A DNA stretch of 64,000 bases from Veillonella sp. T11011-6 (GTDB lineage Bacteria > Bacillota > Negativicutes > Veillonellales > Veillonellaceae): assembly GCF_002959755.1 (NCBI RefSeq), contig NZ_PPCW01000001.1, forward strand, positions 124,001-188,000. The letters are read 5' to 3'. Shown in pieces: positions 1 to 64,000 of this stretch. Position numbers and translations under genes: made by a program. The notes beneath the pieces were generated by a model. It ran no database searches. It saw nothing but the letters and a program-made list of their open reading frames with translations, and had not been told where the DNA came from. The first letter of the stretch is position 1. Each line of letters opens with the position of its first letter.

Positions 1-1611
1 CTTACAGGGGAACAATTCCAACCCGGTGGTTCTTTAACGGGTGGTGCTACAAAGCGTAAGCGTGCCTCCGTATTGAGCCGTAAGGAAGAGGCTGCTAGTC
101 TTGAACAAGAGCTTGTACAAATTGAAGAACAAATCCGCTCTTTAACAGCTAGCTTAGAAACTTTAGAAAAACGGGTTGAAGAGGCTGAAAAAGAACGAGC
201 TACCCTTGATGAAAACTACCAACATACTAATTTACTCTATGTGGCTAGTGAAACAAAGGTACAAAATATACAAAATCAAATGGACCGTAAGAAACGTGTT
301 CTTTCTGAAGAAGAGCAACGTTTAGTTCAAATTGATATTGATTTAGCCACTACAACAGCTAACTTAAAAGACCAAGAAACAGCATTGGCTTCCTTACAAG
401 AAAATCATGGTGTAGAGGGCAATCAAGGGGCCTTGATGGAGCGTTTAACTGTATTGCAAAAGATACAGCAAGAGGCGTATGAAGCTTTCACTGAAGCTCG
501 CCTTACTTGTGATACATTACGACAAACCATTAAGGAACGTGAAACTCAACGGGAACAACGCAATCAATCTATTGCTAGCATTGTAGATCGTCTAACGCCG
601 TTGCGTAATTTGCTAATCAGCACTACACAGCGCTGTGAAGAGGAATTACCGAAGGCTAAAGCATTAGCAGAACAGGAGTTAGCTGCGGCTACAGCAGAGG
701 TTGAACGTTTACGTACTCTTCGTGACGAAGCTTATGATAAGACATCTACAGGTCGTGAGGAATTAGAAGCTATCCTCAGTGAGCAAGACCGTTTGAACCA
801 ACGCTATAAAGTGGTGCAAGGGCGACTCATTGATATGGAAGGTAAAATTACCCGTCATCGCATGGATTGCGAACGCTTTGTAGAGGAGTTACAAGAGTTG
901 GGCTTCACATTGGAAGATGCACAAGCCCTTCGCATTGAAGGATCCGTTAGTGATTGGAAGGATGAACAAGCACGTTTGATGGCTGAAATTGCTGAGCTTG
1001 GTCCAGTCAATCCAAACGCCGTTGAGGAATATGAAGAAACCAAAGAACGCTATGATTTCTTAACTACACAATTGGCGGATTTAGATACGGCGAAGGAGCA
1101 ATTGCAAGCGGTTATTGCTGAAATGGATAAGGCTATGAGTACACAGCTATACGATGTATTAGATGTGGTAGGACGCAGATTCCAAGAGGTATTTAGCCAA
1201 CTGTTTGGCGGTGGTACGGCCCAAATCGTATTGACTGATCCAGATAATATTTTAACTGGTGGTGTCGACTTCTATATTCAGCCACCAGGGAAGAAACGTC
1301 AACAATTGACCTTATTGTCCGGTGGTGAACGGGCCTTAACAGTTATTGCTTTATTATTCTCGTTCCTCGACTATCGTCCAGCTCCATTCTGTGTGCTTGA
1401 CGAAGTTGACGCAGCCCTTGATGAAGCCAATGTAGAAAGATTTAGTTCTTACTTAAATCGAGTAAATAAAGAAACACAATTTATCGTAGTATCACACCGT
1501 AAAAAAACGATGGAAGCTGCCGAAGTATTACAAGGGGTAACCATGGTTGAACGAGGTGTGTCGCGATTATTAACAGTAGCATTTGAAGATGTGAAGGAGG
1601 ATCTTGCATAA
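1..1611 (+). CDS. smc: Chromosome partition protein SMC, C-terminal part (5' end outside window)
   Basis: The reading frame is open from base 1, so the gene starts before the window; 536 codons are visible. The first codons (GGSLTGGATKRKRAS) are the end of the hinge domain. A long Glu/Lys/Gln-rich coiled coil follows, running back to the head. The head lobe carries the ABC signature LLSGGERALT near visible codon 438 and the Walker B/D-loop FCVLDEVDAALDE near codon 462. SMC dimers with ScpA/ScpB organise and help segregate the chromosome using ATP. The stop overlaps the start of ftsY by one base, and AAGGAGG for ftsY lies inside the last codons, so the two are probably co-transcribed. An internal TTG at 73 is not the real start. 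Confidence 0.97.
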   Translation, partial: LTGEQFQPGGSLTGGATKRKRASVLSRKEEAASLEQELVQIEEQIRSLTASLETLEKRVEEAEKERATLDENYQHTNLLYVASETKVQNIQNQMDRKKRVLSEEEQRLVQIDIDLATTTANLKDQETALASLQENHGVEGNQGALMERLTVLQKIQQEAYEAFTEARLTCDTLRQTIKERETQREQRNQSIASIVDRLTPLRNLLISTTQRCEEELPKAKALAEQELAAATAEVERLRTLRDEAYDKTSTGREELEAILSEQDRLNQRYKVVQGRLIDMEGKITRHRMDCERFVEELQELGFTLEDAQALRIEGSVSDWKDEQARLMAEIAELGPVNPNAVEEYEETKERYDFLTTQLADLDTAKEQLQAVIAEMDKAMSTQLYDVLDVVGRRFQEVFSQLFGGGTAQIVLTDPDNILTGGVDFYIQPPGKKRQQLTLLSGGERALTVIALLFSFLDYRPAPFCVLDEVDAALDEANVERFSSYLNRVNKETQFIVVSHRKKTMEAAEVLQGVTMVERGVSRLLTVAFEDVKEDLA

Positions 1612-2546
1612 TGGCATTCGGATTCTTTGATAAAATTAAAGACGGCTTAGAGAAAACTCGTAAGTCTTTTGTAAAAAACGTAGAAAGTATCGTTATCGGT
1701 TATGCACAAATTGATGATGATTTCTTAGATGATCTAGAAGCAGTTATGCTTACTAGTGACCTTGGTCCTAAAACGACAGAATATTTGATGAAAGAAATTC
1801 GTCGTGGTGTAACAGAAGGTATTATCAACAATACTGGTGATGTAATGCCATTCATGGAAGACCGCATTACAGAAATGCTCGTTGACCAAGAAGATGAAAT
1901 TACACTTCACCATCCAGAGGTTATCCTTGTTGTGGGGGTAAACGGTGTTGGTAAAACTACGACTATCGCTAAATTGGCTAATTACTACACTAAAGAAGGT
2001 AAAAAGGTTATTATTGCTGCAGGCGATACATTCCGTGCCGCTGCAGCTGACCAATTATCTATTTGGGCCGATCGCGTAGGAGTGCCTATTGTTAAACATA
2101 AAGAGGGCGCTGATCCTGCAGCTGTTGTATACGATGCAATGGAAGCGGCTAAAGCTCGTAATGCAGACCTCGTTATTGTCGATACAGCAGGTCGTCTACA
2201 CACTAAAGTTAACCTTATGGAAGAACTTAAGAAGATGGGCCGCGTAGCGAATAACCATGTAGAAGGGGCTCCGCATCAAACATTGCTTGTTTTAGACGGT
2301 ACTACAGGTCAAAATGCAGTAAGTCAAGCTAAGCTATTTGGTCAAGCCGTACCAGTAAATGGTATTGTTGTGACTAAGCTAGATGGTACAGCAAAGGGTG
2401 GCGTAGTTATCTCAATTAAAGAGGAACTAGGCGTACCAGTTCGCTGGATTGGCGTTGGCGAAGGCATGGATGACTTGCGTCCATTTAATGCGAAAGAATT
2501 TGCTAATGCACTATTTAATAAAGGAATGATTCAAGGTGACAAATAA
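1611..2546 (+). CDS. ftsY: Signal recognition particle receptor FtsY
   Basis: This is the SRP receptor GTPase, which docks SRP-ribosome complexes at the membrane for co-translational insertion. The 311-residue protein is a short form with almost no acidic A domain. The N-terminal helical bundle is followed by the GTPase: P-loop GVNGVGKTT (about 109-117), [11 protein letters not shown] (139-149), DTAGR (191-195) and the guanine-specificity motif TKLD (255-258). A basic amphipathic stretch at residues 7-22 could be the membrane-targeting sequence. The start overlaps the smc stop by one base with AAGGAGG upstream. The smc-ftsY pairing is common in Firmicutes. Confidence 0.98.
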
Positions 2547-2919
2547 ATATAACCGGGAATTCTTACTTGAATATGTAGAATCTGAAAATAAGAAAAATGA
2601 ATGTAATGTTAGCCTAGAAAATATGGAAAAGATTGTTAGCTTAATCGAGTATTTCGGCATTGAATTATATCGTCCTATTACAAGATTGCTACTTTCAAAC
2701 TGGGAAGAGATTACAGAACGTATTAATAACTATACTGAATCAGATTGGATGATGGCCGATGAAATCCAAAAGACTACGCCTACATTAGATCGATTCTCTA
2801 TTGCTATGCTCATCGAAGTATTAGAAGGTGAAGATACGTTGAATCAAGCAGAAAATGCAGGTCGTCGTCTATCTGAGGAAGAGCTCAAAGCTATCCGTAA
2901 ACATCAGGATGAACAGTAA
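2536..2919 (+). CDS. Conserved hypothetical protein between ftsY and uvrB
   Basis: A 127-residue soluble protein that I do not recognise. It is mostly helical and acidic, with no Cys cluster, signal peptide or membrane segment; residues 60-95 are the most hydrophobic helical part. It starts with GTG inside ftsY (11-base overlap) and its TAA overlaps the ATG of uvrB by one base, so it is very likely translationally coupled to both. Position alone would suggest a link to SRP targeting or to repair, but nothing in the sequence decides between them. Base composition matches the flanking genes, which argues that it is a resident gene. Confidence 0.85.
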
Positions 2920-5096
2920 TGAAACATAATACATATAATTACGAAGGGGGCCAACCATTTAAAGTGGAGGCGCCCTTTACGCCTACTGGGGACCAACCTA
3001 CTGCCATACAATCTCTAACAGAAGGTATAGAACGCGGTGAATGGGCTCAGGTCTTGCTCGGTGCTACTGGTACAGGTAAGACATTTACGATGGCAAAGGT
3101 GATCGAGGCGGTACAGAAACCGACCTTGATTATTGCACACAATAAAACATTGGCTGCTCAATTATGTAGTGAGTTTAAAAGTTTCTTCCCTAATAATGCG
3201 GTAGAATATTTTGTATCTTATTACGATTTCTATCAACCAGAAGCATATATTCCTTCAAGTGATACGTACATTGAGAAGGATGCGTCTATCAATGATGAAA
3301 TCGATAAATTACGACATAGTGCCACTATGAGTCTTTTCGAGCGTCGCGACGTAATCATCGTTGCCTCTGTTAGTTGTATTTACGGCTTAGGTGACCCTGA
3401 GGATTACTCTGAGCTCGTATTGTCCTTGCGCTTGGGTCAGACGAAATCTCGCGATGAAATTCTGTCTAAACTCGTAGATATTCAGTATACGAGAAATGAT
3501 ATGAACTTTATTCGTGGTACCTTCCGTGTACAAGGTGATACCATCGAGATTTTCCCTGCTGCTTATAGTGAAAGAGCCATTCGGGTGGAACTCTTCGGTG
3601 ATGAAATCGATCGCCTCGTTGAGGTAGATGCTTTGACGGGTGAAGTGATTGCTGAACGTAAGCATGTTGCTGTGTACCCAGCATCTCACTATGTAACAAC
3701 GAAAGATAAGATGCGTATTGCTGTAGAGCGAATTGAAGCTGAATTAGACGAACAGTTAGCTAAGTTAAAGGCTGCTGATCGTTTACTTGAGGCGCAACGT
3801 CTTGAACAGCGTACCCGTTACGATATAGAAATGATGCAAGAAATGGGCTATTGTTCAGGTATCGAAAACTATTCCCGCCATATGTCTGAACGTAAGGCCG
3901 GGGAGGCTCCATATACATTGATAGACTATTTCCCAGATGATTTCCTCATCATGGTGGACGAATCTCATGTAACCATTCCTCAAGTACGAGCCATGTATAA
4001 TGGTGACCGTGCTCGTAAGGAATCACTTATCGAATATGGCTTCCGTTTACCCTCTGCACTTGATAATAGACCACTTCAATTTGATGAATTCGTAGAGCGT
4101 ATCAATCAAATCGTCTATGTATCAGCAACGCCTGGTCCATACGAAATGGAAGTACAAACGAATGTTGCAGAGCAAATTATTCGTCCTACAGGTCTACTCG
4201 ATCCATCTATTGAGATTCGTCCTATTAAGGGCCAAATGGATGATTTACTTGGAGAAATTCATAAGCGTGCAGCTAAGAATGAGCGTGTTCTCGTTACGAC
4301 CTTAACGAAGAAAATGGCTGAGGACTTAACAGAGTTCTTGAAGGAAATGGGCGTCCGCGTTCGATACCTCCATTCGGATATCGTTACCATCGAGCGTGCC
4401 GAAATTATTCGGGACTTACGAGCTGGTGTATTCGATGTACTAGTTGGTATCAATTTACTTCGTGAAGGTCTTGATATGCCAGAGGTTTCCTTGGTGGCTA
4501 TCTTAGATGCGGATAAGGAAGGTTTCTTACGTTCTGATACAGCTATGATTCAAACTATTGGTCGCGCCGCTCGTAATGTGAATGGTCACGTTATCATGTA
4601 CGCAGACCGTGTAACAGGTTCTATGCAGCGCGCCATCGATGAAACAGATCGTCGTCGTGCTGTGCAAGAGGCCTATAATATTGAACATAATATTACGCCT
4701 AAGTCTGTTTCTAAAGATGTAAAAGAACTTATTGAGTTGACGAAAATTGAAGAAGATATGGTCACCGATGGGAAGGACTTTTCACCGAAGAAAGGGAAGA
4801 AGAAATCCTCTACAACAGGTATGGACCATGGACACGAACCATATGAGCAAGATATATCGACGCCTAAGGTGGCAGATATAACACCAGAAGAGTTATTTAA
4901 TAAAATTGAAGATCTAGACCGTCAAATGAAGGCTGCCGCTAAGCAACTTGAATTTGAAAAGGCCGCTAAGCTTCGTGACCAATTAGGGGAACTACGTCAA
5001 CAATGGTCCGATATGCATAGTGCAGGTGAAAGCAAGTTGAAAAAACCTACATCTAGTAAGGGTAAAAAACGTACAAGTTCAAAGAGTAAATCTTAA
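2919..5096 (+). CDS. uvrB: Excinuclease ABC subunit B (UvrB)
   Basis: This is the damage-verifying helicase-like subunit of nucleotide excision repair. It is loaded by UvrA and then recruits UvrC. It has 725 residues, slightly long for the family. Visible features are Walker A GATGTGKT (48-55), the beta-hairpin region [17 protein letters not shown] (about 101-117), DESHV near 347, the SATPG motif, a helicase C lobe with QTIGRAARN, and a C-terminal UVR domain (about 655-690) that binds UvrC. The extra length is a Lys/Ser-rich linker before the UVR domain and a very basic Lys/Ser tail. The gene overlaps the upstream small gene by one base. A 186-base gap separates it from uvrA. Confidence 0.99.
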
Positions 5097-5238
5097 GTAG
5101 TAGTAACATGCATTCATATATTGTAAAAATATTATATGAATGTAATAAATCGAATCTATATACCTTGTAAGAAAACACATAGATTATATAGACTATATGT
5201 GCGATAATATAGATATATTATTTCATGTTAGTAAACAG

Positions 5239-5266
5239 AGAGATGATGCCGATTGGTATCATCTCT
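5239..5266 (+). other. Hairpin just upstream of uvrA
   Basis: A 12-bp inverted repeat (AGAGATGATGCC, loop GATT, GGTATCATCTCT) with one G-U pair lies 16 bases before the uvrA start and is followed by only three or four T residues. It could be a weak terminator for the uvrB transcript or an attenuator/RBS-proximal structure for uvrA. A second AT-rich inverted repeat (CATTCATATA, 12-base loop, TATATGAATG) lies at 5111-5142. The rest of the 186-base gap shows no gene and no GAAC-N4-GTTC type LexA site. Confidence 0.6.
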
Positions 5267-5282
5267 TTAAATAGGGAACATA

Positions 5283-8135
5283 ATGAAAGAGCAATTGATT
5301 GTAAAAGGTGCGCGTCAGCATAACCTTAAAAATATAGATATATCCTTACCACGGGACCAGTTTATCGTGTTGACAGGCCTCAGTGGCTCTGGTAAATCGT
5401 CTTTAGCATTCGATACAATTTACGCAGAAGGGCAACGACGCTATGTAGAGTCTTTATCTGCTTATGCACGTCAATTCTTGGGACAAATGGATAAACCCGA
5501 TGTAGACTATATTGAAGGTTTATCTCCAGCAATTTCTATCGACCAAAAGACTACAAGCCGTAACCCTCGTTCTACAGTTGGTACTGTAACGGAGATTTAC
5601 GATTACTTGCGTCTATTATTTGCTCGCGTAGGTCATGCTCATTGTCCTGAATGTGGTAAGCCTATTACACAGCAAACAATACAACAAATGACAGACGATG
5701 TAATGAACTTCCCAGAAGGTACTAAGATTTTAGTATTAGCCCCTATGATTCAAGGGAAAAAAGGAGAGCATAAATCCGTCTTTGATCAACTTCGAAAAGA
5801 AGGTTTTGTTCGTGCCCGTGTAGATGGCGCTGTACGTACATTAGATGAAGATATTGTATTAGAAAAAAATAAAAAACACTCTATCGATATCGTAGTAGAC
5901 CGTCTCGTTGTAAAAGAAGGTATTGAATCTCGCTTAGCAGACTCTATGGAGACCGCATCAAAATGGGCAGAAGGCATTGTAGTTATCCAAGAGGTAGATG
6001 GACCTGAACACATGTATAGCCAACACTTTGCATGTCCAGATTGCCATATTTCCTTACCGAAAATTGAGCCACGTATGTTCTCCTTTAACAGTCCATTTGG
6101 TGCCTGCCCAGCTTGTTTGGGAATTGGCTCTACCATGGAAGTAGACGAAGAACGCGTTATTCCAGATGGATCTATTACCTTTGCCGATGGTTGTGTACAA
6201 GCGTTGAGCTCTAACCCTAATGCATGGTTTATGCGCCAAGTAGAAGGTCTATTAAAAGCTAATGGATACTCTTTAAATTCTACTTATGATGAATTGCCAA
6301 AAGCATTACAGAAAAAAGTAATGTACGGCACTACAGATAAGGTGGCTTTCACGTACGAAAATATGCGCGGCGAAGTGAAGGAATTCTTTACTGAGTACGA
6401 AGGTATTTTACCGATGGTAAAACGCCGTCATAGTGAAGCCTCTACAGATTCTATGCGTGAAGAGTTTGAAAAATTTATGTCCATTAAGCCTTGTACTACA
6501 TGCCATGGAGCTCGTCTTAAACCTGAAGTATTAGCTATAACCGTAGGGGATAAGAACATCAATGAAGTAACCCAATTGACCATTAAAGAAGCACTTGATT
6601 TCTTTGGTAAGTTACAGTTAACAGAGCGGGAACAAGTGATTGGGGCTCAAATTTTGAAGGAAATCAATGCTCGTCTTGGATTCCTCAATAATGTAGGCCT
6701 TGATTATCTTACTATGAACCGTAGTGCAGGTACTTTGTCTGGTGGTGAAGCTCAACGTATTCGTCTAGCTACGCAAATCGGCTCTGGTTTGGTAGGTGTA
6801 TTGTACATCTTAGACGAACCGTCCATAGGTCTACATCAACGAGATAATGATCGACTCATCGATACCTTAAAAGGCTTGCGTGATTTAGGAAATACCTTAC
6901 TCGTTGTAGAACACGACGAAGATACGATGCGTGCAGCGGACTATCTCGTGGACATTGGTCCAGGTGCTGGCGAACATGGTGGTCAAATCATTGCAGCTGG
7001 TACAGTAGACGAAGTGATGAAGGTAAAAGACTCTATTACTGGTCAATATTTGAGTGGCCGTAAATTTATCGCTCTTCCGGAACAACGCCGTAAAGCAGGT
7101 AAGAACTGCATTGAAATTCGCGGTGCTAAGGAAAACAATTTACAAAATGTAAATGTAAAATTCCCTATTGGCTTATTCAATGTTGTTACTGGTGTCAGCG
7201 GTTCTGGTAAGTCTACCTTGATTAATGAAATTCTCTACAAAGGTTTAGCTAATCAATTATATCGCTCTAACCACAAAGTAGGGGCTCATAAAGAAATCCG
7301 TGGTCTTGAACATATCGATAAAATCATCAATATTGACCAAAGTCCTATCGGTCGTACGCCTCGCTCTAATCCAGCTACCTATACTGGTGTATTCGATGCT
7401 ATACGCGAGCTCTATAGTCAAACACCAGAGGCTAAGATGCGAGGCTACAAACAAGGGCGCTTTAGCTTTAACGTAAAAGGTGGACGCTGTGAAGCTTGTC
7501 GTGGTGACGGTATCATCAAAATTGAAATGCACTTCTTGCCAGATGTGTACGTACCTTGTGAGGTTTGTAAGGGAGCCCGTTATAACCGAGAAACCTTAGA
7601 GGTTAAATACAAAGGCAAATCTATTGCAGATGTATTAGATATGACCGTAGACGATGCAGTAGAATTCTTTAGTGCCATCCCTAAAATTCATCGTAAGATG
7701 GTTACTTTACAAGAGGTAGGTTTAGGCTATATTCGTTTAGGTCAAGCCGCAACAACCTTATCTGGTGGTGAAGCACAACGGGTTAAATTAGCTACTGAAT
7801 TAGCTCGTCGCAGCACAGGTAAAACATTGTATATCCTAGATGAACCGACTACAGGTCTTCATGCCGAAGATATTCGCAAGTTATTACACGTATTGCAACA
7901 ACTCGTAGAGGGTGGCGATACCGTTGTGGTTATCGAGCATAATTTAGATGTCATTAAGATGGCAGATCACATTATAGACCTTGGCCCTGAAGGTGGTAAT
8001 CGTGGTGGTACCATCGTAGCTACAGGAACACCTGAGGAAATCGTGAAGGTGAAAGAAAGCTATACAGGCAAATTCTTAGGTCCTGTATTAGAACAGACTA
8101 AGAAATTTATGAAAGCAGCTCAAAAGAAAAAATAG
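5283..8135 (+). CDS. uvrA: Excinuclease ABC subunit A (UvrA)
   Basis: This is the damage-sensing ATPase of nucleotide excision repair, acting as a dimer that loads UvrB. Its 950 residues match the family. There are two ABC modules. The first has Walker [10 protein letters not shown] (32-40) and signature [12 protein letters not shown] (about 486). The second has GVSGSGKST (about 637) and [12 protein letters not shown] (about 826). Zinc-binding pairs are visible: CPEC near 120, CPDC and CPAC around 250-280, and CEAC/CEVC around 738-765. The latter belongs to the DNA-binding zinc module. The Shine-Dalgarno is only AGGGA, weaker than its neighbours. Confidence 0.99.
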
Positions 8136-8178
8136 TAGTGAGTACAAAGCTTAAAAATCTACGAGGAAAGGAGGACGT

Positions 8179-10005
8179 ATGCCATCTGAAGAATTACTAG
8201 AGAAGGTCAGTCATTTGCCGACCACACCAGGCGTGTATTTATGGCGCGATCAATATAACCGTATCATCTATGTAGGTAAAGCCATTAATTTGCGCAACCG
8301 CGTACGTTCCTATGTGCGTAATGATGCGAACCGAGCGCCGAAGGTTGCGGCTATGATGAAGAGAGCGGTCGATGTGGAGATTATCCAAACAAAGACAGAG
8401 ATGGAAGCGCTTATCTTGGAGAATACGCTTATTAAGGAGCACGAGCCTAAATACAATATTAGGCTTCGTGATGATAAAACGTATCCGTACGTAAAAATCT
8501 CAGTACAAGAGGATTACCCACGTGTATATATGACGCGCCGACTAGAACGCGATGGAGCCAAGTACTTTGGCCCTTTCACAGATGTAACATCTGTACATGT
8601 AGTATTGAAATTAATACGCCAGTACTATCCACTCAGGACATGTAAGTCTATGAAGGTAGAGCGACCGTGTTTACAGTACCATATGCATTACTGTGAAGCG
8701 CCGTGCTTTAACAAGATTTCCGTATCGGATTATCGAAAGTATATCGATGAAATCATAGAACTCTTTGAAGGTAAGCCTATCCCTTTGCTGAAGGAAATTA
8801 AAGAGAAGATGGAGCTTGCTGCAGAAGACTTACGCTTTGAAGATGCAGCACGTTATCGAGATCAGCTAACTAGTATAGAAAAAATCCAAGAAAAACAGCG
8901 CATGGTTACACAGCGTGGCGACTTAGACGTGTTAGGTATTGCAGTGGATACCTCGATGGCTTGTGTACAGTTATTATTCATCCGTGGTGGCCGACTATTA
9001 GGCCGTGAGAACTACTTTGTACAACATGATGGAGATAGTCAAGAAACTATCATGACGGACTTTATCAAGCAATACTATGGAGATACAAACTTCATTCCAA
9101 AGGAATTATTATTACCTATGGATAGCACTGATAGAGACTTGTTAAAGGAATGGTTTACACAGCTTAAAGGTCAGAATGTAGACGTGTCTGTGCCTCAGCG
9201 TGGCTATAAGATGGACATGATCAAGATGGCCCATGAGAATGCAGAAACCTTCCTAGAAGAGCGTCGTCGTCAGTGGCAACACCAAATTGATAAGACTGGT
9301 GGGGCTGTTAAAAAACTAGCTGAAGTCCTAGACTTGCCGCGATTACCAGAGCGTATGGAATGTTTCGATATTTCCCATACGCAAGGGGCTGAAACTGTGG
9401 CGTCTATGGTTGTCTTTGAAGGTGGTAAGCCGGCGAAGAAGGAATATCGTCGTTTTAAATTGAAGACTACGCAAGGTAAACCAGATGACTTCAAATCCAT
9501 GGCAGAAATCATGGAGCGTCGCTACGGTAATGAAACAGATTGGCCTATGCCTGACCTTATTATCATCGATGGTGGTAAAGGGCAGCTCAACGCAGCCTTA
9601 CCGTTAATTCGTGTCGTAGGTGTTACTGATGTGCCTGTTATCTCCTTGGCTAAACGCATTGAAGAGGTTTTTGTAGAAGGACAATCTGAAAGTATCATCT
9701 TAAACCATCACACACCAGAGCTTCAATTGCTTCAACAAATACGTGATGAAGCCCATCGCTTTGCCATTACATACCATCGTAAGCTTCGTGGAAAACGTAA
9801 TTTAGAATCTATTCTAGATCACATTGAAGGTATTGGTCCTAAGCGCCGAAAGGCATTATGGGCTCATTTCAATAGTTTAGAAGCCATGAAAGAGGCATCT
9901 ATTGATGAGCTTTCAAAGGTGGAATCTATGAACTATAAAACGGCAGAAACACTATATAATTTCTTCCGCATGTCTAAGGTGGAAAAACAAGATATGTTGA
10001 AATAA
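8179..10005 (+). CDS. uvrC: Excinuclease ABC subunit C (UvrC)
   Basis: This is the nuclease that cuts on both sides of the lesion after UvrB is in place. In the 608 residues the order is: N-terminal GIY-YIG domain (GVYLWRD...IIYVGKA, about residues 18-35) for the 3' cut; a Cys-containing stretch near 155-175; a UVR motif (about 205-235) that contacts UvrB; an RNase H-like endonuclease core (ECFDISHTQG near 395) for the 5' cut; and tandem helix-hairpin-helix motifs (IEGIGPKRRKAL near 550) for DNA binding. An AAAGGAGG site precedes the ATG, 43 bases after uvrA. A terminator follows directly, closing the repair block. Confidence 0.99.
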   Translation: MPSEELLEKVSHLPTTPGVYLWRDQYNRIIYVGKAINLRNRVRSYVRNDANRAPKVAAMMKRAVDVEIIQTKTEMEALILENTLIKEHEPKYNIRLRDDKTYPYVKISVQEDYPRVYMTRRLERDGAKYFGPFTDVTSVHVVLKLIRQYYPLRTCKSMKVERPCLQYHMHYCEAPCFNKISVSDYRKYIDEIIELFEGKPIPLLKEIKEKMELAAEDLRFEDAARYRDQLTSIEKIQEKQRMVTQRGDLDVLGIAVDTSMACVQLLFIRGGRLLGRENYFVQHDGDSQETIMTDFIKQYYGDTNFIPKELLLPMDSTDRDLLKEWFTQLKGQNVDVSVPQRGYKMDMIKMAHENAETFLEERRRQWQHQIDKTGGAVKKLAEVLDLPRLPERMECFDISHTQGAETVASMVVFEGGKPAKKEYRRFKLKTTQGKPDDFKSMAEIMERRYGNETDWPMPDLIIIDGGKGQLNAALPLIRVVGVTDVPVISLAKRIEEVFVEGQSESIILNHHTPELQLLQQIRDEAHRFAITYHRKLRGKRNLESILDHIEGIGPKRRKALWAHFNSLEAMKEASIDELSKVESMNYKTAETLYNFFRMSKVEKQDMLK

Positions 10006-10035
10006 AAAAGAGCATCTTATTTCAGATGCTCTTTT
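10006..10035. terminator. Bidirectional rho-independent terminator between uvrC and the MATE gene
   Basis: A 12-bp perfect stem (AAAAGAGCATCT / AGATGCTCTTTT) with a 6-base loop lies between two convergent genes. The A-run on one side and the T-run on the other let it work in both directions. Confidence 0.9.
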
Positions 10036-10053
10036 ACTGTATAAGTATGTTAT

Positions 10054-11397
10054 TTATTTTTGTTGACGCTGAATGTACCAAGTGCGCCAAGTGAACAATA
10101 TACCTGCTACTAGTACGCTAGCGAGTAATCCAATCCATACGCCAAATGGTCCGTAATTAGGATTATTAGCGAGAATATAGGCGGTTGGGAAGCATACGCC
10201 CCAATAGGATATGAGGGAGATATAAAGAACTACTTTTACATCTTTATAGGCTCTCAATATACCTTGTAAAGGGGTTCCAATGGCATCGATAGCAGAGAAG
10301 AATACACCGTATCCAAGGAAGCTGTAGATAAGCTGGTATACTTCATCATCATTTGTAAAGAGATCTGCAATAGCGTCCATATTAGTAAACGTAAATGTAC
10401 AAATCATGATAGCCAATACAATGGCTAAGATGCGAGAAATATAAGAGTACTGGATAGCCTCTTGCTTACGTCCTGCCCCAAGTTCATAAGCAACTGCAAT
10501 GGTAGAGGCCATAGCAATACTTAGAGGCAAACAGTAGAATACATTGGTAAAGGAAATAACAGATTGATGAGCCGCTACGACGGCGGATCCAAAGTGAACC
10601 ATCAAGAGGCCAGCAATACTAAAGATACTAGCTTCTAAGAAGATGGAAAAGCCAATAGGAATACCTATATGTAGCTGTTCGCGAATGTAGTGAAAACTTG
10701 GTTTACTGAAGTCTTTAAAGATACGATATCCCTTTAACTTCGGATGTAATAGTAATACTAAGCTAAAGAGAATAAAGTTGGTCCAACAAGCACCGGCTAT
10801 ACCATAGCCAGCACCGACACCACCGATCTCTGGAAATCCGAAATGCCCAAAGATGAGTGCGTAGTTCAAAAATACGTTCACAATAAAGCTAATAAATACG
10901 ATGGCCATAGAATAATGTGTTAATCCATGACTGTCGACGGTATTGCGCAATGTATTAACCCAAAGTAGTGGGAATAGACCTATGGCATATGCTTTCAGGT
11001 AACTAATACATACCTCAGCTGCAGCAGGTTCCAGATTTAATGCTGTCAGAAGAGGACGTAGGCCTAAGAGACCAGTTATTAAAATGATACATGCTAGGCC
11101 TGTACCGATATAAAGACCTTGATAAAAGATTGTTGAAATATTATCAGTTTTCTTAGCTCCCAATAGCTGAGAAATAATTGGTGTGATACCTAACAATGTT
11201 CCTTGTGCAAAGATATAGAAGAGGAGCCATAAATTATACCCCGTAGCAACCCCAGCTAAATCTATTGTACTATATTGTCCCGTTAAAAAGATGGCTATAA
11301 ATGTACCACCTATAAGGGAAAATTGAGTTATGCACATAGGAGTAAATAGCTTAATGAACAACCATAACTTTTGTAATATAGAATATGTTTGATACAT
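10054..11397 (-). CDS. MATE family efflux transporter
   Basis: The 447-residue protein is almost entirely made of hydrophobic segments, about 12, as expected for multidrug and toxic compound extrusion proteins. These expel cationic drugs, flavins or metabolites using a Na+ or H+ gradient across the inner membrane. Typical features are the two repeated halves, the early GGTFIAIFLTGQYSTIDLAGVA segment (about 27-48, with its Gly/Thr-rich first part), and the AAHQSVISFTNVFY stretch of the second half. AAGGGAGG lies just upstream of the ATG. The substrate cannot be told from sequence. It is a single-gene unit reading toward uvrC. Confidence 0.93.
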   Translation of the reverse strand: MYQTYSILQKLWLFIKLFTPMCITQFSLIGGTFIAIFLTGQYSTIDLAGVATGYNLWLLFYIFAQGTLLGITPIISQLLGAKKTDNISTIFYQGLYIGTGLACIILITGLLGLRPLLTALNLEPAAAEVCISYLKAYAIGLFPLLWVNTLRNTVDSHGLTHYSMAIVFISFIVNVFLNYALIFGHFGFPEIGGVGAGYGIAGACWTNFILFSLVLLLHPKLKGYRIFKDFSKPSFHYIREQLHIGIPIGFSIFLEASIFSIAGLLMVHFGSAVVAAHQSVISFTNVFYCLPLSIAMASTIAVAYELGAGRKQEAIQYSYISRILAIVLAIMICTFTFTNMDAIADLFTNDDEVYQLIYSFLGYGVFFSAIDAIGTPLQGILRAYKDVKVVLYISLISYWGVCFPTAYILANNPNYGPFGVWIGLLASVLVAGILFTWRTWYIQRQQK

Positions 11398-11611
11398 ACT
11401 TACCTCCCTTAGTAACGATAATTATACGATACCATAAAGTAGTTTAATTTAATAGATAAATTCCTTAAGAATTGGGAATTACATGTATAGTATTTAGCAC
11501 ATTATGACTAAGGTTTTCATGTATTATAAAAATTGTATTTGTAGAGTTATATTTCTCTATTTACGATGAATGGAGTATGCTAAAAATGAATATATATTTT
11601 GTAAATTGAAT

Positions 11612-11641
11612 TTTACACTACTGAACTATATCGATTATAAT
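11612..11641 (+). promoter_or_regulatory. Sigma-70 type promoter of the first terC-like gene
   Basis: TTTACA (11612-11617) and TATAAT (11636-11641) are spaced by 18 bases and sit about 34 bases before the TTG start. The leader is then under 30 bases, leaving no room for a riboswitch. Confidence 0.6.
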
Positions 11642-11675
11642 ATATATACTATAGTTATATTCTAAGGAGGATACA

Positions 11676-12335
11676 TTGGACATCTTATCTATTCAAGGTT
11701 TATTGGCGATGCTTCAGATCATCATTATCGATATCTTACTCGCTGGCGACAATGCCATTGTAATTGGTATGGCGGCTCGTAATTTACCGGCTCATTTGCA
11801 AAAGAAAGCCATCTTCTGGGGCACCGCGGGGGCCATTATTTTACGCCTTGTTATGGCATTCCTATTTGTAGAGGCACTGAACAATATTCCTGCCCTTCGT
11901 TTAGTAGGTGGTATCCTTCTTTTATGGATCGGTTATAAACTCGTTGCCGATGATGAAAGCGAGCATAATATCGAAGCTAAGGATAACTTGCGTGCGGCTA
12001 TTACAACAATTGTCATTGCAGATGGTATCATGGGCATCGATAATGTTATCGGTGTAGTTGGTGCTGCAGGCGGACATATGACAATGGTAGCCATTGGTAT
12101 GTTGATTACTGTACCAATTATTATTTATGGTAGTACTTTGTTTGTGAAAGTTATCGAACGTTTCCCAATTATCCTATACGCTGGCGGTGGTATCCTTGGA
12201 TGGGTAGGTGCTGGCATGGCAGTAGAGGATACATTGATTGCTCATAGTGTTGAACCATATGCACTGTTTATCAAAATAGCTGCAGTGATCCTCGTAGTAG
12301 GTGCATCTTTGTTAGCCAAAAAACTTAAGAAATAA
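11676..12335 (+). CDS. TerC/YjbE family integral membrane protein (putative metal transport), copy 1
   Basis: The 219-residue protein has about seven membrane segments and the two inverted acidic motifs of the TerC family: DILLAGDNAIVIGMA near residue 19 and DGIMGIDNVIGVVGAAGG near 114. The conserved Asp residues inside membrane helices fit cation transport; relatives in Bacillus (YjbE, YkoY types) are implicated in manganese export. The start is TTG, supported by AAGGAGG five bases upstream. A strong terminator separates it from a second TerC gene 145 bases downstream, so the two are expressed independently. The substrate is inference. Confidence 0.9.
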   Translation: MDILSIQGLLAMLQIIIIDILLAGDNAIVIGMAARNLPAHLQKKAIFWGTAGAIILRLVMAFLFVEALNNIPALRLVGGILLLWIGYKLVADDESEHNIEAKDNLRAAITTIVIADGIMGIDNVIGVVGAAGGHMTMVAIGMLITVPIIIYGSTLFVKVIERFPIILYAGGGILGWVGAGMAVEDTLIAHSVEPYALFIKIAAVILVVGASLLAKKLKK

Positions 12336-12343
12336 CACAATAT

Positions 12344-12379
12344 ATCTCTTCTCCTAATCACAGGAGGAGAGATTTTTTT
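12344..12379 (+). terminator. Rho-independent terminator after the first terC-like gene
   Basis: The 12-bp stem ATCTCTTCTCCT / AGGAGGAGAGAT has one G-U pair, a 6-base loop and a T7 run. Confidence 0.9.
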
Positions 12380-12424
12380 ATGTAATCTAATAGCTCTCTT
12401 ATAGATGAGAAAATAGAAGATTTA

Positions 12425-12433
12425 TGGTATAGT
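12425..12433 (+). promoter_or_regulatory. Extended -10 promoter of the second terC-like gene
   Basis: TGGTATAGT at 12425-12433 matches TGnTATAAT in eight of nine positions. I see no clear -35 box. The start codon is about 47 bases downstream. Confidence 0.45.
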
Positions 12434-12480
12434 TAAGGGATAGTTATTGAATTAGTAGACTGAATTGAGGTACGTACAGA

Positions 12481-13149
12481 ATGGAATTTTTAGAAGTTGC
12501 CACGTGGGTAACCATTGGTAAGATTATTTTGATTGATATTTTATTAGCTGGTGATAATGCTGTAGTAATTGGTATGGCAGCAGGTAAGCTAGCTCCAGAA
12601 CTACAAAAGAAAGCTGTTATTTGGGGTACAGTAGGGGCCATTGTCATGCGCCTTGTATTTGCTACTCTTTTAGTAGAGGCTCTTACCTTAATTCCTCTTA
12701 TTCATTTAGGTGGTGGTCTAGTACTCGTATGGATTGCCATCCAACTATTAAAAGGTGGCGATGAAGATGCCCATATTGAAGCTAAAAATTCCTTAATGGG
12801 TGCTATTTGGACGATTATTGTAGCCGATGCCATGATGAGTATCGATAATGTAATCGGTGTAGTAGGTGCTGCTAAAGGTCATTTAGAACTTGTTATTGCA
12901 GGTATGTTAATTACTGTTCCAATTATCGTATTCTGCTCCACATTATTTGCTCGTATCATCAATAAATTCCCTGCCATCCTTTGGGCCGGCGGTGCATTAC
13001 TCGGTTGGGTTGCCGGTGAAATGATTGTGGAAGATCCACTTCTTATGCCATATATTCAAGGTGAGGAATTACTCGTGAAATTTGGTACTGTATTCTTCGT
13101 ACTCATTGTGACTGGTATGATTAAAATTTGGAAGAAAAGAGACGCGTAA
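12481..13149 (+). CDS. TerC/YjbE family integral membrane protein, copy 2
   Basis: The 222-residue paralogue of the preceding gene keeps DILLAGDNAVVIGMA (about 20-34) and DAMMSIDNVIGVVGAA (about 117-132), so both copies retain the family's Asp residues. The two proteins differ most in the loop after the third membrane segment and at the C-terminus. The Shine-Dalgarno (TGAGG, 10 bases from the ATG) is weaker than that of copy 1. Its stop overlaps the ATG of the rRNA methylase gene by one base, so these two are probably translated together. Confidence 0.9.
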   Translation: MEFLEVATWVTIGKIILIDILLAGDNAVVIGMAAGKLAPELQKKAVIWGTVGAIVMRLVFATLLVEALTLIPLIHLGGGLVLVWIAIQLLKGGDEDAHIEAKNSLMGAIWTIIVADAMMSIDNVIGVVGAAKGHLELVIAGMLITVPIIVFCSTLFARIINKFPAILWAGGALLGWVAGEMIVEDPLLMPYIQGEELLVKFGTVFFVLIVTGMIKIWKKRDA

Positions 13150-14639
13150 TGAACGGTACAAATCGTACAGCTCGTAAGAAGAAATCTAAACAACAACATA
13201 GAAGTGGTAATCGTGCGAACCAAGGTCAATCAATTACTACTGCATTGTCTAAAAAACAACAGGCTATACTGAATGCACCTGTTAAACTAGGTGATGAAGT
13301 GCTAGTAACCATTCACGGTATTGGTAGTAGCGGTGAAGGGGTAGGTCGCGTAGATGATTTTACAGTCTTTGTTCCCTTTGCTCTACCAGGTGAAACGGTA
13401 AAAGTATCTATCAATATGGTTAAAAAGACATATGCTACAGGTAAACTCCTAGAAATTGTTACTATGGCTCCTAATCGTATCGATCCTAATTGTGACCTTT
13501 ATGGATTCTGTGGAGGCTGCCAACTGCAACACATAACCTATGAAGGGCAGCTTTCACTAAAAACACAAAAGGTAAAGGATGTTATCGAGCGTATCGGTCA
13601 TCAAAATCCAGACCTTGTTAAGCCAGCATTAGGACCTAAAGAGCCATGGGCATATCGCAATAAGATGCAAATGCCTGTAGGTGGTACTAAAGGCGATATT
13701 CAAATGGGCTTCTATGCGATGGGATCTCACGATATCGTGCAAGGTACAAACTGTCCTATACAAGATGAAGGCAATAATATCATTGCTCAAGCATGTTATC
13801 AAATTGCTAAAGAGTTTGATATTGAACCGTATAATGAACATACAGGAAAGGGTATATTGCGCCATGTAATCGGTCGTATTGGCCAATCTGGATGGATGAT
13901 TATCCTTGTAACTGCTACTGACCATTTACCACACCAAGAAAAGTGGATAGAAAAATTAACAGAACGAATCCCTCAAGTAGAAACTATCGTTCATAACGTA
14001 AATGGTAAGCGAACTAATGTTATATTAGGACCTAAAAATAATATCCTCTATGGGGATGGGACGATTACAGATCATATTAAAGATTTACGGTTTACCTTAT
14101 CTCCACACTCCTTCTTCCAAGTGAATCCGGAACAAACTACGGTGCTTTACGATCAAGCATTAGCTTATGCGGACCTAAAAGGGGATGAAACCGTTATTGA
14201 TGCGTACTGTGGTACAGGTACCATCTCATTATTTCTAGCTCATAAAGCTAAACATGTTATCGGCATTGAAATTGTAGAGCCAGCCATTATCAATGCTCGT
14301 GAAAATGCGCGCCGCAATGGCTATGATAATACAGAATTTATCGTCGGTGATGCGGCTGTAGAAATGCCAAAACTCTACAAGGCTGGTGTACGACCAGACG
14401 TCATCGTATTCGATCCAATCCGTGCAGGCTGTAAAGAAGAAGTACTAACCTCTGCAGCAGGCATGGAACCAAAACGCATTGTTTACGTATCCTGTAACCC
14501 TGCAACCATGGCAAGAGACATTGAAATATTGACGCACTATGGCTATGAACTCAAAGAAGTACAACCCGTAGACATGTTCCCTATGACAGCACATGTCGAA
14601 GCGGTAGCTTTGCTTACTAGAAGTGAAGCGACGCAGTGA
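13149..14639 (+). CDS. rlmD: 23S rRNA (uracil-5-)-methyltransferase, RlmD/RumA family
   Basis: This SAM-dependent RNA m5U methyltransferase is expected to modify 23S rRNA. The basic N-terminus (about 40 residues rich in Lys, Arg and Asn) leads into a TRAM RNA-binding domain (about 45-105). A 4Fe-4S motif C-x6-C-x2-C follows in CDLYGFCGGCQ (about 110-120). Next come the SAM site DAYCGTGTISLFLA and the catalytic Cys in VYVSCNPATMARD near the C-terminus. I chose the ATG at 13149, which gives the typical one-base TAATG overlap with the previous stop, over an upstream in-frame TTG at 13128. Family members may methylate U1939 or U747, and I cannot tell which from sequence. Confidence 0.93.
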   Translation: MNGTNRTARKKKSKQQHRSGNRANQGQSITTALSKKQQAILNAPVKLGDEVLVTIHGIGSSGEGVGRVDDFTVFVPFALPGETVKVSINMVKKTYATGKLLEIVTMAPNRIDPNCDLYGFCGGCQLQHITYEGQLSLKTQKVKDVIERIGHQNPDLVKPALGPKEPWAYRNKMQMPVGGTKGDIQMGFYAMGSHDIVQGTNCPIQDEGNNIIAQACYQIAKEFDIEPYNEHTGKGILRHVIGRIGQSGWMIILVTATDHLPHQEKWIEKLTERIPQVETIVHNVNGKRTNVILGPKNNILYGDGTITDHIKDLRFTLSPHSFFQVNPEQTTVLYDQALAYADLKGDETVIDAYCGTGTISLFLAHKAKHVIGIEIVEPAIINARENARRNGYDNTEFIVGDAAVEMPKLYKAGVRPDVIVFDPIRAGCKEEVLTSAAGMEPKRIVYVSCNPATMARDIEILTHYGYELKEVQPVDMFPMTAHVEAVALLTRSEATQ

Positions 14640-14748
14640 GTGATAGCACTGCCCATGTGATTGGAAAAGCCGAATCACTGATCAGATTATAGATGTCTAA
14701 AAATTTTTTTAGCTGATTTTTAAAAGTATATGTTTTGTAGGTGAGACT

Positions 14749-15456
14749 ATGAATTTTAAGAAACAAATTATTTTATTTTCAATTTTAGCTATGTCTGTTA
14801 TGGCTGTATCTGCAGAAGATATTAATACTTATAATCCTCAACTTATTGAGAAACACCAAATAACAAATGCAGATATTGCAGCAGCAACATCTTATGGACA
14901 GTCTTTAGTAGAAAAGAAAAATATTAAAATGATATCTACTGCTAAGAAGAAGTTTATTAAAAGACGTTATGGTGGAATTTTCCCAAGAAATGAATTGCAA
15001 GGTATCGTATATGTTCAAACTCCATTTGCAATTTATGCTAATACGGCATTGGAGGATGCTAGAGGTGTAGCAAGTACTTATTCAACGAGAAATGCTAATA
15101 ATATATTACGGGTTAGATCTTTCCTTTATATGCCGGAAAGTAAGATTTATAATGATACTAATAATGTTGTTATATCTATAGTACAAAATGGAAATACATA
15201 TTATCCAACAGAGACCGTACGTGGCGATGATCAATTTGAAGGTCCTGGTATGTGGGTAACAGTAGGTTATCAATCATTATTTGATTTATCTAATATCGAT
15301 ACTAATAGCTCTTTTGAAGTTCATATTAAGTCTGATGCAGTTAAAGTTGGAGATGCGGTAATTCAGTTTCCAGCATTAAATGAGTCTAATAAGTATGTTT
15401 TAGATGACTCATATTCACTTTATAGAGGTGATGCAGTCTTTATTGATAAGAAATAA
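14749..15456 (+). CDS. Exported protein of unknown function
   Basis: I do not recognise this 235-residue protein. It begins with a clear signal peptide (Lys near the N-terminus, a hydrophobic core, and a likely cut after VSA near residue 22), so it should be exported; in a diderm that means periplasm or outer membrane. The mature part is mixed alpha/beta with many Asn, Tyr and Ser residues and no Cys pair. A short basic patch (KKKFIKRRYGG, about 65-75) stands out. It has its own Shine-Dalgarno (TAGGTGAG) and is followed by a strong terminator, so it is a single-gene unit. Its A+T-rich codons resemble the defence island downstream more than rlmD upstream. Confidence 0.85.
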   Translation: MNFKKQIILFSILAMSVMAVSAEDINTYNPQLIEKHQITNADIAAATSYGQSLVEKKNIKMISTAKKKFIKRRYGGIFPRNELQGIVYVQTPFAIYANTALEDARGVASTYSTRNANNILRVRSFLYMPESKIYNDTNNVVISIVQNGNTYYPTETVRGDDQFEGPGMWVTVGYQSLFDLSNIDTNSSFEVHIKSDAVKVGDAVIQFPALNESNKYVLDDSYSLYRGDAVFIDKK

Positions 15457-15530
15457 TGATTTACTAAGGCTATTTCTTTATTTTTTTATAAATCCAAAAT
15501 TTAAAAGCTTATCTCGAATATAATAAGAAG

Positions 15531-15576
15531 ATTGTAAAAGAATGCAGTGAAAACGTATTCTTTTACAATTTTTTTT
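15531..15576 (+). terminator. Rho-independent terminator before the defence operon
   Basis: The stem ATTGTAAAAGAAT pairs with ATTCTTTTACAAT and is followed by a T8 run. It insulates the defence operon from upstream transcription. Confidence 0.9.
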
Positions 15577-15614
15577 ACATTAAGCCTATTTCTAAAGGTT
15601 TATTTAGTAAATAA

Positions 15615-15643
15615 TTTTCAGAATGTCTGATTTTTTATATAAT
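15615..15643 (+). promoter_or_regulatory. Candidate promoter of the defence operon
   Basis: TTTTCA (15615-15620) and TATAAT (15638-15643) are spaced by 17 bases and lie about 65 bases before the first start codon. It is the best -10 between the terminator and the helicase gene. Confidence 0.45.
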
Positions 15644-15708
15644 AAAGTTATAAATATTAGTACAGTATGTAATGGGGATAATTCGTTTAGAGGTAAGGGG
15701 TTATACTG

Positions 15709-18700
15709 ATGGATGTAAAAGTTTTTGATAATATTAATGACATTGTTCGTGATGATATGATATCTACAATAAGTAATGGGAGTAAGATATCAATTGCTGC
15801 TGCTTGCTTTTCAATCTATGCTTATAAAGAATTGAAGGATCAGCTAGAGCAAATAGATGAGTGTAGATTTATTTTTACAGCACCAACATTTATTAAAGAA
15901 AAAACAGAGAAGCAAAAGAGAGAGTTTTATATTCCTAGATTAAATCGTGAGAATAGCTTATATGGTACAGAGTTTGAACTGAAGCTACGTAATGAAATGA
16001 ACCAGAAGGCTATAGCAAAAGAATGTGCAGAGTGGATTAAACAAAAAGCAACATTTAAGTCTAATATTACGGGAGAGAATATGACTGGATTTGTAAATGT
16101 AACGAATTCCAATTCTGCTACTACTTATATGCCTATTAATGGGTTTACCACAGTTGATATTGGTTGTGAACGTGGTAATAATACTTATAACATGGTTAAT
16201 CGATTTGAATCACCGTTTGCTGATACGTACATCAATTTATTTGAAAGCCTGTGGAATGATAAAAATAAACTTCAAGATGTTACGGATATTGTTATAAACA
16301 ATATGACTTCTGTTTATAATGAAAATTCACCAGAGTCTATTTATTTCTTGATTTTATATCATGTATTTAGTGAGTTTCTCAATGATATCTCCACTGATGA
16401 ATTACCAAATGAAGCTACAGGGTTTAAACAAAGTAAAATCTGGAATATGTTATATGACTTTCAGCGAGATGCAGTACTTGCCATTATAAACAAGTTAGAA
16501 CGATATAATGGATGTATTCTTGCTGATAGTGTTGGTTTAGGGAAAACTTTCACGGCACTAGCAGTTGTAAAATATTATGAGAATCGAAACAAAAGTGTTC
16601 TTGTTCTATGCCCTAAAAAGCTAGCAGAGAATTGGAATACCTATAAAGATAATTATGTAAATAATCCAATTGCCGCAGATCGACTTAATTATGATGTGTT
16701 ATTCCATACAGATTTATCTAGAACTGGTGGATTTTCTAATGGTCTTGATTTAAATCGCTTAAACTGGGGAAACTATGATTTAGTTGTTATAGACGAATCA
16801 CATAACTTCCGTAATGGTGTTGGTACGCATGCTAATACTGTGGAGAATCGTTACGTAAAGCTGATGGATAAGATTATTAAGGCTGGAGTAAAAACAAAAG
16901 TATTAATGCTTTCCGCGACACCGGTTAATAATAGATTTATTGATTTGAAAAACCAATTAGCTATAGCTTATGAAGGCGATACTTCGTTAATTGATAATAA
17001 ATTAGGTACAAACAAGTCAATTGATGAAATATTTAGACAAGCACAACGAGCGTTTAATACTTGGAGTGAGTTAGATGCTGCTGATCGAACAACAGATGCT
17101 TTGTTAAAAACATTAGATTTTGATTTCTTTGAATTATTGGATAGTGTCACTATTGCACGTTCAAGAAAGCATATTGAAAAATATTATGATACTACTGATA
17201 TTGGTAAGTTTCCTATAAGAAAGAAACCTATTTCGTTAAGACCAGTACTCACTAATTTAGAATCTGCTACTAACTATAATCAAATTTATGAAGCGTTAAG
17301 TAAGCTTTCCCTTTGTATCTATACACCATCTAACTATATATTTCCAAGTAAAATTCAAAAATATATTGATCTAACACATAATAAAGGAAATGAGTTAACC
17401 CAAACAGGTCGTGAACAAGGTATTCGCAAGTTAATGAGTGTTAATTTGTTGAAACGTTTAGAAAGCTCTGTTAATTCTTTTCAACTTACATTACAACGTA
17501 TTTATAGTTTAATTAATGATACTATAGATAAGATAAACCGATATGAGCAATATGGTGCAAGTAGTATTGATATGTATGAATCTGCTGATACAGAGTGGGA
17601 TATAGATGATAGTAATACCGAATATTTTACTGTTGGGAATAAGGTTCAAATTGATTTAGCTGATATGGATTATAAAACTTGGCGATCTGAACTTACTTCA
17701 GATATTGAGGTTTTAAATGAATTGATGCGTATGTTGAATGTAATAACACCTGAAAATGATGGTAAGTTACAATCTTTACTCAAGGTAATCTCTAACAAAA
17801 TAGAAAACCCAATTAATAGTAATAATAAAAAGGTTCTGATTTTTTCTGCCTTTTCAGATACTGCTGAGTATTTATATAAACATGTTAGTGCTTATATAAA
17901 AGAAAAATATGGACTTAATACTGCTGTTATAACAGGTTCTATTGATGGTAAAACTACTATTAAGAATTTTAAGGCTACTCTTAATAATGTATTGACATGT
18001 TTTTCTCCTATTTCTAAAGATAAAGCAGTTCTATTGCCAGATAGTAATGATGAAATTGATATATTAATTGCCACAGATTGTATATCTGAAGGTCAAAATC
18101 TACAAGACTGCGACTGTGTTATAAACTATGATATCCATTGGAATCCAGTTCGTATCATTCAACGATTTGGTCGTGTAGACCGCATTGGTAGTAAAAATGA
18201 AAGTATCCAACTTGTTAACTTTTGGCCTGATATGGATTTAGATGAATACATCAACCTTAAATGTCGTGTAGAAACAAGGATGAAAATTTCTATTATGTCT
18301 TCAACAGGAGATGATGATCTTATTAATGCCGAGGAGAAAGGCGATTTAGAGTATAGAAAGCAACAGCTTAAACGTTTACAAGAAGAAGTAGTAGATATAG
18401 AAGATATGTCTACAGGTATTTCGATTATGGATTTAGGTTTAAATGAATTCAGGCTCGATCTTTTAGAGTATATTAAAACTCATGGTGATATGGATACAAA
18501 ACCTAAAGGATTACATGCTGTTGTTCAATCATCTGAAGAACTTCCACAAGGTGTAATATTTGTATTGAAGAATGTTAATAACTCTGTAAATATTGATAAT
18601 CAAAACCGGATTCATCCATTTTATATGGTTTATATTGGTATGGATGGAGAGATAATCTGTGATTATCTAAATCCAAAGCAATTGCTTGATGATATTAGAT

Positions 18701-18945
18701 TATTATGTAGAGGCAAACAAGAACCAATAGTAGAATTGTGTCGAAAGTTTAATGAAGACACGAATGATGGGAAAGATATGCAGGAATTATCAAACCTTCT
18801 TCGTGAAACAATTCATTCTATTATCGATACGAAAGAAGAAAGTGAAGTTGATAGTCTATTTACAGCTGGTGGAACCTCTGCACTTATCTCAGTCGTATCT
18901 GGTTTAGATGATTTTGAGCTTATTTCTTTCTTGGTAGTTAAATAA
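15709..18945 (+). CDS. PLD-like/SNF2 helicase of the defence operon
   Basis: This 1078-residue superfamily 2 helicase opens the operon. Residues 1-200 look like a degenerate phospholipase D-like module without an HxK motif, containing TTVDIGCERGNNTYNMVNRF near 147. The ATPase follows: Walker A ADSVGLGKT (about 272-280), VVIDESHNFRN (359-369) and the SATPVNNR motif. After a long insert comes the helicase C lobe with IATDCISEGQNL (about 786) and QRFGRVDRIG (about 817). Such proteins translocate on or remodel DNA. It is not a normal type III R-M subunit, since Res carries its own motor. AAGGGG precedes the ATG by eight bases, and the DUF4391 gene follows after 11 bases. Its role in defence is inferred from context. 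Confidence 0.92.
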   Translation: MDVKVFDNINDIVRDDMISTISNGSKISIAAACFSIYAYKELKDQLEQIDECRFIFTAPTFIKEKTEKQKREFYIPRLNRENSLYGTEFELKLRNEMNQKAIAKECAEWIKQKATFKSNITGENMTGFVNVTNSNSATTYMPINGFTTVDIGCERGNNTYNMVNRFESPFADTYINLFESLWNDKNKLQDVTDIVINNMTSVYNENSPESIYFLILYHVFSEFLNDISTDELPNEATGFKQSKIWNMLYDFQRDAVLAIINKLERYNGCILADSVGLGKTFTALAVVKYYENRNKSVLVLCPKKLAENWNTYKDNYVNNPIAADRLNYDVLFHTDLSRTGGFSNGLDLNRLNWGNYDLVVIDESHNFRNGVGTHANTVENRYVKLMDKIIKAGVKTKVLMLSATPVNNRFIDLKNQLAIAYEGDTSLIDNKLGTNKSIDEIFRQAQRAFNTWSELDAADRTTDALLKTLDFDFFELLDSVTIARSRKHIEKYYDTTDIGKFPIRKKPISLRPVLTNLESATNYNQIYEALSKLSLCIYTPSNYIFPSKIQKYIDLTHNKGNELTQTGREQGIRKLMSVNLLKRLESSVNSFQLTLQRIYSLINDTIDKINRYEQYGASSIDMYESADTEWDIDDSNTEYFTVGNKVQIDLADMDYKTWRSELTSDIEVLNELMRMLNVITPENDGKLQSLLKVISNKIENPINSNNKKVLIFSAFSDTAEYLYKHVSAYIKEKYGLNTAVITGSIDGKTTIKNFKATLNNVLTCFSPISKDKAVLLPDSNDEIDILIATDCISEGQNLQDCDCVINYDIHWNPVRIIQRFGRVDRIGSKNESIQLVNFWPDMDLDEYINLKCRVETRMKISIMSSTGDDDLINAEEKGDLEYRKQQLKRLQEEVVDIEDMSTGISIMDLGLNEFRLDLLEYIKTHGDMDTKPKGLHAVVQSSEELPQGVIFVLKNVNNSVNIDNQNRIHPFYMVYIGMDGEIICDYLNPKQLLDDIRLLCRGKQEPIVELCRKFNEDTNDGKDMQELSNLLRETIHSIIDTKEESEVDSLFTAGGTSALISVVSGLDDFELISFLVVK

Positions 18946-18956
18946 GAAGGCGATAT

Positions 18957-19613
18957 ATGATGCTAGGTTTACCAAAAGCTACAGAATTTAATCGGCGCAT
19001 TCCTAAAGCTAAGTTCTATGAAAATATAAATATTACGACTTCTTTAAAACGATTGTTTGTAAATCAGGTAAAGAATATTTATTGGAGAAATAAAATTGCG
19101 CCTACAACTACTAATTTGATTGATGGAAAATATGTAACTGAGATAGAGATATTTGAAGTCAATCTTAATTATTCACAAGTGGATATAGAGATATTAAAAT
19201 TTATTGATAGTGTAATTCCGTATCATATTCTTTATATCTTAGAATACAATGGTAAGTATCAGGCATGGATTGGATATAAAGAACCTACGAATATAGAAAA
19301 GAAAATATCTAAAGTGGATAGATACTATCATACAAATTGGCTTGAAGAAACAGAGTTAATAGTAAAACTAGAAGGTCTAAACCTTGATGATGTATATGAA
19401 AACTTAGTACGTCAAATTGCTGGTGATAAGTTACAATCTGATAACTCTACCGAGACTTTAAAACAGTCTGTAGAGCGTGATAAAAAAATAGAAACTTTGC
19501 AAAAGCAAATTAGTATATTACAGAATAAAATACGAAAAGAAAAGCAGCTAAATAAACAAATAGAAATGAATACTGAGTTGAAGAAGTTAAAAATCGTATT
19601 GGAGAAAATATAA
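18957..19613 (+). CDS. DUF4391 family protein
   Basis: The 218-residue protein matches my memory of the DUF4391 family: it starts GLPKATEFNRRIPKAKFYE, then has an aromatic/basic KNIYWRNKIAPTT segment, TEIEIFEV, and a central IPYHILYILEY...YQAWIGYKE core (about 83-105), then YYHTNWL. The last about 60 residues form a Lys/Glu/Gln-rich coiled coil, a possible partner-binding tail. The family has no known biochemical activity that I can cite; I recall it mainly beside helicase and type III methylase genes. It overlaps mod1 by one base (TAATG), which indicates coupling and probably a shared complex. A bridging or regulatory subunit between helicase and Mod is a guess. Confidence 0.85.
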   Translation: MMLGLPKATEFNRRIPKAKFYENINITTSLKRLFVNQVKNIYWRNKIAPTTTNLIDGKYVTEIEIFEVNLNYSQVDIEILKFIDSVIPYHILYILEYNGKYQAWIGYKEPTNIEKKISKVDRYYHTNWLEETELIVKLEGLNLDDVYENLVRQIAGDKLQSDNSTETLKQSVERDKKIETLQKQISILQNKIRKEKQLNKQIEMNTELKKLKIVLEKI

Positions 19614-21490
19614 TGGAAAAAATGAGAATGGAATCAGTAGATATGACTGAAAAAAATATAGAGAAAATTGAATCATTATTTCCTAATTGTATTACAGAAA
19701 CTTTAGATGAAAATGGGACATTAAAAAAAGCTATAAATTTTGAAGCATTAAAACAGATGCTATCTAACGAAGTCATAGATGGTGATGAAGCTTATGAGTT
19801 TACATGGGTTGGTAAAAAAGCTGCTATTGTTGAAGCAAATAAGCCGATTCGAAAAACTTTACGTCCTTGTATAGAGAAAAGTGTAAATTGGGATAATACT
19901 GAAAATTTATATATAGAAGGTGATAACCTTGAAGTATTAAAACTTTTGCAAGAGAGTTATCTTGGGAAAGTTGATGTAATATATATTGATCCACCTTACA
20001 ATACAGGGAATGATTTCATCTATAATGATGACTTTAAATTATCAAGTGAAGAATATATAGAAGCGAATAATGAATTCGATGAAAACGGGAATAGACTATT
20101 TAAGAATACAGATAGTAATGGTAGATTTCATTCTGATTGGTGTTCAATGATTTATTCTAGATTATTATTATCAAGAAATTTATTAAGTGATACTGGTGTC
20201 ATTTTTATAAGTATTGATGATAATGAACAAGAAAATCTAAAAAAAATATGTGATGAAGTATTCGGTGAAGATAATTTCTTGGCACAAATAATTTGGGAAA
20301 GAGCTTATGCACCTATAAACTTAAAGAAACATTTCTCAAGGTCTCATGATTTTATACTTTGTTATGCTAAAAATGAGACTCTAGCTATTAATAATGGCAT
20401 TAAACGAAGTGAAGAGGCCGATAATCGATATTCCAATCCTGATAATGATTCAAGAGGAGATTGGAAAGCAGATAATTTTTCTGTTGGACCTGCAGTTGAA
20501 TCAAATATTTATCCTATAACAACACCTTCAGGACGTATTGTTGAGCCACCAGCTGGTAGAAGTTGGCTTGTTTCAGAGAAAGTTTTTTTAGAAAAATTAA
20601 GAGATAATAGAATTTGGTTTGGCACTGATGGTAACTCGGTCCCTAGTATGAAAAGATTTTTAAATGAACTAAAAAAAATTGGGATTACTCCGATGACCAT
20701 ATGGAAGTATAAAGAAGTAGGCCATTCACAAGATGCAAGTAAAGCTCTAAAGGAATTATTTGATGATAGAAAAATCTTTGACTATCCTAAGCCCGTAAAT
20801 CTTATCAAAAGATGTATTGAACTTTATTCTAAAAAGGACTCTATTATTCTAGATTTCTTTTCTGGAAGTGCAACTACTGCTCATTCTGTAATGCAATTGA
20901 ATGCAGAAGATGGTGGTCATAGAAAATATATAATGGTTCAATTAGCTGAGAAAACGGATGAGAATTCAGATTCATATAAGAATGGTTTTAAAAATATTTG
21001 TGAAATAGGACAAGAGCGAATTAGAAAAGCATCAAAAAAAATACTAGAAGATTATAAAGGGAATATTGATACTGAAAAGTTAGATACTGGTTTTCGTGTC
21101 TTTAAGTTAGATGATTCTAATATGACAGATGTATACTATTCAGCAGATGAATATTCTCAGAATCTATTGTCAAATTTAGAGTCAAATATTAAACAAGATC
21201 GCAATGATTTAGATTTGTTATTTTCTTGTTTACTTGAATGGGGGTTACCATTATCCTTACCATACAATTCAGAAGAAATAGAAGGTTGTGCTGTACATAA
21301 TTATAATAATGGTGATTTAGTGGCATGTTTTGATGAACATATACCAGATTCAGTTATCAAATATATTGCAAAACATCAACCTCTTCAGGCAGTCTTTAGA
21401 GATAGCAGTTTTGAAAGTAGTCCAGCTAAAATTAATGTTGGTGAGATTTTTAAATCATTAGCTCCAGATACAAGAGTAAAAGTTATTTAG
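19613..21490 (+). CDS. mod: Type III restriction-modification DNA methyltransferase (Mod), copy 1
   Basis: The 625-residue beta-class DNA methyltransferase should transfer methyl from SAM to adenine N6 and set the target specificity of the type III enzyme. The catalytic motif IV DPPYNTGND lies at residues 126-134 and the SAM motif I LDFFSGSATTAH at about 413-424, in the order expected for type III Mod. The region from about 230 to 400 should hold the target recognition domain. A C-terminal segment (about 500-625) is shared almost unchanged with copy 2. Three A8 tracts occur near 20238, 20671 and 21034, where slippage would shift the frame. A possible alternative start is the ATG at 19622. Confidence 0.95.
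   Translation: MEKMRMESVDMTEKNIEKIESLFPNCITETLDENGTLKKAINFEALKQMLSNEVIDGDEAYEFTWVGKKAAIVEANKPIRKTLRPCIEKSVNWDNTENLYIEGDNLEVLKLLQESYLGKVDVIYIDPPYNTGNDFIYNDDFKLSSEEYIEANNEFDENGNRLFKNTDSNGRFHSDWCSMIYSRLLLSRNLLSDTGVIFISIDDNEQENLKKICDEVFGEDNFLAQIIWERAYAPINLKKHFSRSHDFILCYAKNETLAINNGIKRSEEADNRYSNPDNDSRGDWKADNFSVGPAVESNIYPITTPSGRIVEPPAGRSWLVSEKVFLEKLRDNRIWFGTDGNSVPSMKRFLNELKKIGITPMTIWKYKEVGHSQDASKALKELFDDRKIFDYPKPVNLIKRCIELYSKKDSIILDFFSGSATTAHSVMQLNAEDGGHRKYIMVQLAEKTDENSDSYKNGFKNICEIGQERIRKASKKILEDYKGNIDTEKLDTGFRVFKLDDSNMTDVYYSADEYSQNLLSNLESNIKQDRNDLDLLFSCLLEWGLPLSLPYNSEEIEGCAVHNYNNGDLVACFDEHIPDSVIKYIAKHQPLQAVFRDSSFESSPAKINVGEIFKSLAPDTRVKVI
21408..21456 (+). repeat. 49-base segment identical to 23281-23329 (3' end of mod copy 1)
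   Basis: By direct comparison this stretch is base-for-base identical to the equivalent stretch in mod copy 2, inside a wider region of high identity covering about the last 370 bases of both genes. A second run of at least 37 identical bases lies further upstream around 21296-21332. These are possible substrates for recombination. Confidence 0.95.
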
Positions 21491-21500
21491 GGGGAAATTA

Positions 21501-23363
21501 ATGGATAAGATGAGAATGGAAACAGCAGATATTACTACTAAAAACATAGAACGGATAGGAAACTTATTCCCCAATTGTATAACTGAATCAATTGATAACG
21601 ATGGTACACTAAAAAAAGCTATAAATTTTGATGTTTTAAAGCAAATTCTTTCAAGCGATGTGATTGATGGTGATGAATCCTATGAGTTTACTTGGGTTGG
21701 TAAGAATAATGCTATTGTTGAGGCTAATAAACCAATTCGAAAGACTCTACGTCCTTGTAAGGAAAAAAGTGTAGATTGGGATAAAACTAAAAATATATAT
21801 ATTGAGGGAGATAATCTTGAAGTTCTAAAACTCTTACAAGAAAGTTATTTAGGATTAGTAAAGTTAATTTATATTGATCCACCATATAATACTGGTCATG
21901 ACTTTATATATCCTGATTCTTTCGTTATGGACTCCGATGAATATAATGATGGAATTCAATATTATGATTCATCTGGTAACATTAATTATCGAAGAGAAAA
22001 TAGTACAACAGCAGGTAGATACCATTCAGATTGGTGTTCAATGATATATTCTAGATTACTCTTAGCAAGAAATTTATTATCTGATGATGGAACTATTTTT
22101 ATTTCAATTGATGTAAATGAATCCCATAATTTACGTAAGATTTGTGATGAAGTTTTTGGTGCTGACTCTTTTGTAACAGATATTATTTGGAATTCTAGAA
22201 AGTCTGTTTCAAATGATGCTATAGTATCTCTTAACCATAATTATACATTGGTATATGCAAAGAATATGGAAGTATTTTATGCAAATAAATCAAAATTTAA
22301 GTTACCAGATACAGGTGATGGATTTCATAACTGGGATAATGACCCAAGAGGACCATGGAAAGCAGATCCATTTGATAGTCCAGGCATAAGACCTAATCTA
22401 ACCTACGGTATTATTAACCCTAATACAGGTGAAGAATTTTGGCCAGCAGAAGGACGTTGCTGGAGAACAGGGGAGGAAGAATATAAATCATTTTTAACGG
22501 ACAATAGGATAATATTCGGGAAAAATGGAAATAGTAAACCTCAACTAAAAAGATTTTTAAGTGAAGCTCAAGAGAAAGGAATAACTCCAAAATCATTGTG
22601 GGATGATTGTGGAACTGCAACTGAAGGAACAAAAGAAATTAAAAAGTTATTTGGCGCAAAAGTTTTTGATACACCGAAGCCTGTCAGTTTTATTAATAAA
22701 ATTATTAGATTGGCTACAAATAAAAATGATATAGTTTTGGACTTTTTTTCTGGATCTGCTACAACTGCTCATGCAGTATTACTGCATAATGCGTACACTA
22801 ATGCAGAATGTAAATATATAATGGTTCAAATGAATGAACCTATTTCTGAGAGTACCATTGCATATAATGAAGGTTTTAGAACTATTGCAGAATTAGGTAG
22901 AAAAAGAATCATATTGGCCGCTAATTATATAAAGCATGATACCAATGCTGATATTGATTATGGATTTAGAGTTTTAAAATTAGATGACTCTAATATGAAT
23001 GATATATATTACTCAGCAAATGAATATTCACAGAATTTACTTTCAAATTTAGAGTCAAATATTAAGTCTGATCGTAATGATCTTGATTTACTATTTGGCT
23101 GTTTGCTTGAATGGGGGTTACCATTATCATTACCATATAATTCAGAAGAGATAGAGGGCTGTACTATACATAATTATAATAATGGTGATTTAGTGGCATG
23201 TTTCAATGAAAATATACCAGATTCAGTCATTAAATATATTGCAAAACAACAGCCTCTTCGTGCGGTCTTTAGAGATACTGGTTTTGAAAGTAGTCCAGCT
23301 AAAATTAATGTTGGTGAGATTTTTAAATCGATAGCTCCAGATACAAGAGTAAAGGTTATTTAA
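21501..23363 (+). CDS. mod: Type III restriction-modification DNA methyltransferase (Mod), copy 2
   Basis: The 620-residue paralogue lies 10 bases after copy 1. DPPYNTGHD (126-134) and LDFFSGSATTAH (about 412-423) are both intact, so it should be active. The first about 125 residues and the last about 125 are close to copy 1. The middle (about 225-400) differs strongly apart from family landmarks such as DPRGPWKADPF and GKNGNSKPQLKRFL. That pattern suggests a different recognition sequence. GGGGGA precedes the ATG. Since only one Res follows, the two Mod proteins probably compete for or share it. Confidence 0.95.
   Translation: MDKMRMETADITTKNIERIGNLFPNCITESIDNDGTLKKAINFDVLKQILSSDVIDGDESYEFTWVGKNNAIVEANKPIRKTLRPCKEKSVDWDKTKNIYIEGDNLEVLKLLQESYLGLVKLIYIDPPYNTGHDFIYPDSFVMDSDEYNDGIQYYDSSGNINYRRENSTTAGRYHSDWCSMIYSRLLLARNLLSDDGTIFISIDVNESHNLRKICDEVFGADSFVTDIIWNSRKSVSNDAIVSLNHNYTLVYAKNMEVFYANKSKFKLPDTGDGFHNWDNDPRGPWKADPFDSPGIRPNLTYGIINPNTGEEFWPAEGRCWRTGEEEYKSFLTDNRIIFGKNGNSKPQLKRFLSEAQEKGITPKSLWDDCGTATEGTKEIKKLFGAKVFDTPKPVSFINKIIRLATNKNDIVLDFFSGSATTAHAVLLHNAYTNAECKYIMVQMNEPISESTIAYNEGFRTIAELGRKRIILAANYIKHDTNADIDYGFRVLKLDDSNMNDIYYSANEYSQNLLSNLESNIKSDRNDLDLLFGCLLEWGLPLSLPYNSEEIEGCTIHNYNNGDLVACFNENIPDSVIKYIAKQQPLRAVFRDTGFESSPAKINVGEIFKSIAPDTRVKVI
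23281..23329 (+). repeat. 49-base segment identical to 21408-21456 (3' end of mod copy 2)
   Basis: This is the second member of the identical pair. The two are 1873 bases apart in direct orientation, so recombination between them would delete one mod gene's worth of DNA and leave a chimeric methylase. Confidence 0.95.
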
Positions 23364-23375
23364 GGAGGTCTAGAC

Positions 23376-26300
23376 ATGAAACTACAATTTAAGCATCAAA
23401 AATTTCAAGCTGATGCTGCGAAGGCCGTGGTGGATGTATTTGCAGGACAGCCTTATTTAACACCATCATATATGATGGATAGAGGAACTGGTTATATTCA
23501 ACAATCCCTAACTGAGGATAATGATTTTACTGGCTTTAGTAACCAGATAATAGTGAAAGAATTAAGTGATGAGCTAATTCTTAGTCGAATAAAGAAAATA
23601 CAACGAGATAATCAAATTCTACCATCTGATAAATTAGAAGGTAGATATAATTTGACTATTGAAATGGAGACTGGTGTTGGTAAGACTTATACATATATTA
23701 AAACTATGTATGAGCTTAATAAACATTATGGTTGGAGTAAATTTATTATTGTTGTACCTAGCATTGCTATACGTGAAGGTGTTTATAAAACTTTCCAAGT
23801 TACACAAGACCATTTTGCGGAAGAATATGGTAAAAAGATTCGATTCTTTATTTATAACTCTGCTCAATTAACTGAAATTGATCGCTTTGCATCTGATAGC
23901 TCCATTAATGTAATGATTATTAATTCTCAAGCATTTAATGCAAAAGGTAAGGATGCTAGACGTATTTATATGAAATTAGATGAGTTTAGATCTCGTCGTC
24001 CTATAGATATTATTGCCAAGACAAATCCTATCTTAATCATTGATGAGCCTCAATCTGTAGAAGGAAAACAGACAAAAGAAAGTTTAAAACAATTTAATCC
24101 ATTAATGACTCTTCGTTACTCTGCAACTCATAAGAGTGACAGTATCTACAACATGGTTTATCGATTAGATGCATTAGAAGCTTACAATAAATATCTTGTA
24201 AAAAAAATTGCTGTTAAAGGTATTACTGAATCTGGAAGTACAGCTACTGAAAGTTATGTTTATCTCGAAGGTATTAATCTTTCAAAGTCAGCTCCTACAG
24301 CAACTATTCAGTTTGATTATAAAGGTGCTAAAGGCATTCGAAAGATAACAAGAGTTGTTTCGGAAGGCTATAACCTCTATGATAACTCAGGCCAAATGGA
24401 AGAGTATAAAGATGGTTTTGTTGTATCTAGAATTGATGGTCGTGATGACTCAGTTGAGTTTATTAACGGAGTAAAGGTCTATGCTGGTGATGTAATTGGC
24501 AAAGTAAATGAAGATCAACTTCGACGTATTCAAATAAGAGAAACAATTTTATCTCATATTGAAAGAGAACGTGACTTATTTTATAAAGGAATAAAAGTAT
24601 TATCTTTATTCTTTATAGATGAGGTAGCAAAGTATAAGCATTATGATGCTTCTGGATTGCCTATTAATGGTATCTATGCAGATATGTTTGAAGAGGAGTA
24701 TAAGGATATTATTGATAATCTTCAAATAAAATTTGGTGAAGATGAGTATATAAAGTATATTAATGCTATTTCTGAATCGTCTACACATGCAGGTTATTTC
24801 TCCATTGATAAAAAAGGAAAAATGGTTGACTCTAAGTTAAAAGATAAAAAAGAGAAAACATCAGATGATGTTGATGCTTTTGATTTAATTATGAAGAATA
24901 AAGAACTTCTTTTAGATAGAGACCCTAAGAAATCTCCTGTTAGATTCATCTTTTCTCATTCAGCATTACGTGAAGGCTGGGATAATCCAAATGTTTTTCA
25001 GATTTGTACATTAAAACAAAGTAGTAGTGATGTGCGCAAACGTCAAGAAGTAGGCCGTGGTCTTCGCCTTTGTGTAAACCAAGATGGGGAACGTATGGAT
25101 ACCAATGTACTTGGTAATGATGTACATAATGTAAATGTTCTTACTATAATAGCTAGTGAAAGCTACGATAGTTTTGCAAAGGGCTTACAAGCTGAAATTG
25201 CCGAGGCCGTTGCTGATAGACCTAAATCAATCACACCTGAATTATTCATTGGAAAAGTAATTAAAGATATACATAATAATGAACAGGTTATAGATGATCA
25301 AATAGGACGTGCTATTCATTATGATCTTATTGTAAATGGTTATATTGATAAAACAGGTGCTCTTACTGATAAATATTATGATGATAAGTCTAATGGTTTA
25401 ATACAGGTTGCTGATGAAGTATCTGACTCCAAGGATGCAGTTATAGGAATCATTGATTCTATCTATGATTCTAAATCGATACAATTTGAAAATGCACGCA
25501 GTAATAATGTTGAGCTTCAGTTAGACGAAGATAAAGTTTCTATGCCTGAATTTAAAGCACTATGGAATAAGATAAATTCCAAATCAGTATATGTCGTTGA
25601 TTTTGATACTGATGAGCTTGTTAGAAATGCAATTTCAGCTTTAGATAGCAAACTTCGAGTTTCAAAGATTTTCTATAAAGTTGAATCTGGTACTATGAAA
25701 CAGATTAAATCAAAAGAGGCGTTAGAAACATCAGGTTCTTTTGTAAAAGAAGCTGCTTCAACATATGGAAGTAAAAATGCTGTAAGTTCTAATGTTAAAT
25801 ATGATTTGGTCGGTAAACTAGTAGATGAGACCGGGCTTACGCGTAAAGCAATTATACAGATTCTTCAAGGTATTGAATCTGCTGTCTTTAATCAATTCAA
25901 AGATAATCCAGAAGAGTTCATTATTAAAGCTGCATCACTTATAAATGATGAAAAAGCAACAGCAATTATTGAGCACATCACATATGATGTACTAGATGAA
26001 AAATATGATACTAATGTATTTACTGATCCAACAATTAAAGGTCGCTTAGGGACTAATGCGATGAAAGCTAATAAACATTTATATGACCATATTGTTTATG
26101 ACTCAACAAATGAAAAAAACTTTGCATCTGAGTTGGATATAAACTCTGATGTGGCTGTATATGTTAAATTACCTGATGGATTTTATATATCAACACCTGT
26201 TGGTCGATATAACCCAGATTGGGCAATAGCTTTTTATGAAGGTAGTGTAAAACATATTTATTTTGTTGCTGAAACAAAGGGCTCTATGAATTCAATGCAA

Positions 26301-26426
26301 CTCCGATTGATTGAAGAATCCAAACTACATTGTGCACGTGAACACTTTAAAGCTATCAGTAAAGGGGACGTTGTTTATGATGTTGTTGATAGCTATAAGT
26401 CACTACTAGATATTGTGACAAAGTAA
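23376..26426 (+). CDS. res: Type III restriction enzyme Res subunit
   Basis: The 1016-residue motor-nuclease works with Mod to cut DNA carrying two unmethylated sites. The SF2 motor is complete: Walker A METGVGKT (97-104), Walker B-type IIDEPQSVEG (about 223), LRYSATHK, then FSHSALREGWDNPN and the arginine-finger motif QEVGRGLRL (about 560). The C-terminal nuclease has the PD-(D/E)xK residues in NPDWAIAF (D948) and VAETKG (E966, K968). No truncation or frameshift is seen. AAGGAGG precedes the ATG, and the gene lies 12 bases after mod copy 2, as expected for a mod-res operon. Confidence 0.96.
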   Translation: MKLQFKHQKFQADAAKAVVDVFAGQPYLTPSYMMDRGTGYIQQSLTEDNDFTGFSNQIIVKELSDELILSRIKKIQRDNQILPSDKLEGRYNLTIEMETGVGKTYTYIKTMYELNKHYGWSKFIIVVPSIAIREGVYKTFQVTQDHFAEEYGKKIRFFIYNSAQLTEIDRFASDSSINVMIINSQAFNAKGKDARRIYMKLDEFRSRRPIDIIAKTNPILIIDEPQSVEGKQTKESLKQFNPLMTLRYSATHKSDSIYNMVYRLDALEAYNKYLVKKIAVKGITESGSTATESYVYLEGINLSKSAPTATIQFDYKGAKGIRKITRVVSEGYNLYDNSGQMEEYKDGFVVSRIDGRDDSVEFINGVKVYAGDVIGKVNEDQLRRIQIRETILSHIERERDLFYKGIKVLSLFFIDEVAKYKHYDASGLPINGIYADMFEEEYKDIIDNLQIKFGEDEYIKYINAISESSTHAGYFSIDKKGKMVDSKLKDKKEKTSDDVDAFDLIMKNKELLLDRDPKKSPVRFIFSHSALREGWDNPNVFQICTLKQSSSDVRKRQEVGRGLRLCVNQDGERMDTNVLGNDVHNVNVLTIIASESYDSFAKGLQAEIAEAVADRPKSITPELFIGKVIKDIHNNEQVIDDQIGRAIHYDLIVNGYIDKTGALTDKYYDDKSNGLIQVADEVSDSKDAVIGIIDSIYDSKSIQFENARSNNVELQLDEDKVSMPEFKALWNKINSKSVYVVDFDTDELVRNAISALDSKLRVSKIFYKVESGTMKQIKSKEALETSGSFVKEAASTYGSKNAVSSNVKYDLVGKLVDETGLTRKAIIQILQGIESAVFNQFKDNPEEFIIKAASLINDEKATAIIEHITYDVLDEKYDTNVFTDPTIKGRLGTNAMKANKHLYDHIVYDSTNEKNFASELDINSDVAVYVKLPDGFYISTPVGRYNPDWAIAFYEGSVKHIYFVAETKGSMNSMQLRLIEESKLHCAREHFKAISKGDVVYDVVDSYKSLLDIVTK

Positions 26427-26470
26427 ATTTTTATACATTAATTTATGTGAGGGGATTGGGAGTATATAAA

Positions 26471-28249
26471 ATGGGAACTGAATTATTTGATAATATTCCT
26501 AGTAGGGTATCAGACTTATTATCAGATGTAAGAAATGGTCGAATTGGATTACCAGACTTACAAAGACCTTTTGTATGGAAAGATAATAAAGTTAGAGAGT
26601 TATTAGATTCTATGATGAAAGGATATCCTATTGGGTATATTATGCTATGGGCTTCCCCGGAAGACTATGAGAATACGGGTCACATTGGTAAAAATGATAA
26701 GTTATATAGGCAACCTGATGATCTAGTGATTGATGGTCAACAGCGCTTAACAGCTTTATTAGGTGCGTTATATGGGGTAAGCATTAAAGACAAAAATTAT
26801 AAAGAACGGAATATACGTATTTCTTATAATCCATTAACTCGAGAGTTTGCAGTGTGGACACAAGCTTATGAACGAAATCAAGAGTGGATTAGTTCGATAA
26901 GTAGTGTATTTAAGGATCATAAAGACTTTAATATTGCGAAATTTCGTAAATCATTTATTAAAAACTGCAATGAAAATCGAATAAAAAATGGTGTTGATAT
27001 ATTAACTGAAGATGAAGAGGACTTGATTGAAAGTAATATTAATGCTCTCTTGAATTTGGAAACGTATTCCTTACCAACATTAAAAATTAATTCTAAAGCA
27101 ACAGAAGAAGATGTTGCCGATATATTTGTTAGAGTTAACTCAGGTGGACAAAATCTTACGGAAAAAAATTTTATAGAAACTCTTTTAGCAGTTTATGATA
27201 ATGAGGTTCACGAACTTATTAACAAGTTCTGTGCCGAATCTAGAATTCCATCTGAAAAAACATCCTTTAATCAAATTATTCAAGTTAGTCCGGCACATCT
27301 AATTAGAGTCGCTGTAGGTGTTGGGTTTAAACGAGCACGTTTACGTTATGCTTATATGTTACTTAGAGGAAAGAATCTAAAAACAGGCGAAATAACACAA
27401 ACTATACGTGATGAAAATTTAAAAGTATTTAAGGATTCGCTTGATCTTGTATGTAATCTTAATAATTGGCATGCATTCATGAACTTATTTTCCACTGCAG
27501 GATATTTGAAAAGTAGCTTAATTGCATCTTCAAATGCTGTAGTGTTTAGCTATGTTTTATATTTAATAGGAAAATATTCCTATAAGGTACCATCTGTTAA
27601 ATTGAATAAAATTATCCGTAAATGGATTTTTATGTCTACAATTACTGGATTTTATACAGGATCAACAGAGAGTGCGGTAGAAAAACAATTTGCAGATTTA
27701 CGGAAAATCAGTAAGGCAGAGGATTTTATTAGCTATTTGGATACTATTATATCTAATAGATTTACAGACGATTATTTTACTGTTTCATTACCATCAGAAC
27801 TAAATAGCTCATCGGCGACATCTCCTGCTTGGTATGGATATGTAGCAGCACTTAATGTTTTAGGTACACCTATGTTATTTAGTACAGAACCTTTATCACA
27901 ATATTTTATTATGGGAACAAATGGTGATAAAAGCGCCATTGATAAGCATCATATTTTCCCTAAACATTATCTTCAATCTATTGGTTATGATGATGATCGT
28001 GATAGAAATCAAATAGCTAATTTTACATATTTGGACTATGTTACAAATATTGATATTTCTGATACTTCTCCATTAGAATATGTACAAAAATATAGACAAA
28101 AACTAGGTCAGGAAGCTTTTAATCTTACTTGTGAACAAAATGCACTTCCTTTAAATTTTGAAACGTTATCATATTCAGAGTTTCTAAAACAACGTAGATT
28201 ACTAATAGCTCAAATTATTAAAAAAGCTTATACCAAGTTAGATTCTTGA
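26471..28249 (+). CDS. DUF262-HNH (DUF1524-like) nuclease, GmrSD/SspE-like
   Basis: The 592-residue protein has an N-terminal DUF262 domain with LPDLQRPFVW (about 27-36) and the ParB-like nucleotide-binding motif IDGQQRLTAL (87-96). It ends in an HNH-type nuclease with DKHHIFPKHYL near 490 and the following Asn residues (IANFTYLDYVTNI). DUF262 plus DUF1524 is the architecture of type IV modification-dependent enzymes (GmrSD) and of SspE in phosphorothioate defence. The target here is unknown. I chose ATG 26471, with GGGAG eight bases upstream, over a GTG at 26447. The 44-base spacing from res and the lack of a terminator suggest co-transcription with the type III genes. Confidence 0.88.
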   Translation: MGTELFDNIPSRVSDLLSDVRNGRIGLPDLQRPFVWKDNKVRELLDSMMKGYPIGYIMLWASPEDYENTGHIGKNDKLYRQPDDLVIDGQQRLTALLGALYGVSIKDKNYKERNIRISYNPLTREFAVWTQAYERNQEWISSISSVFKDHKDFNIAKFRKSFIKNCNENRIKNGVDILTEDEEDLIESNINALLNLETYSLPTLKINSKATEEDVADIFVRVNSGGQNLTEKNFIETLLAVYDNEVHELINKFCAESRIPSEKTSFNQIIQVSPAHLIRVAVGVGFKRARLRYAYMLLRGKNLKTGEITQTIRDENLKVFKDSLDLVCNLNNWHAFMNLFSTAGYLKSSLIASSNAVVFSYVLYLIGKYSYKVPSVKLNKIIRKWIFMSTITGFYTGSTESAVEKQFADLRKISKAEDFISYLDTIISNRFTDDYFTVSLPSELNSSSATSPAWYGYVAALNVLGTPMLFSTEPLSQYFIMGTNGDKSAIDKHHIFPKHYLQSIGYDDDRDRNQIANFTYLDYVTNIDISDTSPLEYVQKYRQKLGQEAFNLTCEQNALPLNFETLSYSEFLKQRRLLIAQIIKKAYTKLDS

Positions 28250-28320
28250 ATTTTTTTATTTGATTATAGAGTTTGTATTATTAATAATAATTTGATTTAA
28301 TCTCCTTAAAGGTATATTTT

Positions 28321-29430
28321 ATGAGATCATATTTATTAAGTAGAAAAAATTTAACAAGGAAATTAAGTTTATTATGTGATGAGAATATTAAATCAAAGAA
28401 TACGATTACATCTATAGTAAGAGGAAACGCAATAGAGATATGTAGTTTTTATGATTTAATTATGGAAATAGCTGAATTATCATATAGGAATCCTGATGTA
28501 ATGTTATTTTATCGTGGTCAAAATAATAATTATACGAAGAATAATATTGCTACTTTGTATCCAACGATATATCGTGCTACTGATAAAAGTAATATAAATT
28601 TTGATTTTAAAGTATTAAATGAATCATCTGTAAAATTGATTGCTGCACTTAAAGCAGATGAAAGGATTGATTCAGAAGAACTTAAAGAGATAAGAAAAAT
28701 CAAACTATTACAGTACTCAATTTTGCAACATTATGAGGTATGTAAAACCCCTTTATTAGATTTAACACAATCAATAAAAGTAGCTTGCTCATTTGCAATA
28801 CTAAATAATGAAAAAAATATTGGATATATTTATGTACTTGGACTTCCATATATAAATGGTAGAATATCCGTTGATTCTGAGGAATATATTACTAATATAA
28901 GGCTGTTGAGTATAAGCTCAAGTGCTGCTAAAAGACCATTTTTTCAAGAGGGGTATTTAGTACAAACTGAATTTGCTTCAGATATTGAGAATAATATAAA
29001 AATGGATGAGTTAGACTTTAATAGAAGATTGTTGGCTATTTATAAGTTTAAAAATAATAAACAGTTCTGGGGCGATGAGAGTCCTATAAGCGAGACTGCA
29101 TTATATCCTGATGATGATATAATGAAAGAAATATGTAATAGAATTAAAGATTCTAAATACTATTTGAGTAATAAAACCACCAAAAATACAAATACAAAAT
29201 TATTAGGTGATTTTTTAACATTATGGTCAAATATAGAAAATAATTATAATAGTAAAAATACTAATAATCATTTACTCATAGATAAGTCTTATGTACATGA
29301 TGAATCAGATTTAAGAACTTTGCTAGCTTTTCGAAATAAGGTTATTAACAAACCAGATCTTGTTAAAGATGATGAGTTAATAAAAAGTATTAATATGTTA
29401 AGGTCACTCTTAGATAATAAGAGAATATAA
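28321..29430 (+). CDS. FRG domain-containing protein
   Basis: The 369-residue protein carries the FRG signature: MLFYRGQNNNY (about 61-71), then LQYSILQHYEVCKTPLLDLT (about 130-149) and KVACSFA. FRG domains are named for this Phe-Arg-Gly pattern and are common in phage-defence and toxin-like loci, but their activity is not established to my knowledge. The C-terminal about 100 residues are Asn/Lys-rich and helical, with no recognisable domain. The gene lies 71 bases after the DUF262 gene with its own AAAGG site, and is followed after about 90 bases by the first copy of the repeated terminator hairpin. It is one of the most A+T-rich genes in the window. Confidence 0.8.
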   Translation: MRSYLLSRKNLTRKLSLLCDENIKSKNTITSIVRGNAIEICSFYDLIMEIAELSYRNPDVMLFYRGQNNNYTKNNIATLYPTIYRATDKSNINFDFKVLNESSVKLIAALKADERIDSEELKEIRKIKLLQYSILQHYEVCKTPLLDLTQSIKVACSFAILNNEKNIGYIYVLGLPYINGRISVDSEEYITNIRLLSISSSAAKRPFFQEGYLVQTEFASDIENNIKMDELDFNRRLLAIYKFKNNKQFWGDESPISETALYPDDDIMKEICNRIKDSKYYLSNKTTKNTNTKLLGDFLTLWSNIENNYNSKNTNNHLLIDKSYVHDESDLRTLLAFRNKVINKPDLVKDDELIKSINMLRSLLDNKRI

Positions 29431-29518
29431 TAGTATATTAATATTAGATTTTAATAAATATAATGGTAACCTATTTAGACTAAATTAGTGTTAAGTAGAT
29501 ATTAGAAGAATTATGATT

Positions 29519-29580
29519 AAGCCCTTCGCATAAGCGAAGGGCTTTTACTATACACGCATACTTATAAATGTAATATAATT
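29519..29580 (+). repeat. Repeated terminator hairpin, copy 1
   Basis: GCCCTTCGC (29521-29529), loop ATAA, GCGAAGGGC (29534-29542), then TTTT and the conserved tail TACTATACAC, CATACTTATAAATG, TAATATAAT. It probably terminates the FRG/defence transcript. The stem, T-run and tail recur at 30713 and, with a less conserved tail, at 34766. Confidence 0.9.
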
Positions 29581-29662
29581 AAATTAAATAGTGATGGTAG
29601 GATATTTATCTATGTAGTTAATACTATAAAAAAGTAGTTAATGTTAAAAACAGGATACAACT

Positions 29663-30184
29663 ATGATTATAGAAAAAGCAACAATAGAACAATATGAAGC
29701 TGTTAGATCGTTTTACCATTCTCTTATAGATGGCTTACAAGATTCTATTTACGATATAGGTTGGAAGAAAGATGTTTATCCTGAGCCCGATTTCTTAATA
29801 AATTCAATTTCAAGAGGTGAATTATTCATAGGAACAACTGATGGAAAAATTATGGCAGCTATGGTTATTAACCATGAATCAAACGAAGGATATCAGAATG
29901 TTGATTGGCCCACAAAGGCTAGCGTTGATGAAGTATTAGGCATTCATGCTCTTGGTGTACATCCTGATTACGCCGGTAACGGCTATGCTAAAGAACTAGT
30001 TAGCTTTGTCATTACATATGCTAAGGAACATAAGCAAAAAGCAATACGCCTTGATGTCCTTAAAGGCAATGCTCCTGCTGAAAAGCTATATTCTAGTATG
30101 GGGTTCAAGTATCTCCGTACATTACCCATGTATTATGAGGATACAGGCTTAACAGATTATGAATTATATGAACTTTCATTGTAA
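29663..30184 (+). CDS. GNAT family N-acetyltransferase
   Basis: The 173-residue protein has the acetyl-CoA binding core of GNAT enzymes: LGVHPDYAGNGYAKELV (about 95-111, the R/Q-x-x-G-x-G/A type motif, here with YAGNGYA) and the C-terminal NAPAEKLYSSMGFKYL (about 133-148). The substrate is unknown; small-molecule or protein acetylation are both possible. It is followed after 41 bases by the flavoprotein gene with no terminator between, so these form a two-gene cassette framed by repeat hairpins at 29519 and 30713. Confidence 0.9.
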   Translation: MIIEKATIEQYEAVRSFYHSLIDGLQDSIYDIGWKKDVYPEPDFLINSISRGELFIGTTDGKIMAAMVINHESNEGYQNVDWPTKASVDEVLGIHALGVHPDYAGNGYAKELVSFVITYAKEHKQKAIRLDVLKGNAPAEKLYSSMGFKYLRTLPMYYEDTGLTDYELYELSL

Positions 30185-30225
30185 AGGGTGTTAATTTTAT
30201 AAGCTATGATATAAAGAGGTATATT

Positions 30226-30705
30226 ATGTTTAAACCAATTCGTAAAAAGATAAATGAAATAGATCGCACTGCGACAGAAGCATTATTAACATCTAATCGT
30301 CGTGGTATCTTGGCCATGAATGGAGATAATGGATACCCGTATGCTATTCCCATTAATTATTTTTATGATAATGAAACACAGAAAATTTATTTTCATGGAG
30401 CTAAAGCTGGTCATAAAGTAGATGCATTAAAAGCTTCAGATAAGGTATGTTTTACAGTATATGGGGATGAGCATATTGATGAATCTGAACCATGGGCCCC
30501 ATATGTACAAAGTGCAGTAGTATTTGGTAGATGCCGTTTATTAGAGGCCGGTCCAGAATCTATAGCTCGATTAAAAGAGTTTGCGATGAAATATTATCCT
30601 GATGAAGCGTTAGCTGATGATCAAATTGCTCGTAATGGACGAGCAACACAGATGTTTGAAATCACTATTGAACATATGAGTGGCAAACAAGTACAAGAGA
30701 AATAA
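30226..30705 (+). CDS. Pyridoxamine 5'-phosphate oxidase-like flavoprotein (NimA-type)
   Basis: The 159-residue protein has the split-barrel fold pattern of the PPOX/NimA group: an N-terminal EALLTSNRRGILAMNG segment, GYPYAIPINYFYDN (about 43-56) and IYFHGAKAGHKVDAL (about 61-75), which together form the FMN site. Relatives include 5-nitroimidazole reductases, but many members are general flavin reductases, so resistance should not be assumed. It pairs with the GNAT gene upstream. The next repeat hairpin begins eight bases after its stop. Confidence 0.88.
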   Translation: MFKPIRKKINEIDRTATEALLTSNRRGILAMNGDNGYPYAIPINYFYDNETQKIYFHGAKAGHKVDALKASDKVCFTVYGDEHIDESEPWAPYVQSAVVFGRCRLLEAGPESIARLKEFAMKYYPDEALADDQIARNGRATQMFEITIEHMSGKQVQEK

Positions 30706-30712
30706 TAGATTG

Positions 30713-30776
30713 GCCCTTCGCTTATACGAAGGGCTTTTACTATACACTCATACTTATAAATGTAATATAATGTAAT
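30713..30776 (+). repeat. Repeated terminator hairpin, copy 2
   Basis: GCCCTTCG (30713-30720), loop CTTATA, CGAAGGGC (30727-30734), then TTTT. The tail TACTATACAC, CATACTTATAAATG, TAATATAAT is nearly the same as in copy 1. The upstream bases AGAGAAATAATA, spanning the stop codon of the flavoprotein gene, are shared with copy 3. Confidence 0.9.
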
Positions 30777-30818
30777 TAGTATATATCATTTTAAAAATAT
30801 AGTTCATGGGAGAGAGAC

Positions 30819-31880
30819 ATGATAGATCTAAAGGATTTAGGTACCTTTGAATCTGTACCTGAAATAGTAATAGATATTGTAAAAGGAAATATTGAAGCTT
30901 TAGAAAATACATTAGCAGATGGTTGGGATATTCATAAACCTGTACAATTGGGTAAGTACAGTGAGTATTCCCCTCTAGAATTGGCATTAGTAATGAACTG
31001 TTTGCCAAGTGTTCAATGGTTAGTTGAACATGGAGCAGATCTAAATGATGTAGAAAATCCAAGCTTCCTATTAGCTGTACGGTATGCTGATCAAGAGATA
31101 ATAGATTATGTTGTAGATCATGGTGCTAACATTCACGGATTGAATTCTGTGGAGGTAGATGCTTTTCAAGCTGCCTTATATGGCAAGAAATATGAGAACC
31201 TACAACTGATTCATGACTTAGGCCATACAGTACAGAAGTATGGCGGTAAAGCTTTTAGAAATGCTATTACAGATGAAAATTATGAGGTTCTAGATTTCTT
31301 TATTCATAATGGTGTAGATATTAATTACAATAAGCCTGATTCTGTATATCCTTTTAAGCCGACTCCATTATGTGTAGCTGCTCGGTACGTAGATTTACAG
31401 ATGTGTAAATACTTGGTAGAACATGGTGCGGATGTGACTATCACGGAAAAGGATGGTATGCGTCCTTATAGCATTGCCATTGAAAAGGGCGATATGGAAA
31501 TGGCGGAGTATTTTAAAACATTAGAGCCTGTAGAGTACCATGATAAACAAAATAAAATGGATCAATTAAAACCATTTAAACTCCCAAGAGCATTAGTATC
31601 GTTTTTAGAGGGTGATACACTTTACTTTGAATTGCCAGACTCTGATTTTATATCGGTTGAGTTTTTACCTTTACTTGATACGGTTCCATTTAAAGTGGGC
31701 CGTCGTAAACTATTACGACTATCTAAAGAGCTAGGCGAGTATAATGATTATCAAATTGTATGGGACCCTAAGTCTAAAAAAATCAGTTGTTATGATACCG
31801 AGCATCAAGAGCTACATGAACTTTGCAAGTTTGATGAGTTTATAGCAGATATGGTAGGTCAATTAGAAACCTTATTCTAA
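30819..31880 (+). CDS. Ankyrin repeat protein
   Basis: The 353-residue protein has several ankyrin-type repeats between about 35 and 235, for example SVQWLVEHGADLND, EIIDYVVDHGANIHG, EVLDFFIHNGVDINYN and MCKYLVEHGADVTIT, each ending in the typical hGADhN turn. The last about 110 residues form a separate acidic mixed domain that I cannot name (LYFELPDSDFISVEFLPLL). Ankyrin repeats bind partner proteins; in this setting a toxin-binding immunity role is plausible. There is no signal peptide. GGGAGAGA precedes the ATG. Confidence 0.9.
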   Translation: MIDLKDLGTFESVPEIVIDIVKGNIEALENTLADGWDIHKPVQLGKYSEYSPLELALVMNCLPSVQWLVEHGADLNDVENPSFLLAVRYADQEIIDYVVDHGANIHGLNSVEVDAFQAALYGKKYENLQLIHDLGHTVQKYGGKAFRNAITDENYEVLDFFIHNGVDINYNKPDSVYPFKPTPLCVAARYVDLQMCKYLVEHGADVTITEKDGMRPYSIAIEKGDMEMAEYFKTLEPVEYHDKQNKMDQLKPFKLPRALVSFLEGDTLYFELPDSDFISVEFLPLLDTVPFKVGRRKLLRLSKELGEYNDYQIVWDPKSKKISCYDTEHQELHELCKFDEFIADMVGQLETLF

Positions 31881-31908
31881 TGTATATTGTAAAGTTGAGG
31901 AGATACAT

Positions 31909-32328
31909 ATGGCAGATGCAGTTGAGAAAACTTATACAGATTGGTCAATTGATGTAGGTAACTATAAGTATGAAGGAATTACATTGAATGAGGTTGAGCA
32001 AAATCTCTACGCTATTGAGGATCAAGAGCAGGATTTTGTAGTTATATCACCAGCAAAGGCAATTTCCATAGATAATAAAATGTATAACTTTGTACAAGTT
32101 TGTAGTGATCAAGATACGGATTTATTACATATAGAGCTTAGTGTAACTAATGATGGTGAGCAGGGTGCTATCATATACGGTAAAAATGAGCTAGGACATC
32201 AAGAAGCATTCCAGATCATAGAAGAATTTATTGCACATCATAAGGTACCATCATTAGATGATTGGGAAGTCGTACTAGATTTAAGACCAAAGATGGAAAG
32301 CTATGTAAAGGGTACAAACGATGACTAA
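31909..32328 (+). CDS. Hypothetical acidic protein (immunity-array member)
   Basis: A 139-residue soluble, strongly acidic protein that I do not recognise. It looks mainly beta in the first two thirds (YKYEGITLNEVEQNLYAIED, FVVISPAKAISIDNKM) with a helical C-terminal part (EAFQIIEEFIAHHKVPSLDDW). Size, charge and position fit an immunity protein. GAGGAGA lies five bases before the ATG. It overlaps the next gene by eight bases, so the two are coupled. Confidence 0.8.
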   Translation: MADAVEKTYTDWSIDVGNYKYEGITLNEVEQNLYAIEDQEQDFVVISPAKAISIDNKMYNFVQVCSDQDTDLLHIELSVTNDGEQGAIIYGKNELGHQEAFQIIEEFIAHHKVPSLDDWEVVLDLRPKMESYVKGTNDD

Positions 32329-32680
32329 TCCTGTAATATATGATGAACAGTTAAGGCAATATACCACATTCTACGAAGGAATACAGTTTTGCTGGGATGA
32401 GAAACCAACAGATGCTAATTTAGATACGGCAAAGCTATTAGCTGTTAATTACCATAAAAATATAGATGCAATTGTAACTTTCATTTATAACGAAATACGA
32501 GATTTGTATGGTGATGTAACTATTGATGAAGTGAAATCACGCATTGGTATGCCTATTATTGAATTAGAACGTGATGCTGTGACCTATTGCGAGCAAACCT
32601 TTGATGATACCCATATCTTTTCTTTTACATTTTGGGATGATGAATTCAAAGATTTACATTATTTTGCCATAGATGGATGA
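32321..32680 (+). CDS. Hypothetical protein (immunity-array member)
   Basis: A 119-residue acidic protein without a name I can support. Visible features: YEGIQFCWDEKPTDANLD near the N-terminus, a helical middle (AKLLAVNYHKNIDAIVTFIY), and a beta C-terminus ending FSFTFWDDEFKDLHYFAIDG, with Trp/Asp-rich edges. The last strand pattern (ISFWD-type) is frequent in small immunity-like proteins, but this is only an impression. AAAGGG lies inside the end of the previous gene. Confidence 0.8.
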   Translation: MTNPVIYDEQLRQYTTFYEGIQFCWDEKPTDANLDTAKLLAVNYHKNIDAIVTFIYNEIRDLYGDVTIDEVKSRIGMPIIELERDAVTYCEQTFDDTHIFSFTFWDDEFKDLHYFAIDG

Positions 32681-32727
32681 TATATTTTCCATGATTTTGC
32701 TAGTATGACTTATATGTGGAGTCTATT

Positions 32728-33186
32728 ATGTTATATACACCTAATAACATTTTGTATAAGTATATTCGCTATCGATTTAGACGGATTCAGATTCAGTGCA
32801 ATATGTTATATGATATAGCACCAGAGGAAGAAGATGAGATTTGTCGTAATCTATTAAAAAAGAGAGCGAAGATATTAATTCCCGTTGGCATATTATATTT
32901 TTTGCTTTTTGGGATTATCTTTGCTTGGCTAGTAGGAACAAGTGAGGAATTGAATCCATTAATGCAATGGGAATTAAGAGTTATAGATTATGTTATACCC
33001 ATTTTAAATACCATAGATATTAAATGGTATGCATATTCCCTAGACTTATTGCGAGTAGCAGTTATTTTAGCACCTATAGCGATTATAAATGCATCTCCTT
33101 ATATTATTGTTTCCTATATTGTAGATACTATTTTGATACGACGTGAGGTAAAAGCTTTAATCAAAACTTATTCTATGAATGAGTAA
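32728..33186 (+). CDS. Small integral membrane protein of unknown function
   Basis: The 152-residue protein has at least two long hydrophobic segments: ILIPVGILYFLLFGIIFAWL (about 51-70) and one in the range RVAVILAPIAIINASPYIIV (about 110-135), with a charged N-terminal region. I chose ATG 32728, which has GGAG six bases upstream, over a GTG at 32716. Membrane-embedded immunity proteins exist for pore-forming or lipid-targeting toxins, but there is no family evidence here. It keeps the strand and close spacing of the array. Confidence 0.75.
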   Translation: MLYTPNNILYKYIRYRFRRIQIQCNMLYDIAPEEEDEICRNLLKKRAKILIPVGILYFLLFGIIFAWLVGTSEELNPLMQWELRVIDYVIPILNTIDIKWYAYSLDLLRVAVILAPIAIINASPYIIVSYIVDTILIRREVKALIKTYSMNE

Positions 33187-33229
33187 TTAAAAATTTAGAT
33201 TATATTGGTTTAAACTAGGAGAGAGTATT

Positions 33230-34744
33230 ATGAGTAATCTAAAAGACTTTGATTGGACAGGATTTTGGAATGATGTTGACTATGCGTTTGAATCCTATAT
33301 TGGTAAACCGGTTACTGATAAGGATATTAAAGCAGCTGAAGCAGATCTAGGTTATACATTGCCTGCTGCATATATTGAGCTACTTAAAAACCATAATGGT
33401 GGGGTAGTAAAGAAAAATTGTTTTATTAACGATGATGACGATTGTGTATATATAACAGGAATATATGGCATCGATAGAGATAAAAAATACTCTCTTTTAG
33501 GTGAGATGGGAAATGAGTTTTGGATTTCAAAAGTAAAATATCCCCCTATCGGTGTCGTTGTAGCCGATACGATTTCTGGTGGGCATGATATGATTTTCCT
33601 TGATTATCGTGAGTGCGGTCCAACCGGTGAACCTAAGGTTGTACGGGTCGATCAAGAATGTGATTACTCCATGACTCCCTTAGCAGATAACTTTGGTGAC
33701 TTTATTAAGAACTTATATTTCAATATAGAAGAAATTACGGATGAAGAGTTTCAAGAATTAAGTGATGCGGAAAAGGTTAAGCTCCTTAATGAACAAGAGG
33801 GCATCGATATTAAGCGTGCGATGGAGCTATTGACGAACATAGGCATCGATAATTTGTCCCCTATACTATTAAGCACCTTAGGACGTATGTATAACAATAA
33901 TGGCCGTGCGTCAGAGGCTATCGAGTTGTTTGAACGAATCGATGAGGCACATCGTGATTGGTCTTGGTACTATCGTTGTGGTTATGCTCATGGGATGTTA
34001 GCTATTGGTGAAAGCTACGAATCTGAACATGTGCAGAAAGCATTACAGTTAATAGAGACGGGCATAAAAGTGACGAAAGAAGCTCACTTAGATAAACAGC
34101 TTGTTTGGTGCTGTGAAGTGGTAAAATATCACCTATCTAAAATTAAGCCAAAAGAGTACAAGATGGATTATCCTTTGGTATATGAAACTATTAAGACTGT
34201 GTTTGATAAGAAAAATAGCAAAGATGCTACAGAAGGTAAAGATATTGAAGATGTTAATGAATGCGAAGAAGATAACTATCCTACATATGATGTAGTACAT
34301 TGGGTATTTAATAAGCAAACATATAGCAAAGAAGAGTTTTCCAAAGAATACAATGAAAATGTAAAGAACTATGTAGATGATGATCAATCAGATGACGACG
34401 ATAGATTAGAAGAACCAGAAATTCTAGTAACCTATGAAGCTTGGATTGAAAGTAAAGACCAACTCTTTGATAATGAACGTGTAACCGATGAGGAGTTACA
34501 CGAAGAAGATAAAGAAGATGGTATGTGGCAAGTAGAAATTATGGCTCATCTTGTGGCGGATAATGGTACATATTTTACAAGAGAAGAATTGCTCTTTAAA
34601 TTGCACAATTTGATGGCCAATAAAGAATTAGGCGATCATGTATTCTTTGAAGGCATCGAATACGAAGGCCATGAATGTGAAGGTTACGGACTTATAGATA
34701 ATGAAGATGGCATACCTGTATTCTATATTTGCTGTGGTAGTTGA
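33230..34744 (+). CDS. SUKH (SMI1/KNR4) - TPR-like - C-terminal domain fusion protein
   Basis: The 504-residue protein has three parts. Residues about 8-162 are a SUKH domain: DKDIKAAEADLGYTLPAAYI followed by ELLKNHNGG, then IGVVVADTISGGHDMIFLDY. Residues about 185-300 are a TPR-like helical segment (LSTLGRMYNNNGRASEAIEL, WYYRCGYAHGML). Residues about 355-504 are an acidic domain with EILVTYEAWIESK and LLFKLHNLMANKELGDHVFF. SUKH is a major immunity-protein superfamily. The second part recurs in the gene at 35661 and the third in the gene at 34956, so these genes arose by duplication and domain shuffling. The function of the third domain is unknown. Confidence 0.88.
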   Translation: MSNLKDFDWTGFWNDVDYAFESYIGKPVTDKDIKAAEADLGYTLPAAYIELLKNHNGGVVKKNCFINDDDDCVYITGIYGIDRDKKYSLLGEMGNEFWISKVKYPPIGVVVADTISGGHDMIFLDYRECGPTGEPKVVRVDQECDYSMTPLADNFGDFIKNLYFNIEEITDEEFQELSDAEKVKLLNEQEGIDIKRAMELLTNIGIDNLSPILLSTLGRMYNNNGRASEAIELFERIDEAHRDWSWYYRCGYAHGMLAIGESYESEHVQKALQLIETGIKVTKEAHLDKQLVWCCEVVKYHLSKIKPKEYKMDYPLVYETIKTVFDKKNSKDATEGKDIEDVNECEEDNYPTYDVVHWVFNKQTYSKEEFSKEYNENVKNYVDDDQSDDDDRLEEPEILVTYEAWIESKDQLFDNERVTDEELHEEDKEDGMWQVEIMAHLVADNGTYFTREELLFKLHNLMANKELGDHVFFEGIEYEGHECEGYGLIDNEDGIPVFYICCGS

Positions 34745-34765
34745 TTAATAGAGAAATAATATATT

Positions 34766-34830
34766 AGCCCTTCGCTTATGCGAAGGGCTTTTACTATACA
34801 CGGAAATTTATAACAGTAATAAATTAGATT
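34766..34830 (+). repeat. Repeated terminator hairpin, copy 3
   Basis: AGCCCTTCGC (34766-34775), loop TTAT, GCGAAGGGCT (34780-34789), then TTT and TACTATACAC. The tail beyond that is more diverged than in copies 1 and 2. It lies 21 bases after the SUKH fusion gene. Confidence 0.88.
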
Positions 34831-34903
34831 AAATTATTATAATTTTGTGCTTTGGGCTACGTTATTTCATATGAGATTAGTTTACAATATTGAGGAATAT
34901 ATT

Positions 34904-34936
34904 ATGAATAATGAAATCAAAGCATTGTTTAAATGA
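34904..34936 (+). other. Possible 10-residue leader peptide (MNNEIKALFK)
   Basis: An ATG with GAGGAA six bases upstream opens a 10-codon frame ending in TGA four bases before the AAGGAGG of the next gene. It is either a short translated leader or the decayed start of a former gene copy. There is no run of a single amino acid as in classical attenuators. Confidence 0.35.
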
Positions 34937-34955
34937 CTACAAGGAGGATTATCTT

Positions 34956-35534
34956 ATGATTTTTAATGCCATAAAAAACCTGTTTAACAAGGATGAGAAT
35001 GCAGAGCAGATTGAATATCTTGGTACTGATAAAGATGGTAATAAAATATATGAAGGTTACTATCATGAGTTTAAGGGAATTCCTTGGGTTTTTAATAAAA
35101 CTACTTATACTAGAGAAGAGTTTCTTAAGGCGTTTTATGAATGCTTAGAAGAGCATAACGTTAATCGTGATAATTTACCGCCATTAGTAGAGCCTGAAAT
35201 TCTTGTGAGCTACGAAGCTTGGATTGAAAGTAAAAGTCAGCTTCACCCTAATGAATACTTATACGAAGACGATGAATTAGAAGAATACGATAAAGAAGAC
35301 GGTATGTGGCAAGTTGAAATCTATGCTCGCCTTAAAGCAGATAATGGACAGTACTTTACTACTGAAGAGCTTCTTTTCAAGCTACATAATTTAATGGCCA
35401 ATAAAGAGCTCGGTGATCATGTGTTCTTTGAAAATCTAGCCTATGATGACCACGAATTCGATGGTGACGATATCGATGAAATCGACGATGACGATGAAGG
35501 TACTCCTGTATTTGTCGTATGGCTTGGTAGCTAG
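34956..35534 (+). CDS. Acidic protein sharing the C-terminal domain of the SUKH fusion protein
   Basis: The 192-residue protein has a short unique N-terminus (FNAIKNLFNKDENAEQ) and from about residue 40 matches the last 150 residues of the 33230-34744 product: WVFNKTTYTREEF, EILVSYEAWIESK, DGMWQVEIYA, LLFKLHNLMANKELGDHVFF. DNA identity is much lower than protein similarity, so the duplication is old. A very acidic Asp stretch precedes the C-terminal FVVWLGS. The ATG at 34956 has AAGGAGG nine bases upstream and is preferred over in-frame ATG 34911. An immunity or toxin-binding role is inference. Confidence 0.85.
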   Translation: MIFNAIKNLFNKDENAEQIEYLGTDKDGNKIYEGYYHEFKGIPWVFNKTTYTREEFLKAFYECLEEHNVNRDNLPPLVEPEILVSYEAWIESKSQLHPNEYLYEDDELEEYDKEDGMWQVEIYARLKADNGQYFTTEELLFKLHNLMANKELGDHVFFENLAYDDHEFDGDDIDEIDDDDEGTPVFVVWLGS

Positions 35535-35660
35535 TTAAATAGCTGTTTTTGTCATTAACTATTATTTTAAAATCTGTAACCCATAGTTTTGTGTTGTTTG
35601 TTATAATTATCTTAAGATGAGTTCATATACATATTGATGCTATGAGGGGAAGTGTATTGT

Positions 35661-36677
35661 ATGTCTTTAAGTGTTGAACAGTTTTTATCTTTGTCTGATG
35701 CTGAACAGTTACAAACTATCAAAGACCTTAATGATAGTGGAAACGTAAAAACTATTATTGATGTGTTAACTAGTGTGGGCATAGAAAATTTATCTATACC
35801 TCTGTTAGGTGAGCTTGGTAGAGCTTATAACAATAATGGCAATGAAAAAGAGGCAATTAAGGTATTAGAGGCTATTGATGAAGAGCATCGTGATGCGGTG
35901 TGGTATTATCGCTGTGCCTATGCGTATGGATCTATTGTTTTAGATAATAATGAAGCGTACACATCTGATACTATGCAACAGATGCTAAGGTTAGTGGATC
36001 AGGGTGTACGGTTAGCTATGGAATCGGAACTAGATGATATAAAATCGTATTGTTTTGAAGTCATGGATATGTGCTATATGCAAATGGACTTTGAAAAATG
36101 TGAAGCTGATTATCCTGATTTATGTGCTGCTTATAATGAGTATGTAGCAGCGAAAAAGAAGAAACGGAAAGGTGTGCCTCGTCATCGCACTATCACTGTT
36201 GAAGAGATACAAGCTACAGACGATATGTGGACCATTAATGAGCCTATGTACTGGACTATCAATATATATGGCTCATACGATGATTATTTAGAATCTGCCA
36301 AATCTTTTACTGTAGAGCAACGATATCTCAATGCTATATCTTGGTACTTCGCAGAGGTTAATAATGGTGGACATCATCAGTTCTTTTATAACTCTACAGG
36401 CATTGTATGGGAAGATGCTCTTGCGGGGTTACGCCTCTTCAAGATGGATATACTAGCAGATAATTTACAATCCGTAATCGATTACTTTGGCGGTTCTGTT
36501 CCATTTGATAGAGAAGAACGATGGACCATTTTAAAAGATTGGGACGATGAAATATTTGATTTCCTCGATAAAAAAGATGATGTAGTCTATGAATATGAAG
36601 GCATCTTTGAAGATGTATTTGTACATGAACATCCAGAGTTATTTGTATTTGATGGGACCTATAAGGTTCCAGAATAA
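35661..36677 (+). CDS. TPR-like and DMP19/DUF4375 domain protein
   Basis: In this 338-residue protein the N-terminal half repeats the TPR-like part of the SUKH fusion protein: LLGELGRAYNNNGNEKEAIK near 50 and DAVWYYRCAYAYGS near 83. After a basic linker (AAKKKKRKGVPRHR, about 167-180) comes a DMP19-type DUF4375 domain: RYLNAISWYFAEVNNGGHHQ, FYNSTGIVWEDAL and LADNLQSVIDYFGG (about 215-277). DUF4375 proteins are frequent in immunity arrays; the name comes from a DNA-mimic protein, but DNA mimicry is not shown here. ATG 35661 has GAGGGGA ten bases upstream. Confidence 0.87.
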   Translation: MSLSVEQFLSLSDAEQLQTIKDLNDSGNVKTIIDVLTSVGIENLSIPLLGELGRAYNNNGNEKEAIKVLEAIDEEHRDAVWYYRCAYAYGSIVLDNNEAYTSDTMQQMLRLVDQGVRLAMESELDDIKSYCFEVMDMCYMQMDFEKCEADYPDLCAAYNEYVAAKKKKRKGVPRHRTITVEEIQATDDMWTINEPMYWTINIYGSYDDYLESAKSFTVEQRYLNAISWYFAEVNNGGHHQFFYNSTGIVWEDALAGLRLFKMDILADNLQSVIDYFGGSVPFDREERWTILKDWDDEIFDFLDKKDDVVYEYEGIFEDVFVHEHPELFVFDGTYKVPE

Positions 36678-36741
36678 GCGTAGCAATGTAGTGTATAAGG
36701 GCTACTTTCACTAAGAATATACTATGTATTAGAGGTATTAC

Positions 36742-37227
36742 ATGTTAGATAAACAAGGCGTATATGATTGCCTACGTGACCATCATATCGATTTTGAAAT
36801 TACGGATCACGCACCGCTATTTAGTATGGATGATAAGCCCAATGTAGAGTTGCCATATCCTGAGTGGGATGCGAAGAATCTATTCATCCGAGACCATAAG
36901 CGGGAGCACTACTATCTGATTACTGTGCGCGGCTCAAAGCGTGTGGATTTAAAACAGTTTCGTAAGGACCACAATCTTAAAAAGATTTCCTTTGGCTCAG
37001 AGGAGGAGCTATGGGATATATTAAAGATTAAACCAGGTCACGTATCTCCATTCTGTTTACTTCACGATGAAGCACGGAAAGTTCATTACTATATTGATGC
37101 GGATTATAAAGATAATCTAATCGGTATACATCCTAATCAAAATGATGCTACAGTATGGCTACAGGGAAAAGACTTAGTTAACTTAATTGAAGAACATGGT
37201 ACAACTATTGAATATATAACAATATAA
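36742..37227 (+). CDS. Prolyl-tRNA editing (PrdX/YbaK-like) deacylase
   Basis: The 161-residue protein matches the free-standing trans-editing domains related to the ProRS INS domain: DHHIDFEITDHAPLFSMDD at about 13-31, then NLFIRDHKREHYYLITVRG (about 49-67) and the GHVSPFCLLHD segment (about 101-111). These hydrolyse mischarged Ala-tRNA(Pro) or similar products and so protect translation fidelity. The cytosolic protein has no added domains. It is a single-gene unit with a very strong terminator right after the stop. Confidence 0.92.
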   Translation: MLDKQGVYDCLRDHHIDFEITDHAPLFSMDDKPNVELPYPEWDAKNLFIRDHKREHYYLITVRGSKRVDLKQFRKDHNLKKISFGSEEELWDILKIKPGHVSPFCLLHDEARKVHYYIDADYKDNLIGIHPNQNDATVWLQGKDLVNLIEEHGTTIEYITI

Positions 37228-37230
37228 GCT

Positions 37231-37292
37231 CAACATCCTATTTGTGGGAAATAATATTAATTAATATTGTTTCCACAGATAGGATGTTTTTA
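37231..37292 (+). terminator. Long-stem rho-independent terminator
   Basis: An inverted repeat of nearly 30 bases (AACATCCTATTTGTGG pairs with CCACAGATAGGATGTT, and the AATATT ends also pair) is followed by a T5 run. Confidence 0.9.
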
Positions 37293-37356
37293 TATGCAAA
37301 AAGAATAATAATCTTTTATAATAATATAAGAGTATTTGTTATATAAGAGGTTGTAC

Positions 37357-38697
37357 ATGAAAGTTAAATTAATTCAGCCGCGTATGTTGAAGCGTCCTAT
37401 GGATACAGATTTAAAAATACGTATGTCACCACATTTAGGTTTGTTAACGGTGGCTAATATTATTCGTTATGAGTGTGAGGTCACAATTGAAAATGAAAAT
37501 ATTAGAGCTATTGATTTTGATGATGTGCCTGACTTGGTAGGGATAGCAGTTACAGTAGATGTTTTACCTAGAGCTATTGAAATTGCATCTATATATAAAG
37601 AAAAAGGTGTTAAGGTGATTGCTGGTGGTATACATATTACGACAGCATCCAATACCATACCTAAGGAGGCATTTGATAGTCTTTGTATAGGTTTTGCAGA
37701 AAATACATGGCCTCAAATTATAGAAGATGCTAAACATGGTCGATTACAATCTCAATACGTATCTGCTCCTTTAGAGTCTGGAGACGATATTGCATCACCT
37801 GCATATGACTTAATAGATAAGACCGATTACTTATGGTACAATGTTGTTTCTACTAGTCGAAGTTGCCCTCATAGATGTGATTTTTGCTATAATAGTTCTG
37901 GAACACACCAATATATTAATCGCAATATAGAAGATGTGTTGGAAGATATCAAAAAATTAGGTACAAAACATATTATGTTTATAGATGATAACTTTATTGG
38001 CAATATTTCTTGGACTAAACAGTTTTTAGAACGTATTAAACCTTTGAAGTTAAACTGGAATGCAGCAGTTACTATGAAAATAGGGCAACACCCTGAATTA
38101 ATGGATTTAATGAAAGAAACTGGTTGCCAGAGTTTATTTATTGGTTTTGAAAGTATTAGTTCTCAATCTTTATCTAGTGTTCATAAAATGCAAAATAATC
38201 GTGAAGAGTTTGAACGACTTATTAACGAATTACATAAGCGTGGTATTATGGTTAATGCTAGCTTTGTATTTGGATTAGATGGAGATACACCAGAGACTTT
38301 TAAAAATACGTTAAATTGGATTATTAGCCAGAAAATTGATACGATTACATCACATATTGTCACACCATATCCAGGTACTGAATTCTACAAGAGAATGGAA
38401 GAGCAAAATAGAATTTTTGATTATGATTTATCAAAATATAATACGTCTCATGTAGTTGTATCACCGTTAGGTATGTCTAAAGAAGAATTAGAAAAAGGGT
38501 ATCTTTGGATCTATAAAGAGCTATATTCCATAAAAAATATATTTCGTCGCATGCCTAAAACTATGGGCACAATACCAGCATATTTAACATTTAATTTCTT
38601 TTATCGTAGATTTGGACACTTTACAGCAAAAGTATGTAATCTGTTAACTTATAAGCGTATTGGCTTGTTTGCTGAAAAGCTATCAAGATATATGTAA
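37357..38697 (+). CDS. B12-binding/radical SAM protein
   Basis: The 446-residue protein has the class B layout: an N-terminal cobalamin-binding-like Rossmann region (about 1-150, without an obvious DxHxxG signature), then the radical SAM Fe-S motif SRSCPHRCDFCYNSSG (C-x3-C-x2-C, about 168-183). HIMFIDDNFIGN and a TIM-barrel part follow. Such enzymes often methylate or rearrange unactivated carbons in secondary metabolites, lipids or tetrapyrroles. The substrate here is unknown. The start is ATG 37357 with AAGAGG upstream. The next gene, for an exported ABM-like protein, follows after 10 bases, so a common pathway is possible. Confidence 0.9.
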   Translation: MKVKLIQPRMLKRPMDTDLKIRMSPHLGLLTVANIIRYECEVTIENENIRAIDFDDVPDLVGIAVTVDVLPRAIEIASIYKEKGVKVIAGGIHITTASNTIPKEAFDSLCIGFAENTWPQIIEDAKHGRLQSQYVSAPLESGDDIASPAYDLIDKTDYLWYNVVSTSRSCPHRCDFCYNSSGTHQYINRNIEDVLEDIKKLGTKHIMFIDDNFIGNISWTKQFLERIKPLKLNWNAAVTMKIGQHPELMDLMKETGCQSLFIGFESISSQSLSSVHKMQNNREEFERLINELHKRGIMVNASFVFGLDGDTPETFKNTLNWIISQKIDTITSHIVTPYPGTEFYKRMEEQNRIFDYDLSKYNTSHVVVSPLGMSKEELEKGYLWIYKELYSIKNIFRRMPKTMGTIPAYLTFNFFYRRFGHFTAKVCNLLTYKRIGLFAEKLSRYM

Positions 38698-38707
38698 AGG
38701 AGTATTT

Positions 38708-39475
38708 ATGACTAAAAAATTATTTAAACGTATTTTAGTAACCTCTACGATTGCTGTATTAGGTGTTAGTACATCCTTTGCGGCTCTTGTTATGGAACGA
38801 GATCAATCTGTAGATACAGCACCTAGTGTCAATATGTATCGATTCGAAGTACCAGCAGAGTTACAGGGCACATATAACAGTGCAGGTGTTGCCAATCTAA
38901 CAGCATCTATGGAGAAAGAACCTAATACATTATCTATGAATGTAGCGCATGTAAAAGAAAATCCATCTGAGTCTTATGTAGTAGAGATTTATAAAGATTT
39001 AGCTGCCATTGAAACACATCGCAAATCTGATCATTATCAAGCCTTTGTTAATGAAGTAGGTTCTAAGTTAACAAATCGCAAAATGTACGATGTACAGTCT
39101 GTACTATTGTTTGAGAAAAAAGATGCTTTATCTATTGTCAATGATGGTAAAGCAGTAGTGACATTAACAGAGTTTACTGTTAATAGCAATGATATCGACA
39201 CAGTACAACGTCAATACCAACTCGATATTGAACGGGCCGTACGCGATGATGCGGGTTATAAGGCCGGTTATGTGCTTCGTGAAAGAAATGTAAAAAATCA
39301 TTGGTATGTTATCCAAATTTATAGTGATCAAGAGGCCTTAACAAAACATTTAAATAGTCCTGGTTATCGATTCATGATGAGCCAAATCCAAGGTAGTCTA
39401 CAAAATGTTACCACAAAGGTTTTAGATGGGGATGTCCTCGTCAACCATGGGGGTCAAGCATTTGTAAGACCTTAA
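38708..39475 (+). CDS. Exported protein with two antibiotic-biosynthesis-monooxygenase-like domains
   Basis: The 255-residue protein has a signal peptide (KKLFKRILVTSTIAVLG, likely cut after SFA near 25) and two ferredoxin-like ABM-type repeats. The first carries VVEIYKDLAAIETHRKSDHY (about 87-106), the second WYVIQIYSDQEALTKHLNSP. ABM domains occur in heme-degrading and quinol-forming enzymes; the exported double form is unusual and its activity is unknown. The ATG at 38708 has AAAGGAGT upstream; the frame extends further up into the radical SAM gene, but that start is not supported. A terminator follows. Confidence 0.82.
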   Translation: MTKKLFKRILVTSTIAVLGVSTSFAALVMERDQSVDTAPSVNMYRFEVPAELQGTYNSAGVANLTASMEKEPNTLSMNVAHVKENPSESYVVEIYKDLAAIETHRKSDHYQAFVNEVGSKLTNRKMYDVQSVLLFEKKDALSIVNDGKAVVTLTEFTVNSNDIDTVQRQYQLDIERAVRDDAGYKAGYVLRERNVKNHWYVIQIYSDQEALTKHLNSPGYRFMMSQIQGSLQNVTTKVLDGDVLVNHGGQAFVRP

Positions 39476-39515
39476 AACTGAATATAATATAGTATAATAT
39501 AATCACAGTAAAGTT

Positions 39516-39550
39516 ACTGCTAGCATATACATATGTGCTAGCAGTTTTTT
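39516..39550 (+). terminator. Rho-independent terminator
   Basis: The stem ACTGCTAGCA / TGCTAGCAGT with a 9-base loop and a T6 run follows the exported ABM-like gene. Confidence 0.9.
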
Positions 39551-39596
39551 GTTATATATTAGGTGAACGTATAGTCTATACAAAAAGGAGTTACAT

Positions 39597-40376
39597 ATGA
39601 CACAGCAAGAACGGTTGCGCTATTTGGTTGAAGGCTTAGTAACAGAATACAATGAGAGACATAACGAATATATCGATATGCCTATAAATGAAGAAGAGCA
39701 ATTTACTCTCTTTAGATCTTTATGTAATATTCGTCCTGCTGGTGGCATGTCTCTTGAATGGATGAAGATAGAGGCTGAATATTTAAATACATTGGCTCAT
39801 GAAAAGGGGATCGTAACGATTCATGATATGGAAGAGCGAGAGCCTCAGATTTATTTGTGGCAAGGAGATATTACTCGATTATCTGTAGATGCTATTGTAA
39901 ATGCAGCCAATAATAAATTGCTCGGATGTTTTGCTCCAAATCATAAGTGTATCGATAATGAAATCCATACCTTTGCTGGTATAGAGCTTCGCATGGAATG
40001 TGCTAGAATGACTGAGTATATGGAAATGCCTGAAAAAACGGGTGTGGCTCGTATGACCTATGGGTATAATTTGCCCGCAAAGCATGTACTTCATACGGTA
40101 GGTCCTATTATTTATGAAAGTGTAACAGATAAGGAAAGAATTGAATTAGCTTCTTGCTATCAATCCTGTTTAAAGTTAGCTAATGCTTATAAATTACGCT
40201 CCATTGCATTCTGTTGTATTTCTACTGGTGAATTTAGATTCCCTAATGAAGAAGCAGCACAGATTGCCATAGATACGGTACGAACATATTTAAAAGAAAC
40301 AAATAGTAAAATACAAGTGGTATTTAATGTATTTAAGGATATAGATTATGACATCTACAACAAATTATTGGGATAA
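39597..40376 (+). CDS. Zinc-dependent macrodomain protein-ADP-ribose hydrolase
   Basis: The 259-residue protein has an N-terminal helical extension and a macrodomain: IYLWQGDITRLSVDAIVNAA (about 85-104) binds ADP-ribose. The loop GCFAPNHKCIDNEIHTFAGI (about 109-128) carries the Cys and His residues that ligate zinc in this subgroup, and FCCISTGEFRFPNEEAA closes the pocket. Zn-macrodomains remove ADP-ribose from proteins. In staphylococci and streptococci they are encoded with a SirTM sirtuin and a lipoylated GcvH-like carrier; neither partner is found near this gene in the window. It has an AAAGGAG site and reads as a single-gene unit. Confidence 0.92.
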   Translation: MTQQERLRYLVEGLVTEYNERHNEYIDMPINEEEQFTLFRSLCNIRPAGGMSLEWMKIEAEYLNTLAHEKGIVTIHDMEEREPQIYLWQGDITRLSVDAIVNAANNKLLGCFAPNHKCIDNEIHTFAGIELRMECARMTEYMEMPEKTGVARMTYGYNLPAKHVLHTVGPIIYESVTDKERIELASCYQSCLKLANAYKLRSIAFCCISTGEFRFPNEEAAQIAIDTVRTYLKETNSKIQVVFNVFKDIDYDIYNKLLG

Positions 40377-40478
40377 ATAATATACTCCTTTTGAAATTCA
40401 TAAAAATACTGTATCATTTAATAATGACATACAAAAGGTTATGAATGAATTGTTAGTTTAAGAAGGAGATAATGTACT

Positions 40479-40976
40479 ATGAATTATAAATACACCTATG
40501 AAAGCCCATTAGGAACTATGATTATGCTTGGTACATTATCATACTTAACAGATTTGTTTTTTATCGATGAAGATTATGCACCAAGTTATGATGATGCGGA
40601 GTATATAGAGCAACTAACAGGTCCATTTGAAGTAACTATTATGTGGCTAGACCAATACTTTAATGGTAAAAAGCCTTTTATTACACCACCGATTCAGTTA
40701 GAGGGGACAGAGTTCCGTAAGTCTGTATGGTCCATATTACAAACTATAGCTTATGGTGAAACTACAACATATGGAGATATAGGTAAAGAGATTGCAAAAC
40801 AGCAAGGAAAAGATAGGATGTCTGCCCAAGCAGTAGGAGGTGCTGTAGGTCATAATCCTATATCTATTATCATTCCATGTCATCGTGTGATTGGTAGTAA
40901 TGGAAAATTAACTGGCTATGCTGGCGGTATTGAACGTAAGAAATACATGCTTGATCTTGAAGCGAAACATAAATAG
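40479..40976 (+). CDS. ogt: Methylated-DNA-[protein]-cysteine S-methyltransferase
   Basis: The 165-residue suicide repair protein moves the methyl group from O6-methylguanine to its own Cys. The active-site motif IPCHRVIGSNG (about 128-138) is intact, preceded by the helix-turn-helix segment IAYGETTTYGDIG (about 88-100). The following TGYAGGIERKKYMLDLE is typical. AGAAGGAGAT precedes the ATG. It converges with the FAH-family gene through a shared terminator. Confidence 0.95.
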   Translation: MNYKYTYESPLGTMIMLGTLSYLTDLFFIDEDYAPSYDDAEYIEQLTGPFEVTIMWLDQYFNGKKPFITPPIQLEGTEFRKSVWSILQTIAYGETTTYGDIGKEIAKQQGKDRMSAQAVGGAVGHNPISIIIPCHRVIGSNGKLTGYAGGIERKKYMLDLEAKHK

Positions 40977-41026
40977 TACATATTAGATTGTAAAATCATA
41001 TTTAAATAGACTTATAGAAAAAGAAG

Positions 41027-41073
41027 AAAGAGATTACTCATGATGGATAGACACATCATAGGTAATCTCTTTT
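41027..41073. terminator. Bidirectional terminator between ogt and the FAH-family gene
   Basis: AAAGAGATTAC (41027-41037) pairs with GTAATCTCTTT (41062-41072), with a second inner pair ATGATG/CATCAT. The A and T runs are on opposite sides. Confidence 0.85.
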
Positions 41074-41090
41074 GGTATATATAGGTGGGA

Positions 41091-41756
41091 CTAGTTAAAT
41101 TGATTTACTAAGGTACCAATGCCACTAATCGATATAGATACGGTATCTCCTGATTTTAACCAACCATATTTGCTTTCATTTTTACCAAGTACAACACCAC
41201 TAGGTGTACCGGTAAAGATAATGTCACCTTCCTGTAGTGTAATATACTGGGATACAAATTCGATAATCGCGTCCGGTTTAAACATCATTTGTTGTAATTT
41301 GGCTTGTTGACGTATTTCACCATTTACTGTTGTAGTAATAGTGGCATTGTCAAAATCAAAATCATCTGGAGAGACAATAGTAGGACCGATAGGGGCAAAG
41401 TTATCTAGTGATTTGCCGAGAATCCATTGGGAGCCTCTAAACTGCAAGCTACGAGCTGAAACATCATTTCCAATGGTATAGCCTAATATATGCTCTCTGG
41501 CCTGTTCACGAGATATATTTTTACCAGCCTTACCAATAACGATAACCAGTTCTCCTTCGTAATCATAATGAAGGTTTTCATCTTGAATGGGAACTATATC
41601 TTGATGTGACGCCAATGCATTAGATGTTTTCATAAAGATTTCTGGAAAATCATGTGTAGCAAGACTAGTTTCCTCTATATGGTCTGCATAGTTTAAACCG
41701 ATACAGATAATGTTTTTGGGATTAGTAATTAGGGTACGGTTAGTAGATTCTTTCAT
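41091..41756 (-). CDS. Fumarylacetoacetate hydrolase family protein
   Basis: The 221-residue FAHD1-type enzyme has IICIGLNYADHIEET (about 15-29), the metal-binding YEGELVIVIGK (about 71-81), GNDVSARSLQ, and the late IIFTGTPSGVVLGK. Members cleave or decarboxylate beta-diketo acids, for example oxaloacetate or acylpyruvates. Oxaloacetate decarboxylation would be relevant in an organism with pyruvate carboxylase, but substrate choice cannot be read from sequence. The length fits the small bacterial subgroup. AAGGAGG lies upstream on the minus strand. Confidence 0.92.
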   Translation of the reverse strand: MKESTNRTLITNPKNIICIGLNYADHIEETSLATHDFPEIFMKTSNALASHQDIVPIQDENLHYDYEGELVIVIGKAGKNISREQAREHILGYTIGNDVSARSLQFRGSQWILGKSLDNFAPIGPTIVSPDDFDFDNATITTTVNGEIRQQAKLQQMMFKPDAIIEFVSQYITLQEGDIIFTGTPSGVVLGKNESKYGWLKSGDTVSISISGIGTLVNQFN

Positions 41757-41914
41757 GAGAGATACCTCCTTAAGAGATGAGATACATATATGGTAACTTA
41801 ATTATAATATAAATCAGTATGTAAAGAATATTTTTGACGAAATAATTATATAGAGGCATTTTTGTCACATCCTGTTTATTATACTTAAACAAAGTAATAA
41901 AAGGAGGAGTTCCT

Positions 41915-43138
41915 ATGTATATGCATAGAAATGTGACAGATAAATTTATAGGTACCCTAGCATCTTGTGACATTATAAGTACGGGTAGTTGGTATGGTGA
42001 TTTACCAGATGGCGTACCAAAGGAAGTGAAATTAAATCGTAAAGATTACTATATTGAAGAGATACAACATATTTCTATTAAGGAAGCCATTAGTGTTACC
42101 TATGGCATTAAATGGGAGCATATCTCGAAACCTGTAGAGGGTAAAATAGAATCCTTAACTACTAAGGAGTACTCAATTGACGAATCTAAAAAACAATATC
42201 TATTAGAGCTTATGGGGCGTAGATTTTCCGATGATATTGACCTATATGATGAGGATGAGTGTGCTGTCCAAGTACAGCTCATCAACACTGAGGATCAGGA
42301 ATTTATATATGAATTTCCTTTTGATAATACCCTGAGGGCCATGTCTATACTATTCAGACAAATCCTAGGTATGCCTACATTACTTTTATTTGATGGAAAT
42401 CGAAAAAAAGATAGAATTCAAGAGATTCATATTGAAGTGCAAAAAAATATGTACCAAGAATATGGTGACGTAAATACATTGAATTTTAATTGGAATGAGC
42501 CGTCTATTGCCATTGATTGTAATAGTAAGCAATTTGGTCACTCTAGCCATAGTCATAGCGAGTATGTAGATAATCAAATGATTCATCAATTGAAGCAAGA
42601 TATTGACTTTCACATTGGCGAAACGCTATATAGTCTAGATTCCTTTAGTCTTAGTGAAAGTCATGACCTTGATAGAGACCCTGCTCGTGGTGGTATAGTA
42701 ACAGTACGTATTAAATGGGCGCATAAAGGAGATACATTGTTTATAGGGAATGTAACTGATCAGTATGTGCCCACTTGGTATAAAAATCTAATTAATTTTA
42801 TACATGCTCATACAAGAGACAACTCTTTACAAGAGTTTTTACCATTAAATCATACATCTGATAGAAGGATTTATACGTATTGTTCAGTATATATTTTTAA
42901 GATAAACCAGGAATTTTATTATCGTACTGATAGAAATGATATATATGAAGGAGATATTGTAAAAGTTCCGTTTGGATCCGATAATGCGGTTCGTACTGGT
43001 CGTGTAGAATCTATTTCATATCATACGCGTTACGACGTACCTTATGATTTGAAACGAACTAAATTTATTATAGATAAAGACATAGAGATTATTTATGATA
43101 CTAATCGTTATAGATATGATGATCCATATGATTTATAA
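41915..43138 (+). CDS. Hypothetical protein with a PriA-N-like C-terminal segment
   Basis: I do not recognise the 407-residue product. The N-terminal about 120 residues and the central part (MRAMSILFRQ-like helix near 140, HSSHSHSEYVD near 210) give no family call. The C-terminal about 80 residues contain FYYRTDRNDIYEGDIVKVPF (about 334-353) then RTGRVESISY, which resembles the small beta domain at the N-terminus of PriA (EGD-VxVPFG pattern). It is soluble, acidic in the middle and without a signal peptide. AAGGAGG precedes the ATG. Its lone position and composition suggest an accessory gene. Confidence 0.82.
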   Translation: MYMHRNVTDKFIGTLASCDIISTGSWYGDLPDGVPKEVKLNRKDYYIEEIQHISIKEAISVTYGIKWEHISKPVEGKIESLTTKEYSIDESKKQYLLELMGRRFSDDIDLYDEDECAVQVQLINTEDQEFIYEFPFDNTLRAMSILFRQILGMPTLLLFDGNRKKDRIQEIHIEVQKNMYQEYGDVNTLNFNWNEPSIAIDCNSKQFGHSSHSHSEYVDNQMIHQLKQDIDFHIGETLYSLDSFSLSESHDLDRDPARGGIVTVRIKWAHKGDTLFIGNVTDQYVPTWYKNLINFIHAHTRDNSLQEFLPLNHTSDRRIYTYCSVYIFKINQEFYYRTDRNDIYEGDIVKVPFGSDNAVRTGRVESISYHTRYDVPYDLKRTKFIIDKDIEIIYDTNRYRYDDPYDL

Positions 43139-43172
43139 GGCATCAAAATAAGTGGTATTCTATATTTTGTAC

Positions 43173-43186
43173 TTAAGTATACTTAA
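43173..43186. promoter_or_regulatory. Perfect palindrome upstream of ilvE
   Basis: TTAAGTATACTTAA is a 14-base perfect palindrome about 100 bases before the ilvE start. A weak promoter-like pair (TTGAAA 43225-43230, TAAGAT 43248-43253) lies between. It could be an operator for branched-chain amino acid control. Confidence 0.35.
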
Positions 43187-43287
43187 CTTATTACATGTCT
43201 AATTTCTGTTCTCTATAGAATATGTTGAAATAACTTGCTCATAGTGTTAAGATTATAAGTATATTAATAAGCATGGAGGTTATTGTT

Positions 43288-44310
43288 ATGAGTAAGAATA
43301 TCGATTGGGATAATCTCGGTTTTGGTTATGTAGAAACCGACTACCGTTATTTAACTACATATAAAGATGGTAAATGGGACGAAGGCGGATTAATTACTGA
43401 TGCTAACGTTGTTCTTAATGAATGTGCTGGTGTATTCCAATATGCTCAAACTGTCTTTGAAGGTTTGAAAGCATACTACACTAAAGATGGTCACATCGTA
43501 TGCTTCCGTCCAGATTTGAATGCAGTTCGTTTGAATCAATCTTGTGAACGCCTTGTAATGCCTACATTACCTGAAGGTCGTTTCCTTGAAGCTGTAAAAG
43601 AAGTTGTAAAAGCAAACAAAGACTTTGTTCCTCCTTATGGTCATGGTGCAAGCCTTTATATTCGTCCATACATGATGGGTACAAACTCCGTTATCGGTGT
43701 AAAACCTGCAGATGAATATCAATTCCGTGTATTTACTACACCAGTAGGACCTTATTTCAAAGGTGGTGCTAAACCAATCAAAATTCGCATTACTGATTTT
43801 GACCGTGCAGCTCCTCATGGTACTGGCCATATTAAAGCTGGTCTAAACTATGCTATGAGCTTGTACGCTATTACTGATGCACATGAAAAAGGTTATGCAG
43901 AAAACATGTACCTTGATGCGGCTACTCGTACACATGTAGAAGAAACTGGTGGTGCAAACTTTATCTTCATCACTAAAGATGGTAAATTAGTTACACCTAA
44001 ATCCGATAGTATTTTGCCATCCATTACACGTCGTTCTTTGATGTATGTAGCAGAACACTACCTTGGTATGACTGTAGAAAATCGCCCTGTTCATAAAGAT
44101 GAATTAAAAGACTTTGCTGAAATTGGTCTTTGTGGTACAGCAGCTGTTATTTCTCCAGTAGGTCAAATCGATACTCCAGAAGGTACTATTAATGTACCAG
44201 CTGGTATGGATGATATGGGGCCTATCACTAAAAAATTATATGACACATTACTTGGCATTCAACATGGTGAAATTGAAGCTCCTGAAGGCTGGGTAGTTAA
44301 AATTTGCTAA
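43288..44310 (+). CDS. ilvE: Branched-chain-amino-acid aminotransferase
   Basis: This 340-residue class IV PLP enzyme catalyses the last step of Val, Leu and Ile synthesis and the first step of their breakdown with 2-oxoglutarate. Visible are NECAGVFQYAQTVFEGLKAY (about 39-58), the PLP lysine in GTGHIKAGLNYAMSLY (about 180-195) and the later ETGGANFIFI. The length matches the long bacterial/eukaryotic-type BCAT group. ATG 43288 has GGAGG nine bases upstream; an in-frame ATG at 43273 has no such site. It is highly codon-biased like a well-expressed gene and followed by a terminator. Confidence 0.97.
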   Translation: MSKNIDWDNLGFGYVETDYRYLTTYKDGKWDEGGLITDANVVLNECAGVFQYAQTVFEGLKAYYTKDGHIVCFRPDLNAVRLNQSCERLVMPTLPEGRFLEAVKEVVKANKDFVPPYGHGASLYIRPYMMGTNSVIGVKPADEYQFRVFTTPVGPYFKGGAKPIKIRITDFDRAAPHGTGHIKAGLNYAMSLYAITDAHEKGYAENMYLDAATRTHVEETGGANFIFITKDGKLVTPKSDSILPSITRRSLMYVAEHYLGMTVENRPVHKDELKDFAEIGLCGTAAVISPVGQIDTPEGTINVPAGMDDMGPITKKLYDTLLGIQHGEIEAPEGWVVKIC

Positions 44311-44360
44311 TCTTTTAATAGATTAATGTAGTAGATTATATAATTTAACACGTAAATAGA

Positions 44361-44393
44361 AATGGCATCTATCGTTGGATAGATGCCATTTTG
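44361..44393. terminator. Bidirectional terminator between ilvE and the thioesterase gene
   Basis: A 13-bp perfect stem, AATGGCATCTATC / GATAGATGCCATT, with loop GTTG. T and A residues flank both sides. Confidence 0.88.
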
Positions 44394-44466
44394 TATTATT
44401 TTGTTATGTTAAATTCGCACTTAGGCTATTGTACAATTAGTTATAGACTATTAGTAAAACTAGTTA

Positions 44467-44859
44467 TTAGTTAGATTTTGCACGACTTGTAACTTTAGCC
44501 ATGAATTTTTCGTTATTAATAACAAATCGTTCATGAGTTCCTCGACCAATGATACCAACGCCGTCAGATGCTTCAATATCAAAGGTTATTTTACGTCCTT
44601 CTACAGCACTAACTGTAGCTTTAGCAGTTACTGTTGCACCAAGTGGAGTAGGGGCCTCGTGAGTAATGGATAGAGTGATACCTACAGTGCCTTCGCCATC
44701 TTCTAAATATGGTTGTACTGCTGCTTGTGCTGCTTCTTCCATTAATGCACACATAGCTGGTGTGGCAAAGACTTCTAAAGAACCGGATTTCATTGTTTTA
44801 GCAATATTAGATTCTGTAACTGTTACAGTCGCCGTAGCTGTTTGACCTGCTGATACCAT
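44467..44859 (-). CDS. Hotdog-fold thioesterase (FlK-like)
   Basis: The 130-residue single hotdog domain has an NTMKSGSLEVFATP-like segment (AKTMKSGSLEVFATPAMCAL, about 19-38) followed by MEEAAQAAVQPYL, the helix and acid typical of fluoroacetyl-CoA thioesterase-like proteins. These hydrolyse small acyl-CoA esters; the physiological substrate here is unknown, and fluoroacetate resistance is not implied. It is a single-gene unit with AGAAGG upstream on the minus strand, divergent from the VTT gene. Confidence 0.9.
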   Translation of the reverse strand: MVSAGQTATATVTVTESNIAKTMKSGSLEVFATPAMCALMEEAAQAAVQPYLEDGEGTVGITLSITHEAPTPLGATVTAKATVSAVEGRKITFDIEASDGVGIIGRGTHERFVINNEKFMAKVTSRAKSN

Positions 44860-44955
44860 AATATACCTTCTTTCATTAAGAATATTCTCGTTATAATAGT
44901 ATTATACATCTTTCGATAATTTTTATGCTAATGCTATTATACATATTTTATAGAT

Positions 44956-44991
44956 ACTACCAGTTAAAAGTAATTATTTTTAACTGGTAGT
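44956..44991. promoter_or_regulatory. Perfect 14-bp inverted repeat in the divergent intergenic region
   Basis: ACTACCAGTTAAAA, an 8-base spacer, then TTTTAACTGGTAGT. It lies between the divergent thioesterase and VTT genes and has no T-run, so it looks more like an operator or leader structure than a terminator. Confidence 0.45.
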
Positions 44992-45084
44992 AATTAGATA
45001 AATAGAATGTTTAAGTTCTTACATATAACAGTTCTATAGAATCCGTGATATAATAGAACTAGTTTTTTATAAAACGAGGTATAT

Positions 45085-45822
45085 ATGAGTACAAAAAAAT
45101 TAAAGCCTTCTGGTGAAGGTTGGGTACAGTTAATAGCAGGCATTGGTTTTGTCATTCTATTAATTGCCATCAATATAGTAGATCCTACATTCTATCCTAC
45201 CATGTGGCATTTAGCGACGAGTGGATCTATGGATGAGATAGCAGAGTATATTCAAGGCTTTGGTCCTATGGCTATGGTCGTTAGTATGCTTCTCGATATT
45301 TTTGTTAATGCTGTTGGTTTCTTACCATCCATATTTATCTCTACCGCAAACGGTTTAGTGTTTGGTATGTGGCCAGGCATCATTATTTCTTGGCTTGCAG
45401 AAACAATTGGCGTAGTCATTAGCTTTTACATTATGCGTTACTTCTTGCGTGATACGGCGGATAAGCTTATTGCTAAAAGTACAGTATTGATGAAAGTAGA
45501 TGATTTTTCCGGTAAAAATGGTTTTGTGGTCATGTTATTTGCACGATCCTTACCATACTTTCCATCTGGTGTTATCACAGCACTTGGTGCCATTAGTAAA
45601 ATCAAACCGAGAGACTATATATTAGCGAATTTAATCGGGAAATTTCCATCTACAGCTCTTGAAGTAGCTATCGGTACAGATATCGTAAATTTCCAAGAGA
45701 ATATGGGGCGATTAGGAATCATCGTAGTTGTTGCAGGTATTGTATACTTCATTCTTTGGAAAGTATATAAGAACTACATCAATAAGAAAAATGCTGAACA
45801 AGAGCACGATCCTAATGCTTAA
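45085..45822 (+). CDS. VTT/DedA superfamily (TVP38/TMEM64-type) membrane protein
   Basis: The 245-residue protein has about five to six membrane segments. The VTT core runs from about 70 to 190: NAVGFLPSIFISTANGLVFG, WLAETIGVVISFYIMRYFLR, the conserved Arg in FARSLPYFPSGVITALG, and NLIGKFPSTALEVAIG. The superfamily includes lipid scramblases and undecaprenyl-phosphate flippases, so envelope lipid recycling is plausible. It is preceded by CGAGGT and followed after 56 bases by the aminotransferase gene. Confidence 0.9.
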   Translation: MSTKKLKPSGEGWVQLIAGIGFVILLIAINIVDPTFYPTMWHLATSGSMDEIAEYIQGFGPMAMVVSMLLDIFVNAVGFLPSIFISTANGLVFGMWPGIIISWLAETIGVVISFYIMRYFLRDTADKLIAKSTVLMKVDDFSGKNGFVVMLFARSLPYFPSGVITALGAISKIKPRDYILANLIGKFPSTALEVAIGTDIVNFQENMGRLGIIVVVAGIVYFILWKVYKNYINKKNAEQEHDPNA

Positions 45823-45878
45823 CAATCTCTAATTAATTAAATGTTATTCAATTTAGTATATATGAAAGAGGCGATAGT

Positions 45879-47072
45879 ATGAGTTTTTCTCTTCCTGAAC
45901 GGGTGACCTTAAAAGGTCCTAATTTTATTCGTGAAGTATTTGAACGTGGTGTAGGGGTAGAAGGTTTTATTAGCTTTGGTATTGGCAATCCTGCACCAGA
46001 AGCCATTCCTGTTGAGGTTATTGAAAAGGCTTTTGATGAAGTGGTTCACTCTAATCCCATGAGTCTTTTACAATATGGACCAATGCAAGGGGATGCACGT
46101 TTAGCAGAATTGACATTAGAGCGTCTTGTAAAAACACATAAGATGAATCCAGAAGGACAAGGTCTTATAATCTCCAATGGTGCTGGTCAGCTATTAGGCC
46201 TTGTACCAATTACCGTATTGGAACCTGGCGATGAAGTATACATGGATGAATTTACTTTTACTAGTGCTATCAATTCTGTACGCAATATGGGTGGTAAAGC
46301 ATTAGGTATTAAGACTGATGAGTATGGCATGATTCCTAGTGAATTAGAAAAAGCTGCTCAATCTGGTAAAGGTAAATATATTTATCTCATTCCTAACTTC
46401 CAAAATCCAACAGGTATTACGATGCCGTTGGAACGCCGTAAAGAAATTTACGCTATTGCCTCTAAATATGATTTGTTTATCTATGAAGATGATCCATACG
46501 GTGAGATTCGCTTTGCTGGTGAGTATATTCCAACATTTAAATCCTTTGATACAGAAAATCGTGTTCTCTATGCAGGTTCATATTCCAAGACATTATCTGC
46601 AGGTTTGCGCGTAGGTTTCCTATTTGGCCCAGCGAAGGTAGTAGAAACTATTCAAGCATTAAAAAATAATACAGCAGGGCAAATGCCACTAGTTACACAA
46701 AAGGTTGTAGCTAACGTATTGGATTCAATCGATTACGATGAGCATTTAGATAATGTGCGCAAAGTATATAAAATGAAATGCGATGCTTTACTTAACGCTT
46801 TTGACAAGTATGCGAGTTCTAAAGTTCATTTAACTAAGCCTACAGGAGGTATGTTTGCATGGATGACTATGCCAGCTGAAGTTAACTGTGATGACTTCTT
46901 CGAAGCATGTATGGACAGAAATGTAGGGATTATTAAGTGTGGCGCCTTTGCGGCTGATGGAGCAGGGGAAGGACATGCATTCCGTTTGAGCTATACTGTA
47001 CCAACAGTAGAAGAAATTACAAAGGGCATGGAAATTCTTGGAGCTTTAACTAAAGAATTCTGTGGTGAGTAA
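45879..47072 (+). CDS. PLP-dependent aminotransferase (class I/II, 2-aminoadipate type)
   Basis: The 397-residue fold-type I aminotransferase has SNGAGQLLGLVPITVLEPGD for the cofactor phosphate region (about 89-108), the YLIPNFQNPTG motif (about 168-178), YEDDPYGEIRF (about 205-215) and the PLP lysine in AGSYSKTLSAGLRVG (about 230-244). The sequence type is that of LysN and kynurenine/2-aminoadipate aminotransferases, without the GntR domain of MocR regulators. The amino donor and acceptor are not determined. AAAGAGG precedes the ATG. Confidence 0.93.
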   Translation: MSFSLPERVTLKGPNFIREVFERGVGVEGFISFGIGNPAPEAIPVEVIEKAFDEVVHSNPMSLLQYGPMQGDARLAELTLERLVKTHKMNPEGQGLIISNGAGQLLGLVPITVLEPGDEVYMDEFTFTSAINSVRNMGGKALGIKTDEYGMIPSELEKAAQSGKGKYIYLIPNFQNPTGITMPLERRKEIYAIASKYDLFIYEDDPYGEIRFAGEYIPTFKSFDTENRVLYAGSYSKTLSAGLRVGFLFGPAKVVETIQALKNNTAGQMPLVTQKVVANVLDSIDYDEHLDNVRKVYKMKCDALLNAFDKYASSKVHLTKPTGGMFAWMTMPAEVNCDDFFEACMDRNVGIIKCGAFAADGAGEGHAFRLSYTVPTVEEITKGMEILGALTKEFCGE

Positions 47073-47076
47073 TATA

Positions 47077-47106
47077 TTGATAAAGTTTGATATGACATGA
47101 TACAAT
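47077..47106 (+). promoter_or_regulatory. Promoter of the Mrp-type gene
   Basis: TTGATA (47077-47082) and TACAAT (47101-47106), each one base from consensus, are spaced by 18 bases. The start codon is about 90 bases downstream. Confidence 0.5.
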
Positions 47107-47130
47107 GTAACAGTAGATACATTGTATCTA
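47099..47130. promoter_or_regulatory. Paired TACA-N-TGTA operator-like element over the -10 box
   Basis: GATACAATGTA (47099-47109) and GATACATTGTA (47116-47126) are direct repeats that are each palindromic at their core (TACAATGTA, TACATTGTA) and 17 bases apart. TAGATACA/TGTATCTA also form an 8-bp palindrome at 47114-47130. The first site covers the -10 hexamer, so a bound repressor would block transcription of the Mrp-type gene. Confidence 0.5.
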
Positions 47131-47195
47131 CCATATAGAAAAAAAGTTTTACATATAGATGTGAGGTAGTTCCTCAAAGAAAGTAGGTGTTTACT

Positions 47196-48029
47196 ATGGG
47201 TTGCGGTAGCAGCAGTGATTGTGGCGGATGCCCATCTCAATCTTCTGGTTGCGGTGGCGGCGCTCCTCAACAACCTCAAGATTTTACAGCTCCATTACAC
47301 GAGCTTAGTTCTGTTAAACATGTAATCGGCGTAGTATCTGGTAAAGGTGGCGTAGGTAAATCCTCCGTTACAAGCTTGATGGCCATTACTATGGCGCGTA
47401 AAGGTTACAAAGTAGGTATCCTCGATGCGGATATTACCGGTCCTTCCATTCCTAAAATATTCGGCATCAAGGAAAAAGCATATGCTGACGAAATTGGTAT
47501 GTATCCGGTAAAATCCAAAGGTGGTATTGACGTTATGTCTGTTAATCTCCTTTTGGAAAACGATACAGATCCTGTTTTATGGCGTGGTCCTATTTTAGGC
47601 AATGTTGTAAAACAATTCTATAGTGATGTTATTTGGAAAGACATCGATTATTTATTCGTTGATATGCCACCAGGAACAGGTGACGTAGCGATTACAGTTT
47701 ACCAATCCTTGAAATTGGATGGTATCATCATTGTTACATCTCCTCAAGACTTGGTATCCATGATTGTTGAAAAAGCAGTTAAAATGGCTGATTTAATGCA
47801 AGTGCCTATTATTGGTGTAGTGGAAAACTACTCTTACTTCCATTGCCCAGATAACGGTAAGGATTACCAAATCTTTGGTGAAAGCCACATTGAAGAAATC
47901 CTTCAAAAATACGGTCTATTATTGTTGAATCGTTTGCCAATTGATCCAACTATTGCAAATCTTTGCGATAAAGGTGACATTGAAGCTATTGAGAAAACAA
48001 ATTTAGAGAACGTATCTCTACCTGAATAG
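47196..48029 (+). CDS. mrp: Mrp/Nbp35-type Fe-S cluster carrier ATPase
   Basis: The 277-residue cytosolic P-loop ATPase is thought to hold and hand over Fe-S clusters. The first about 25 residues are Cys/Gly-rich (MGCGSSSDCGGCPS with more Cys after), as in Nbp35-like proteins. The deviant Walker A VVSGKGGVGKSS lies at about 46-57, then LDADITGPSIPKIFG and FVDMPPGTGDVAI. The C-terminal motif that is CxxC in many relatives reads HCPDNGKDYQIFG, so only one Cys is present and cluster binding may rely on the N-terminus. ATG 47196 is chosen over GTG 47187; AGTAGGTG is a modest ribosome site. Confidence 0.92.
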   Translation: MGCGSSSDCGGCPSQSSGCGGGAPQQPQDFTAPLHELSSVKHVIGVVSGKGGVGKSSVTSLMAITMARKGYKVGILDADITGPSIPKIFGIKEKAYADEIGMYPVKSKGGIDVMSVNLLLENDTDPVLWRGPILGNVVKQFYSDVIWKDIDYLFVDMPPGTGDVAITVYQSLKLDGIIIVTSPQDLVSMIVEKAVKMADLMQVPIIGVVENYSYFHCPDNGKDYQIFGESHIEEILQKYGLLLLNRLPIDPTIANLCDKGDIEAIEKTNLENVSLPE

Positions 48030-48045
48030 GATTTATATGATAATG

Positions 48046-48081
48046 AAAGCTGTGCATACCTCGGGATGCACAGCTTTTTTT
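48046..48081 (+). terminator. Rho-independent terminator after the Mrp-type gene
   Basis: The 12-bp stem AAAGCTGTGCAT / ATGCACAGCTTT, an 8-base loop and a T7 run. Confidence 0.93.
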
Positions 48082-48166
48082 CACATCTTTTTATCTTGAA
48101 ATATATTATATTTATGATAAGAGGATATAAATATATTTTAGTTTTTCCTATGTAGGAGGTATGTGT

Positions 48167-49567
48167 ATGAAAAAACTGTTAAACTGGATTATTCCAGCGG
48201 TCTTTGGTATAGGCCTATGGTTTATTCCGACACCAGAGGGGTTAACACCTCAATCTTGGCATTTATTCGCCATCTTTGTGGCTACAATCGTAGGCTTTAT
48301 TACTCAGCCATTACCGATTGGTGGCGTATCCATCGTTGTGATTACTGTGGCAGCTTTGACTGGTACTTTGAAAATCGGTGAAGCTATCTCGGGTTTTGCT
48401 AACTCTGCTATTTGGCTAATCGTAGGTGCGTTCTTATTCTCTCGTGGCTTTATTAAAACTGGTTTGGGGAAACGTATTGCATATAATTTGATTGCTGCTT
48501 TTGGTAGTAGCTCCTTACGTTTAGCTTATGCATTAGCTTTATCTGATCTAATTTTGGCTCCAGCAACTCCATCCAACACAGCTCGTGTAGGTGGTGTTAT
48601 TATGCCGATTACTACTAGCTTGGCAAAAGCGTTCGGTTCTGAACCTCAAGATGGCCCTCGTAAAATTGGTTCCTTCTTGATGCAATCTATTTATCAAGTT
48701 AATACAATTACATCTGCTATGTTCCAAACATCCATGGCTGGTAACACATTGGTTGCAGCATTGGCGCTTCAATCTTTTGGTATTGGTATCACATGGGGTG
48801 ATTGGGCTATGGCTGCCATCGTGCCAGGTATTATTGCATTGATCATTATGCCGTACTTTATTTACAAAGTATATCCACCTGAAATTACAGATGCCCGCGA
48901 AGCACAACAAATGATTAAAGAAGAGTTAAAAGGCCTTGGTAAAATGTCTTTCCAAGAATGGGTTATGCTAGGCGTATTTGTTTTGGCTTTAGTTTTATGG
49001 GCTACTTCTCAATTTACTAAAATTGATGCTACAACTGTTGCATTCTTAGGTATTTCTATTTTGCTTGCTACAAGTGTTCTTGTATGGGACGATGTTAAAA
49101 GTGAAAAAGGTGCTTGGGATACATTAGTTTGGATGGGTACATTAATGGGCTTTGCCGGTTTCTTGTCCAAATTGGGCTTCATCAAATGGGCAACAGTACT
49201 TGTAGGCGGTTATATTCCAGAAGGATCTTGGATTATTGCCTTCGTTATAGCTGTACTTATTAATACATATTCCCACTATGTATTCGCATCTTTAACTGCA
49301 CATATTTCTGCAATGTTCGTAGCATTCTCTGCAATTGCTATCTCTGCAGGTGCACCACCAATGTTGACATTGTTGATGATTGCATTCACATCTAACTTGT
49401 GTATGTCTTTGACTCACTATGCTGCAGGTCCATCTCCTGTAATCTTCAATACTGGTTATGTTCCTCAAAATACATGGTGGAAACTAGGTTTCTTCGCATC
49501 CGTAATCAACTTAATTATCTTTATGGGCCTTGGTTCCGTATGGATGAAAGCAATCGGTATGTGGTAA
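48167..49567 (+). CDS. DASS family anion:sodium symporter (dicarboxylate/tricarboxylate carrier)
   Basis: The 466-residue inner-membrane carrier has about 12 hydrophobic segments. It shows the SLC13/CitT features PLPIGGVSIVVITVAALTG near 45, SDLILAPATPSNTARVGGVI (about 126-145, the SNT motif of the binding site), and near the end ALTHYAAGPSPVIF-like MSLTHYAAGPSPVIFNTGYV. Likely substrates are malate, succinate, 2-oxoglutarate or citrate, fitting an organism that lives on lactate and dicarboxylates. The second of two nearby ATGs (48167) is spaced seven bases from AGGAGG and preferred. Confidence 0.94.
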   Translation: MKKLLNWIIPAVFGIGLWFIPTPEGLTPQSWHLFAIFVATIVGFITQPLPIGGVSIVVITVAALTGTLKIGEAISGFANSAIWLIVGAFLFSRGFIKTGLGKRIAYNLIAAFGSSSLRLAYALALSDLILAPATPSNTARVGGVIMPITTSLAKAFGSEPQDGPRKIGSFLMQSIYQVNTITSAMFQTSMAGNTLVAALALQSFGIGITWGDWAMAAIVPGIIALIIMPYFIYKVYPPEITDAREAQQMIKEELKGLGKMSFQEWVMLGVFVLALVLWATSQFTKIDATTVAFLGISILLATSVLVWDDVKSEKGAWDTLVWMGTLMGFAGFLSKLGFIKWATVLVGGYIPEGSWIIAFVIAVLINTYSHYVFASLTAHISAMFVAFSAIAISAGAPPMLTLLMIAFTSNLCMSLTHYAAGPSPVIFNTGYVPQNTWWKLGFFASVINLIIFMGLGSVWMKAIGMW

Positions 49568-49655
49568 GACCAGATATCCAGAATTTTATATACTTGTAAT
49601 ACATTAAAAACTATATATGTCATAGTTTGATTATAGTGTGGTTACAAAATATACG

Positions 49656-49685
49656 AAAAGCCGTCCCCTTTGGGGCGGCTTTTTT
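49656..49685 (+). terminator. Rho-independent terminator after the DASS carrier gene
   Basis: A G+C-rich stem, AAAAGCCGTCCCC / GGGGCGGCTTTT, with a 3-base loop and T6. There is one G-U pair. Confidence 0.95.
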
Positions 49686-49801
49686 GTGATAAAATAAGAG
49701 CAGTTAATATATTATTAATGTATATGTTGTAAAATTATACGCAAATGAACTATTCATTGTTTATATACGAATAGCATCATTATTTTACATAGGAGGAATC
49801 T

Positions 49802-51148
49802 ATGAAATTTGATAATGAACAGTTATTGAAATATATTGGTGCTTGTACATCTCCGTACCATACGGTAGATACAAGTTTGCAAATGTTATTGGACTCAGGA
49901 TTTACAGAACTTAATTTGGATGATGAGTGGCAATTAGACTCTGGTTCTTATGTTGTTAATGTATTTGGTACTACATTATTTGCCTTTCATATAGGTAAAA
50001 AACCAGAAGATACATTACGTATTGCCTCGGCGCATACGGATTTTCCTGCGATCCGTGTTAAACCCAATCCTATTACCTCTGTAAAAGGGTACACTAAACT
50101 GAATGTAGAAATGTATGGTGGTCTCATTGAAAATACATGGCTTGATCGTCCTCTAGGAGCAGTTGGTACTGTTGTATTAAAAGGTGATAATGCCTTTGAT
50201 GTTGATTCCGTATTGGTTGATACAAAACGTCCTATTGCGATCGTTCCAAATTTAGCTATACATATGAATCGTTCCGTTAATGATGGGGTTAAATTAAATC
50301 GCCAAAAGGAAATGCTTCCTATATTAATGATGGAGCGTAAGGATGAGGAACAATCTACAAAATCTTTACATGATAGTAATAATCCAAGTTTATTCCCAGA
50401 GTCTGATACTCAATATGATGAGTGGACTACGTTCTTAGCTGATGAAGTCAATTGTGATCCATCTGAAATTTTGTCCTATGAAATGACATTATATCCAACA
50501 GAACAAGGTTGTGTCTTGGGCACAGAAGGAGATTTTATTAGTGCACCGCGTTTAGACAATTTAACATCTTGTTTTGGTGTACTTTCCGGGATTATTCAAG
50601 CTCGTAAACATAATGCTAATGGTGTACGCTGTGCGATTCTCTTTGATAATGAAGAGGTAGGGAGTCGTACAAAACAAGGTGGGGCAGGTATGCTTTTACC
50701 AAACCTTATTAAACGTGTATATGATGCATTGGGATATTCCAATCAAGAGATGGAAAGTTTCATTTCAAAAGGATTTATGGTTTCCTCTGATGTAGCCCAT
50801 GGTTTACATCCAAATTATCCTGAGAAAAATGATATCACTAATATTCCTACACTTAATAAAGGGGTAGCCTTAAAAATTGCATGTAGCCAATCTTATGCAG
50901 GTGATGCCAGAGCCATTGCCATTGTTAAAGGTTTGTGTGATGAAGCTGAGGCAAACTACCAAATTTATGTAAATCGTTCTGATATACCAGGGGGCTCTAC
51001 AGTTGGCTCTATTTCATCTGCTATGTTGCCGATGAGAACTATGGATGTAGGGTTACCATTATTGGCAATGCATTCTGCACGTGAGTTGATGGGGGCCAAT
51101 GACCAAGAACAACTCAACCGATTAATGAATCATTTCTTAGGTGATTAA
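49802..51148 (+). CDS. M18 family aminopeptidase
   Basis: The 448-residue zinc aminopeptidase of the aspartyl aminopeptidase family trims N-terminal residues from peptides. Metal and catalytic residues are visible in ASAHTDFPAIRVKPNP (about 78-93), FDNEEVGSRTKQGGAGML (about 280-297), SDVAHGLHPNYPEKND (about 323-338) and the final His in LLAMHSARELMG. Conserved GGSTVGSI is also present. TAGGAGG precedes the ATG. A second M18 gene begins at 63319. Confidence 0.96.
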   Translation: MKFDNEQLLKYIGACTSPYHTVDTSLQMLLDSGFTELNLDDEWQLDSGSYVVNVFGTTLFAFHIGKKPEDTLRIASAHTDFPAIRVKPNPITSVKGYTKLNVEMYGGLIENTWLDRPLGAVGTVVLKGDNAFDVDSVLVDTKRPIAIVPNLAIHMNRSVNDGVKLNRQKEMLPILMMERKDEEQSTKSLHDSNNPSLFPESDTQYDEWTTFLADEVNCDPSEILSYEMTLYPTEQGCVLGTEGDFISAPRLDNLTSCFGVLSGIIQARKHNANGVRCAILFDNEEVGSRTKQGGAGMLLPNLIKRVYDALGYSNQEMESFISKGFMVSSDVAHGLHPNYPEKNDITNIPTLNKGVALKIACSQSYAGDARAIAIVKGLCDEAEANYQIYVNRSDIPGGSTVGSISSAMLPMRTMDVGLPLLAMHSARELMGANDQEQLNRLMNHFLGD

Positions 51149-51170
51149 TTATATAGTATATAGAACTAGT

Positions 51171-51184
51171 TCGATGTACATCGA
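51171..51184. promoter_or_regulatory. Perfect 14-base palindrome between the M18 gene and pyc
   Basis: TCGATGTACATCGA, about 250 bases before the pyc start. A second small inverted repeat (ATGAGT, TTT, ACTCAT) lies at 51195-51209. Either may be a regulator site for the pyc promoter. Confidence 0.35.
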
Positions 51185-51254
51185 TAAAAGACATATGAGT
51201 TTTACTCATGAACAGCGAATAATGTATTTTATGATTTCGTAATTAATATAATCC

Positions 51255-51282
51255 TTTAAATATGTGGAAAATATTGTATAAT
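51255..51282 (+). promoter_or_regulatory. Candidate pyc promoter
   Basis: TTTAAA (51255-51260) and TATAAT (51277-51282) with a 16-base spacer. The leader to the ATG would be about 145 bases and would include the hairpin at 51308. Confidence 0.45.
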
Positions 51283-51307
51283 AGTTATATGTAATTATGA
51301 ATATTGT

Positions 51308-51333
51308 ACTCATCATAAATTTTGATGAGTTTT
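51308..51333 (+). terminator. Terminator- or attenuator-like hairpin in the pyc leader
   Basis: ACTCATCA (51308-51315), 7-base loop, TGATGAGT (51323-51330), then TTT. It lies inside the presumed pyc leader, so it may attenuate rather than end a transcript. A further TTGACT box at 51348-51353 could serve a downstream promoter. Confidence 0.45.
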
Positions 51334-51433
51334 CCAAATATATTGTTTTGACTATAAGTATAGGAAATATTCATATATTAATAAAAATGAAAGCTGATAG
51401 TTCACATTAGTGGAAGCTAGTAGGAGGCAATAC

Positions 51434-54400
51434 ATGAGAAAAATTAAATCCGTATTGGTTGCCAACCGTGGTGAAATTGCGATCCGCGTGTTCCGTGCAT
51501 GTAATGAAATGGGTATTAAAACTGTAGCCATTTATTCCAAAGAGGATACATTATCCTTGCATCGCAACCAAGCTGACGAAGCCTATCTCGTAGGGGAAGG
51601 TAAAAAACCAGTTGAGGCATATCTTGATATTGAAGATATTATCCGTATTGCAAAAGAACATGATATTGATGCTATTCATCCAGGCTATGGCTTCTTATCT
51701 GAAAACGAAGAGTTCGCTCGTCGTTGCGGTGAAGAAGGTATCATCTTTATCGGACCTCATGTAGAACATTTAAATATGTTCGGTGATAAGGTTAATGCTC
51801 GTGCACAAGCTAAATTGGCAGATATCCCAATGATCCCTGGTTCAGATGGGGCTTTGCGTGATTTTGAACAATTAGAAGAATTTGCAAATACTCATGGTTT
51901 CCCATTGATGATTAAAGCCGTAAATGGCGGTGGCGGCCGTGGTATGCGTGAGGTTCATCGCAAAGAAGATCTTCGTGATGCATATGATCGCGCTAAATCT
52001 GAAGCAAAAGCTGCTTTTGGCGATGATGATGTATATGTAGAAAAACTTATCGTTGAACCTAAACATATTGAAGTACAAATCCTTGGTGATGAACATGGTA
52101 ATGTAGTTCATTTACATGAACGTGATTGCTCTGTACAACGTCGTCACCAAAAAGTTGTTGAAATGGCGCCAGCTTTTGCATTGCCATTAGAAACTCGTAA
52201 AGCCGTATGTGATGCAGCCGTTAAAATCATGAAAAATGTAGGCTACGTTAATGCTGGTACTGTAGAGTTCTTGGTAACTGCTGATGGTTCCTTCTATTTC
52301 ATCGAAGTTAACCCTCGTATCCAAGTAGAACATACTGTAACAGAAATGATTACAGATATTGATATTGTTCATTCTCAAATCCGTATTGCTGAAGGTTATG
52401 ACTTACATAGCCCAGAAGTAGGCATTCCTGCACAAGATGAAGTTCCTTGTAAAGGTACTGCAATTCAATGTCGTATCACTACAGAAAATCCTAAAAATAA
52501 CTTCATGCCTGATACAGGTAAAATCTTGGCATATCGTAGCTCCGGTGGCTTTGGTATCCGCTTAGACTCTGGTAATGCTTTCACAGGTGCCGTAGTAACA
52601 CCTTACTATGATTCCTTACTTGTAAAAGCAACTGCATTTGGTCCTAACAATGAAGAAACTATTCGTAAAATGCTTCGTTGCTTGAAAGAATTCCGTATTC
52701 GTGGCGTTAAAACAAATATTCACTTCTTGATTAACGTTCTTGAACATCCTGAATTCCAAAGCGGTAACTACACTGTTAACTTCATCGAAGATCATCCAGA
52801 ATTATTCGAATTGAAACCTGACCGTGACCGCGGTACTAAATTATTGCGTTACATTGCAGACGTAACAATCAATGGTTACTCTGGTGCAGGCCCTCAAGAA
52901 GTACCTGATTTTGAACCAATTCAAATGCCATCTAATTTAGATGTATCTCCTGCAGCTGGTACAAAACAAAAATTTGATGAATTAGGTCCAGAAGGCTTCA
53001 GTAAATGGTTATCTGACCAAAAACAAGTATTCTTTACAGATACTACATGGCGTGATGCTCATCAATCCTTGTTTGCTACACGTTTACGTACAATTGATAT
53101 GGCACGCGTAGCTGGTCATGCTGCGAAAGGTGTTCCTAACTTATTCTCATTAGAGTGCTGGGGCGGTGCTACATTTGACGTATCCTATCGCTTCTTACAT
53201 GAAGATCCATGGGAACGCTTACGCATGTTCCGTCGTGAAGTACCAAATACATTGCTTCAAATGTTGATTCGTGGCGCTAATGCTGTAGGTTACACATCTT
53301 ATCCAGATAATGTAGTTCGTCAATTTATCCAACGTGCTGCTGCTAATGGTATTGATGTATTCCGTGTATTCGATAGCTTAAATAGCCTTGATAATATGCA
53401 TGTAGCTATTGATGAAGTTCGTGCACAAAACAAAATTGCTGAAGTAGCATTGTGCTATACAGGGGATATTCTTGATAGCAACCGTCCTAAATACAATTTA
53501 GACTACTATGTAAATATGGCTAAAGAGCTTGAAAAAGCGGGTGCTAATATTATTGCTATCAAAGATATGGCTGGTTTATTGAAACCTCAAGCTGCTTATA
53601 ATCTTGTATCTGCATTAAAAGATGCTGTAACAGTGCCAATTCATTTACATACTCATGAAGGTTCTGGCAATGCTATCTACTCTTATGGTCGTGCTGTAGA
53701 TGCTGGTGTAGACGTTATTGACTTGGCATACTCTGCATTTGCTAATGGCACATCTCAACCTAGCATGAACTCTATGTACTATGCTTTGAGTGGCCATGAC
53801 CGTCAACCTGATATGAATATTGACTACATGGAAGAAATGTCTCATTACTTTGGCAGCATTCGTCCTTACTACAAAGGTGTGGATAAAGCAGAAGCATATC
53901 CTAACACTGAAGTATATCAACATGAAATGCCAGGTGGCCAATACTCCAACTTGCAACAACAAGCTAAGATGGTAGGCCTTGGTGATCGTTGGAATGATAT
54001 CAAAAAAGTATATCATCAAGTAAATATGATGTTTGGCGATATCATTAAAGTAACACCATCCTCTAAAGTTGTAGGTGACATGACATTGTACATGGTACAA
54101 AACAACTTGACTGAAAAAGATATTTACGAAAAAGGCGATGTATTAGACTTCCCTCAATCTGTAGTAGAATTCTTTGAAGGTCGTCTTGGCACTCCATACC
54201 AAGGTTTCCCTGAAGAGTTACAAAAAATCATCTTAAAAGGAGCTAAACCTATTACAGTTCGTCCTGGTGCAGTATTACCTCCAACAGACTTCGAACATGT
54301 TCGTCATGAATTAAGTGAAATGGGTGCTAATACAACTGATGAAGATATTAGTGCATACTGCTTATATCCTAAGGTGTACCAAGATTACAATAAATTTGTA

Positions 54401-54880
54401 AAAGATTTTGGTGATGTATCTGTACTTGATACTCCAACATTCTTCTTCGGTATGAAACGGGGCGAAGAAATCCAAGTAACTATCGAAAAAGGTAAAACAT
54501 TGATCATTAAGATGAATGGTGTATCTGATCCTGATGAAGATGGTAACCGTATCGTATTGTTCGAGTTCAACGGTCAACCTCGTGGCATTAAAGTTCATGA
54601 TAAACATGCTAAGACTACTGGTGTTGTTCGTCGTAAAGCAGACGAATCCAACCCTGGCGAAATCGGTGCTACATTGTCTGGTTCTGTTGTTAAGATCCTC
54701 GTTAAGAATGGTCAATCTGTAGTTAAAGGTGAACCATTAATCGTTACAGAAGCGATGAAGATGGAAACAACAATTACAGCTCCTATCGATGGTATCGTAG
54801 AAGAAATTCTAGTTCGTGAAGGTAGCCGTATCGAATCTGGCGACTGCTTGCTTCGCGTCCAAGATGCTCCTAAACGATAG
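51434..54880 (+). CDS. pyc: Pyruvate carboxylase
   Basis: The 1148-residue biotin enzyme carboxylates pyruvate to oxaloacetate with ATP and bicarbonate. Order: biotin carboxylase (about 1-450; ATP-grasp with GGGGRGMREV near 163 and EVNPRIQVEHTVTEM near 288), carboxyltransferase TIM barrel (about 525-800; DTTWRDAHQSLFATR near 535), a PYC-specific regulatory region, and a C-terminal biotin carrier with the acceptor lysine in EAMKMETT near 1108. This is the single-chain form. It joins lactate/pyruvate carbon to the dicarboxylate branch leading to propionate. ATG 51434 has AGGAGG upstream; the frame extends back to GTG 51410 without support. Confidence 0.98.
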   Translation: MRKIKSVLVANRGEIAIRVFRACNEMGIKTVAIYSKEDTLSLHRNQADEAYLVGEGKKPVEAYLDIEDIIRIAKEHDIDAIHPGYGFLSENEEFARRCGEEGIIFIGPHVEHLNMFGDKVNARAQAKLADIPMIPGSDGALRDFEQLEEFANTHGFPLMIKAVNGGGGRGMREVHRKEDLRDAYDRAKSEAKAAFGDDDVYVEKLIVEPKHIEVQILGDEHGNVVHLHERDCSVQRRHQKVVEMAPAFALPLETRKAVCDAAVKIMKNVGYVNAGTVEFLVTADGSFYFIEVNPRIQVEHTVTEMITDIDIVHSQIRIAEGYDLHSPEVGIPAQDEVPCKGTAIQCRITTENPKNNFMPDTGKILAYRSSGGFGIRLDSGNAFTGAVVTPYYDSLLVKATAFGPNNEETIRKMLRCLKEFRIRGVKTNIHFLINVLEHPEFQSGNYTVNFIEDHPELFELKPDRDRGTKLLRYIADVTINGYSGAGPQEVPDFEPIQMPSNLDVSPAAGTKQKFDELGPEGFSKWLSDQKQVFFTDTTWRDAHQSLFATRLRTIDMARVAGHAAKGVPNLFSLECWGGATFDVSYRFLHEDPWERLRMFRREVPNTLLQMLIRGANAVGYTSYPDNVVRQFIQRAAANGIDVFRVFDSLNSLDNMHVAIDEVRAQNKIAEVALCYTGDILDSNRPKYNLDYYVNMAKELEKAGANIIAIKDMAGLLKPQAAYNLVSALKDAVTVPIHLHTHEGSGNAIYSYGRAVDAGVDVIDLAYSAFANGTSQPSMNSMYYALSGHDRQPDMNIDYMEEMSHYFGSIRPYYKGVDKAEAYPNTEVYQHEMPGGQYSNLQQQAKMVGLGDRWNDIKKVYHQVNMMFGDIIKVTPSSKVVGDMTLYMVQNNLTEKDIYEKGDVLDFPQSVVEFFEGRLGTPYQGFPEELQKIILKGAKPITVRPGAVLPPTDFEHVRHELSEMGANTTDEDISAYCLYPKVYQDYNKFVKDFGDVSVLDTPTFFFGMKRGEEIQVTIEKGKTLIIKMNGVSDPDEDGNRIVLFEFNGQPRGIKVHDKHAKTTGVVRRKADESNPGEIGATLSGSVVKILVKNGQSVVKGEPLIVTEAMKMETTITAPIDGIVEEILVREGSRIESGDCLLRVQDAPKR

Positions 54881-54952
54881 TTATAATTGTAGGTAAAATT
54901 AAAAATATTATTTCTAAAGTATTTCATAACATAAAATACTGTAGAATAATGG

Positions 54953-54983
54953 AAGAATCCCTAGGAAATCCTAGGGATTCTTT
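54953..54983 (+). terminator. Rho-independent terminator after pyc
   Basis: The 13-bp perfect stem AAGAATCCCTAGG / CCTAGGGATTCTT with a 4-base loop and a short T-run. Confidence 0.9.
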
Positions 54984-55079
54984 GTATTTTAAGGGGTTTC
55001 ATGGTACTATATATAGTAAAGAAAATGGGCGTATTATGCACTATTTTAGAGTGATTATTAGAAAAAGGAGTAGTAACAG

Positions 55080-55556
55080 ATGAGATGTCCTTATTGCCAA
55101 CACACAGACACGAAGGTAACAGACTCTAGAACGACTGATGAAGGTAATAGTATTCGCCGTCGCCGCGAATGTATCAATTGTGGCCGTCGCTTTACTACCT
55201 ATGAAATTATAGAAGAAGTACCACTTATGGTATTAAAGAAAAACGGACGTCGTGAACTATTTGATCGCGGTAAATTATTAAATGGCTTATTGCGTTCTTG
55301 TGATAAACGTACCGTACCAATGTCCGTGATGGAACAAGTGGTTAACGATGTAGAGCGCGATATTCGAAATGAAATCAATCAAGAGGTAACTACGGATCGC
55401 ATTGGTGAACTTGTATTGCAACAATTAAAAGATATTGACCAAGTTGCATATGTTCGTTTTGCTAGCGTATATCGTAAGTTTGATAATATTGATAGCTTTA
55501 TGGAAGAACTGAAAGCATTAAAGAAACTAGATGCTAAAAAACCAAAACGCAATTAA
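55080..55556 (+). CDS. nrdR: Transcriptional repressor NrdR
   Basis: The 158-residue repressor of ribonucleotide reductase genes reads the dATP/ATP level. The N-terminal zinc ribbon has C3-C6 (CPYC) and C31-C34 (CINC) with the basic RRRR linker. The ATP-cone follows from about 47 (VLKKNGRRELFDRGKLLNGL) to about 135 (YVRFASVYRKFD). No nrd genes or NrdR boxes are in the window, so its targets lie elsewhere. AAAGGAG precedes the ATG. Confidence 0.97.
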   Translation: MRCPYCQHTDTKVTDSRTTDEGNSIRRRRECINCGRRFTTYEIIEEVPLMVLKKNGRRELFDRGKLLNGLLRSCDKRTVPMSVMEQVVNDVERDIRNEINQEVTTDRIGELVLQQLKDIDQVAYVRFASVYRKFDNIDSFMEELKALKKLDAKKPKRN

Positions 55557-55581
55557 TTACTGATACTATATGTGAGGCTTT

Positions 55582-56508
55582 ATGATAGATTTACACTGCG
55601 ATACGATAATGAAATTAATAGACCATCCTAATAGTGGGGATCTGTATCGTAATACTTGGAAAATCGATATAGAAAAGTTGCAAAAGGCTCACAGCAAGGT
55701 GCAAGATTTCGCACTTTTTATCAATCTTGGTGAAACAAATGACCCTTATGGTCGTTATGAAGCGATGCGTAATTTATGTACATCACAAATTCAGCATTAT
55801 GGAGAGCACATACAACATGTGCTCTCTTATCAAGATATAGAGTCCGTGTATGTGTCCGGTAAGATTGGGGCTCTTATGTCTATTGAGGAAGGCGGCGTAC
55901 TAGGCGGCGATTTAGATAAATTAAAACAAGCTTATCAAGATGGGGTTCGACTTATTACGCTTACTTGGAATTATCCAAATGGATTGGGTGAGCCCCATTG
56001 TGGTGAGCAGCATAAAAAATTAACATCGAAAGGTGTTGAATTTGTGGAGGCTATGCAGGATTTAGGCATTATCGTTGATTGCTCTCATTTAAATGATGCT
56101 GGTACTGAGCAATTAGGAGATATTTTAGATGTACCTTTTATAGCATCTCACTCCAATGCACGTGAAGTTACAGCCCATACAAGAAACTTACCAGATCATT
56201 TAATCAAGCTGATTGCTAATAAGGGTGGCGTTATAGGCCTTAATTTCGCTCAATCATTTTTAGGTACATCACCCATAAGTCGGATTGAAGATATCGTAAA
56301 ACACGGCTTATATCTCATCGATAAAGGCGGGGAAGATGTTGTGGCATTAGGAACCGACTTTGATGGTATTAAGCCAGATACAGAAATTAAAGATGCTTCT
56401 GAAATGCATCGATTATATGATGCATTTAAAGAGGCCGGTTTATCTGTGGAGCAATGTGAGAAATTGTTCTGGAAAAATGCAGATAGACTATTAAAGGAGA
56501 TTTTATAA
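55582..56508 (+). CDS. M19 family membrane-type dipeptidase
   Basis: The 308-residue TIM-barrel zinc peptidase related to renal dipeptidase cleaves dipeptides, including those with a C-terminal D-residue. Metal ligands are visible in MIDLHCDT (1-8), the bridging Glu in MSIEEGG (about 94-100), the His residues of VDCSHLND and ASHSNARE, and the final ALGTDFDGI. There is no signal peptide, so it is cytosolic. Its TAA overlaps the ATG of gmhA by one base, tying it to the heptose operon; a role in peptidoglycan peptide recycling is possible. Confidence 0.93.
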
Positions 56509-57077
56509 TGACTGATTTAAATCCAATCATTGCAGATCGTTTTACCGAGCATCTTGAGGTTTTTGGTAGAACGATGGAGCATATGGATACCATTCAAGAG
56601 ATTGCCTATCGCTGTAAGGCTGCTTTAGAAAATGGCAATAAGATTTTATTCTGTGGTAATGGTGGTTCTGCTGCAGATTCTCAACATTTAGCGGCGGAAT
56701 TGATTTGTCGCTTTAAAAAGGAACGACGCTCTCTTGCAGGGATTGCATTAACTACTGATACATCTGCATTAACAGCGATTGCCAATGACTATGATTTTGA
56801 ATCTGTTTTTGCACGTCAAGTAGAGGGACTAGGCCGTACAGGTGATGTTCTTATTGGTATTTCTACATCTGGGAACTCTAAGAATGTTGTGAAAGCTGCA
56901 GAAATGGCCCGTTCTATTGGTATGCATACCATTGCTTTCACAGGTGAAGGCGGTGGAAAACTAGCTGAATTATGTGATATTACATTAGCTATTCCGAGCA
57001 ATGTGACAGCTCGTATTCAAGAAATGCACATTCTAGCAGGTCATATAATGTGCGAAATCATTGAAGAAGATTATTAA
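56508..57077 (+). CDS. gmhA: Sedoheptulose-7-phosphate isomerase (phosphoheptose isomerase)
   Basis: First step of the ADP-heptose pathway: sedoheptulose 7-phosphate to D-glycero-D-manno-heptose 7-phosphate. The 189-residue SIS-domain protein shows [18 protein letters not shown] (about 48-65), a conserved [14 protein letters not shown], the phosphate-binding [11 protein letters not shown] and the C-terminal [16 protein letters not shown] with the catalytic His. It opens the run gmhA-hldE-hldD-gmhB, a full pathway set. Confidence 0.97.
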
Positions 57078-57173
57078 CCGTTACGTTCATATTTATAAAT
57101 AGATACATGTTTGAAACCCTGTTTTTTAGATAACTCGTTATACATGTATATTGTGGTAAGGAATAGGTGGATT

Positions 57174-58652
57174 ATGATAAATGCTACCATTAATCAATTT
57201 TTGACAAAACAACTACCAAATCTAAAGATTGCCGTTATAGGTGATGTGATGGTAGATCGTTATGTTTTTGGTGATGTAAGTCGTATTTCTCCGGAAGCAC
57301 CGGTTCCTGTAAACCGCGTGGCAAAGATGAAAGAAGTGCTTGGTGGCGCTGGTAATGTTGCGTCAAACTTATCAAATTTAGATTGCACAGTATATCTTGG
57401 TGCTATTGCTGGTAATGATGACCATGGTCGTTTATTACAACAATTGCTAAAGGCTGATAAGATTGATACAACAGGTTTATTAACGAGTGATGATCGTTCT
57501 ACCATTACTAAAATGCGTATCTTAGGCGATCGCCAACAGATGATGCGCCTTGATTTTGAAACGATTACAGCTTTAACAAGTGAGGAAGAGGAACGACTGT
57601 CTGCTTGGCTAGAAAATCTATGTAAGGCTGGTATCGATGGTATTGTTGTATCTGACTATGGTAAAGGTGTTTGTACACCAACATTGCTAAAAAAAATCTT
57701 TAGTTTAGCTAAGGAGTATGGCGTACAAACCATTGTTGATCCTAAAGGTTCAGACTGGTCTAAATATAATGGTGCAACCTGCATTACACCGAATGTAAAA
57801 GAACTAGGTGAATGTGTAGGTCATAAGTTAGCTAACGATGATGCAACCATCGTAGAGGCAGCTAAGTCAGTACTGGCCAATGTTGATTTAGAATATATTG
57901 TGGCTACACGGTCTGCAAAAGGGATTACTGTTATTGCAAAGGATGGACGCACATGGCATAATCCGGCAACACAACAAGAGGTATTCGATGTAAGTGGTGC
58001 AGGCGATACGGTTGTATCTATGATGATGACATGCCTTGCTAGCGGTCTATCTATGCGTTTGGCATTACATATCGCAAATGGTGCTGCTGGCATTGTCGTA
58101 TCTAAGGTGGGCACATATCCAATCCACCGATCTGAACTATTGGATTTATGGCATTCTTTTAAGCATAGTGTTCAATCTAAACCTTTATACACAAAAGAAG
58201 AGATGAAACAGCTTATTACACAATGGCAAAACAAAGGTGAAACTGTTGTGTTTACTAATGGTTGTTTTGATATTCTTCATCGCGGACATATTACGTATTT
58301 ACAAGAGGCGGCTCAGTTAGGGGATCATTTAATTATTGGATTAAATTCCGATGCTTCTGTTAGACGCCTAAAAGGGGAAACGCGTCCCATCGTACGTGAA
58401 GAGGATAGAGCAGCATTATTAAGCGCATTGCGTTGTATCGATGGTGTGGTGTTATTCGAAGAGGATACACCAGCTGAACTATTAGCTTATTTACGTCCTA
58501 ATATGCTTGTTAAGGGCGGCGATTATAAAATAGAAGACATTATTGGGCGTGAGTCCGTAGATCATGTAGAGGTGCTTTCATTTAAAGAAGGTTATTCTAC
58601 ATCAGATATTGTAGGGAAAATAGCTACTATGGCTAAGGAGGGTAAATTATGA
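57174..58652 (+). CDS. hldE: Bifunctional heptose-7-phosphate kinase / heptose-1-phosphate adenylyltransferase
   Basis: Fusion enzyme for steps two and four of the pathway. Residues about 1-325 are a ribokinase-fold kinase (GGAGNVASNLSNLDCTVYLG near 56, DVSGAGDTVVS near 269). Residues about 350-492 are a nucleotidyltransferase with VFTNGCFDILHRGHI near 361 and GLNSDASVRRLKG. The fused form is the gamma-proteobacterial-like layout and matches the 480-residue family length. ATG 57174 fits the family start; the frame is open further up without a ribosome site. It overlaps hldD by four bases (ATGA). Confidence 0.97.
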   Translation: MINATINQFLTKQLPNLKIAVIGDVMVDRYVFGDVSRISPEAPVPVNRVAKMKEVLGGAGNVASNLSNLDCTVYLGAIAGNDDHGRLLQQLLKADKIDTTGLLTSDDRSTITKMRILGDRQQMMRLDFETITALTSEEEERLSAWLENLCKAGIDGIVVSDYGKGVCTPTLLKKIFSLAKEYGVQTIVDPKGSDWSKYNGATCITPNVKELGECVGHKLANDDATIVEAAKSVLANVDLEYIVATRSAKGITVIAKDGRTWHNPATQQEVFDVSGAGDTVVSMMMTCLASGLSMRLALHIANGAAGIVVSKVGTYPIHRSELLDLWHSFKHSVQSKPLYTKEEMKQLITQWQNKGETVVFTNGCFDILHRGHITYLQEAAQLGDHLIIGLNSDASVRRLKGETRPIVREEDRAALLSALRCIDGVVLFEEDTPAELLAYLRPNMLVKGGDYKIEDIIGRESVDHVEVLSFKEGYSTSDIVGKIATMAKEGKL

Positions 58653-59614
58653 TTATCGTAACAGGCGGTGCTGGTTTTATTGGCAGTAATATTGTGAAAG
58701 CGTTAAATGACCGCGGTCGTACAGATATTCTTATTGTTGATGATCTTACAGATGGTCGTAAAATCCGAAATATTCAAAATCTAGAATTCTTAGATTATAT
58801 CGATTGTGAAGATTTTGATTGTGCTATTGCTGATGGTACATTTGATGTAGGTCCTATTGAAGTAGTGTTCCATGAAGGTGCTTGTGCGGACACAATGGAA
58901 TATAACGGCAAATATATGATGAAGAACAACTATGAAGGTTCTAAAAATCTATTCCATTATTGCCAAGACCGTCGTATTCCATTCATCTATGCATCCTCTG
59001 CATCTACTTATGGCAATGGTACTAATGGTTTCGTAGAAAAACCAGAAGCCGAAGAAGCTCTAAATCCATATGCGTATTCTAAATTGTTATTCGACCGTTA
59101 TGTGCGTAAATATGAAGGTGAGTATACAGCGCAAGTTGTAGGGTTACGTTACTTCAATGTATATGGCCCTAATGAAGCTCATAAAGATAAAATGGCTTCC
59201 TTAGTTCGCCAAATGTTCTACAAAAATAAAGAAACTGGTATTATCAATCTATTTGAAGGTACAGATGGCTACGAAAATGGTGGTCAAACTCGTGACTTTA
59301 TTTATGTAAAAGACGTAGTTAATGTAAACTTCTACTTCTGGGAGCATCCAGAAATTTCTGGTACTTTTAACTGCGGTACTGGTAATGCTCATAGCTTTAA
59401 TCAATTCATGCAAGCTGTTATCGATTATAATGGCCACGGCAAGATTGAATACGTGCCATTCCCAGAGGTGTTAAAAGGCAAATACCAAAGCTTTACAGAG
59501 GCTGATACGACTAAATTATTGGCTGCTGGTTATGATAAAGGGTTCCATAAAATGGAAGATGCTGTTAAAGAATATTGTGAACTACTCGATAATAACGAAG
59601 GGTATTTACGTTAA
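58649..59614 (+). CDS. hldD: ADP-L-glycero-D-manno-heptose 6-epimerase
   Basis: Last pathway step, giving ADP-L-glycero-beta-D-manno-heptose. The 321-residue extended short-chain dehydrogenase has the NADP-binding VTGGAGFIGSNIVKAL (4-19), the catalytic Tyr-Lys in NPYAYSKLLFDRYVRK and GLRYFNVYGPNE. EGTDGYENGGQTRDFIYV is the family-specific substrate loop. It overlaps hldE upstream and gmhB downstream (one base), so the three are translationally coupled. Confidence 0.97.
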   Translation: MIIVTGGAGFIGSNIVKALNDRGRTDILIVDDLTDGRKIRNIQNLEFLDYIDCEDFDCAIADGTFDVGPIEVVFHEGACADTMEYNGKYMMKNNYEGSKNLFHYCQDRRIPFIYASSASTYGNGTNGFVEKPEAEEALNPYAYSKLLFDRYVRKYEGEYTAQVVGLRYFNVYGPNEAHKDKMASLVRQMFYKNKETGIINLFEGTDGYENGGQTRDFIYVKDVVNVNFYFWEHPEISGTFNCGTGNAHSFNQFMQAVIDYNGHGKIEYVPFPEVLKGKYQSFTEADTTKLLAAGYDKGFHKMEDAVKEYCELLDNNEGYLR

Positions 59615-60108
59615 TGCGCAAAGTATTATTTTTAGATCGCGATGGTGTTATTAATAAAGATGTTAGCTATTTATATAAAATCAGCGATTTAGAATGGGTG
59701 GATGGAGCTAAAGAAGCACTAGCTTATGCGTATAGCAAGGGCTATGATCTCATTGTAGTGACAAATCAAAGTGGTGTAGCTAGAGGTTATTATAAGGAAT
59801 CTGATGTTCAGATTTTACATGATTACATGGCTCATGAACTAGATCGTAGTGGGGCACCAATTTTACATTTTTATTATTGCCCTCACCATAAAGAAGGCTC
59901 TGTACCTCTTTATGCTGTCGATTGTGAATGTAGAAAGCCAAAGCCTGGTATGATTAATCAAGCTATTAAGGATTATGATGTAGATCCTAAAGCTAGTTTT
60001 CTTATCGGTGATAGTCAGCGCGATGTTGATGCAGCAGAAGCGGCTGGTGTAAAAGGCTATCTATTTACAGGTACAAATTTGTTAGATTTTATTAAGACTA
60101 TTATTTAG
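59614..60108 (+). CDS. gmhB: D-glycero-beta-D-manno-heptose 1,7-bisphosphate 7-phosphatase
   Basis: Third pathway step, removal of the 7-phosphate. The 164-residue HAD phosphatase has the nucleophile and acid in FLDRDGVINKD (D8, D10), the Thr of VVTNQSGVARGYY, and a structural zinc loop CPHH...CECRKPKPGM. The final Asp is in FLIGDSQRDVDAAEAAG. Class and length fit GmhB rather than histidinol-phosphatase, and the operon context supports this. Confidence 0.95.
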   Translation: MRKVLFLDRDGVINKDVSYLYKISDLEWVDGAKEALAYAYSKGYDLIVVTNQSGVARGYYKESDVQILHDYMAHELDRSGAPILHFYYCPHHKEGSVPLYAVDCECRKPKPGMINQAIKDYDVDPKASFLIGDSQRDVDAAEAAGVKGYLFTGTNLLDFIKTII

Positions 60109-60200
60109 TCCATTATTTATTTTATGTTTACTTTAGATTAAATCAGATTCAACGGTGTTATGAGGCTTTTTAGTTGTGGTGTTGTATTCTGGGAGGCTAT

Positions 60201-61220
60201 ATGAAAGATTACAAGAATATACTCATCATTAAGATGAGTTCTTTAGGTGATGTGATTCATGCATTGCCTACCTTGTATGCAGTGCGTAAAAATTGGCCTA
60301 ATGCGCATATTACATGGGCTATTCATGAACAATTTGAGAGTCTCCTACCTGGTAAACCATGGGTAGATGATGTAATCATTATCGACAAAAAACAACTTAA
60401 AAAGCCTGCTTATCTATGGCAGTTACGTAAGGATTTACATAGCCGTCATTTTGATATGACTTTAGACCTTCAATGTATTGCAAAGAGCGCCATTGTATCA
60501 TTATTATCTGGTGCGCCTGAAAAATATGGCTACTGGGAGCTTCGTGAAGGCAGTAATTTAGTTAATAAAGCACTTGTTGGTGAACATAAATACGATCATG
60601 TTATCGAACGATACCTCGATACCGTACGTGCTCTTGGAGGCGATGTAGAAGGCGTAGAGTTTCCTATGCCTGCTTATGTGGAGGCGGAGAAGTCCGTTAA
60701 GCATAAGTTACAATCTCATGGTGTAGAAGATGAATATGTAGTAGTTGTACCAGGTGCTCGTTGGATTGTTAAGGAGTGGCCACTTCTTAACTTTGGCGAG
60801 CTATGTATCCGCTTATGTGAATCTGGTAAAAAAGTAGTTATTGCTGGTGCTCCAAATGATGCAGAAAAAGGAGCTTTCATAGAAAACTATGTAAAAAATA
60901 AGAATCTCATCAACCTAGTGGGATCTACATCCATGCCAGAGCTAATTGAGTTGATTCGTCACTGTGAAATTTTCATCAGTGCTGATACGGGTCCTTTGCA
61001 TATTGCTAATGCTCTGAAGCGGCCTTTGATTGCTTTATTTGGAACCACATCTCCAAAGCGAACTGGTCCATATGGAGGGAGTCATGTACATCTTATTATT
61101 TCACCTACATCAAAGGCTACACCTGAACAGCCATTGGTAGATGATCCTGATTGTATGGCTCAAATTCCTGTAGATGCAGTGTGGTCTGTATATGAACAAG
61201 TACTTGGAAAGGAACTGTAA
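60201..61220 (+). CDS. waaC: Lipopolysaccharide heptosyltransferase I
   Basis: The 339-residue GT9 enzyme should add the first heptose to Kdo of the LPS inner core on the inner face of the cytoplasmic membrane. N-terminal IIKMSSLGDVIHALPTLYAV (about 9-28), acceptor-side KSAIVSLLSGAPEKYGY, and the ADP-heptose site SADTGPLHIANALKRPLIAL (about 255-274) followed by FGTTSPKRTGPYG are typical. It is assigned to type I by its resemblance to WaaC; moderate certainty. ATG 60201 has GGGAGG upstream. Confidence 0.9.
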   Translation: MKDYKNILIIKMSSLGDVIHALPTLYAVRKNWPNAHITWAIHEQFESLLPGKPWVDDVIIIDKKQLKKPAYLWQLRKDLHSRHFDMTLDLQCIAKSAIVSLLSGAPEKYGYWELREGSNLVNKALVGEHKYDHVIERYLDTVRALGGDVEGVEFPMPAYVEAEKSVKHKLQSHGVEDEYVVVVPGARWIVKEWPLLNFGELCIRLCESGKKVVIAGAPNDAEKGAFIENYVKNKNLINLVGSTSMPELIELIRHCEIFISADTGPLHIANALKRPLIALFGTTSPKRTGPYGGSHVHLIISPTSKATPEQPLVDDPDCMAQIPVDAVWSVYEQVLGKEL

Positions 61221-62260
61221 TGGAACTTGATTATAAACGCATTGTGGTCACCTTTCTTATGCACTTAGGTGATGTTATATTAACGACTCCATTCTTAGAG
61301 GTGCTACGTAAAGCTGCTCCACATAGCCATATTACGTATGTAATAGATGAAAAACTGCAACAAGTGATGCAATATAATCCCAATATTGATGAACTTATCG
61401 TTGTAGATAAAAAAGGGCGTCATAATAGTATTTCTGGGCTCAATGAGGTAGCTCGTGAGATTAATGCAAAGGGTAAACCTGATATCGTTATCAATTTGCA
61501 TCCCAATGAACGTACTTCCTATTTAGCCTGGAAGATTCATGCGCCCATTACGACTGGTATGAGTCATTTTTTGTTTAGACCGTTTATGACAAAGTATACT
61601 CGTCTAGACCGTAAAACACGCCACGCTGCAGATATGTACATCAATGTACTGGAGCAATTAGGTGTAACGGATATTTCTAACTCTGGTTTACATATTGAAA
61701 CTTGTGAGGCCTGGCGCCGTGAGGCTCAGGAGTTCTATGCTAGTCATGGTTTAACAAATAGTGATACACTCATCGGTTTTAATATTGGTAGTGCTGTTCC
61801 TGAGAAGCGCTGGCCTGCTGAACGATTTGCTCATGTAGCTGATCATTTCGGTCGTTTAGGGTATAAGACGGTATTCTTTGGTGGCCCTATGGATCTCGAA
61901 ATGGTGCAACCTGTAGTGGAACAAATGGAAACGAAACCGATTGTGGCTACTGGAAAATTCCAGTTAGGACCATTGGCGGCGGCTATGAGTCGCTGTAATT
62001 TATTGATTACAAATGACTCTGGTCCTATGCATGTAGCCATCAGCCAAAAGGTGCCAATTGTGGCGCTTTACGGTCCATCAAATCCATTCTTTTATGGTCC
62101 GTACCAAGTTCATGCTATCGTTCTTGAAACGATGGACTCCTATGAGGTTGGTAAAAGCATGAAAAAGATTATTAAAGAAGGAAATTACAAAGGTTTGTCC
62201 GTAATTTCTGAAGGACAGGTTATTAAAGCGGCGGAAACGTTGCTTTCAGAATCGAAATAA
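61220..62260 (+). CDS. waaF: GT9 family heptosyltransferase (WaaF-like)
   Basis: The 346-residue second GT9 enzyme overlaps the first by one base. It has VTFLMHLGDVILTTPFLEVL (about 9-28), GFNIGSAVPEKRWPAERFAH, and TNDSGPMHVAISQKVPIVAL followed by YGPSNPFFYGPY. It presumably adds the second inner-core heptose, but it could be a type III or other GT9 transferase, so the WaaF name is tentative. Confidence 0.85.
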   Translation: MELDYKRIVVTFLMHLGDVILTTPFLEVLRKAAPHSHITYVIDEKLQQVMQYNPNIDELIVVDKKGRHNSISGLNEVAREINAKGKPDIVINLHPNERTSYLAWKIHAPITTGMSHFLFRPFMTKYTRLDRKTRHAADMYINVLEQLGVTDISNSGLHIETCEAWRREAQEFYASHGLTNSDTLIGFNIGSAVPEKRWPAERFAHVADHFGRLGYKTVFFGGPMDLEMVQPVVEQMETKPIVATGKFQLGPLAAAMSRCNLLITNDSGPMHVAISQKVPIVALYGPSNPFFYGPYQVHAIVLETMDSYEVGKSMKKIIKEGNYKGLSVISEGQVIKAAETLLSESK

Positions 62261-62264
62261 ACAT

Positions 62265-63248
62265 ATGAACTATATTGTATTTGATTTAGAGTGGAATCAA
62301 CCCTATAGCAATGACATTAGCTTTATGAAGCGCACAAAAATGCCACTAACTGGGGAAATCATTCAAATCGGAGCGGTAAAACTGAATGAAAAGATGGACA
62401 TTGTAGATCATTTTACAATGTTCATCAAACCACAATACCTGCCACGGATGCATAAACATGTCCGTGAATTGACAGGTATTACATCACGAGAACTCGATCA
62501 TGGTGTGCCCTTTAAGACGGCTATGCAGCACTTTCAAAACTGGTGTGGTTATGAGTATATGTTGTTATCTTGGGGGTCTGATGACATTCTCATATTGCGT
62601 GAAAATCTAATGCTTCATAGGATGAAAGCTTTATCTTATGATCAATGGGTAGATGCACAGATGATTTATGCTTATCAGCGATATGGTACGAGTCAACAGT
62701 ATTCTGTGGCTCATGCTATGGAGGACCTAAATATATCTACGGAGCATTTATCTGCTCATAATGCATTACATGATGCTGTATTTACGGCTCATATATGTCA
62801 AAAGCTAGACATACAACAAGGTATTTTACATTATGATCTAATTCGAAAGGAAAGCAGTAATCCTTTCTTATATCCACCAATTTTAACTTTCTTTATGTAT
62901 GAGAATTTCCCTGAAAAGAAGCGCATTGTTCATGATAGAAGGGTTCGATTATCATTCTGCCCGTATTGTCAGACCCGCTTGGAAATGACGCGGCCAGAAC
63001 GATTGCAAGGTGATAAGCATCTCGCTATAGGCGTTTGTCCTAAACATGGCGATTTTGCAGTGCAACTTAAAGTTGGAAAATATACGATTAAGTCCGGTAG
63101 TACTAAATTCTACGTTACAAAGGTATTAACGCATTGTACGGACGAAATTCGTTCTCTATATACTCAGAAGTCTGAAATTAATCGAGAGAAAGAGCGAAAA
63201 TATTTGGAATTTCGCCGGGCGGAACTTGAAAAGGACCGCCAAAAATAA
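62265..63248 (+). CDS. DEDDh 3'-5' exonuclease with a C-terminal zinc-ribbon-like segment
   Basis: The 327-residue protein begins with the Exo I motif YIVFDLEWNQP (D7, E9). It continues with ELTGITSRELDHGVPF and ends the nuclease with SAHNALHDAVFTAHI (about 164-178), whose His and Asp complete the DEDDh set. A region around 225-265 has FCPYCQTRLEM...GVCPKHGDF, a likely zinc-binding site not found in simple KapD-type exonucleases. The substrate may be RNA or DNA ends. It starts five bases after the waaF-like stop with no strong ribosome site, so it may depend on upstream translation. Confidence 0.88.
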   Translation: MNYIVFDLEWNQPYSNDISFMKRTKMPLTGEIIQIGAVKLNEKMDIVDHFTMFIKPQYLPRMHKHVRELTGITSRELDHGVPFKTAMQHFQNWCGYEYMLLSWGSDDILILRENLMLHRMKALSYDQWVDAQMIYAYQRYGTSQQYSVAHAMEDLNISTEHLSAHNALHDAVFTAHICQKLDIQQGILHYDLIRKESSNPFLYPPILTFFMYENFPEKKRIVHDRRVRLSFCPYCQTRLEMTRPERLQGDKHLAIGVCPKHGDFAVQLKVGKYTIKSGSTKFYVTKVLTHCTDEIRSLYTQKSEINREKERKYLEFRRAELEKDRQK

Positions 63249-63318
63249 TTTTATTAATTCCTGTTCACATCTATAGTTTCTTAATTATTAGCTTGTGAGC
63301 ATTTAGAAAGGATAGATT

Positions 63319-64000
63319 ATGGAACGCAAATATGCATGGCATAATTACGACGATGCCACTATGGAAAAGGTATATGCCTTAAGTGATACATATCGTCAAT
63401 TTTTAGATAATGGTAAAACAGAACGGGAATGTGTTGTACAGGCTGTTGAATTTGCAGAAGCTAAAGGATATGTAAATTTAAAAGATATTATTAAATCCAA
63501 TACACCAATTAAAGCAGGGGACAAGATTTATTACACACATATGGATAAATCCATTGCTTTATTTAATATTGGTACTGATGATATTGAATTAGGTATGAAT
63601 ATCTTAGGTGCTCATATCGATTCTCCACGCATCGATGTGAAGCAAAATCCACAATATGAAGATAGCAATCTCGTATTTTGGGATACTCATTACTATGGAG
63701 GCATTAAAAAATACCATTGGGTTGCTATGCCTCTTGCTATCCATGGCGTTGTAGTTAAAACAGATGGTACTCGTATTAACATCAATATTGGGGATAACGA
63801 AAATGATCCTGTATTCTGCATTACAGACTTGTTACCACATTTGGGGCAAGAACAAATGCAAAAGAATGCCGCTAAGGTAATTGAAGGGGAAGCCCTTGAT
63901 TTACTCATAGGCAGTCGTCCTGTAAAAGATGAAGAAAAAGAAGGAGTTACTAAATTTATTAACAACCTTCTTGAAAAAGAATATGGTTTTGTAGAACGTG
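63319..64000 (+). CDS. M18 family aminopeptidase, second copy (3' end outside window)
   Basis: An open frame of 227 codons from ATG 63319 (AGAAAGGA upstream) runs off the window without a stop. The N-terminal half of an M18 aminopeptidase is visible: LGAHIDSPRIDVKQNP near 96 with the metal His, YYGGIKKYHWVAMPLAIHG, and FCITDLLPHLG. It resembles the long clostridial-type M18 group more than the enzyme at 49802, so the two are distant paralogues. The remaining ligands lie beyond the end. Confidence 0.92.
   Translation, partial: MERKYAWHNYDDATMEKVYALSDTYRQFLDNGKTERECVVQAVEFAEAKGYVNLKDIIKSNTPIKAGDKIYYTHMDKSIALFNIGTDDIELGMNILGAHIDSPRIDVKQNPQYEDSNLVFWDTHYYGGIKKYHWVAMPLAIHGVVVKTDGTRININIGDNENDPVFCITDLLPHLGQEQMQKNAAKVIEGEALDLLIGSRPVKDEEKEGVTKFINNLLEKEYGFVER

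Follow-up and report, generated by a model that had tools for sequence, protein, structure and literature searches.

Type III restriction enzymes form Mod2Res1 complexes, for which cutting requires two sites in inverse orientation. They are usually seen as enzymes of two proteins with one ATPase, and the way in which their sites are found and paired has long been debated. In Murray et al. 2021 (PMC8259958), the canonical system is described as consisting of mod and res alone, and Eco86II-type systems as containing an extra SF2/SNF2 ATPase gene 5' of mod, with BspHIV as a second system with an extra gene. There, Eco86II was also reported to cut in vitro without detectable helicase. For E. coli CFT073, PMC8594841 describes a Type III system, EcoCFT_II, which was found through REBASE, was cloned, and was one of the two Type III systems tested with a phage collection. 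SNF2-family helicases located beside a DNA methyltransferase are present in DISARM and BREX as well (DrmD and BrxH).

The window, a stretch of 64,000 nucleotides from Veillonella sp. T11011-6, contains a Type III operon which begins with an SNF2-family helicase of another kind, here designated HEL, followed by a DUF4391 protein.

The Type III operon of the window

The following features were assigned:

15709-18945, plus strand: HEL, SNF2-family helicase whose N-terminal domain is PLD-like but degenerate (1078 aa; ORF, Pfam and PADLOC)
15709-16398, plus strand: PLD-like N-terminal region of HEL (about residues 1-230; HxK pair absent by alignment)
16450-18222, plus strand: SNF2 motor of HEL (residues 248-838; Walker A GLGKT, DESH, motif VI QRFGRVDR)
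18957-19613, plus strand: DUF4391 protein, putative adaptor linking the motor to Mod/Res (218 aa; PF14335)
19458-19607, plus strand: C-terminal helical, coiled-coil-like hairpin of the DUF4391 protein (residues 168-217; secondary structure of the model)
19613-21490, plus strand: Mod1, Type III beta-class DNA methyltransferase (625 aa; DPPY, FSGSATT)
21501-23363, plus strand: Mod2, second Type III methyltransferase (620 aa; Pfam)
23376-26426, plus strand: Res, Type III restriction subunit with SF2 ATPase and endonuclease (1016 aa; Pfam and PADLOC)
26070-26390, plus strand: PD-(D/E)XK endonuclease domain of Res (residues 899-1005; PF19778, 118.5 bits)
26447-28249, plus strand: GmrSD-type (DUF262) gene (PF03235, 112 bits)

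The ORFs for HEL, DUF4391, Mod1, Mod2 and Res are intact and are separated by 11, -1, 10 and 12 bp, as had been noted in the first-pass annotation, which described a five-gene run with a spacing of -1 to 12 bases. The genes and their spacing were recovered, but the run does not end at Res: a GmrSD-type gene follows 20 bp on and an FRG-domain gene 71 bp further on the same strand. The GmrSD-type gene is likely defence cargo outside the core. A promoter scan gave one site at 15615-15643, which carries little weight, since fewer sites were obtained from the scan (72) than from shuffled sequences (92.7).

Mod1 and Mod2 were identified by the Pfam family N6_N4_Mtase (131.3 and 118.8 bits, respectively) and both carry the beta-class motifs (DPPY, FxGxG-type). 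They share 61% identity, with the middle less alike than the ends. Res matches ResIII with 57.9 bits and RE_endonuc with 118.5 bits. PADLOC assigned the Mods to MTase_III (801.9 bits for Mod1) and Res to REase_III (960.9 bits). The DPPY motif of Mod was identical in all of the 70 relatives compared, and the nuclease residues D948, E966 and K968 of Res in 69 of them, with one gap. The motor, methyltransferase and nuclease motifs are all present in the window and kept in nearly all of the 70 relatives; by sequence, the motifs expected of a functional Type III enzyme are there in Mod1, Mod2 and Res. They belong to the same families as EcoP15I and EcoP1I, with matches of EcoP15I Res (4zcf_C) to Res at E=1.6e-63 and of EcoP15I Mod (4zcf_A) to Mod1 at E=7.7e-61. 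In comparison to these canonical enzymes, the window adds HEL, the DUF4391 protein and a second Mod. A definition by mod and res only does not describe the related loci, in which HEL and DUF4391 are constant extras; this departure is read as a Type III variant, as that definition is typical rather than catalytic.

HEL, DUF4391 and the sister systems

HEL contains a complete SNF2 motor, with Pfam matches to SNF2-rel_dom (47.8 bits) and Helicase_C (65 bits). The residues of its Walker A, DExH and motif VI elements do not vary among the 70 relatives. In a fold search with the AF2 model (mean pLDDT 77.6), residues 232-909, approximately, were found to resemble SNF2 remodellers (best Z 23.0, rmsd 4.0, 416 residues aligned); the matches were filled by the motor, so that the N-terminal domain was barely sampled. 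PADLOC assigned HEL to C3a139 'HKD+Snf2' at 406 bits over residues 177-1077, with a profile that shows no curated cut-off. C3a139 is a single-protein model and matches HEL and its CFT073 and IIG-linked relatives at 406-421 bits.

These IIG-linked relatives belong to sister operons, in which a PLD-SNF2 helicase is combined with a Type IIG-like, Eco57I-like methyltransferase. Five are close (L172, L174, L177, L179 and L183), with helicases 39-41% identical to that of the window in the scan (38.6% over 1092 aa for L179). Three are more distant (Planktothrix L205, Microcystis L206 and Parabacteroides L207), and the one helicase compared among these was 26% identical over 772 residues. No Res was obtained by HMM search in the five close loci, of which L174 and L177 run to the contig end. 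In the fetched stretches of the three distant loci, the annotation lists no Type III Res.

By alignment, HEL lacks the HxK catalytic pair that, with GSxN, marks PLD (HKD) nucleases. In the IIG-linked relatives, in contrast, the equivalent columns hold HxK and GSSN in eight of eight. The HxK pair is present in one of 104 Type III-linked HELs (one of 66 after thinning), namely L043, which keeps GSSN as well, and in none of ten unassigned HELs. HEL as an active PLD nuclease was rejected, with HxK missing in 103 of the 104. In the HEL tree, the Type III-linked proteins group in a single clade (SH-aLRT 96), from which the IIG-linked ones are excluded. The contrast in HxK is nearly a single tree event and does not represent many independent losses. 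Of the PLD/SNF2 helicase proposed in the first-pass annotation, the SNF2 motor and the PLD ancestry were retained; the PLD active site has been lost in the Type III-linked branch. The label 'PLD' for HEL, judged from these residues, denotes ancestry and not activity. The pattern suggests that the motor lost its own cutting site on joining the Type III system.

The DUF4391 protein matches PF14335 with 191.4 bits (Pfam cut-off 29.9), and no model of PADLOC-DB 2.0.0 was matched by it. In the one open-licence PMC paper found to name DUF4391, no function is given for it. For the AF2 model (mean pLDDT 93.8), no match at E<=0.001 was obtained with Foldseek, and a profile search of solved structures returned chance coiled coils only. 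In a second look at the fold, mainly the helical hairpin was matched (best Z 8.2 over 45 residues), and residues 176-218 were the sole part spanned by at least a fifth of the fold matches. An enzymatic role was considered and is unsupported: the protein looks unlike an enzyme because only P6 and K17 are near-invariant among 48 sequences.

The DUF4391 protein resembles, at the sequence level, the N-terminal region of the sister Type IIG-like methyltransferases; while a DUF4391-like region forms part of the methyltransferase in those systems, DUF4391 is a separate gene in the window. The hhalign scores against two such N-termini were 42.7 and 41.6, compared to at most 18.8 for 60 column shuffles, 14.4 for the reversed profile, at most 21.5 for 14 unrelated tiles and 19.8 for the methyltransferase core. 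Of four sister methyltransferases scanned over their full length, three gave weak Pfam DUF4391 matches, all below the cut-off.

Association and co-inheritance across genomes

The first-pass annotation had placed HEL and DUF4391 in one system with mod and res, a claim to be abandoned if the pair were usually found without them. Among 398 Bacillota genomes, this proved not to be the case: Res is located within 15 kb of 28 of the 36 DUF4391 places, and the other eight are contig edges. HEL is present within 300 bp of 31 of the 36, the remaining five being HEL remnants or contig edges. Conversely, DUF4391 lies within 300 bp of 31 of 35 HEL places; the others are G312, where a DUF3800 gene and then the contig end follow, G377, with a truncated HEL and none of the partner genes, G320, at a contig edge, and G159, with a broken gene. 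These counts exclude the additional pieces of the genes that are broken in G159 (one of 37 DUF4391 rows and one of 36 HEL rows), as well as weak Res rows below 57 bits (19 of 77). Of the 58 strong Res places, 30 have neither HEL nor DUF4391 within 15 kb, many of them at contig edges.

In complete loci, picked for a HEL of at least 1000 aa, a Mod of at least 520 and a Res of at least 900 and including some near-duplicates, the order HEL-DUF4391-Mod-Res on one strand was identified in 70 of 70; because these loci were selected for the presence of HEL, Mod and Res, they test order and not association. The gap between HEL and DUF4391 is within 60 bp in 64 of the 67 complete loci in which DUF4391 was found, and the single ORF lying between the two, in L032, is itself DUF4391-like. 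Outside the complete set, OLD and UvrD genes separate the pair in L195, and gaps of 408-1055 bp occur in L136, L175 and L182. Variable slots of these operons hold defence genes coding for GmrSD, SIR2-like, HerA-like, OLD nuclease and reverse transcriptase proteins. Three loci retain Res after deletion of HEL; two of these also have an entire Mod, whereas in the third Mod is split. In three records with an interrupted mod, the second half of mod was looked for and was not found. HEL-bearing Type III loci were obtained from Bacillota, Proteobacteria, Bacteroidota and Synergistota records, and related operons occur in E. coli, where a DNA match to a HEL gene is present in 88 of 5,426 genomes.

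The distances between the proteins correlate with r=0.90 for HEL and Res, 0.83 for HEL and DUF4391 and 0.78 for HEL and Mod (n=57, Mantel p<=0.001 each), in line with HEL and DUF4391 being inherited together with Mod and Res. The partial correlations were 0.51 for DUF4391 and Res given HEL, 0.13 for DUF4391 and Mod given Res, and 0.11 for HEL and Mod given Res. Docking on Mod is not favoured by these values, since they point to Res rather than Mod as the partner. The proposal that DUF4391 acts as a bridge gained partial support from the DUF4391-like region fused to methyltransferases in the sister systems, but the distance statistics do not pick Mod as the bridged partner.

A helicase gene 5' of mod had already been published for Eco86II, whose extra ATPase is the nearest published precedent. 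In that system (PMC8259958), an SNF2-family ATPase gene lies just 5' of Mod/Res, as in the window. However, the Eco86II ATPase (WP_000580534.1, NCTC86 locus L081) is of a different SNF2 family: it aligns to HEL in motor segments only (35% over 141 aa and 28% over 209 aa), its best matches are to DISARM DrmD models (663.5 bits), and its locus lacks a DUF4391 gene between the ATPase and mod. An identity of HEL with the DrmD-like Eco86II helicase was rejected on this basis. Assignment of the operon to DISARM was also rejected, as HEL reaches 155.5 bits with the NCBIfam DrmD model, for which the cut-off is 610; among seven proteins of the window scanned with PADLOC, none had any other core component of DISARM or BREX as its leading match. 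E. coli CFT073 carries an operon, L082, with the order HEL-DUF4391-Mod-Res and a HEL 54% identical to that of the window over the full length. L082 is inferred to be the EcoCFT_II of PMC8594841, a link that carries no information on HEL or DUF4391. No published work on a Type III system with HEL and DUF4391 turned up in a search of open-licence PMC papers.

Possible roles of HEL and DUF4391

Several roles can be considered for the pair. HEL and DUF4391 might constitute a second defence function in its own right, such as a sensor of DNA or replication, which shares the operon and is co-inherited with Mod-Res without touching it. This would fit the other defence genes carried in the variable slots and the occurrence of Mod-Res without the pair. 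However, none of the 36 DUF4391 places gave a clear case of a stable HEL-DUF4391 pair lacking Mod/Res, HEL follows Res closely in its distances, the pair is fixed in first position in the complete loci, unlike cargo, and with the PLD site decayed no evident effector remains, so that this role is considered unlikely. SNF2 proteins are known to remodel or remove protein-DNA complexes. With a modelled motor that resembles chromatin remodellers, HEL could, together with DUF4391, serve as a control or safety device that restrains Res or strips the Type III complex from the host's DNA, for instance while this is being replicated or when it has been damaged. The persistence of Mod-Res in the three HEL-deleted loci would fit a dispensable regulator, yet in these same loci the loss of a restraint on a retained Res should be harmful, and a DUF4391-like part fused to the sister methyltransferases suggests a structural rather than a regulatory role; a control device is held to be rather improbable. 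Least credible, and very improbable, is a second nuclease that cuts or nicks through a non-canonical PLD-like site. The homology of the N-terminal region to the active-looking HKD domain of the relatives and the intact residues of L043 speak for it; against it stand the near-complete loss of HxK in the Type III-linked branch and the failure of Pfam to find another nuclease family, or any match, in the N-terminal 248 residues.

The explanation preferred here, with moderate confidence, is that a nuclease-dead motor, HEL, and a DUF4391 adaptor were added to an ordinary Type III enzyme. HEL would be an ATP-driven DNA translocase without cutting activity, DUF4391 a non-enzymatic adaptor which ties HEL to the recognition complex, either Mod or Mod2-Res, and Res would perform the cleavage. 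The likely gain would be DNA movement over a longer range, or more reliable, than by Res alone, by which target sites may be located, freed from bound proteins or paired with one another. One Res common to two Mods would provide for two recognition sequences. As to its origin, an active PLD-SNF2 nuclease-helicase may once have partnered a methyltransferase with a DUF4391-like N-terminal part; after a single recruitment next to Mod-Res, the PLD site would have become redundant and decayed. The motor and adaptor roles are supported by the association, the fixed order and the co-inheritance, by the kept motor and Res residues, by the loss of HxK and the tree, and by the likeness of DUF4391 to the methyltransferases. 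Against a need for the pair, the Res places without it and the HEL-deleted loci indicate that Mod-Res can exist alone. By analogy, the in vitro cutting reported for Eco86II, although with another SNF2 family, argues against the motor and adaptor roles (PMC8259958). The argument from PLD decay is weakened because the contrast is nearly one tree event, because the IIG-linked set of eight includes three distant relatives, and because L043 keeps HxK.

More speculatively, and rather doubtfully, the operon may represent a Type III subtype of its own, with four components, whose dedicated translocating subunit is a retired PLD-SNF2 nuclease-helicase tied in by DUF4391. Such an enzyme would be driven along DNA by two different engines, one being the ATPase switch of Res and the other the SNF2 motor. 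In contrast to canonical Type III enzymes, it could cut from a lone site or from sites in the wrong orientation. Two SNF2 families, HEL and the Eco86II/STEC309 kind, would then have been recruited separately for the same problem.

An extra helicase 5' of mod was already known for Type III systems from PMC8259958; here it belongs to another SNF2 family and has a DUF4391 partner. With the decay of the PLD site and the link of DUF4391 to methyltransferases, an extra helicase of unstated role becomes a specific claim, that of a motor and an adaptor with no nuclease. For the Type III family, a second complete DNA motor is co-inherited with the enzyme in records from Bacillota, Proteobacteria, Bacteroidota and Synergistota.

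Gene content and conservation of the operon

The genes of the operon in the window and the two genes following it are listed below. The motifs of Mod, of Res and of the HEL motor were all found.

15709-18945, + strand: HEL, a 1078-residue SNF2-family helicase with a PLD-like N-terminal domain
18957-19613, + strand: DUF4391, a 218-residue PF14335 protein, 11 bp after HEL
19613-21490, + strand: Mod1, Type III methyltransferase, gap of -1 bp from DUF4391
21501-23363, + strand: Mod2, Type III methyltransferase, 10 bp after Mod1
23376-26426, + strand: Res, Type III restriction subunit, 12 bp after Mod2
26447-28249, same strand as Res: GmrSD-type gene, 20 bp after Res
28321-29430, same strand as Res: FRG-domain gene, 71 bp after the GmrSD-type gene

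The nearest named relative, Veillonella tobetsuensis (HEL 95% and DUF4391 87% identical), carries a single Mod of 680 residues where the window carries two. Mod1 and Mod2 are 61% identical overall, the middle being less similar than the ends. The tandem Mods, with near-identical C-termini and diverged middles, share one Res; two Mods are also present in loci L143 and L175.

DUF4391, HEL and the Res endonuclease domain were each searched in the same 398 Bacillota genomes. HEL was located within 300 bp of DUF4391 at 31 of 36 DUF4391 places; the remaining five comprise a contig start (G042), a HEL fragment at a contig start (G230), an adjoining broken HEL (G159) and two deleted HELs with short remnants (G248, G298). 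DUF4391 was found within 300 bp of 31 of 35 HEL places, the exceptions being G312, G377, G320 and G159. For 28 of the 36 DUF4391 places a Res was found within 15 kb, and each of the remaining eight adjoins a contig edge, which bears out the proposal of the first-pass annotation that the helicase and DUF4391 go with mod and res. Gene order and strand do not differ among the 70 loci in which HEL, Mod and Res are all complete; these loci stem from genomes, plasmids, phage records and contigs labelled viral, and an HMM detected DUF4391 in 67 of them. The existence of a conserved unit of HEL, DUF4391, Mod and Res is near certain. HEL and Res distances correlate at 0.90 (57 thinned loci), which indicates co-inheritance and not contact, since the common ancestry of neighbours alone could yield such a value.

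Roles of HEL and DUF4391

In a fold search with the predicted HEL model (mean pLDDT 77.6), the motor resembled SNF2 remodellers, the best match reaching Z 23.0 at an rmsd of 4.0 over 416 aligned residues; the key motor residues do not vary among 70 HELs. The N-terminal region aligns to PLD domains of relatives reading HGK...GSSNFT. The catalytic HxK motif is kept in one of 104 Type III-linked HELs (L043; one of 66 after thinning), in none of ten unassigned HELs and in all eight relatives adjoining a Type IIG-like methyltransferase. Five of these eight are close relatives from viral-labelled contigs, including L177, whose contig holds just part of the methyltransferase, and three are distant plasmid cases (L205-L207), the one compared being 26% identical over 772 residues. 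In a quick tree without bootstrap and with long basal branches, rooted on the Eco86II SNF2 protein, the Type III-linked HELs form one clade (SH-aLRT 96) and the IIG-linked HELs fall outside it. The PLD contrast approximates a single evolutionary contrast, so that the HxK counts are not independent. On these sequences, the simple reading would be a single recruitment of HEL, after which the nuclease site decayed because Res already cuts.

The DUF4391 model (mean pLDDT 93.8) pairs a small alpha/beta region with a long helical hairpin; no good match to the model was obtained among solved folds. P6 and K17 are the sole near-invariant positions among 48 DUF4391 sequences, which makes an enzymatic role unlikely. 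A DUF4391-like stretch was identified within the N-terminal region of the IIG-linked methyltransferases. Of four such proteins scanned whole, three matched the Pfam model, at 23, 22.8 and 19.5 bits, each below the cut-off of 29.9. The hhalign scores were 42.7 and 41.6, compared to controls that reached no more than 18.8 with 60 column shuffles, 14.4 on reversal, 21.5 with 14 tiles drawn from Res, Mod and HEL, and 19.8 with the methyltransferase core. This fusion suggests that DUF4391 ties the motor to the methyltransferase in the Type III-linked operons. Mod as the partner is not favoured by partial distance correlations (DUF4391-Mod given Res, 0.13; DUF4391-Res given HEL, 0.51); the variable recognition part of Mod may blur the partner signal, or Res may be the partner of DUF4391.

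In Type III enzymes, Mod recognises and marks sites, and Res cuts unmarked DNA. Mod and Res of the operon would work likewise, and DUF4391 would hold HEL, whose contribution would be ATP-driven movement along the DNA. We give this working model as a whole an even chance of being correct.

Variable slots and interrupted mod genes

The variable slots of these operons are sites of known defence genes, namely OLD and DUF2130 in E. coli H6, SIR2-like and HerA-like genes in L047/L067, reverse transcriptase and RhuM in L163, and GmrSD in L127. Same-strand ORFs of at least 120 residues were located between DUF4391 and Mod in 20 of the 70 complete loci, between Mod and Res in 14, and between HEL and DUF4391 in one, where the ORF is itself DUF4391-like. 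GmrSD genes lie in or beside the related operons L127, L169, L190 and L084 (STEC309). In L195, outside the 70-locus set, a Gabija-like pair of OLD-type nuclease and UvrD helicase genes (11196-14922) separates HEL from DUF4391. L186 has a rearranged order, with the end of a Res gene upstream of HEL and a Piwi-domain (Argonaute-like) gene (4442-6496) after HEL-DUF4391. In two E. coli loci, a WYL-domain regulator gene immediately 5' of HEL (L080, 9087-9992; L082, 4507-5412) may control the operon. In L114, DUF3800 stands as its own gene downstream of HEL (3449-4264), and in L174 (3336-8018) the IIG-like methyltransferase carries it as a C-terminal fusion.

In L129 (12131-12508), L131 (7094-7477) and L157 (5369-5746), mod homology ends at about codon 126, at the catalytic DPPY codons. 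The HEL-DUF4391 pair is intact 5' of the interrupted mod, and large serine recombinase genes (PF00239, PF07508, PF13408) are located downstream. The missing part of mod could not be located in these three records. Mobile elements may use the DPPY codons for integration.

Relation to known Type III systems

For Eco86II, Murray et al. (PMC8259958) report that methylation proceeds without the extra ATPase, and that no peptides of this ATPase were detected in a DNA-cutting Eco86II preparation. The NCTC86 Eco86II locus was found to be SNF2-Mod-Res, without DUF4391. Since the Eco86II SNF2 protein aligns with HEL solely in the motor, and shares 44% identity with SNF2 genes adjoining Mod-Res in E. coli STEC309 and L088, at least two SNF2 families are distinguished by sequence in Type III operons. 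A GmrSD gene is also present at the STEC309 locus. Among open-licence PMC papers, a single one was found to name DUF4391, in an enrichment table. E. coli CFT073 contains a HEL-DUF4391-Mod-Res operon. According to PMC8594841, PMC11990801 and PMC13250531, EcoCFT_II, a Type III system of this strain, was cloned and restricts phages; EcoCFT_II may be this operon.

HEL and DUF4391 are absent at 30 of 58 strong Res places in the 398 genomes, and many of these 30 adjoin a contig edge. Six loci with room upstream (L088, L089, L094, L098, L107, L108) have Mod-Res either plain or together with a different SNF2 gene. In L071, L072 and L086, short HEL remnants precede a whole Res, with Mod whole in two and split in one. 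A Res tree (40 HEL-linked and nine other rows) requires four changes of the HEL-linked label, and places L086 beside L043, in which HEL is still present. No clear stable HEL-DUF4391 pair without Mod-Res was identified among the 36 DUF4391 places. Mod-Res can thus be viable without the pair, and HEL-DUF4391 appears to be an accessory added to Mod-Res.
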